From Acidobacteria bacterium UBA7540 (GTDB lineage: Bacteria; Acidobacteriota; Terriglobia; UBA7540), in assembly GCA_002478145.1 (NCBI GenBank), contig DLMI01000251.1, positions 1 through 27,790 on the forward strand: DNA of 27,790 nucleotides. The letters run 5' to 3'. Below the pieces are notes generated by a model that did no database searches, was not told where the DNA came from, and saw only the letters and a program-made list of their open reading frames with translations. Both the position numbers and the translations under genes were made by a program. Positions 1 through 27,790 of the stretch are shown here, one piece after another; the first letter of the stretch is position 1; every line of letters starts with the position of its first letter.

Positions 1-145
1 AAGCTGGTCGTTGAAAGCAACATCTCGTTTGGGAACTCTACGAAGTGAAGGGTAAGCTGAGCGCGGCATAATACCGAAGAGAGACGTACTCGAACGCATC
101 AAGGCGTTGCAGGCCAGCGTTCAAAGCAGCCGCAAGATTCAGTGA
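1..145 (+). pseudogene. frameshifted remnant of a small-protein family
   Basis: The stretch before the TGA at 143-145 translates as AERGIIPKRDVLERIKALQ followed by a short basic tail. This aligns with the C-terminal half of the intact 59-aa protein at 1250-1429 (TEKGLLSKQEVLERVKQLQ). In this frame a TAA occurs near position 53, and the matching upstream segment (HLVWELYEVKGKL) lies in another frame, so a single-base frameshift would join them. The 5' part is beyond the window. I infer a decayed or frameshifted paralogue; a sequencing error would look the same. Function unknown. Confidence 0.35.
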
Positions 146-196
146 ACTTCATCAACGGAAAAACGGACACGATTGAGGCGTGGTTCAATTGGACCG

Positions 197-328
197 TTAG
201 GCTTTCGGTCGGAACCCACCGCGCGGCATGGTCCGTTGCAAACTAAACACCAGCGCCGCAACCAGCACGACCACGACAGCGAAGAGGACTATAATCAGGT
301 TTGCCAAGACCAGAAAGCGAAATAGCAC
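197..328 (-). CDS. possible 43-aa single-helix membrane peptide
   Basis: A GTG-started frame of 43 codons encodes an almost uninterrupted hydrophobic helix (residues 1-30, including LIIVLFAVVVVLVAALVF), followed by a short basic tail (MPRGGFRPKA). An in-frame TAG lies just upstream and no ATG is available. No good Shine-Dalgarno site is visible, which lowers confidence. It is divergent from the small plus-strand ORF that begins at 344. If real, it is a small inner-membrane peptide of unknown role. Confidence 0.28.
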   Translation of the reverse strand: MLFRFLVLANLIIVLFAVVVVLVAALVFSLQRTMPRGGFRPKA

Positions 329-343
329 GGAGGCATTCTACCA

Positions 344-523
344 GTGCGTGCCAGAAAGCAGGAAAGGAAACTGCGCCTAGATAACAGCCAATCGCTGACC
401 CCCCGAGAGCGGGAGTTGCTTGCCCTCTTCAGGGTGATGACTGAGCCTGACCGACGATTGCTTCTCTCCACGGCTGAGAAGCTGATTTCAGCCCAAGCTG
501 CATCGGGAAAAAAGACCCCGTGA
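344..523 (+). CDS. hypothetical 59-aa protein
   Basis: A GTG start is preceded by GGAGG at 329-333, about 10 bases upstream. The product is charged and helical. Its core, LTPRERELLALFRVMTEPDRR followed by LLLSTAEKL, is reminiscent of the short helical segment often found after the HTH in small Xre-like regulators, but no helix-turn-helix is present here. The frame is bounded upstream by a TAG at 323. It is too short for domain assignment; I would call it hypothetical, with only a weak hint of a regulatory accessory protein. Confidence 0.4.
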   Translation: MRARKQERKLRLDNSQSLTPRERELLALFRVMTEPDRRLLLSTAEKLISAQAASGKKTP

Positions 524-721
524 AGCTTCGGATCAGCCGTGTGCTTTCTAGAGATACCTTGACGCGAAATCGGCGTCTCCGGGACGAGGGCGGGACGGCT
601 TGGGACTGTAACGTAGTTTGTGACGTAACCATCCTCGTATGCCTTGATTCGTAGAAGTGTGCAGGTGTCGCGAGACTAAGGACGGGACAGCGTGCGGACC
701 TTATGAATACAGGGCGAAACG

Positions 722-946
722 CTATTCCTGCTGATTCGTGCTGTTATCGCTTTTCGAACTTGTGTCCAGCGGCACCGTGAAGATGAAGAGCAGGAAGGCC
801 ACGAGCGCCACGACAAACGAGAGCCCGAAAAACGCCAGAAGAAACATGACGACGTACCGACCGAGAACGACTTTGAAAAGGAGACCCAATAAGGCCAAGA
901 CCAACAAGCCTGCGATCAACAATGCTACGGAGAAGAGACTTCTCAT
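722..946 (-). CDS. small two-helix membrane protein
   Basis: The 74-aa product starts with ATG and has two strongly hydrophobic segments (about residues 5-28 and 31-58), separated by a short GR turn, then a polar tail rich in Ser, Asn and Gln. This is the pattern of a small integral inner-membrane protein with the C-terminus outside the bilayer. No strong Shine-Dalgarno is visible, only a GC-rich stretch. Overlapping frames on both strands are less protein-like. Function unknown. Confidence 0.45.
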   Translation of the reverse strand: MRSLFSVALLIAGLLVLALLGLLFKVVLGRYVVMFLLAFFGLSFVVALVAFLLFIFTVPLDTSSKSDNSTNQQE

Positions 947-1057
947 CGAACGCCGCCCGGCACCTATTCGTCATCGAAAACTGCTTGTGGGATGGTAGCG
1001 CAATGCGAGGCGGGATACAATGAGGGCCACAAAGGTCCAAGGCAAGCGAGGCTTGCA

Positions 1058-1210
1058 GTGTCGAAGCACATGCTGGCGTTGCTTGTTGTGTGCTTCGTCA
1101 TCCGGTTTCTGGGGATCATGGCCTACCTGATCTTCGGCCTAGCCCCGTGCGTCGCGTGCATGGTCAGGCCCAGAAGGATGTGCAGCCCGGTGCCGGTGAG
1201 GCGCCCGTGA
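1058..1210 (+). CDS. possible 50-aa single-helix membrane peptide
   Basis: The frame starting at GTG 1058 encodes a hydrophobic helix (LALLVVCFVIRFLGIMAYLIF) followed by a Cys- and Arg-rich tail (APCVACMVRPRRMC). It ends 39 bp before the well-supported 59-aa gene on the same strand, so the two could be co-transcribed. The ribosome site is weak. It is unlike any family I know; real but uncharacterised, or chance, are both possible. Confidence 0.28.
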   Translation: MSKHMLALLVVCFVIRFLGIMAYLIFGLAPCVACMVRPRRMCSPVPVRRP

Positions 1211-1249
1211 GTGACCCTTCGCTCCACAACGACTGACAGGAGGGCGAAC

Positions 1250-1429
1250 ATGGCATCCGAACGCAAGAGTCAGACCGTCAGCTTCGAGGAACTGGCCTAC
1301 TCGAACATGCTGACCCTCAATGCGCTGGTGGAACTGCTCACCGAGAAGGGCCTGCTTAGCAAGCAAGAAGTCCTGGAGCGGGTGAAGCAGCTTCAGGCAC
1401 AGACCCAAGTGAGGAAGAGGCTGCAGTAG
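1250..1429 (+). CDS. conserved-looking small protein, 59 aa
   Basis: ATG 1250 is preceded by AGGAGG, 7-8 bases upstream, a textbook ribosome site that favours it over the in-frame ATG at 1211. The product is predicted mostly helical: a polar N-terminus (MASERKSQTVSFEELAY), then a leucine-rich helix (MLTLNALVELLTEKGLLSK) and a charged coiled-coil-like helix (QEVLERVKQLQAQ). The left edge of the window holds a frameshifted relative of the same family, so the family is locally duplicated. Function unknown; a small adaptor or oligomerisation module is possible but not demonstrable. Confidence 0.65.
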   Translation: MASERKSQTVSFEELAYSNMLTLNALVELLTEKGLLSKQEVLERVKQLQAQTQVRKRLQ

Positions 1430-1563
1430 CTGTCGCCCTACTCAGGCTCGGCTCCAGGTAGGTCCGGTGGGATGACTGGAACTACGGTTATACCCTCTAA
1501 CTTACGGGGCGGGAAAGCAGTCCCTTCCCGAGAGTAGACCCGTCCCTCTGGTGTTAGGCCATT

Positions 1564-1743
1564 TTGCAGGGCCGCTTTATTGCGGATGGATTGCTCTTTG
1601 AAGAACTCGAAGGCAAAGACGCTTTGCTGGCGTACTGCAAGCAGGCCACGCTGGCAATGGTACGCCTGCTGGAAGTCGTTTACGAGCAGGCCCTTGACAG
1701 GTCAGGAAGGGCAGCCAACATGAATCCGTCCTTCCTTCTGTGA
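1564..1743 (+). CDS. possible 59-aa protein or gene fragment
   Basis: Between a TAG at 1555 and the TGA at 1741-1743 the frame reads as a plausible amphipathic helical protein (ELEGKDALLAYCKQATLAMV, then RLLEVVYEQAL). The only usable start near the 5' end is TTG 1564, without a clear Shine-Dalgarno, so this could be the 3' remnant of a longer gene. It is shorter than common ORF cut-offs. I do not recognise the family. Confidence 0.28.
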   Translation: MQGRFIADGLLFEELEGKDALLAYCKQATLAMVRLLEVVYEQALDRSGRAANMNPSFLL

Positions 1744-1885
1744 CGTGATCAATGTATTAGATCCATCGGCACCTCGCTCCTTGAGTCCTGAGAACCAAGC
1801 TGATGACCTCTCACGGCTTGCCCGAAAAACCCTTCCGTTGGCCGTAACCGCCTGATTCTACGACTTATGTTAATGATCCGATCCC

Positions 1886-2827
1886 TCACCTCACAATCAC
1901 CAGTTTGTGGGCAGAAAGATCGTCGGTAGATAATCCGAACTGTGGCCATCTTGCTATAAATTCGAGAGCGACCCGCGTAGCGGCGAGGGTCAGCCTTACC
2001 ACACTTCGCCCTTGGCTCAGTTTCAGAGTAGCTCTCGGAAATTTACGAATCGGCGAATGACGCTCGGTGAGTCGCTCGTCAAGACTTCCAAGGAAGTTCT
2101 CGTAGGCATCCAAGAACGCATTAAAACGCTCGCGGCACGCTTCGAGACTTCTTCTTGCCGAGTCTGCGAGCTGGCCGGGGGGCCTCCGCCCCATGCGTTC
2201 CCAGTCAACCTGCTCCTCGACTTGCTTTGGCAGGCCTGAAACCTGCGCCCAGAGTTCCTGCGGCAACCGTTCGAACACGACGTACATGCAGTGGTTGTTG
2301 TAAAGGGCCACGAGCATGTTAAACGCGGATGCCGTGCCCCTGAAGCTGGCCAAGTTAGGTTTTTCACTTGCGGCCTGATCTCTTACGGTCGCCCAGAAGC
2401 CTTGGAAGATGTCTAAGCTCGGGAGCCCCAACCTGGTGGTGACCATGTAGGGATTATTCCCACAAACTTCAGACTGGAAGATGTAATGGAGAGTGTCGCT
2501 GTTCGAGCCGACAAACTCGCCGAAGCGATAGATGAGTTTCCTCAGCTCCGGGAAGGCGCGCTTCGCAATACGCTCATCCCTCCTGGACCGCGCTTGCTCT
2601 TTCACAAAGGATGCAATCTGAGGATAAAACGCGGCTAGAAGCGAGAGGAACGCAAAACCAAGAAGGCCCCAAGCCAACGCCGTCTGCTTTTGGGACCGCG
2701 TCAAGATAACGGCCACGAGAGCGAGCACAGGGAGGATCAGCTTGGTCACATAGTCGAAAATTGTGAGCTTGGGCGGCTTCTCCGGCTCGTGCGGGTCCAG
2801 CAGATCAGAAAGGGCCTGACGGCTCAT
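1886..2827 (-). CDS. two-helix membrane protein, 313 aa
   Basis: ATG at 2827 is preceded by GGAG about 8 bases upstream. Residues 1-25 are cytosolic-like and polar. Two hydrophobic segments follow at about 28-43 (LILPVLALVAVIL) and 50-68, joined by a short turn. The rest, about 240 residues, is a soluble, charged, mainly helical domain with no motif I can name. The topology suggests a membrane-anchored protein with a large cytosolic domain. It is the last gene of the long minus-strand block, separated from the preceding gene by 334 bp, so linkage to the putative defence cluster is uncertain. It could be an effector-type or an accessory membrane protein. Confidence 0.7.
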   Translation of the reverse strand: MSRQALSDLLDPHEPEKPPKLTIFDYVTKLILPVLALVAVILTRSQKQTALAWGLLGFAFLSLLAAFYPQIASFVKEQARSRRDERIAKRAFPELRKLIYRFGEFVGSNSDTLHYIFQSEVCGNNPYMVTTRLGLPSLDIFQGFWATVRDQAASEKPNLASFRGTASAFNMLVALYNNHCMYVVFERLPQELWAQVSGLPKQVEEQVDWERMGRRPPGQLADSARRSLEACRERFNAFLDAYENFLGSLDERLTERHSPIRKFPRATLKLSQGRSVVRLTLAATRVALEFIARWPQFGLSTDDLSAHKLVIVR

Positions 2828-3161
2828 GTCAGCAACTCCGGTACTTTGTAGATTTCTTAGAATTCATCATCGAACAACCCCAGAACTTCGCGGTCCCCAC
2901 AGCAATTTGACTCGCGATCTTGTCGGGTCCGCGCGGCTCAACCAACTGTAGCGACTATGTACAGGCATTCGTATCCAGAACGGGAGAGGCAGGGTAGATG
3001 TTGTCGAACTCCAAGAATTTCCCCGGCTCGACGGTAAGCCTATGAAGTTCTTCATTGGCTGAACCTCACTTTGTGTCCCCATTGGACGTTTCCTTCATTC
3101 AACAGATCACTTCGGGTTTGCCCAGTGAATTTCGGCCATATGGAGGACGCTGTGGCACTTC
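2828..3161. other. 334-bp intergenic stretch without a convincing gene
   Basis: Frames here are short. A 71-codon minus-strand frame at 2867-3082 has poor composition. A different minus frame around 2961-3055 reads more protein-like (NEELHRLTVEPGKFLEFDN) but is closed by a TGA at its upstream end and lacks a start. It may be the remnant of a small gene. No RNA gene or clear terminator is seen. Confidence 0.4.
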
Positions 3162-3743
3162 TCACGTACCGGACAGCCTCCGGCGTTTGATCCGGTCCTG
3201 TATGAAGTCCTCTAGCATAGCCGCGTCAATAGCCAATGGCTCAAGAATCTCGGCGGCCCGGTCAATAAGTTCGGCTGCTTCCTCCTGAGCCGCTTCTACT
3301 CTGGCCCAAAGCCCACTGTCAACAAGCTTCTCCGGTTCAACCTCAAAGCTGAGAGCCAGAACCTCCCACAACGGCGCGTCAATCGGCAAGTCCGCACAAC
3401 GGCCTCCTAGCGGCCGGATGGTGATGCCTGGATTGTTCAATGCGAGGCGTCCGGCCTCGACCTTTCCGTCCTCGATATGAATGGTTAAGGACCCTTGCGC
3501 AAGTCTCTTGGGTCTCCGGAAGAGGGCTTCAAAGACTGGATAAGGCAGCCGCGCGCATCCAGCCGATTTCACTTCTGCCGAAGCGCTTACGGAGACCCCG
3601 GTCGTCACGAACTCCACTTCACCGTTCCTTGCGGTCACGTCCACAAAATCAAGCTCAGCCTCGTGCCCCCGCGCCCGACCGGAGAAGAACGGCTGCACCT
3701 CTTTGGTCAGCATTGCGAGGTCAACTGTAAATTCGACAGGCAC
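3162..3743 (-). CDS. 193-aa protein with a sliding-clamp-like pattern
   Basis: GTG 3743 has GAGGAGGG about 9 bases upstream. The N-terminal ~115 residues alternate short beta strands and helices in a pattern resembling one domain of a DnaN/PCNA-type clamp: FTVDLAMLTKEV, a strand pair around ELDFVDV and GEVEFVTTGVSVSA, then GCARLPYPVFEALF, then SLTIHIEDGKVEAG. The C-terminal ~75 residues are helical and acidic (RVEAAQEEAAELIDRAAEIL). A real clamp subunit would need two or three such domains, so this would be a single-domain relative, if homologous at all. The fold resemblance is my inference; the gene itself is well supported. It lies downstream of the nuclease at 3916-4803 on the same strand. 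Confidence 0.7.
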   Translation of the reverse strand: MPVEFTVDLAMLTKEVQPFFSGRARGHEAELDFVDVTARNGEVEFVTTGVSVSASAEVKSAGCARLPYPVFEALFRRPKRLAQGSLTIHIEDGKVEAGRLALNNPGITIRPLGGRCADLPIDAPLWEVLALSFEVEPEKLVDSGLWARVEAAQEEAAELIDRAAEILEPLAIDAAMLEDFIQDRIKRRRLSGT

Positions 3744-3895
3744 CGTCTTAGCCCTCCTCTAGCGGGTTCGGGGGCAGTTCGCGCTCTTGTGTCGCCCCTT
3801 CGTTCAATGACCCGGTTGGAGATAGCTGCGTCGATCTCCGGAATAAGGCGGCTGCGCTCGCTCAGTTCCGCACATGCGCCCACGCCACGGGACAA
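3707..3895 (-). CDS. possible 62-aa protein overlapping the next gene
   Basis: A TTG-started frame with AAGGTG about 10 bases upstream encodes a charged peptide (CAELSERSRLIPEIDAAISN, then RVIERRGD). It fills most of the gap between the nuclease (ends 3916) and the clamp-like gene (starts 3743) and overlaps the latter by 37 bp. The overlap and the rare start leave it doubtful; it may be a coupled small gene or a chance frame. Confidence 0.22.
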   Translation of the reverse strand: MSRGVGACAELSERSRLIPEIDAAISNRVIERRGDTRARTAPEPARGGLRRCLSNLQLTSQC

Positions 3896-3915
3896 GTGCT
3901 ACGCACCTTGCGCTT

Positions 3916-4803
3916 TCAAGCAACACCCACGTCTGGTTTTACGCCGTATGCCTGCGCTAGTAGTCTGGTCAGGAGTTGTGCGTTTTTCTTGATGTCGTCC
4001 TTCGCTAGCTGCAAACGATAGCGCTTCCACCTCTTGTCGTAGTCCATAACGGTGATCCCGGCGTGTTCCAATTCCTGATCTATCTCAGGTGATGAGGGAA
4101 GCCTTATTTCGGCCCTGATGCTGCTCTTCTGCGGGCGAAAGGTAACAAAGTTGTTGGGTCGGCCGCCCTGCGCCAGCCCGATGTAAAACTTGTTATATTT
4201 CAGCTCCAGGTCGGGTGCGAACCCGTTCGCAAGCTTGAGTAGGTCATCCGCCATGGCCACTGTTGCCTTAGTTCCTCGGATGCTCTCCCAATAGTTTCTG
4301 TCGGTGACCGCTTGCCCCTCTTCATCCTCTTCTGGCATCCCGAGCGTCATCGCATCCATTACCTTTGTGAACAGGAGACTAATTTGGTCGCCAAACTTTA
4401 CGGCGCTCATCTGGAGGGCAATTAGCGGAATGAAACCATTGAAAAGGCCCACCACGTTCAGGAAACGGCTGGTAATGTCCTCAGCAACAAGAACCCCATA
4501 GTGGTCGTATTGTGGATAACGCTTACGCTCGATGTCCCAGTACTCGATGGTTCGGATGATGTGACTCTCGTCCGTGCCGCCCAGTTGAATCTCGACCTCG
4601 TAACGGGTGCTTGAGTCGGCATCTTGCAGAAGTAAATCCAGCCGCCCCGCACGCGGCTGAAGCCGTTCTTTCTCTTTAAGAACAAGGTCGCCTAGACCGA
4701 GGATGGACGGGTCTTCCGCAATTCGATCTTGCACCCACTTCTCATTCAACTCAGGATGGTTTGCGAGCACGACCTTCTCAGGCTTGATAAATTTCAGACT
4801 CAT
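3916..4803 (-). CDS. PD-(D/E)XK nuclease-like protein
   Basis: ATG 4803 has a near-perfect ribosome site, GAGGAGG, 8 bases upstream. After an N-terminal segment (HPELNEKWVQDRIAEDPSIL) comes a nuclease-like core: AGRLDLLLQD followed by YEVEIQLG. That is an Asp then E-x-Q arrangement, a known variant of the PD-(D/E)XK active site (E-x-Q in place of E-x-K) in proteins of the NucS/DUF91-like class. The ITSRFLNVVGLFNGFIP segment and a C-terminal helical/strand domain complete the 295 aa. I recognise this as a widespread conserved protein type. The likely activity is DNA binding or cleavage. It lies 184 bp downstream of the PLD-helicase on the same strand, consistent with, but not proving, membership in the same cluster. 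Confidence 0.8.
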   Translation of the reverse strand: MSLKFIKPEKVVLANHPELNEKWVQDRIAEDPSILGLGDLVLKEKERLQPRAGRLDLLLQDADSSTRYEVEIQLGGTDESHIIRTIEYWDIERKRYPQYDHYGVLVAEDITSRFLNVVGLFNGFIPLIALQMSAVKFGDQISLLFTKVMDAMTLGMPEEDEEGQAVTDRNYWESIRGTKATVAMADDLLKLANGFAPDLELKYNKFYIGLAQGGRPNNFVTFRPQKSSIRAEIRLPSSPEIDQELEHAGITVMDYDKRWKRYRLQLAKDDIKKNAQLLTRLLAQAYGVKPDVGVA

Positions 4804-4987
4804 CTGGAAACCTCCTCAAAAGTCCTAAAAGTTTGCCGTGCCTCTGCTTACACCATTACCCACGTCATCGGCGGACTGCCTTCTGGGGCATGTGCAGGGC
4901 ATCCTTTTGAGCGCAACTAGCTCCGTGCTAGGTCGTAAATGAGCCAGAGTACGGAAGCCTATCGTACACAGGAGTCCCAAGCAAAAC

Positions 4988-7900
4988 TCAGCCAGTGTCC
5001 ACCCCCAACCAGCAAATCAGCCGAATGTCTTGAGCCTCAATCGGAGGCAGCGGATCAGGAGCCTTGAATGGTTCGAGCCCCAAGCGGCGAACGGTTTCCG
5101 CGATTGCTGCGGACGCTGCGGCACCCGCTGCCGATTCCATGGCCTCGCGAATCTGCTTCTCGTAGCGAACTCCCCAAGGGGCTTCCACCGACTCAACCAA
5201 CTGATCGACTTTCTCTTGAACCATTCCGGGAGGCGGGAATTTTCTGATGTGGTTCGCGGCGGCCCGGAGAGCAGGTCGCACCCGAGGCTGCAAGTTGGCT
5301 GGGTCAGTGGCGAACATCCACTCGTCGAATATCTCTTTCCGCGCCTTCACCCATGCCCTGTAAGCGCCGTCTTCAAGATCGGGAGGGAGGTCGCGGGGCG
5401 TGTCTTCCCGGCAGGCGATCAGGCGCAGGCAACTTAGCGTATCTTTCACTATTCCCGTGTTATCCCACGGAACGAATTTCAGGAAGAGTCTCTCTCCCAC
5501 ACGTGCGCAAAAGAAGTGGCCCTTCTGGGCCCCGCCCCGAAAGCCTGAGCCTGCCCCCCATGGCAATGTGGCGATTCGCTCTCCGTAGTGTTCCAACCCC
5601 TTCCGCAGTTCCTGGCGGTATTCCTCTCCCGAGTGGGCCAAGGGGTCTTCACCGGCATTGATGAAGAGCGTGGGGTCTTCGCGCCGTAGCCGCTCGATCT
5701 CATCGCGGGTCTCAGAAAAAACAATTTCACTGGTCACAGCGCCGGGGATCACCTCGTGCTCGACCCCCACGCTTGCGGCTGCCTGGGCAAGCTTCCGGCG
5801 AATGCGAGCCTCCAAATCCAGCAGAGTATCCAGGCGCACATCAGGGAAGTAGCAGCGCAGGTAAACGTCACGGTGGGGGCTTCCGATGCGGTCGATTCGC
5901 CCGTGCCTCTGTACAAGCCGCATTGGATTCCAAGGCAAGTCGTAGTTGATAACGTTCCGGCATTGCTGGAGGTTCATGCCTTCGGCTAACACGTCAGTCG
6001 TAACCAGGATGTCGTAAAGGTCTTGATCCTGGCCTGGCGGGGCCTCGGAGGATTCCGGTGCGAAGCCAAAGACCGCACGCTCACGCGAGATGCCCTGGTA
6101 AGTTTCATCGCCTGTCACGGCGACAATGCGACCCCTGTACGCGGCAAACCTCCTATCGGATTCAAGCAGGTTGTTCAGGTGACCCGCAATCCAATCCACG
6201 GTATCAGCAAAGTAGGAGAAGATAATCACCTTCCGCTTGTTTCGCTTGTCCTGCTCGTCCAGGCCTTCTCGATTCGCCCGATTGAGGATTTCAACCAGCG
6301 CTTGCTCCAGCTTCAGCAACTTTGGGTCATTCGTGCGCGTCACTCGCCGCGCCTTCTGGGAGAGGCCGCGAAGTAGGTCTCGGTCCTTTTCCACGTCTGC
6401 TCGCAATTGGGTCACGTCGTAGCCCGCTGTGCTTGTCGATCCGGTCTCTGCAATCAGGCGCTCGAAAGCTTCGTCGCTGTCAGCTTGTTCCCATTCCTCA
6501 ATGGCCTCTGCGGTCAGGATCACGCCTCGGTCGAGACCCTGGAGAAATGTGTTATGTGCATCGGCCATCCTTTCCGTCGTCATGGCGAAGGCGTGGGCTG
6601 AGGATTCAAATCTCTTTAGCAATCCTGAGAGGAGCAAGCCGACCAGCGCGGCTTGGTGCGGATCGGGAACTCCGTAATAGCGGGACGGGTAGTAGCGAGC
6701 CAAGGTGAGCAGAGGAATGCCATTTGCCGGAGCCAGCGCCGCTTCCACTTCGTCGAAGAAGCCGGGCAGAACCGCGTCTAATGAATAGGCTATTGCCTCG
6801 ACGTGCGGGTCTGGGAAGTGAATCGGAATCTCTCGTCCGCCAGGTCCCAGTACTCGGTCATTCGGGTAATAACGACGCACGAAATGCCGAGTGCGCCGAA
6901 CGGCAGTCGCGTCGAGGATGTCGAAGAGCGCGTCAGGTTTCAGATCGTCAGGGTCTTGCGCCATGGCGTTGGCAAATCGCTCTTTGAGTGACCGTATGTG
7001 CAAGTCTGCAAACGCCGCGTCGTGTCGGATGAAATAGGTCAGCAGGTAGTAGAGGTCCCATAGCGAATTGTTAACCGGGGTCGCGGTGAGAAGTACTAGG
7101 GTCTTCGGCGGACGCCCCTGAAGCAACCTGCGCAAAGCCTGGGCGCGGCGCGTGTCGGGGTTTCGGAAAGCCTGGGCTTCATCGACAGCGATCAGGGCGT
7201 AGTCATTCGCCTTTTGGCTCAAATATGATTCGTTCCCCCCAAGCTGCTTGTCATTGGCCAGTTGTTCGTAGGAGACAACTTCGAGGTAAAGTTGGTGCGC
7301 GTCTTTGAACCGTGCCCACGTGCCGTCCCGCAAGGCCGCTGGTGCGATCAGCAAGGCCCTCTGGCGGCGGTCCTCGACCACCTGACGTATCAGTTCACCG
7401 CCAACGAATGTCTTGCCCAAGCCCACCCCATCGGAAATAAGTACACCGTGGTATTTCTCGATAATCCGCTTCGCACGGAAAATGCCGTCGTTCTGGAAGG
7501 TCGTGAGCCGGATACGGGTAACGTCTGGGGCTTCCTCCTTCAGTTCATCCTTGTACCGTTCCCAAAGAACGCGGAGGTAAATCAGGTATGGCTCATAGGG
7601 TTCGTAGCGAGCTTTATATACAGCCGCCAAATCGTAGGGGACCGCCTCGGCCCAAAGCGACTCAAACCAGTCTTTCACCTTGTGAACCGGCGTGGGGTCG
7701 TACCGGCCAAGGTTCAATTCAAGGTTGCTCGTAAGACCGGCTGCGGTGAAGTTGGAGGAACCGGCAATCACGCCTTCATCGGTCGCAAAGACGAAGGCCT
7801 TGCCGTGAAGGAAAGCCTTTTCGTAGCGGCGGACTTCAATCCGGCCCGTTTCCAGGAATCCAAGGAGCCGGTGAATTGCCCGGTCTGTCTCGGGACTGAA

Positions 7901-8230
7901 TTCCAGCAGGTCGCGGTCGCGGAGAAGTCCCTGGGCGTGGCGGCGAAGTGCCTCATTCACCAGTTTCCCCTCGAACCGCTCGCCCAGCGGGTCGCCGGGC
8001 ATTCGCAAAGGTTTTGCCGGAGGTGGGATGGGTTCTGCCCCAAGGAGCAGACGCACGCGAGTCAGCCTCTCCAGCCGGTCTGCCAGCAGGGCAAACCCTT
8101 CCGGGTTGAAATAACCTGTGGCAACCGAGAGTTCGACGGGTTGAGCGTAGGTGGTACGAAGCCAGTCGAGATGCGCGTTTAGCGCCTCGTGGAGCGTAAT
8201 TTCGCGGTTATCAACAAATTCCGGTTTCAC
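4988..8230 (-). CDS. PLD-domain SNF2-family helicase
   Basis: I place the start at GTG 8230, giving 1080 aa. This GTG overlaps the TGA of the upstream receiver-like gene (GTGA, 4-bp overlap) and has AAGGA upstream, whereas a longer frame from 8308 would overlap that gene by 82 bp. The N-terminus holds a phospholipase-D-like nuclease domain with a canonical HKD half-site at about residues 140-160 (HGKAFVFATDEGVIAGSSNF). An SNF2/SF2 helicase follows: Walker A GVGLGKT (~265), DEAQ box (~348), TATP motif III, and the late motifs LVTTDVLAEGMNL and QRHGRIDRIG (~775). About 300 C-terminal residues are unassigned. Such PLD-helicase fusions are typical of DNA restriction and phage-defence loci, where the helicase translocates on DNA and the HKD domain may cut it. 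Downstream of a methylase, it is the probable effector motor. Confidence 0.93.
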   Translation of the reverse strand: MKPEFVDNREITLHEALNAHLDWLRTTYAQPVELSVATGYFNPEGFALLADRLERLTRVRLLLGAEPIPPPAKPLRMPGDPLGERFEGKLVNEALRRHAQGLLRDRDLLEFSPETDRAIHRLLGFLETGRIEVRRYEKAFLHGKAFVFATDEGVIAGSSNFTAAGLTSNLELNLGRYDPTPVHKVKDWFESLWAEAVPYDLAAVYKARYEPYEPYLIYLRVLWERYKDELKEEAPDVTRIRLTTFQNDGIFRAKRIIEKYHGVLISDGVGLGKTFVGGELIRQVVEDRRQRALLIAPAALRDGTWARFKDAHQLYLEVVSYEQLANDKQLGGNESYLSQKANDYALIAVDEAQAFRNPDTRRAQALRRLLQGRPPKTLVLLTATPVNNSLWDLYYLLTYFIRHDAAFADLHIRSLKERFANAMAQDPDDLKPDALFDILDATAVRRTRHFVRRYYPNDRVLGPGGREIPIHFPDPHVEAIAYSLDAVLPGFFDEVEAALAPANGIPLLTLARYYPSRYYGVPDPHQAALVGLLLSGLLKRFESSAHAFAMTTERMADAHNTFLQGLDRGVILTAEAIEEWEQADSDEAFERLIAETGSTSTAGYDVTQLRADVEKDRDLLRGLSQKARRVTRTNDPKLLKLEQALVEILNRANREGLDEQDKRNKRKVIIFSYFADTVDWIAGHLNNLLESDRRFAAYRGRIVAVTGDETYQGISRERAVFGFAPESSEAPPGQDQDLYDILVTTDVLAEGMNLQQCRNVINYDLPWNPMRLVQRHGRIDRIGSPHRDVYLRCYFPDVRLDTLLDLEARIRRKLAQAAASVGVEHEVIPGAVTSEIVFSETRDEIERLRREDPTLFINAGEDPLAHSGEEYRQELRKGLEHYGERIATLPWGAGSGFRGGAQKGHFFCARVGERLFLKFVPWDNTGIVKDTLSCLRLIACREDTPRDLPPDLEDGAYRAWVKARKEIFDEWMFATDPANLQPRVRPALRAAANHIRKFPPPGMVQEKVDQLVESVEAPWGVRYEKQIREAMESAAGAAASAAIAETVRRLGLEPFKAPDPLPPIEAQDIRLICWLGVDTG

Positions 8231-8865
8231 GGCATTCGATTCCTTATGACCGTCACGTTTACGTTGAATCCTGAGTCCCGAATGCTTTGGCTCGCCTTCC
8301 GTCGCCAAAGCTTCTGGGCACCCGCCAAGCGAGCCCGCACCTCTTCCTTCCTCAAAGCACCCTTGCGGATTGCATCAACTGCCCCAGCTTGTAGAACTCG
8401 GATCACATCCTCCGGCGTTATCTTGCGGGAGTAGAAAACGAAAGGAACATCAGGATACTGGCTTCTCACTTTTCTAAGCAGACAGATTCCGTGGTCAGGG
8501 GATTGTCCCAGTGCCCTCCATTGCAGCCTCAGCGCTTTGTATGCCTCAGAGATACACTTCATCGTTTCGACCAGGCGCCTTTTGTCATCCCACGACCGGT
8601 TCCGGTATAGCCCCGAGAATAAACCCGCCACCTCTTTCACTGCCGCTGCTGCGGCATCCCTTTGTACATGCGTGGGATGCGTGTCGCCGCTTTCGGGAGG
8701 AATATAAAGGTTGCTTACAAAAATGCTCACCCGTGGAATTCCGCTAAACAGTTTCGCCGATTCCTCCGGCCAACGAACGGTTATGTATTTGTAACTGCCG
8801 CCAACAATCTTGCCGAAACCCTTCAGCTCTTCCTGGTCGTCATCAATGAAAACAAGCTGCTGCAT
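8227..8865 (-). CDS. degenerate receiver-domain (pseudo-REC) protein
   Basis: The start is ATG 8865, with AAGGGAG immediately upstream and only 41 bp after the methylase stop. A longer in-frame start at 8970 would overlap the methylase. The 212-aa product begins QQLVFIDDD, the acidic beta-1 signature of response-regulator receivers (D8-D10). Strand 3 reads VSIFVSNLYIPP, where the usual phospho-acceptor Asp is replaced by Asn52. A ~60-residue helical insert (about 60-120) is followed by PFVFYSRKIT and AGAVDAIRKGAL, matching the switch Ser/Thr and conserved Lys (K168). No output DNA-binding domain is obvious. It overlaps the helicase start by 4 bp, implying translational coupling. Probable role: a phosphorylation-independent adaptor or regulator between methylase and helicase (inference). 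Confidence 0.85.
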   Translation of the reverse strand: MQQLVFIDDDQEELKGFGKIVGGSYKYITVRWPEESAKLFSGIPRVSIFVSNLYIPPESGDTHPTHVQRDAAAAAVKEVAGLFSGLYRNRSWDDKRRLVETMKCISEAYKALRLQWRALGQSPDHGICLLRKVRSQYPDVPFVFYSRKITPEDVIRVLQAGAVDAIRKGALRKEEVRARLAGAQKLWRRKASQSIRDSGFNVNVTVIRNRMP

Positions 8866-8906
8866 AAGCTCCCTTTCCGCCTGAGAATTTCTCTTGAGTG
8901 CTCCTA

Positions 8907-11900
8907 TCACATATTCCCCAGTTTGTGGAAATGCTTCAGCGTGGCCTCTAGGCACAGGCCGTAGTCCCAACCTTCGTGAAAAGTCTCAAAGATGTGACGG
9001 AGTTGATTTTCGCTCAAGCCATAGAGGTGAGCAACAACCGCGTCAAGCTCGTGGATCATGTCCTCTTTCTCATCTTCTTCCAGGCGGCCACACTCGACGC
9101 CCACAGCCTTCGCCCATTGCCGGTAGCGGTTATCGTGCGCCGCCAGCCGACCCGCCAAAGCCACAACTCTTTGCCAGAGGGCATTGTCTCGGCTCGGTCG
9201 AGGCACTGGAAACGCATTCATGATGTGAATGTCCATGTTGATCTCAACGTAGCGACGAGCATACCAATCAAGGGGAATCGAGCTTAGAACCCCCAGAAGG
9301 TAAGCCTGATCCGCGTCATCACCTCTTATCTGAAGTAAATACGGGGCGGCGTGGCTTACAAAAACCTTCGGAGGCAAGAGAACAGTGCGCACCGTTCGTG
9401 TATCAGTCGAGCGTGTCACCTGCCGATAAGCGATGCGCGGCTTGAGACAAGACAAGGTCTCGGGGTCGCGAATCCAGGCGGGCGGGAACTCACTGAAGGG
9501 CGAACGTTCCAACTTGGAGCTTCGCAGGCGCTTCTTCTGAAGTGCCGCCATTACCTTCGTGGGATCGGCCCAGGCGTAATACAAACCTGTATCCGGCTTC
9601 CAGATGTCAAACGACTCGCCTTTGAAAATGGGCCAGTATCCCTCCGGGCGATCATCGGCAAACTTCATGAGCTTCTTGTCATTCGTTGCGTGAAGTTCAG
9701 CATAGGGGCGAACACGCCACTCTCCTACCTCGTTCCGGTCAAGTCGAGGCGACTTCCGCAACTGCAGAAAGACCTCCCCTGATTGCTCGGTCGGAAGTAA
9801 AGGGAGGGCTGCCGTGTCGGTCCAGGACAACACATCCTTCACTGGAAACCGCAACGGCTCTTTCACTTTTCCTTTGGCGTATCTTTCTTCACTTGGGTAC
9901 GGGCCGCGCAAGGGCAACGCCTCGTCTTCCTGCGGGGCGCTTTTGTTGAGGCTCGTCAATGTGATCGTAAACTGTGGATGCACGTCCTCAAAGACCCAGC
10001 CCTTGTTGTTGAGAAGTTGAGTCAGGTCTTCCTCGCGCCCTTTTTCTAGAACAGCAAGACGGAAGTCCTGGCTCCCCTTCGCGGCCCACGCGGAGCGCGG
10101 CAGAACCACGCCAATCCTTCCCCCTTTTCCATGTACCAGATTCCAGAACCTCCAACAGAACGCCTTGTAAACATCTGGGTCGCCAGTGCCCATGCCGGGG
10201 AACGGACCGCTCACGAGTATACGGCGTAGCAAATCGGATTGTTCTGTCTCTCGCTCATAGACTTCAGCCAAATCCGGCCTCTGAGTTCGGAGCCGTCTTG
10301 TGGTTGTTTCGCGCTCCCTTTGAGATAGAGAATGAAATCCGGGGTAATGGCGCGTCCAGAAGCGATTCTCTTCCACCTTCTCTTTTTCCCACGGTGGGTT
10401 GCCCATGATTACATCAAACCCCGATTGCTCCCGTAGGAAGACCTCGGGAAAGGAAACAGGAAAGTGGAAGGGAGGAATAGCCTTGAGCGATTCGAGCGCC
10501 AACCTGCGTGCCTTTGAACCCAAAACGGATTCAGGGGCTTCCATCCAATGTGAAGCATTCTGAAAAACATCTCCGTGGACTTCATCGGAGATTCGGGCTG
10601 CTGCCAGTACATCGAACAGCGCTGCCGCTGGTGCTGTTGCCTCCCGCGCCTCGCGGAACGCTTGACGCGCCCGCTCAATCTCAGCGGCACTCGCATCCGA
10701 TAGCCGGGCTAGGCGGTCAAGGGCAACCTTGGCGCTTCCCAATAACCGCTCTTCGGATACTGCGTAGAGTGTACCGACAATCTCCCGTAGCCAATCGCTT
10801 GCCTCTTGAATGGTGGCAATGCCAACCAACGAGTTTCCCACCACGAGACTGTGGTCAAGGAAGGAAAGGGGCAGTCCAGGGACAAACGTATGAACCCAAA
10901 GGGAGAGCCGGGCCAATTCAACGGCAATCGGGTTTAAGTCCACGCCATAGATGCAACGGCGTGCAATCTGCCGCCGCAGCAGTTGGGTGTCTTCTATAGG
11001 GTCGATTTCTTCGGCCTGGGGTCCAAGCGCTTCACGGGCAGCTTGCCGGAGGCGTGCCAATTCCTCAAAGACGTCCGGCAAGTGGCGTCTGGCGAGGTAG
11101 CCCGAGAAGGCACGTTCGATGTGATCAACAGCAGCGGTCAGGAAGTGGCCGGATCCCATCGCAATGTCAGCCACTCGGAAGTCAAAGAAAGCGTCGGCGG
11201 CAGCCCGATCATCCATAGTATCGAGCCGGGCGAAGTGATCTCTCAACGCTGGTTCAAGCGCGTATTCAAGCAAATGCTCCACGGCAAAGTGTTTGGTGAA
11301 ATAGGAACCAGTCGCCTTTCGTGCTCCAGACGTATTGTGCAGGTACGGTCGCCCCTTGGGGACCACCACCTCTTCCTTCGGCTTGGCCGGACGGTATTGG
11401 TCCTGTTTCTCGACCTTCTCGGTAGTGAGGTCAACCTCGGCAATCGACAGCTCGTTCTCAAGCAGTCCCTCGTAAACCGTCCCAAACTCCCTGACTCCCA
11501 GGCTGCGGAAATCTACGGGTCCCCAACCTTCCGGGGTGTTATCCACCAGGAGTGACTGGAGGACAGGGCCAAAGGCATAATCTGGGACCTTTATTGAGGC
11601 AAGCGCTGCTCCGGTTGGGGAAACTGCTGAGTCTCGCGAGAACAAGCCGCCGTTGTAAGCGGGTACGCCCCACTCCGCATTGCCTTTGTCTACGGCCCGG
11701 AAGAGGCGATCCACCTCCTCCCAGTGAGTCGTGTCATGGCCGAAGGGAGTCTTCGAGTTGAGAATTTCAATCAACTCACGCGCCTTTTGTTTCAAGGAGC
11801 GGGCCTTGTAAAGGTCATTCGTCTTGTATGGGAGTAATTCCTTGTCCTCAGCATAGGCGACAAAGAGCAGGCGGAAAAGAGCAACTAGCGCCATCTGATA

Positions 11901-12944
11901 AGTTTCCGCCAGTTTCTCTGCCGAAGGTGATTTAAGATTGCGTGCCTCCAGAATCGCCTGAGCCAAGCGGGGAACAACGTCTGTGTACACGCGCTCCCGC
12001 AATCTATTTCCAAGATCGACCGCATATCGCGCAGATGAGTCCAGAATCTCCTCAATCGTGCCGCCCCTGCGGAGCGCATCGGCTGAGAATAGGAGCCAAA
12101 GGTATCCCGCCTGTTCGTTGGAAACAAGGTCAAGGTGAATCTCAACGAAGGTTTCGGTGCGGCCCCGCCGACCTACGCCCACACCAGCACGGACCGGATA
12201 GAGCCGGATGGTGGATCCAGTCGAGACCACAACATAATTCAGGTTTTCGGCATCGGCCTTGGCGAGGGCGTAGGAGACTGCGGAGAGATTAGAGAAGCGG
12301 GTATTCGGTATCTCCGGGGATTCGTTCCTTTCCAAAAAGACGGCCAGGGCCACTCTTGTCTCAGCCGCCCGCAAAATGTAGGAGGGGCCAGGGAGTGGTT
12401 CCAAGGTGAAGCCAAGCCCTTGAATAAGGGGTTGGCCTCGAAGTCTGAGGCAGTCCTGGCCTTTGTGCGCGGCCTCCGCCCAATCCGCCCTTTGGGGGAC
12501 ACCCGATTGAAGCTCATGAGTGGCGAAAAGTCCCTCGTTCCTGATCCCTGAAAGCGGCGTCTCAACTTCTGGTATCGCTGAGTGGAGGAAGCGTAAGGCT
12601 GAATGCCGATCCGGTTCCTCAAGCGCCGCGCTGCAAATCCGCTCGACCCTGCTTGGGTCCAGCCCGACAAACGCGGGTGGATGGTCTCCAATGGGGCCGC
12701 AAAGCGCAGCCTTACAGTCATAGAGGACGACCAGGAGCAGTGGCGTTGCCCGCCCACCAAGCCGCGCCTTCCAAACGGTGCGTAATGTCGTAGCGGTAGG
12801 GGCTTCGGCGCTCGCCGCAATTGCGACCTCCAGGGCGTTCGGCCCATTGCCCAGGGCAAGTCCGACCGCTCGCAGTTCGTGCGGTTCAGGGAGCACTAGT
12901 GGCCGTAGTTCGCGCTCTGACAAAAAGGTGAGAGAAGAAGCCAA
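8907..12944 (-). CDS. Eco57I/PglX-type N6-adenine DNA methyltransferase
   Basis: The start is TTG 12944, preceded by GAAGGAGG at an ideal distance, giving 1345 aa. Residues ~1-530 form a large N-terminal region without a visible PD-(D/E)XK motif. Methylase motifs follow in gamma-class order: motif X-like ATGSYFTKHFAVEHLL (~540-555), motif I-like ADIAMGSGHFL (~591-601, in place of DPACGSG), IYGVDLNPIAVELARLSLW, and the catalytic NPPW (~848-851). The C-terminal third (VRPYAELHATNDKKLMKF to the end) has the look of a target-recognition and helical-spacer region, including a DWYARRYVEINMDIHIMNAFPVP block typical of type IIG and BREX PglX enzymes. The likely role is adenine methylation of host DNA for self/non-self discrimination. 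It sits between a PD-(D/E)XK nuclease gene and the receiver/helicase pair. Confidence 0.93.
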   Translation of the reverse strand: MASSLTFLSERELRPLVLPEPHELRAVGLALGNGPNALEVAIAASAEAPTATTLRTVWKARLGGRATPLLLVVLYDCKAALCGPIGDHPPAFVGLDPSRVERICSAALEEPDRHSALRFLHSAIPEVETPLSGIRNEGLFATHELQSGVPQRADWAEAAHKGQDCLRLRGQPLIQGLGFTLEPLPGPSYILRAAETRVALAVFLERNESPEIPNTRFSNLSAVSYALAKADAENLNYVVVSTGSTIRLYPVRAGVGVGRRGRTETFVEIHLDLVSNEQAGYLWLLFSADALRRGGTIEEILDSSARYAVDLGNRLRERVYTDVVPRLAQAILEARNLKSPSAEKLAETYQMALVALFRLLFVAYAEDKELLPYKTNDLYKARSLKQKARELIEILNSKTPFGHDTTHWEEVDRLFRAVDKGNAEWGVPAYNGGLFSRDSAVSPTGAALASIKVPDYAFGPVLQSLLVDNTPEGWGPVDFRSLGVREFGTVYEGLLENELSIAEVDLTTEKVEKQDQYRPAKPKEEVVVPKGRPYLHNTSGARKATGSYFTKHFAVEHLLEYALEPALRDHFARLDTMDDRAAADAFFDFRVADIAMGSGHFLTAAVDHIERAFSGYLARRHLPDVFEELARLRQAAREALGPQAEEIDPIEDTQLLRRQIARRCIYGVDLNPIAVELARLSLWVHTFVPGLPLSFLDHSLVVGNSLVGIATIQEASDWLREIVGTLYAVSEERLLGSAKVALDRLARLSDASAAEIERARQAFREAREATAPAAALFDVLAAARISDEVHGDVFQNASHWMEAPESVLGSKARRLALESLKAIPPFHFPVSFPEVFLREQSGFDVIMGNPPWEKEKVEENRFWTRHYPGFHSLSQRERETTTRRLRTQRPDLAEVYERETEQSDLLRRILVSGPFPGMGTGDPDVYKAFCWRFWNLVHGKGGRIGVVLPRSAWAAKGSQDFRLAVLEKGREEDLTQLLNNKGWVFEDVHPQFTITLTSLNKSAPQEDEALPLRGPYPSEERYAKGKVKEPLRFPVKDVLSWTDTAALPLLPTEQSGEVFLQLRKSPRLDRNEVGEWRVRPYAELHATNDKKLMKFADDRPEGYWPIFKGESFDIWKPDTGLYYAWADPTKVMAALQKKRLRSSKLERSPFSEFPPAWIRDPETLSCLKPRIAYRQVTRSTDTRTVRTVLLPPKVFVSHAAPYLLQIRGDDADQAYLLGVLSSIPLDWYARRYVEINMDIHIMNAFPVPRPSRDNALWQRVVALAGRLAAHDNRYRQWAKAVGVECGRLEEDEKEDMIHELDAVVAHLYGLSENQLRHIFETFHEGWDYGLCLEATLKHFHKLGNM

Positions 12945-13090
12945 GCTTCCTCCTTCAGGAGTTTGCGAAAACGGGAAGAGGATAACTCACCCAGCACCCA
13001 GTTACAAGTCGGACACGGCCACCGTCAGCAAGTTCAGTCCACAACATACGAAAACTAGGGGGATGGAGGAAAAGCCGTGTCCAGTTCTAT

Positions 13091-14200
13091 TCAGGAGAAG
13101 AGTGTTGGCTGAGAGGGTGGCCCGGATTCTGGTGGGACTTCCTTGCTTGTGCCTAATCTGCCCCGACACAGGTACGTGGCAAGGCTTCGAGCAAAGTCGC
13201 TTGGGCGAGATTGTGGTCCTGCTAAATGGCCCGGCTCCCCCAACTCCCTAGTAATGTTACGATAACCAACAACGTAGCGGTCGTTTTCAATCTTCCGAGC
13301 CAGTCCAGAGAGAGTCAAGGCATCAAGTGAATCCCGGCACCAGTCCAACCAATGGCCCCACCGCAGAGGATACCTTCCTTCAATCTCAGCAGCTAACTGC
13401 GACACCGTCACGTCCAGTGGCATTTCCTTTTGCGCATTCCGTCGCCTCCACTCCTCGCGTTGCGCCTGAGTCAACAGGAAGTAGAAGACCTTTGTCCAAA
13501 GAAAGACCAGTGTAAATATTGTTGGGGGGGCGTCGTTGCAGAACTGCCAAGTGGCCTTGATAGCCTGGATTTTCTCGGGCGTAACCTTCAAAGAGGCTGC
13601 GCGGCGCGAAAAACAAGTGCTCAGCTTCAGTTCCTCTCTAACGGAAGCGTCACGAAAATCGCTCGACTGGCCCGAGACCTTGCGGAAAACGAACTCGTTT
13701 CGGTCATGATCGTAATACCACTCGAAGACGACAAGCGATCTCTCGAATTGGATCAGTCCGCCCCGCAAAATCTCCCCAAGGCGGGTCACTATCTCCTGAG
13801 CGTCACGAAGGGGAATAAGCAATAGAATGTCGTGGGTCGTTGGGGCCAACCGCTCACCCTTCGGCCCGGCTTTGAATTCCAACGGTCTATCGTACTTCTT
13901 TAGTTTTCGCAGATGCCCCAGGAAGCTCTTTTGCTCAATCGGAAAACCAGCTTTGGTTTCGCCTATGAGACCATACGATGGTGAAATCAGGACCCCGAAG
14001 TCAGGGGTCTTCTCCGTTCCGCCCTCTTCGGACGAACTTAACCGGGGGAAGCGGTCGAACTGGCATATGCTGGATGAAAACGGCTTGACCTGAGTGAAGA
14101 AAAATTCCCAGCATGACACGAGGTCAACGGCTGTATCGTATGCTCTGAATTCTCGGTGGAGCTGCTCGACGCATTGATCAAACGTAGGCGATTCAGGCAC
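13091..14200 (-). CDS. PD-(D/E)XK restriction-like nuclease
   Basis: The 369-aa product starts at GTG 14200, only 7 bp after the stop of the preceding gene, so translational coupling is likely; no strong Shine-Dalgarno is present. Residues 64-83 carry a canonical nuclease motif: PD at 66-67, a strand and turn, then E-T-K at 81-83 within GLIGETKAGFP. The remainder is mixed helix and strand, with a winged-helix-like C-terminal part (TVSQLAAEIEGRYPLRWGHW, then DALTLSGLARKI). The C-terminus ends SQPTLFS, which resembles a sliding-clamp-binding QxxLF motif. It is the best candidate for the DNA-cleaving subunit paired with the downstream adenine methylase. Function is inferred from motif and context. 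Confidence 0.82.
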   Translation of the reverse strand: MPESPTFDQCVEQLHREFRAYDTAVDLVSCWEFFFTQVKPFSSSICQFDRFPRLSSSEEGGTEKTPDFGVLISPSYGLIGETKAGFPIEQKSFLGHLRKLKKYDRPLEFKAGPKGERLAPTTHDILLLIPLRDAQEIVTRLGEILRGGLIQFERSLVVFEWYYDHDRNEFVFRKVSGQSSDFRDASVREELKLSTCFSRRAASLKVTPEKIQAIKATWQFCNDAPPTIFTLVFLWTKVFYFLLTQAQREEWRRRNAQKEMPLDVTVSQLAAEIEGRYPLRWGHWLDWCRDSLDALTLSGLARKIENDRYVVGYRNITRELGEPGHLAGPQSRPSDFARSLATYLCRGRLGTSKEVPPESGPPSQPTLFS

Positions 14201-14207
14201 GGGGGTA

Positions 14208-15266
14208 CTAGGTCAAGACATCTTCCACAGTCCATGATCTCGGTTCGGGTTTTACGATCTCGCCCTCGCGAAAGTTCTCAAAGATGTGATTGCACAAGCG
14301 ATTTAAGGAAAACGCGGATGCGTCTACCTGCGGGATCACGGTCACTGCATTCGGCGTCGTCGCGAAAATATCGAATGCTGACCCATCAAAGAAATCGATG
14401 AGTGAAACATGTACATACGGGTTTTCATGCAGCACCGCGATTCCACTGCGCGTCATCAGGTCGAGCGCAGACAGGAAGGTCAGGTTGTCATCCCGATCTT
14501 CAAACACCGTCTCACCGAATTCGATGTTGATCGGAGAGACAGGCGCGTCACCGGATTTCCGCGAGGACTGCTCAAAAACCCGATGCTTTCTGGACGCGGT
14601 GTCTACGATTGGAGTAAGGACATTGTTGAGAAAAACGCGTAGGTCGCCTGATAGGAATTTCGCCACGCCGGTGCGTGCCACAAACGCATGTAGTGAGCCC
14701 CGGCCCGTCACTACAAAGTCGACTTTATCGACAAACATCCCTTCGTTCTCAGCGCCATTGAAGACCGCATGGTATGGCTGTTTCTTGAAACTTATCTCCC
14801 CTTCGCGCCTGTAAGAATACGCCACAGCCTTGTTTACAGAAACCTCAGCAGCCTGGTTCTCTTCGATGTTTTCGAGAATTAGCCGGATATCCCTTGAAGA
14901 TAGGTACGCGCCCGAAAAACGCGGCGAGAGGGAGTTTAGCAACCTCAAGAGGAGATTTTCGCTCGCAACGGTCCGCGCAAGTGAAAAGGCGGTCCACGCC
15001 TTTTCTCCACTCTTGAACACGCCGAATTGCATCCCCTCAGAGTCGGGCCTTCTGCTCAGGGTTCCCAACCAGTAGTCTTGTCGTTTTGAAAGCCTCACCA
15101 ATGATCGGTCCCCCTCTAGAACCGATGGCGCAGGCGCATCCGAAAGGAAGGAAGCAAAAAAGAGCTTGACTCCCCTATGCCCAACGCAAACGCGTGCGGC
15201 TAGCTCAAGCGCATCAAGCCACCGCTCACCAAACTCGTAGCCTTCAAATCGGAGTTGCCTGGGCAT
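14208..15266 (-). CDS. hypothetical 352-aa protein, first gene of the cluster
   Basis: ATG 15266 has no recognisable Shine-Dalgarno (GGTTGGTTTCTG precedes it), so it may be translated from a leaderless or weak-site transcript. The sequence looks like a mixed alpha/beta soluble protein. I see no nuclease, ATPase, helicase or DNA-binding motif. A conserved-looking core is ENEGMFVDKVDFVVTGRGSL, and near the C-terminus HVSLIDFFDGSAFDIFATTP. The stop lies 7 bp before the PD-(D/E)XK nuclease start, so the two are almost certainly co-transcribed. A sensor, specificity or nuclease-partner role is plausible by position only. I do not recognise the family. Confidence 0.72.
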   Translation of the reverse strand: MPRQLRFEGYEFGERWLDALELAARVCVGHRGVKLFFASFLSDAPAPSVLEGDRSLVRLSKRQDYWLGTLSRRPDSEGMQFGVFKSGEKAWTAFSLARTVASENLLLRLLNSLSPRFSGAYLSSRDIRLILENIEENQAAEVSVNKAVAYSYRREGEISFKKQPYHAVFNGAENEGMFVDKVDFVVTGRGSLHAFVARTGVAKFLSGDLRVFLNNVLTPIVDTASRKHRVFEQSSRKSGDAPVSPINIEFGETVFEDRDDNLTFLSALDLMTRSGIAVLHENPYVHVSLIDFFDGSAFDIFATTPNAVTVIPQVDASAFSLNRLCNHIFENFREGEIVKPEPRSWTVEDVLT

Positions 15267-15725
15267 CAGAAACCAACCAATACTATGCTACCACTGTTCT
15301 AGGATGCGCAATATACCATATGAACGCAAAACTGGCTAGAAGTGCCCACGATTTGTGCCCACGATTGCGCCGGTTTATGGTGGTTCACGGTGCGTGACAG
15401 CTAAACCGCAAGAGCACTCATTTCTTAGACTGCCAGTCATGAGGTCAGGGGTCGGGGTCGGCTTGGGGCTACAGAAGACCTGATGTAGGCCAGTCTGCCC
15501 AATAACATCTGATTCCGGGCAGCTCAAAATGCGCAAACCGACCCCAAAGGATCAAACACTTGGGGCGAGTCGAAGGGCAGGGCTTTTGGGCAAGCGAATC
15601 ACAGCAGGCATTATACACCCGTGTCAGACAAATGTGCGGGCCGCTGCCGATGACTTGGCCTGTCTTGCGCGCGCCATAATGCACCTCCGGTGGAGCAAGG
15701 GACGCGTCTGGCACCCGCAACCGCA
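15267..15725. other. 459-bp intergenic region upstream of the methylase/helicase cluster
   Basis: This gap separates the Rad50-like gene from the five-gene cluster. It holds the tandem 13-bp repeat at 15342-15367 and an A/T-rich stretch (around 15295-15325, including TATATT on the minus strand) that could contain the cluster promoter, though I cannot match a clean -35/-10 pair. The minus-strand frame at 15469-15726 has poor composition and I do not call it a gene. Confidence 0.45.
15342..15367. repeat. tandem 13-bp direct repeat, candidate operator
   Basis: Two adjacent copies, GTGCCCACGATTT and GTGCCCACGATTG, differ only in the last base. They lie about 75-100 bp upstream of the first gene of the methylase/helicase cluster, next to an A/T-rich stretch that may be its promoter. 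Tandem repeats in this position often bind a regulator; that role is an inference. Confidence 0.5.
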
Positions 15726-17918
15726 TTACGTGATTCCGCTGTTGGTAATTAAGGGAGGTAAGGCCGAAGGGGGTTCAGAAACAGTCCCTTCCAGATTTCC
15801 GATAACGGCATGTCCGTCGCCAACTGTTAGAATCTGGTCGGCCAACTCCCAGACCAGTGGCGTATGGCAGATAAAAATGACTTGGTGGAACCCACCAAGG
15901 TCCATAGCCCGGCGCAGCATGCGCACGTACTCCCTGCCATTGGCAGCATCCAGAGCACCCACGGTTTCGTCCCGGAACAGCGTTTCGTAACAAATGCCTT
16001 CGCCCTGCCGCATGTTGTAGATGGCGATGCCTAGGTTCACGGCTTCGTTAACCAGCACAAACTGTCCCCCTGAAAGCTCATCCACGAGGCACGTACGGTC
16101 AAGGTTCTTGTTGCGGACCTCGACATCAAAATCGTCTACCATCCCCTTGCCGTCGGCCTTGGGGCGTTGCGTCCTGAATCGGATTTCGAACTTGTTGTCG
16201 AAGCACCCCTCAAGCAGAGAATTTACCAAGATCGAAACTTGTGGTCCGGCAGCCTGGATCTCGCAGAGCTGGATCTCGTCCGGCCCGAACACCCTGGCAA
16301 GATATGAATAATCTTCCTGTTCACTTCTCGCCGCCCCAAGTTCGGCCTCAACCTGGGCCAGTCGGGTCCTTGCAGCTTCCACCTGCTCCTGGCGCTGTTT
16401 GATTTGTGCTTGGCGGGCAATAACGCTGTCACGTTCACGCCGGCAGGAGACTATCAGACGGTCCGTATCTTCAACCTCTCGCCGCGAAGCCTGCATCTTC
16501 CTGTCGAGATCAGCGAATGCGGAGAGTGCTGATTCTTTCCCCGCCAGTTCCTCGGTTAGCTCCGCCCGGGCCTGATTGAGTCGGTCCAGGCCCTTCAGCC
16601 GTTCCTCCCGGCGTGCCTCAACAGCCCGCAATTCCTCGTAACCCTGCCGCTCCTGATCAACTTTCCTGCGGTCGCGCTCGCAGCCTTCGAGTGTCCGGGT
16701 GAGCTCAAAGGATGGAGTGACAATCTGAAGGAGCGAACTGCGTTGGACCTCGACTTCAATTGAGAGTGTCGCAACCTCTCCCTCTAGCGTCGGAATCTTC
16801 TGGCCGGCTTTGACCGCGCGTCGAATCTTCGGACAGGACGCGTAAGGACCTTCGCCCCGGCAGGGCACAACCGCGAGCTCTTCACGCTCCACCCGCAGAC
16901 GTTCAAGTTCGGCCAGGTTGGCTTTTAGCTCAGCATCCAGAGATTGGACCGTACGTTCGGTGTCACGGTTCGACGCCTCCAGACCCTGTATCTCCCTGAT
17001 CTGCCGATGGAGTTCTTCAACGCGCGTAGCGAGTGTCGCGCCTCGTTCCGTCAAATCGGCGAGGTCCTTCTTTCCCGTCAGAAGGCTTTCATCCCTTCCT
17101 ATCTGGCGTTTGGTTTCTGTGATCTCAGCATCAGTCTTGCGCAGGCGCTGTTTCAGTGCCTCAACCTCAGCCACGAGCGGCTTCCGACTGGCCTCCACTG
17201 CCTGAAGCTCCAGCAGCCGTTGTTGTGCGACGCGCTTCTCGCCTTCCAGGGTCTCGAGACGGGATGACACTTCCGCAAGCCGGGTCTCAACTTCCGCAGG
17301 ATCTTCAACTCCGGCCTCCACCAGCTCCTTCAGGCTTCTCGCCTGCCCTTCAAGACCCAGCGTAGTCCTGGCCACTTCCTCGCCTTTCTCTTTGGCCTCG
17401 GCCGCAATCAGTCTCAGCCGGTCCAGCCCGAGCAGCTCTCGGATGAACAGCTCCTTCCGCTCGCTCCTTTCAAGTGAGAGAAAGTTACCCGTGCGCTTCT
17501 GGCTGGAGAAGATGCTGCTGAGGAAGAAGTCGGGCGTGCCAGCGCATTTACGGACAAGCTCCTCAAAGGGCTCCTTTTTGCCGTTGGTCAGCGGCGCGCC
17601 TTCACTGTTGAAGAGATAGCTCTCCATCTGGCGGGACTTGGGATCGATTTTGAGGAGAGACCGGTAGCGAGTGCCATTAACACTGAAAGTGAGGTCGATT
17701 TCCGGCTGGGGATGGGTGGCGAAGTCATAGAGTGAACGCTTCTGCCCTGGCAGTAGGCGAAACAGAGCCGCGAAGACCGATCCGATCAGCGTGGACTTGC
17801 CGGCACCGTTCTCGCCCACAAGGGCGATTAGCCCCTCACCCAGAGTGTCGAAGTCAACGCACACTTCATTTGGAAATGCCTCAGTAATTCCCCGCAAGCG
17901 GAGCGTACTCAGTCTCAT
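15726..17918 (-). CDS. Rad50/SbcC-like ATPase
   Basis: I place the start at ATG 17918, preceded by GGGAGG, rather than at the frame's upstream limit, which would overlap the preceding nuclease gene. The 730-aa product has an ABC-type ATPase split by a coiled coil. The N-terminal lobe has Walker A GENGAGKST (residues 35-43). A long heptad-rich segment (about 180-560) contains a cysteine pair (PCRGEGPYASCPK) where Rad50 has its zinc hook. The C-terminal lobe has the ABC signature ELSGGQ (~612-619), Walker B and D-loop FRDETVGALD (~648) and an H-loop His (ICHT). At 730 aa it is short for SbcC (about 1000), more like phage gp46-type proteins. It pairs with the upstream Mre11-like nuclease for processing DNA ends. 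Confidence 0.92.
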   Translation of the reverse strand: MRLSTLRLRGITEAFPNEVCVDFDTLGEGLIALVGENGAGKSTLIGSVFAALFRLLPGQKRSLYDFATHPQPEIDLTFSVNGTRYRSLLKIDPKSRQMESYLFNSEGAPLTNGKKEPFEELVRKCAGTPDFFLSSIFSSQKRTGNFLSLERSERKELFIRELLGLDRLRLIAAEAKEKGEEVARTTLGLEGQARSLKELVEAGVEDPAEVETRLAEVSSRLETLEGEKRVAQQRLLELQAVEASRKPLVAEVEALKQRLRKTDAEITETKRQIGRDESLLTGKKDLADLTERGATLATRVEELHRQIREIQGLEASNRDTERTVQSLDAELKANLAELERLRVEREELAVVPCRGEGPYASCPKIRRAVKAGQKIPTLEGEVATLSIEVEVQRSSLLQIVTPSFELTRTLEGCERDRRKVDQERQGYEELRAVEARREERLKGLDRLNQARAELTEELAGKESALSAFADLDRKMQASRREVEDTDRLIVSCRRERDSVIARQAQIKQRQEQVEAARTRLAQVEAELGAARSEQEDYSYLARVFGPDEIQLCEIQAAGPQVSILVNSLLEGCFDNKFEIRFRTQRPKADGKGMVDDFDVEVRNKNLDRTCLVDELSGGQFVLVNEAVNLGIAIYNMRQGEGICYETLFRDETVGALDAANGREYVRMLRRAMDLGGFHQVIFICHTPLVWELADQILTVGDGHAVIGNLEGTVSEPPSALPPLITNSGIT

Positions 17919-17988
17919 GGTTTTTTTGTCCTCCCAGGGGTGGTCAGCGTTACGGCGCGTTATATAAGGATAGGGATGATCAGCTTTC

Positions 17989-19131
17989 TTAAGCGGAGAG
18001 AACTGCTTTTTCAACTTCCGCCAGCTTGGTGAGCAACCGTTCCTGGCGGTCGGCTGGTGGTGAGCCTTTCATCGTCCAGTAGGCACGAAGCTTCTCCTCG
18101 GCCGAACGGGCGGCGGCGATAGGAGCAGGCTCTGCCGGAAGCTCCGCATCGTGCTCGATCTTCACCTTCAGTTCGGTGGGATTGGCAGCCAGCAATTTCT
18201 CCTTGAGATTGTCCTGTTGCTCGCGGCTGAGCACGTGATCAGGTCCATTAGGGACCGTCACCACAACTTTCACCCGAGAGTCTTTCAAGGTGAGTGGATC
18301 CAAGTTGTCAGGTAGCCGCAACTCGCCATTTTCGTAGACGGCGCGAAGCTCGACCATCCGGCGAGTGGGCGACACCCTGAATTCGATATCCAGGTCCGAC
18401 AGGTCCGGGCGGAGCTCGGGAGCATTCAGTGTCACCAGGTGGTAGCCTTTGTCTTCGACCTCGCTGTAATCGCAACGGGAAAGAGATCCTGCATACCAAA
18501 CGCGCGGGGCGAGCTCTTGACGGAGGTGAATGTGGCTGAGCCCGACATACTGGGCCTTCAAGCTGCGTAGCGGATCAAGGGGATATTCGGCACAGCGCCC
18601 AACCAGGGGTTGGCCACTGCTCACCCTGGCGCCGGCCACCCCGAAATGCCCAAAGAAGAGCTTGTAGCATCCAGGCCGCTGCTCAAAGCGCCGGTTGAAC
18701 TCATCGAGTTGCCGGGCGAAGGCCTTACCCAGACTGTCCTCGTTGCCAGCCATTTCAGCTTTCCGGGGATACGGGAACACGGCGACAGAAGCCTCCCCCA
18801 GATCAATAAACTCCGGCTCAGTGCAGAGATAGATGGGGTGGGCGGCCTTGGCGCGTGCCAGAACGTGTAAGTCTCCATCGAGTTCCTTGCCGTGGTTACC
18901 CGCCACCAGGATGACCGGGGCGTGATTGCCCATCTGAATGAGCGCTTCGACCCAGAGGTTTCGCTCTTTGATGGTTTGCTTGTAGGTCGTCAGATCACCA
19001 TCGACAACGAAGAGGTTTGTATTGGCGTGGATTGAGTCCTCGACGAACCATTCGAGACACTGTGCAGTGTCCCCGAAGTATCGGTCTTCCTCGACGTGTA
19101 TATCGCCGCAGTGGGAGATCTTCATCCTCAT
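17989..19131 (-). CDS. Mre11/SbcD-like metallophosphoesterase nuclease
   Basis: The 380-aa product carries all five phosphoesterase motifs: D-x-H at residues 10-12 (CGDIH), GD at 45-46 (VVDGD), GNH at 78-80, then GH within FFGHFG, and the H-x-H motif in GLSHIH. This is the two-metal active site of Mre11/SbcD enzymes, which cut DNA ends with Rad50/SbcC. Two ATG codons, 19131 and 19125, share the upstream AAGGAG site; either could be used. The C-terminal ~130 residues form the usual capping and partner-binding region. The Rad50-like gene follows 70 bp downstream. Transcription runs toward the methylase/helicase cluster, but a 459-bp gap suggests an independent unit. Confidence 0.92.
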   Translation of the reverse strand: MRMKISHCGDIHVEEDRYFGDTAQCLEWFVEDSIHANTNLFVVDGDLTTYKQTIKERNLWVEALIQMGNHAPVILVAGNHGKELDGDLHVLARAKAAHPIYLCTEPEFIDLGEASVAVFPYPRKAEMAGNEDSLGKAFARQLDEFNRRFEQRPGCYKLFFGHFGVAGARVSSGQPLVGRCAEYPLDPLRSLKAQYVGLSHIHLRQELAPRVWYAGSLSRCDYSEVEDKGYHLVTLNAPELRPDLSDLDIEFRVSPTRRMVELRAVYENGELRLPDNLDPLTLKDSRVKVVVTVPNGPDHVLSREQQDNLKEKLLAANPTELKVKIEHDAELPAEPAPIAAARSAEEKLRAYWTMKGSPPADRQERLLTKLAEVEKAVLSA

Positions 19132-19167
19132 TCAACTCCTTCTAAGGAACATTTCGTGGGGCCGACT

Positions 19168-19347
19168 CTAGTGAATAAGAATCACTCCCAGCAAGAGGAC
19201 GACGGCCACGATGATGTGGGCGAGAGCCAGTGGTAGGGACACAGAAAACATCCGATGGGCGGAAAAGAGATTGAGACCGACGAACAGCAAAAGAACAAGC
19301 CGGATCAACCCAAGGTGATCTTGAAGCCACTTCTTAAAGGAATTCAT
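19168..19347 (-). CDS. 59-aa two-helix membrane protein
   Basis: ATG 19347 is favoured over an upstream in-frame start because AAAGGA lies 5-7 bases before it. The product has a basic, amphipathic N-terminus (MNSFKKWLQDHLG) and two hydrophobic segments (LIRLVLLLFVGLNLF and LALAHIIVAVVLLLGVILI), ending IH. It lies immediately upstream of the Mre11-like gene on the same strand, so co-transcription is possible. It is a small integral membrane protein of unknown role; a small toxin-like peptide is conceivable but nothing specific supports it. Confidence 0.55.
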   Translation of the reverse strand: MNSFKKWLQDHLGLIRLVLLLFVGLNLFSAHRMFSVSLPLALAHIIVAVVLLLGVILIH

Positions 19348-19704
19348 GAGAGTCCTTTGGCACACTTCGGAGTGGTGGGATTGATAGCGGAGGGAAATTT
19401 GCCAGATCTATCGAGGAGGGCGATTCATCGGATACGCTTCTCCCGAAATCTCCTTTGAGCTTCACCGCCACCACGGGTACCGGGTGCGATTCAATGCGAA
19501 TCCGAACTACCCACAAATCCTCGAAGTGGTAGGGGAGGTGAACCTCCCTGCCCCTGCCAAACGACGGTGAAACGATTGCCCTGCGCGCCTGCGGGGCATT
19601 CTTGGCGAGGGATGGAGCCACTAGTGCTGTCGAGTGGGCCTTTGGAGCTTGGCACACCTTGTGGCACCATGGGAGAGTGAAGAGCAGGGGTTGGAGAGAC
19701 CGCC
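19348..19704. other. 357-bp divergent intergenic region
   Basis: This lies between the minus-strand membrane peptide and the plus-strand 68-aa gene, so it should hold divergent promoters; I cannot define them. A plus-strand frame at 19388-19570 reads protein-like toward its end (YRVRFNANPNYPQILEVVG) but has no ATG, GTG or TTG start in frame, so it may be the 3' remnant of a lost gene. The opposite-strand frame at 19334-19657 appears to be its shadow. Confidence 0.35.
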
Positions 19705-19911
19705 ATGAAGAAACTGGCTTCTGAGATTTACGAGGCAGTGAAATGCGGTAAGCTTAAACAGCCGTTCGACGCTACTATGGTGAAGGCGGCCTGCCCCGGC
19801 TGGGGGCAGCATACCTACTTCACGTTCCTTGGAAAACATGTGGTCGGCAATGGGCAGACGACCGAACTTTTCATTAGGGTGTCCCGAGGCATGTATCGCG
19901 TCAACAATTGA
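19705..19911 (+). CDS. 68-aa protein upstream of a restriction-like nuclease
   Basis: ATG 19705 has TTGGAGAG 8-10 bases upstream. The compact product begins MKKLASEIYEAVKCGKLKQP and contains CPGWGQHTYFTFLGKHVVG and an ELFIRVSRGMYRV ending. The helix-then-beta-wing composition suggests a small winged-helix-like domain; this is inference from pattern only. It lies 118 bp upstream of the PD-(D/E)XK gene on the same strand and may be part of the same unit, for example as a DNA-binding partner or regulator. Confidence 0.6.
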   Translation: MKKLASEIYEAVKCGKLKQPFDATMVKAACPGWGQHTYFTFLGKHVVGNGQTTELFIRVSRGMYRVNN

Positions 19912-20029
19912 AACCAACCTCCGCCTCATGACGGAAGTTGACACGGCCATTCCCAAATGGCGGATTGAATGAAGCGAGCGGTCGCAGAAGAGTTGATGGT
20001 GCACAACGGTCATGCAGAGGGAGAGCAAA

Positions 20030-20971
20030 ATGGTACCTAGCAAAAGGCCTGACTATAAGCCAGCAATCTGGAAAGTGTCTCATGGCACATTCAACGACGA
20101 GGGGTGCAAAGAACTCATCAAGAAACATCTGATTGCGGTTCATTCAAACACTAAGAAAGGGCAAGCACGAGCCTTCAGAGGGGACATGGAGTGGCGTGAT
20201 CGTTTCTACCTGTGCCACGGAAACGATGCTCAGCTCATTGGAACGGTGGGCTCCGGAAGAGCTTTTCGAGGCACCGGATGGCTGAAAGGGTTTCTGCTGC
20301 GAAATTACACGGTGATTGGCCGAAGAAAGCCCGAATTAGAAAACGGCCACTATTACGGTGCCCCGAAAGGATGGACTCCTAACTACGATTCGACCTGCAA
20401 GTTCGTGCCGTGGGATGAACTTGGAGAATTTGAGCAGAGAGTGCTTCAACCATTCTTTGGCATGAAGCTGAGTGACCTCCATATCAGGCGACAAGTGCCT
20501 ACAGACGCCGGACGTTCGCGGCGCGTCCCGACAAACATGGATGAATACAAGAAGGCATACAGCCAATTGGTCGAAGGCAGAACCAGAACTGTCAGCCCGC
20601 GACACCAACACTATCAAGTACACCTCAAAAGATTCCTTGAAGGCAGGAAGCTGATTCCCTCGTGCGAAGGGGACGACATAGATATTCAGTTTGACCTGAA
20701 GAAAAAACACTTCATCGGAGAAATAAAAGTCACGACGGGGTACTTTGGGATATCAGATGCATTTCGTATGGCGCTTGGGCAACTACTGGACTATGCCAAC
20801 CTGAAATTCCAGGCTACCCCCAAAATGATTATGTTTCTGGACAAGGATGTACAAACAGACCGCGTGAGACTGGCAAATAGGCTTTCCATCGCGCTTGTCG
20901 TCAGGGACAAAGGTAGGTATCGGTTACTCAATCCGAAAGTAGAACCGGCGTTGCGGTTCATTTTCAATTGA
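20030..20971 (+). CDS. PD-(D/E)XK restriction-like protein, possible type IV enzyme
   Basis: ATG 20030 is chosen because AGAGGGAG lies just upstream; an earlier in-frame start at 20012 overlaps that site. The 313-aa product has an N-terminal region (residues ~1-130, with WKVSHGTF, WRDRFYLCHGNDAQLIGTVG and VPWDE) that could be a DNA or modified-base reader. The C-terminal nuclease has Asp216/Asp218 in GDDIDIQFD and E231-x-K233 in FIGEIKVTTGYFG, a clean PD-(D/E)XK pattern. A reader plus nuclease without a methylase suggests modification-dependent (type IV) restriction. That is inference; a methylase elsewhere would make it type II. Confidence 0.75.
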   Translation: MVPSKRPDYKPAIWKVSHGTFNDEGCKELIKKHLIAVHSNTKKGQARAFRGDMEWRDRFYLCHGNDAQLIGTVGSGRAFRGTGWLKGFLLRNYTVIGRRKPELENGHYYGAPKGWTPNYDSTCKFVPWDELGEFEQRVLQPFFGMKLSDLHIRRQVPTDAGRSRRVPTNMDEYKKAYSQLVEGRTRTVSPRHQHYQVHLKRFLEGRKLIPSCEGDDIDIQFDLKKKHFIGEIKVTTGYFGISDAFRMALGQLLDYANLKFQATPKMIMFLDKDVQTDRVRLANRLSIALVVRDKGRYRLLNPKVEPALRFIFN

Positions 20972-21039
20972 CTTTGGAAAGGACTTCCGAGTTGCTGGCC
21001 GCCTAGCCCGCCCTCTTCATCTGAGAAAGCAGAGTGTAT

Positions 21040-22092
21040 ATGCTCCCGCATCTGCGCACGGCAATAGCATTGGTCGTCTGTGGACTTGCGTTCTATGTAT
21101 CCTTGTTCCTGCATGAAGACGAGGAAGCACGGATTCAAGATCGCATCGAAGAGTTCTGGGTGTCGGTCTCCGATAGACAAAAGCTCACGGGCAGCCGTTC
21201 GGCGGCGCTCTTCAACAAGCTTGCAGGAACTGTAACGGATGCTTTCGACAGGATTCTTGGCTCAAGATTGGTTTCCGTTCAATTGGTTGGTGTATCCTCT
21301 TCGTGCGCGTTCGCGTGTCTCTTCCTAACAGTCGGGTTGATTTTTGCATTTCTCCTTCACCGGTTGCGGGCATTGCCGTCCCTCCCGACTAACCTTCCAG
21401 CCAATATCGGCGCGAACCTTAACATCGTGAGCGCCTTTTGCCTAGCGGTGGGGCTTGTGCTTCTTATCATCGCTGCTCTGCCATCAGTCATGCCGTCTCG
21501 ATTCACTCGACTCATGAGCGTGTTACCTGCCTTGCTTTTAACCTTCGCACTGTTTATGCTCGTGCGACGCCATTTGCCGTTTCAGCATCAGTTTGTGCTG
21601 CTCGTCGCACTGTTCATAAGCACTCTGTCGGATATCGGCTTGTTGGTGGGCGTCCGACAATCAATTCGATGGATTTCAGAAGAGGTTCGTCCGTTCAAGA
21701 TTTGTGCAGCCATTCTCGGCCAGGTCGCGACCGGCGTCCTTGTCGTTTGGGCACCAAGCGAAATCTCGGGGCACCTGTCAGTGAGGTACGGGTGGAAGCT
21801 ATTCCCAGAGTTCTTGATGGCGATTAGCGTTTTCAATGTAAGCACCGCCATCGCGGCTTTGGCATTCGTGCTCTCCCTGCTTGTCGTGCTGCTGCATAGG
21901 ATGTTCTGGCCTATCATCGAGAGGCTTCTCTATCCGGCAGCTCGATACAAGGTAGTGCGCAACCACAAAGCTATGGCCACTCTCGGTGCTGCGTGTGTGG
22001 TAGTCGCGTTCCCATCGCTTGGTGGCGTCTTCGCGGGCGTATTGGCATGGTTACTGGTGGTGTTTTCCGGCGAGGATGCTAAGCGCGGTTAA
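21040..22092 (+). CDS. polytopic membrane protein, about 8 helices
   Basis: The start is ATG 21040 or the GTG six bases earlier; no strong ribosome site separates them. The 350-aa product has hydrophobic segments at about 7-24, 80-107, 128-148, 158-175, 184-205, 220-238, 262-286 and 311-343. A soluble acidic loop (HEDEEARIQDRIEEFWVSVS) lies between the first two. I see no transporter signature or catalytic motif. It follows the restriction-like gene by 68 bp on the same strand, so it may be co-transcribed. Possible roles include a pore-forming or sensing membrane component, with no direct evidence. Confidence 0.72.
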   Translation: MLPHLRTAIALVVCGLAFYVSLFLHEDEEARIQDRIEEFWVSVSDRQKLTGSRSAALFNKLAGTVTDAFDRILGSRLVSVQLVGVSSSCAFACLFLTVGLIFAFLLHRLRALPSLPTNLPANIGANLNIVSAFCLAVGLVLLIIAALPSVMPSRFTRLMSVLPALLLTFALFMLVRRHLPFQHQFVLLVALFISTLSDIGLLVGVRQSIRWISEEVRPFKICAAILGQVATGVLVVWAPSEISGHLSVRYGWKLFPEFLMAISVFNVSTAIAALAFVLSLLVVLLHRMFWPIIERLLYPAARYKVVRNHKAMATLGAACVVVAFPSLGGVFAGVLAWLLVVFSGEDAKRG

Positions 22093-22410
22093 CTGCTCAG
22101 ACAATTCCGCTTCGCCCATAAGCTCTCCCACCCCGAGGCTGCTTCACAGCCGTTGCAGCCATCCTTACAGCCAGACCCGCGCCCGTTGCGGGTTCCGTCT
22201 CGGTGGGACTCCAGCGGAGGATGGCAGCCGGGCAGTCCCGCAGGCTCTAAAAATGGATTGCGTTAGTAAAGTCGCCTTCCTGGAAAGGATCCTGTCTGCT
22301 GTGTGGCCACCTGATAGCTGGCGACACAGCCTAAGTAACAGGGAAGGTTGCGAAGTTGCGCGACACCGTCGTAATGATTAGGCTCAAGCCAGCTACAACT
22401 TGCATCACAC
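22093..22410. other. 318-bp region between convergent genes
   Basis: This separates the plus-strand membrane protein from the minus-strand 3' end of the split helicase gene. A weak hairpin (ACCCGC at 22175-22180, GCGGGT at 22188-22193) could help terminate transcription but lacks a T-run. No gene is convincing in any frame. Confidence 0.4.
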
Positions 22411-22668
22411 TCAATCCTGGAATAGTCCTAGCTGATCCGAAAGTGGGGTGACTCGCGCGGACCTGGGCAAGGCCTTGCGCCGCTGTCCCGCCTCATGCGA
22501 CATACCGAACATCAGGAGTTGCGTCACTACTGCCGGGATTGGTGCTACGGGTGGAATGATGACTTCCGGCAGATCCGGAACCGGATGTTCAGCATCGATT
22601 TCCGGCTCGCGGGTCTCCACCGGCCGCACTCCGAACACTTCCGCTTGCTTCCCCGCGAGCCGTTTCCA
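22411..22668 (-). pseudogene. C-terminal fragment of the split SNF2-like helicase gene
   Basis: This 85-codon minus-strand stretch begins WKRLAGKQAEVFGVRPVE and ends LSDQLGLFQD with TGA at 22411-22413. The codon frame joins directly to the helicase fragment at 26211-27790, which stops matching at AVWK: both junctions carry TGG AAR. The intervening DNA is the RIT element. The original C-terminal tail is Pro-, Val- and Glu-rich and ends QLGLF, close to a bacterial sliding-clamp-binding motif. With no start of its own the fragment is probably not translated. Confidence 0.8.
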
Positions 22669-22811
22669 TTATTCCGGGTCGAGGACTATGCCGAGCGTGG
22701 AGCCGACACTTCAGCCTGTTCCCACCGGCACACCAATTCGTTCTGCCTTCCAATTGGTGCTTTTTGAGCGATCGCCCGAATTCATCGCCGAGGACTCGGC
22801 ATAGTCTTCGG
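22664..22811 (+). repeat. left inverted repeat of the RIT element, with coding-like tail
   Basis: This repeat matches the reverse complement of 26051-26188 at about three quarters of positions. It contains GACTATGCCGAG at 22684-22695 and its reverse complement at 22795-22806, likely recombinase-binding motifs. Read inward it encodes FHYSGSRTMPSVEPTLQPVP, then TGTPIRSAFQLVLFE and ten more residues to a TAG at 22802-22804. This is the same tail encoded at the right end. Here the frame is antisense to the helicase fragment, so it is not fused to a gene in this copy. Confidence 0.8.
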
Positions 22812-22867
22812 GTTGGGTCAGCCTAGCCAAACGTATACAATCTCTGATTCCTATCCACCGCTTTCGG

Positions 22868-23866
22868 CTATAGTGCCTTAAGGAAAGCCAAAAGTTGGTC
22901 ATCGGGCTGATAACGGCCAGGCTTTCCATTGTGCGGAGTGGTTTTCGCCAAGACTCCCTCCTTCAGCGCCATGTTGGCATCAAGATACATCTGCGTTGTC
23001 TCGACGGACTCATGCCCCAACCAAAGGGCGATAAGCGCTCGATCCACACCGGCTTGCAACAACTCCATGGCCATCGTGTGCCGGAGAACGTGTGGCGTGA
23101 CCCGCTTCCGGTGCAGGGAGGGGCACACCCCACGGGCAGCAGCGGTGTGCTTGGCGAAAATGTACTGAACGCCATCTGCACTTAGACGACTGCCTCGCGC
23201 GTTCGGAAACACAATCTCCGTGCCAGATCTAGCTGGCTCCCGCTGCCAAGCCCGCAAGACTGCGACTGTCTGTTTTGCGAGTGGCGTACAGCGTTCCTTG
23301 CGCCCCTTGCCTATGACCCGGATATGGGCTCCAATTCCCAGGCTCACGTCCGGCCAGCGCATGGTCGTCAGTTCAGACAGCCGCAATCCAGTTTGGAGAG
23401 CGACTAAGAGCAACGCGTGATCGCGGCGTCCATACCAACTGCTCTGGTCGGGTGCGGCAAGCAACGCATCGGCTTCCGACCGAGTAAGGAAATGAACAAG
23501 CGCCTTAGTAAAGCGCTTGTCAGGAATGGCCAGAACACGTTGGATCTGCGCGGCGTGGGTCGGAGCCTCGAAGGATACGTAACGAAAGAAAGAACGAATA
23601 GCCGTCAGCCTCAGATTTCGGCTGCGGGCAGTAATACCACGGCCTTTCTCCAAGTCATCCAAGAATGCCGTGACCAAGGGCGCGTCGATATCTTCGAGAA
23701 CCAACGCCGAGGGCTGCCTATGTAATCGCTTTTCAGTGAACTTCAGGAGCAGGCGGAAAGTGTCGCGGTAGGAACTGATCGTGTGGGGACTGACCTGTCG
23801 TTGCTGGATCAGTCGCCGAGTGAAGAAGCTTTGAAGCAAAAAGGGGAAGTCCGCAGTGGGATTCAT
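22868..23866 (-). CDS. RIT tyrosine recombinase, third gene
   Basis: ATG 23866 overlaps the TGA of the preceding recombinase (ATGA) and has GGGGAG 5 bases upstream, fixing the start and giving 332 aa. It is a XerC/D-type recombinase. The N-terminal SAM-like core-binding domain (PFLLQSFFTRRLIQQRQVSP, then HTISSYRDTFRLLLKF) precedes a catalytic domain with Arg in TGLRLSELTTMRW (~161), HVLRH (~258-262), the GH of WLGHESVETTQ, and the nucleophile Tyr in QMYLD (~293). All six catalytic positions appear intact. As in other RIT elements it is the smallest-overlap third member, translationally coupled to the second. Confidence 0.93.
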   Translation of the reverse strand: MNPTADFPFLLQSFFTRRLIQQRQVSPHTISSYRDTFRLLLKFTEKRLHRQPSALVLEDIDAPLVTAFLDDLEKGRGITARSRNLRLTAIRSFFRYVSFEAPTHAAQIQRVLAIPDKRFTKALVHFLTRSEADALLAAPDQSSWYGRRDHALLLVALQTGLRLSELTTMRWPDVSLGIGAHIRVIGKGRKERCTPLAKQTVAVLRAWQREPARSGTEIVFPNARGSRLSADGVQYIFAKHTAAARGVCPSLHRKRVTPHVLRHTMAMELLQAGVDRALIALWLGHESVETTQMYLDANMALKEGVLAKTTPHNGKPGRYQPDDQLLAFLKAL

Positions 23867-24792
23867 GGCTTCTCCCCCCAACGCCGCTCAAGGCGTTTGA
23901 CTGCCAACCCCATCAGTTCAGGGTTGGCGGTGAGATACCAATAAGTGCTGGTGATGCAAACGTGCCCCAGAAACGTAGACAGTAGAGGCAGACGCGGCTC
24001 TATCTCCAAGCCTGAGCGGTACCAGCGCAACAGCGTGTGCACGGCGAAGCGATGGCGGAAGTCGTGAGGCCGCGGTCCACCTTTTGCTGAGGGATGGCGC
24101 AACCCGATCTGAACCGATAAGCTATTAAAGATTCTGTAGATCTCGGACTGTAATATCGGAGTACCACGCCCAGAAATGAAGAAATGAGCAACGGGGCGTC
24201 CGGCCAAATAGCTTTCACGCCTCTTTTGGTAATCGCGCAGCACTTTTTGTGTGCTTGGGTGAAGCGGCACGAGGCGGGACTTGCCGAACTTGGTTCCACG
24301 GATGACCAAAACTCCGTTGATCAAATCTACGTCTTCACACTTCAACCGTATTGCCTCACCGCTGCGGAGGCCCGCGACGGCCAGAAGTCCAAGCAGGCAG
24401 TAATACGTCTTGGCGTTGAAGTGATTTCTGAACTTTCGTTTTATCACCGCATCCAGCAGTCGTTGGATTTCGTCCTCCGTGTAAATGTAAGGCCGGGCTC
24501 GGTGTCGGAGACGCGGAAGCAGTGTAGAAGGTGGAATTTCGGTTCGTGAGTCGGTTGCACTTCGATATTTCGCAAAGCCACGCACCATCCTCAGCCGTTG
24601 CCACTGCCATCCTGAAGTCGATACTGTCTGCTGTGCCCATTCCAGTCCCAGTCGAGTGGTAATGTAGGGGGCATTCTGTTGCTCCAAGAATGTGACGAAT
24701 TTCAAAAGGCACTTCCCATCCTTCTGCAGCTTGAATCCCAGGCCGCGTCTCATGCTCAGATAGTCTTGAAGTGCCACGCGTAAACTATTCAT
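23863..24792 (-). CDS. RIT tyrosine recombinase, second gene
   Basis: ATG 24792 overlaps the end of the first recombinase by 8 bp (ATGAATAG) and has GGGAGG upstream; the longer frame to 25002 is rejected because it lies inside the first gene. The 309-aa product has an N-terminal binding domain (MNSLRVALQDYLSMRRGLGF) and a catalytic domain with Arg in GLRSGEAIRLK (~142), HDFRH (~242-246), LGH of STFLGHVCITST, and Tyr in TSTYWYLT. It is an apparently intact tyrosine recombinase, middle member of the trio, likely made in fixed ratio with its neighbours through stop/start overlaps. Confidence 0.93.
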   Translation of the reverse strand: MNSLRVALQDYLSMRRGLGFKLQKDGKCLLKFVTFLEQQNAPYITTRLGLEWAQQTVSTSGWQWQRLRMVRGFAKYRSATDSRTEIPPSTLLPRLRHRARPYIYTEDEIQRLLDAVIKRKFRNHFNAKTYYCLLGLLAVAGLRSGEAIRLKCEDVDLINGVLVIRGTKFGKSRLVPLHPSTQKVLRDYQKRRESYLAGRPVAHFFISGRGTPILQSEIYRIFNSLSVQIGLRHPSAKGGPRPHDFRHRFAVHTLLRWYRSGLEIEPRLPLLSTFLGHVCITSTYWYLTANPELMGLAVKRLERRWGEKP

Positions 24793-26011
24793 GGGCACCT
24801 CCCGGCCAGGGGAGGGCCAAAGGTCGTAGAGCAGTGAGGTCCACCTTGGCATAGATGGCAGTGGTTCGAGGACTTCTGTGACGCAACAATTCCCCAATCT
24901 CCGCCAGTGAAGCACCGTGCTCCAGCATCTGAATTGCCAGCGTGTGCCGAAACTGATGTGCTCCCTTATGAGGTGATTGGATCCCCGCCCGAGCGAGAGC
25001 ATGCTTAACGATCAAACTCACTGCCCGGTGGTCGCTGAAACCAACAGCCGGGGCAGGACCACGCAAGAACACGAGTCGGCTGGAAGCACGCGGTCGTCCG
25101 TCCCGCAGATAGGCGGCGATCGCTTCGCCCACATCAGAAGGCAGTGGCAATTCAGACCAGCGGTTGGGTTTGCCGCGTACTCTGACTCGACCCGCTTCCC
25201 AATCTATATCGTCCAAGGTTAATGAGGCGATCTCGCCGGCTCTGAGCCCAAGGCGGGCGAGCAGTAACAGAATCGCGTAATCTCGCCGGCCGATCGCCGT
25301 CTTCCGATTGCAGTAGCTCAAGACGAGCTCCACTTGTTTCGGAGGGAGTGCCCTCGGAATCGAGGACATTGACCAATTGGCGACGGTGGGAACAACGGCT
25401 GATAGGTCGGTGGTGATCTCACCCAGATACCGCAAGTACAGCAGGAATGCCCTCAACGCGGTTGTCATCATCTTCGCCCGTTTTGGCTGAAGGGCGGCCT
25501 GCTTCCGAACGAAGTTGACTACATCGTCTGGGCGAAGCTGTGAGAGAGCGAGCCGTCCATCACCGAAACGCTGGACCAGAAAGCGCCTGGTGAAACCTCG
25601 GTAATACTCTATCGTTCCAGGCGCCAGCCCGCGTTCTTGCTGCAAGTACAAAGTAAACTTGTCCTCCAACTGCTTCGCTGGAGTGTTCACAATTGGCGCT
25701 AGAGTCTCTCTGATTGTGCCCTTCTGTCGGAGCCAAGCCAGAAGGCGGTTCAGGTGAGTGGCATCGCCATGCTTTACTTCCTCGTGGAGTTCCAAGTAGC
25801 GCGCCACAAGTTCCGATGTAATCCCCTGCAAGTCTATTCTGCGGTGCTGGAGCCATCTACCGAACTGAGCAATTCGTCGGAGCAGTACGCGCCCAGTGAC
25901 CCTCGAATAGTTGAGATCGCAGAGTTGCTGCGCGAACAGATCGATATACTCTTTCAATGGACCCGACCGCATTCGATGCATGGCTTTGGGGTCCGTGAAA
26001 AATCGTTCCAT
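24785..26011 (-). CDS. RIT tyrosine recombinase, first gene
   Basis: ATG 26011 has a perfect AAAGGAGGTG site, so it is preferred to an in-frame start at 26041. The 408-aa product has a long N-terminal region before the core-binding domain (PAKQLEDKFTLYLQQERGLA, then PGTIEYYRGFTRRFLV). The catalytic domain has Arg in LGLRAGEIASL (~256), HQFRH (~352-356), RHRSPRTT in the second His position, and Tyr in AIYAKVD (~386). All key residues are present. It heads the recombinase operon. A hairpin overlapping its ribosome site may limit its translation. Confidence 0.93.
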   Translation of the reverse strand: MERFFTDPKAMHRMRSGPLKEYIDLFAQQLCDLNYSRVTGRVLLRRIAQFGRWLQHRRIDLQGITSELVARYLELHEEVKHGDATHLNRLLAWLRQKGTIRETLAPIVNTPAKQLEDKFTLYLQQERGLAPGTIEYYRGFTRRFLVQRFGDGRLALSQLRPDDVVNFVRKQAALQPKRAKMMTTALRAFLLYLRYLGEITTDLSAVVPTVANWSMSSIPRALPPKQVELVLSYCNRKTAIGRRDYAILLLLARLGLRAGEIASLTLDDIDWEAGRVRVRGKPNRWSELPLPSDVGEAIAAYLRDGRPRASSRLVFLRGPAPAVGFSDHRAVSLIVKHALARAGIQSPHKGAHQFRHTLAIQMLEHGASLAEIGELLRHRSPRTTAIYAKVDLTALRPLALPWPGGAHE

Positions 26012-26013
26012 AA

Positions 26014-26039
26014 GACACCTCCTTTCACCAGAAGGTGTC
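26014..26039 (-). promoter_or_regulatory. hairpin overlapping the ribosome site of the first recombinase
   Basis: GACACCT (26014-26020) and AGGTGTC (26033-26039) can pair as a 7-bp stem with a 12-base loop. On the mRNA the 3' arm includes most of AGGAGGTGTC, the Shine-Dalgarno region of the recombinase that starts at 26011. Folding would hide the site and lower translation. The pairing is seen in the sequence; the regulatory effect is inferred. Confidence 0.45.
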
Positions 26040-26050
26040 ACGAAACAAAT

Positions 26051-26188
26051 CCGAAGACTATGCCGAGTTCTGAAAGGCGCTCACTCAAAGAGTACAAGCT
26101 GATGGGCAGAACGAATGGGTGGGACGGCGGGAATAGGACAGAGGGTTGGCTCCTCACTCGGCATAGTCTGCGACCCGGAATAGTGGAA
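26051..26188 (-). repeat. right inverted repeat of the RIT element, fused to the helicase frame
   Basis: Reverse complement of this segment matches 22664-22811. It contains GACTATGCCGAG at 26056-26067 and the reverse complement at 26157-26168. Positions 26188-26081 form 35 sense codons (FHYSGSQTMPSEEPTLCPIP, then AVPPIRSAHQLVLFE) and a TGA, directly in frame with the interrupted helicase. Compared with the left copy over these codons, I count differences at 7 first, 5 second and 12 third positions, with 10 of 18 changed codons synonymous. Confidence 0.8.
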
Positions 26189-27790
26189 GCTATTACGAGA
26201 ACGGAATAGCTTCCAAACGGCGTCGGCTGATTCGCCAATCCCTTTCTCGGTTACCAGCTCACGTGCCATCGCCATCAAGATGTCATCGCCTTCGTCGATC
26301 GCTTGAAGACCGTCGCTTGCGAATTTCCCTTCCATCGCCAGCGAAACCAGGAGCTTTTTCCCCATCAACCGCAAACACGCTTCCTGCATGGTACCGGTGT
26401 AGTAAAAGAATTTGACATTGACGTTCGAGTGCTGTCCGATCCTCCATGAGCGCCGGCATGCCTGCCGCAACGTGTAAATGGAATAGCCGGTCTCGTAGAA
26501 GAAAATGTCAGGGAAGGACCAGAGGTCTAGCCCAGTCTGAACCAAACGTGGGTGCCCAATGACGACCTGCACTCCGGCTCGCAATTGACGCTCATACCAC
26601 GCTTCACGCTCTTCCGGCGACACCTGTGTCGTCAGCACCGCTACGTGGATTCCTTCTTTCGCCAGGATGCTCTCCAGCCGGCGTGTCACGTCCCGTTTCT
26701 GGGTATAGACCGCGTAGATCTGCACCTTCCTGCCGCGCTCAAGCGAGGTTTTCACTTCCTCCACCAGCCGCCGCTCCTTGGCGTAGACAAGGTTCTGATC
26801 CAGGTCGCGAGTGGCTGCTATCAGGAATGGTTCGCGACGCTGGGTTTCAGGATTGAATTCCCGCCCGACCAACTCCCCAAAGCCGAAGGGCCGGTCAGGG
26901 TACGCGAGAAGAGCATTCAAGGCCACGCTGATCACCGACTGGTTGCCTCGATGCTCGCGGAGTGCCTTCTTGATGTCCTCTTCCAGATCCTCGTACGCTT
27001 TCTTCAGCGGCTGATCCATCTCAATGCTGACGACCTCCTCCCGGTAAGGAGGGAGAGCGTCAGAGATGTCTTCCAGCGACACGAAAGCGCCAAGGCTCAT
27101 GAGGAAGCGGCCGAACAGCAGCGGTGATGCTCCGGGCCGGTGGCGGGACCGGGTTGTAACCCGAGCTTCAGAACAGGCATTGTCGGCCGGCTCGATTACC
27201 GTGATCTTCTCCAGCAGACCGTAGGATTCGGTGAAGGCCCGAACGCCAGCCTCCCCGTGCTCGAAGCCCTCTTCCAGCATCCTGGAGGGTTCGAGACGAA
27301 ACAGGATGTTGAACAAGTCCAGGGCGTAACCGCCCAGCAGGGTGCCGGTGAGCACGGCGATGTGGCGGGCGCACGAGGCCAGCGTCCCAAGTGCGTTGCC
27401 CTGTGCCGTGTCTCCTCCCTTCAACTCGTGCACCTCATCGGCAATGGCATAGTCAAAGAAGTTATCCATGTAGCGACCGATAAAATCGACGGGTGCAAAG
27501 CGTCGGATCTTCTTGCCATCCGCCTGCCAAAGCGCACTGTAGAGCGGCCGACGGGCGTGATTGGTTCCCTCGTCTTGACCCAGCACCTCGCTGAGCTTCA
27601 CTCTTTTGAAGTCCATTGCAAGTAGGCGCTCGCCCTCGGTGCCGAGGTAGACCGGAGACCCACTGTCAGGATTGATGACGCTGCCCTGATAACGGCCGCA
27701 GCGGGCAACCTGGTAGGCGTGCCTCCAGAAATACCCGAGCTTGGCGCGGTCTCGACCCACCACGAAGATTGCAGGCGAAGGACAAATCGA
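26081..27790 (-). CDS. SNF2-like helicase, N-terminus off the window, 3' end replaced by RIT tail
   Basis: The frame is open to the window edge, so the N-terminal part (including Walker A) is missing from view; 569 residues are visible. Motifs include the DEVH box in YAIADEVHELKGGD, motif III in AVLTGTLLGGYALD, motif V in VVIGHPRLVQTGLDLW, and the motif VI RQACRRSWRIGQ, all typical of SF2/SNF2 translocases. Native sequence ends at AVWK (26211). Then come LFRSRNS from the junction block and a 35-residue element-encoded tail ending QLVLFE. The replaced native tail is at 22411-22668. The motor motifs are intact, so the fusion may still be functional. Confidence 0.85.
   Translation of the reverse strand, partial: SICPSPAIFVVGRDRAKLGYFWRHAYQVARCGRYQGSVINPDSGSPVYLGTEGERLLAMDFKRVKLSEVLGQDEGTNHARRPLYSALWQADGKKIRRFAPVDFIGRYMDNFFDYAIADEVHELKGGDTAQGNALGTLASCARHIAVLTGTLLGGYALDLFNILFRLEPSRMLEEGFEHGEAGVRAFTESYGLLEKITVIEPADNACSEARVTTRSRHRPGASPLLFGRFLMSLGAFVSLEDISDALPPYREEVVSIEMDQPLKKAYEDLEEDIKKALREHRGNQSVISVALNALLAYPDRPFGFGELVGREFNPETQRREPFLIAATRDLDQNLVYAKERRLVEEVKTSLERGRKVQIYAVYTQKRDVTRRLESILAKEGIHVAVLTTQVSPEEREAWYERQLRAGVQVVIGHPRLVQTGLDLWSFPDIFFYETGYSIYTLRQACRRSWRIGQHSNVNVKFFYYTGTMQEACLRLMGKKLLVSLAMEGKFASDGLQAIDEGDDILMAMARELVTEKGIGESADAVWKLFRSRNSFHYSGSQTMPSEEPTLCPIPAVPPIRSAHQLVLFE
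26189..26210. other. 22-bp palindrome-ended block at the right RIT junction
   Basis: This block begins GCTATT and ends AATAGC, and with flanking GGAA/TTCC gives 10-bp inverted arms around a 10-bp centre. It is absent from the left junction and is not expected from the helicase reading frame. It could be a recombination core or a coupling sequence carried from an earlier site (inference). Confidence 0.5.

Follow-up and report, generated by a model that had tools for sequence, protein, structure and literature searches.

A helicase gene of the SNF2/DEAD type is split at position 26210 of the window (the whole stretch of DNA analysed here, 27,790 nucleotides) by a RIT (recombinase-in-trio) element, and the locus raises the question of what such an insertion does to the protein that its target encodes. 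The first-pass annotation had proposed that the end of the element supplies the interrupted helicase with a replacement C-terminus, and that the encoded peptide is under selection. This proposal is supported by a codon comparison between the two element ends, by the tails that occur at the same codon in two other helicases (P0002 and P0003), and by the conservation of a QLxLF motif in intact homologs. It is likely that a target-specialised RIT subfamily donates a replacement C-terminus to the helicase; judged from the sequences compared here, tail donation belongs to this helicase-targeting subfamily, and not to RIT elements at large.

Architecture and Boundaries of the Element

RIT elements are described in the available text of PMC3414803 as three adjacent, overlapping tyrosine recombinase genes in an element of about 3.5 kb whose ends carry an inverted repeat with an overlapping palindrome, and they are also treated in the available part of PMC10214605. 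The element in the window occupies 22669–26183, with boundaries set by comparison with relatives, and it combines a recombinase trio with short overlaps, terminal inverted repeats, and a palindrome, as is characteristic of RIT elements. The three tyrosine recombinase frames overlap on the minus strand, and all three match PF00589: ritA (24785–26041; E 7.7e-30), which has a 408-aa homolog (P0123) and was translated from its likely start at 26011; ritB (23863–25002; E 1.5e-20), an open frame whose real start is probably nearer 24793; and ritC (22868–23881; E 4.6e-34), with 39 related loci. According to the accessible portion of PMC8138268, RitA proteins contain two sequential CB domains, and RitC proteins have an extra C-terminal helix.

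The element has a right (U) end and a left (D) end, with two terminal inverted repeats, I1 (113 nt, 77%) and I2 (24 nt, 92%). These repeats point to a terminal recombination motif, which is common to relatives and reads CTATTCCGGGTCGCAGACTATGCCGAG at the U end (26157–26183, minus strand). Inner inverted copies of this motif lie at 26056–26067, 121 nt from the U-end terminus, and at 22795–22806, 131 nt from the D-end terminus. Beyond the terminus on the right come an inverse copy of the overlap, 6 nt long, that spans the gap to the palindrome (26184–26189; TGGAAG on the plus strand), an imperfect 20-nt palindrome that reads LFRSRN(S) (26190–26209), and the overlap CTTCCA (26210–26215; TGGAAG on the gene strand, codons W–K). 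The overlap on the left flank is TTTCCA (22663–22668; TGGAAA on the gene strand), identical at five of six positions. Relatives repeat this layout of overlap, palindrome, inverse overlap, element, and overlap, with the palindrome outside one terminus, and in the relatives inspected the interrupted gene has the palindrome on its C-terminal side. This comparison indicates that the palindrome at 26190–26209 is also part of the insert, which then extends over 22669–26209, a size of 3541 nt that fits the roughly 3.5 kb expected of a RIT element.

Fusion of the Helicase to the Element End

The 3′ part of the helicase gene up to the insertion lies at 26210–27790 on the minus strand (PF00271, E 2.3e-6; 3953 homologs), with its 5′ end beyond the window. 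The helicase frame is open from the window edge, over 569 aa, to a stop at 26081–26083, and its product ends in ADAVWK followed by LFRSRNSFHYSGSQTMPSEEPTLCPIPAVPPIRSAHQLVLFE. The codons for W and K are the last native ones, and the following stretch (26081–26209, minus strand) is contributed by the palindrome and the U end up to QLVLFE and the stop, with the QLVLFE codons at 26084–26101 on the minus strand. The frame thus runs through the junction as the first-pass annotation had it. Its count of 35 gained codons was too low; the gain is in frame, but since the palindrome was also inserted, the donated stretch amounts to 42 codons plus a stop after the native lysine. The remainder of the native gene is found past the element at 22662–22411 on the minus strand, where it ends in SDQLGLFQD and a stop, resembles the native tails of homologs, and is the lost tail named in the annotation. 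The matching inward tail reported for the opposite end is also present: read inward on the plus strand, the D end (22667–22804) encodes the same kind of tail, HYSGSRTMPSVEPTLQPVPTGTPIRSAFQLVLFERSPEFIAEDSA-stop, with QLVLFE codons at 22751–22768 followed by 11 further residues. A second sequence, P0122, matches the end of the fused protein without a difference; it lies on a 10,489-base contig, comprises five member sequences, and may represent the same sample assembled again. The window itself looks like a contig of metagenomic origin.

The ritA gene probably starts at 26011, with a good ribosome site upstream (judged by eye). This start lies 69 nt past the donated stop and on the strand of the helicase gene, and the element may therefore profit from helicase transcription as well.

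The Lost C-Terminus and the Putative Clamp-Binding Motif

Both the lost and the donated tails had been noted to resemble the sliding-clamp-binding motif, and published consensus sequences agree with this likeness: C-terminal Q-L-x-L-F is the clamp-binding consensus in the available text of PMC4549789, while the available text of PMC3716654 gives QL[S/D]LF as the consensus and QLGLF as the version used by E. coli Pol II. The motif is conserved in close native homologs, 110 of 118 of which carry Q[LMQ]xLF within the last 10 residues. In a systematic count over 32 distinct helicase ends taken from genomes, 23 had Q[LMQ]xLF; the nine without it include two that are cut by early stops, three that end in QLSLAF, and four others (L153, L199, L089, and L093). 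A QLxLF end is not universal among distant helicase homologs. All three known fused proteins end in C-terminal Q-L-x-L-F (QLVLFE, QLGLFE, and QLVLFE), and because native homologs conserve QLxLF, the fused proteins have regained a conserved feature of the family.

The likeness of the donated tail to the native family is confined to this motif. Native linkers preceding the motif are very different in sequence and length, and the donated linker has no detectable homology to them. That the donated tail is homologous to native ones over its whole length was rejected: an HMM of 102 distinct native tails, obtained from the 118 homologs after a length and motif filter had removed four and 12 duplicates had been set aside, gave only 1.5–3.9 bits, and linker-only shuffles scored equally well or better in 878–1714 of 2000 trials. 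Natural tails with a single terminal motif and a length near the donated 42 residues after WK do exist, with 41 (L088), 42 (L112), and 46 residues (L107, L109, and L110). An internal QLLMF-type motif, present in 113 of the 118 native homologs, is absent from the fused protein. Among the DNA matches listed between the window and the helicases of other genomes, all begin at 26209 or above, often at 26209–26213, and since the matches stop there, the insertion falls at the end of the conserved helicase core.

Possible Coding and DNA-Level Constraint in the Element Ends

The two tails differ at 24 nucleotides over codons 1–34, with 7, 5, and 12 differences at first, second, and third codon positions and 10 of 18 changed codons synonymous, exactly as counted in the first-pass annotation. 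Codons 1–10 belong to the recombination motif and are uninformative on coding, and the filler codons 11–34 were therefore tested alone. They hold 20 differences (6, 4, and 10 at the three codon positions), with dN 0.24, dS 0.78, and dN/dS 0.30, values that describe one pair of sequences over 24 codons, both being ends of a single element. In the other five frames (two forward and three reverse), dN/dS is higher than in the tail frame. Seven amino-acid changes are observed in the filler, compared with a mean of 12.0 when the substitutions are placed at random (P 0.0032), and 16.9% of the randomised filler versions contain a stop codon. The codon bias between the ends supports, short of proof, selection on the encoded peptide.

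A constraint on the DNA itself could also make the two ends alike. If the recombinases bind long inverted ends, the similarity of the peptides would be a by-product and the motif a coincidence, a reading that fits the conservation of the terminal motif and its inner inverted copy in relatives, and that has a concrete example in L002, whose ends are nearly identical (z 15.6; 40 of 43 filler positions) although the frame closes after 4 codons and nothing is encoded. L002 is the exception, however: in 17 of the 18 relatives measured, out of 33 with both ends, the fillers of the two ends resemble each other no better than shuffled sequence does (z ≤2.9), whereas the two ends in the window are alike throughout (z 12.1). 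A DNA-level constraint also does not account for differences that favour third codon positions with fewer amino-acid changes than expected, or for a peptide with QL[V/G]LFE that recurs in P0002 and P0003; when the filler bases were shuffled, an open tail had Q[LM]xLF among its final 12 residues in 30 of 300000 trials for each end. An explanation from DNA constraint is accordingly considered unlikely, and selection on the peptide is the preferred reading of the ends.

The ends in the window also differ in size from those of related elements, which were taken from the 39 loci plus further genomes, with a few doubtful end assignments. From the inner motif to the terminus, they measure 121 and 131 nt, as opposed to 70–78 or 97–100 nt in relatives where the inner motif was found. 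In most of the measured relatives the spacing is nearly fixed, at 77–78 nt at one end and 97–100 nt at the other, suggesting a nucleoprotein geometry from which the element in the window departs.

The tail motif was also considered as a general property of RIT ends, and this was rejected. In a first set of 79 distinct ends, from which seven low-scoring ends had been left out, the motif occurs in the two ends of the window only (0 of the 77 others), and it is found in 0 of 18 ends in a second set, in which a few assignments are doubtful. The expectation that other elements would keep the tail frame thus holds for P0002 and P0003, where the tail is in frame, and fails for the ends of the other subfamilies, which do not encode it.

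Targets and Orientation of Related Elements

Many related elements cut tyrosine recombinase genes at conserved H-x-x-R codons, so that recombinases target recombinase genes, and the listed cases all share one frame (L005, L014, L016, L019, L020, L022, L029, L030, L038, and others). Insertion at the H-x-x-R codons of recombinase genes is not described in the available parts of the RIT literature examined. In a Pfam test of ten selected flanks, all ten match PF00589, with the matches of L016 and L038 falling below the curated cut-off, and in eight the match breaks off where the junction lies, at profile position 133. An N-terminal recombinase half was recognised by eye at 29 of 59 loci, many of the remaining loci having no flank or no clear end. 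The many relatives that lie in tyrosine recombinase genes speak against tail donation as a general trait of these elements.

The N-terminal half of the target joins the D end in 19 loci and the U end in 13 (by eye, with three counted in both), and both insertion orientations therefore occur in related RIT elements. This lends plausibility to the earlier suggestion that either orientation would offer the tail to the target; on the other side, all three fused helicases have U-end-like tails.

Several loci depart from the common arrangement. In L190 a tRNA-Ser gene (1181–1273) has a RIT terminus, at 1272, at its 3′ end, which is a different type of target. L020, L025, and L029 have N-terminal tyrosine recombinase halves at both element ends, a pattern suggesting rearrangement or recombination between elements. 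In L012, L018, and L141, contig ends coincide with element termini, or the same outside sequence is repeated at both ends, and these loci are possibly circular or multi-copy forms.

Recurrence in Other Helicases

Among the best 120 of the 3953 helicase homologs, the element tail follows the same ADAVWK in P0002, where it ends in QLGLFE, and in P0003, where it ends in QLVLFE. A search with the tail alone matched P0122, P0003, and P0002, and no others. The diverged tails differ in about one residue in five (79% identity). The structure that AlphaFold2 predicted for P0002 was too poor to be used, with a mean pLDDT of 44. All three fused tails begin with the palindrome, reading LFR[S/E]RNSF, and all three look U-end derived, with the stop directly after the final E. 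P0002 agrees with the D end in having TG and F, in place of which AV and H stand in the U end.

The fused state does not follow a single line of descent. On a tree built from 122 helicase cores, with the tail left out, it requires three changes, all forced by well-supported branches, and a single clade of fused helicases is rejected (AU p 1.8e-10, on a tree of 36 selected rows). The core of P0003 is 99.4% identical to that of P0065, a native-tailed helicase, which, as far as the sequences go, would indicate a recent arrival by insertion or recombination. With no single fused clade and the near-identity of the P0003 and P0065 cores, the site was reached on no fewer than three occasions, through insertion or recombination; because recombination between helicase copies could carry the element, the three occurrences are not necessarily three transpositions. 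These three are the fused loci known, with tail DNA from one of them.

A lucky or captured tail that arose in a single insertion could have spread between helicase copies by homologous recombination, in which case the element would not be adapted and the tail would be conserved like any other C-terminus. In favour of such a spread, genome G824 holds the helicase gene in two full-length copies, besides four partial matches of which three begin at the first base of a contig (contigs C163, C75, C164, C162, C731, and C165). All three tails, moreover, open with the palindrome and look like the same end. Yet the D end keeps the peptide, and shares residues with P0002, although it is used by no known fused helicase, and the 79% identity of the tails would make the spread old, in conflict with the 99.4% identity of the P0003 and P0065 cores. 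A single captured tail is thus quite unlikely to be the explanation.

The fused helicase might also be a dying gene, with the tail an incidental read-through and the loss of the helicase tolerated by the host. RIT insertions are said to inactivate their targets in the cases of radC and IS66 tnpA (available text of PMC2864759), and relatives of the element cut tyrosine recombinase genes. Decay is contradicted by three open fused frames (746 aa in P0002, 745 aa in P0003, and 569 aa up to the window edge here) and by the 90% identity of both P0002 and P0003 to the protein in the window, and it is regarded as very unlikely.

Wider searches located further relatives of the element and of the helicase. 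Relatives of the RitA protein exist at 83, 76, and 89% (partial) identity. The viral_contigs set gave no ritC or helicase match and three distant ritA loci, and the plasmids gave RIT matches at 60–80% identity only and helicases below 60%. Element DNA matched in 20 of 396 genomes, and the helicase protein in 29 of 396, mostly weakly; searches with element and helicase DNA together matched 50 of 257, 17 of 95, 71 of 399, 8 of 40, and at least 92 of 397 genomes, figures from sets that partly share genomes and in which few candidates were scored per genome. Among the matches listed in these element and helicase DNA searches, none is a helicase match that runs on into an element end.

Proposed Mechanism and Significance

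In the proposed mechanism, the three tyrosine recombinases would insert the element at the conserved ADAVWK codons, where the helicase core yields to the variable linker. Insertion would take away the native linker together with the C-terminal QLxLF motif, and the element end would then be read through in frame, providing about 36 linker residues followed by QL[V/G]LFE and a stop. Most likely, the ends of the element have grown longer and been moulded into coding sequence for a substitute linker with a clamp-docking motif. The helicase would probably keep a putative sliding-clamp docking motif, and with this motif kept, the insertion would probably cost the host little and the element would persist. 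Binding of the donated tail to the clamp (DnaN), retention of helicase function after fusion, and a benefit to the element from the donated tail are putative consequences of this mechanism.

Because the opposite end encodes a matching tail, either orientation, reached by insertion or by inversion, would offer a tail to the helicase, and the D-end tail may be used in this way. In a more far-reaching version, selection has acted on the linker and clamp-docking motif at both ends: the element would mend its one target site in either orientation, giving the helicase a working C-terminus in place of the native one, and its recombination ends would mimic the motif. This version has about an even chance of being correct.

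If the mechanism is correct, DNA that has to work as a recombination end has been shaped, at two places in each element, to encode a functional peptide that belongs to another protein. The element would then lower its own cost by offering a short linear motif, with no need to copy what was lost. Target choice by such elements would become directly testable, and element-supplied C-termini are predicted to pass for ordinary protein variation in metagenomes. The neighbouring genes at 4988–19131 on the minus strand resemble defence or DNA-maintenance genes, and include a PLD-SNF2 helicase, a type IIG restriction-methylation enzyme (PADLOC, 1023.7 bits), and a SbcC/SbcD-like pair.

Comparison with Known Systems

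The element in the window shares with the RIT elements, as far as the available descriptions extend, the recombinase trio, the length of about 3.5 kb, and the terminal inverted repeat with an overlapping palindrome. Published RIT elements sit in, or inactivate, radC, IS66 tnpA, or a transposase gene in these descriptions, whereas the subfamily in the window has longer, coding ends. Coding tails at RIT ends are not mentioned in the available parts of the RIT literature examined (PMC3414803, PMC2864759, PMC10214605, and PMC8138268), and no report of C-terminal motif donation by a mobile element was found in literature that did not cover Ricker et al. 2013, a main RIT survey.

GInts and strand-biased circularizing elements are similar in having several tyrosine recombinases and target-site specificity, and the strand-biased circularizing elements carry a 6-bp flank comparable to the 6-nt overlap found here (available text of PMC10214605 and PMC5385486). 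They differ in that the descriptions class them as genomic islands, with a fourth conserved gene in the case of GInts, and tail donation does not appear in the portions of these descriptions examined. Transposases with a C-terminal QLxLF, such as that of IS1634, likewise join a mobile element to this motif, which has been shown to bind the clamp according to the available text of PMC4549789. In the IS1634 type, the motif belongs to the element's own transposase, while the element in the window adds it to a host protein.

A parallel is provided by the dusA-associated genomic islands and prophages, which, in the available part of PMC4482086, likewise replace the lost end of their target with coding sequence of their own, such that the enzyme may stay functional; they are the only precedent found, within the available texts, for an element that rebuilds its target gene. 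The insertion in the window agrees with them in that the lost end of the target is replaced in frame by element sequence. As far as the available text describes them, the dusA elements replace the 5′ end and supply a structural strand, whereas the element described here encodes a C-terminal linker and a short docking motif, and does so at both of its ends.
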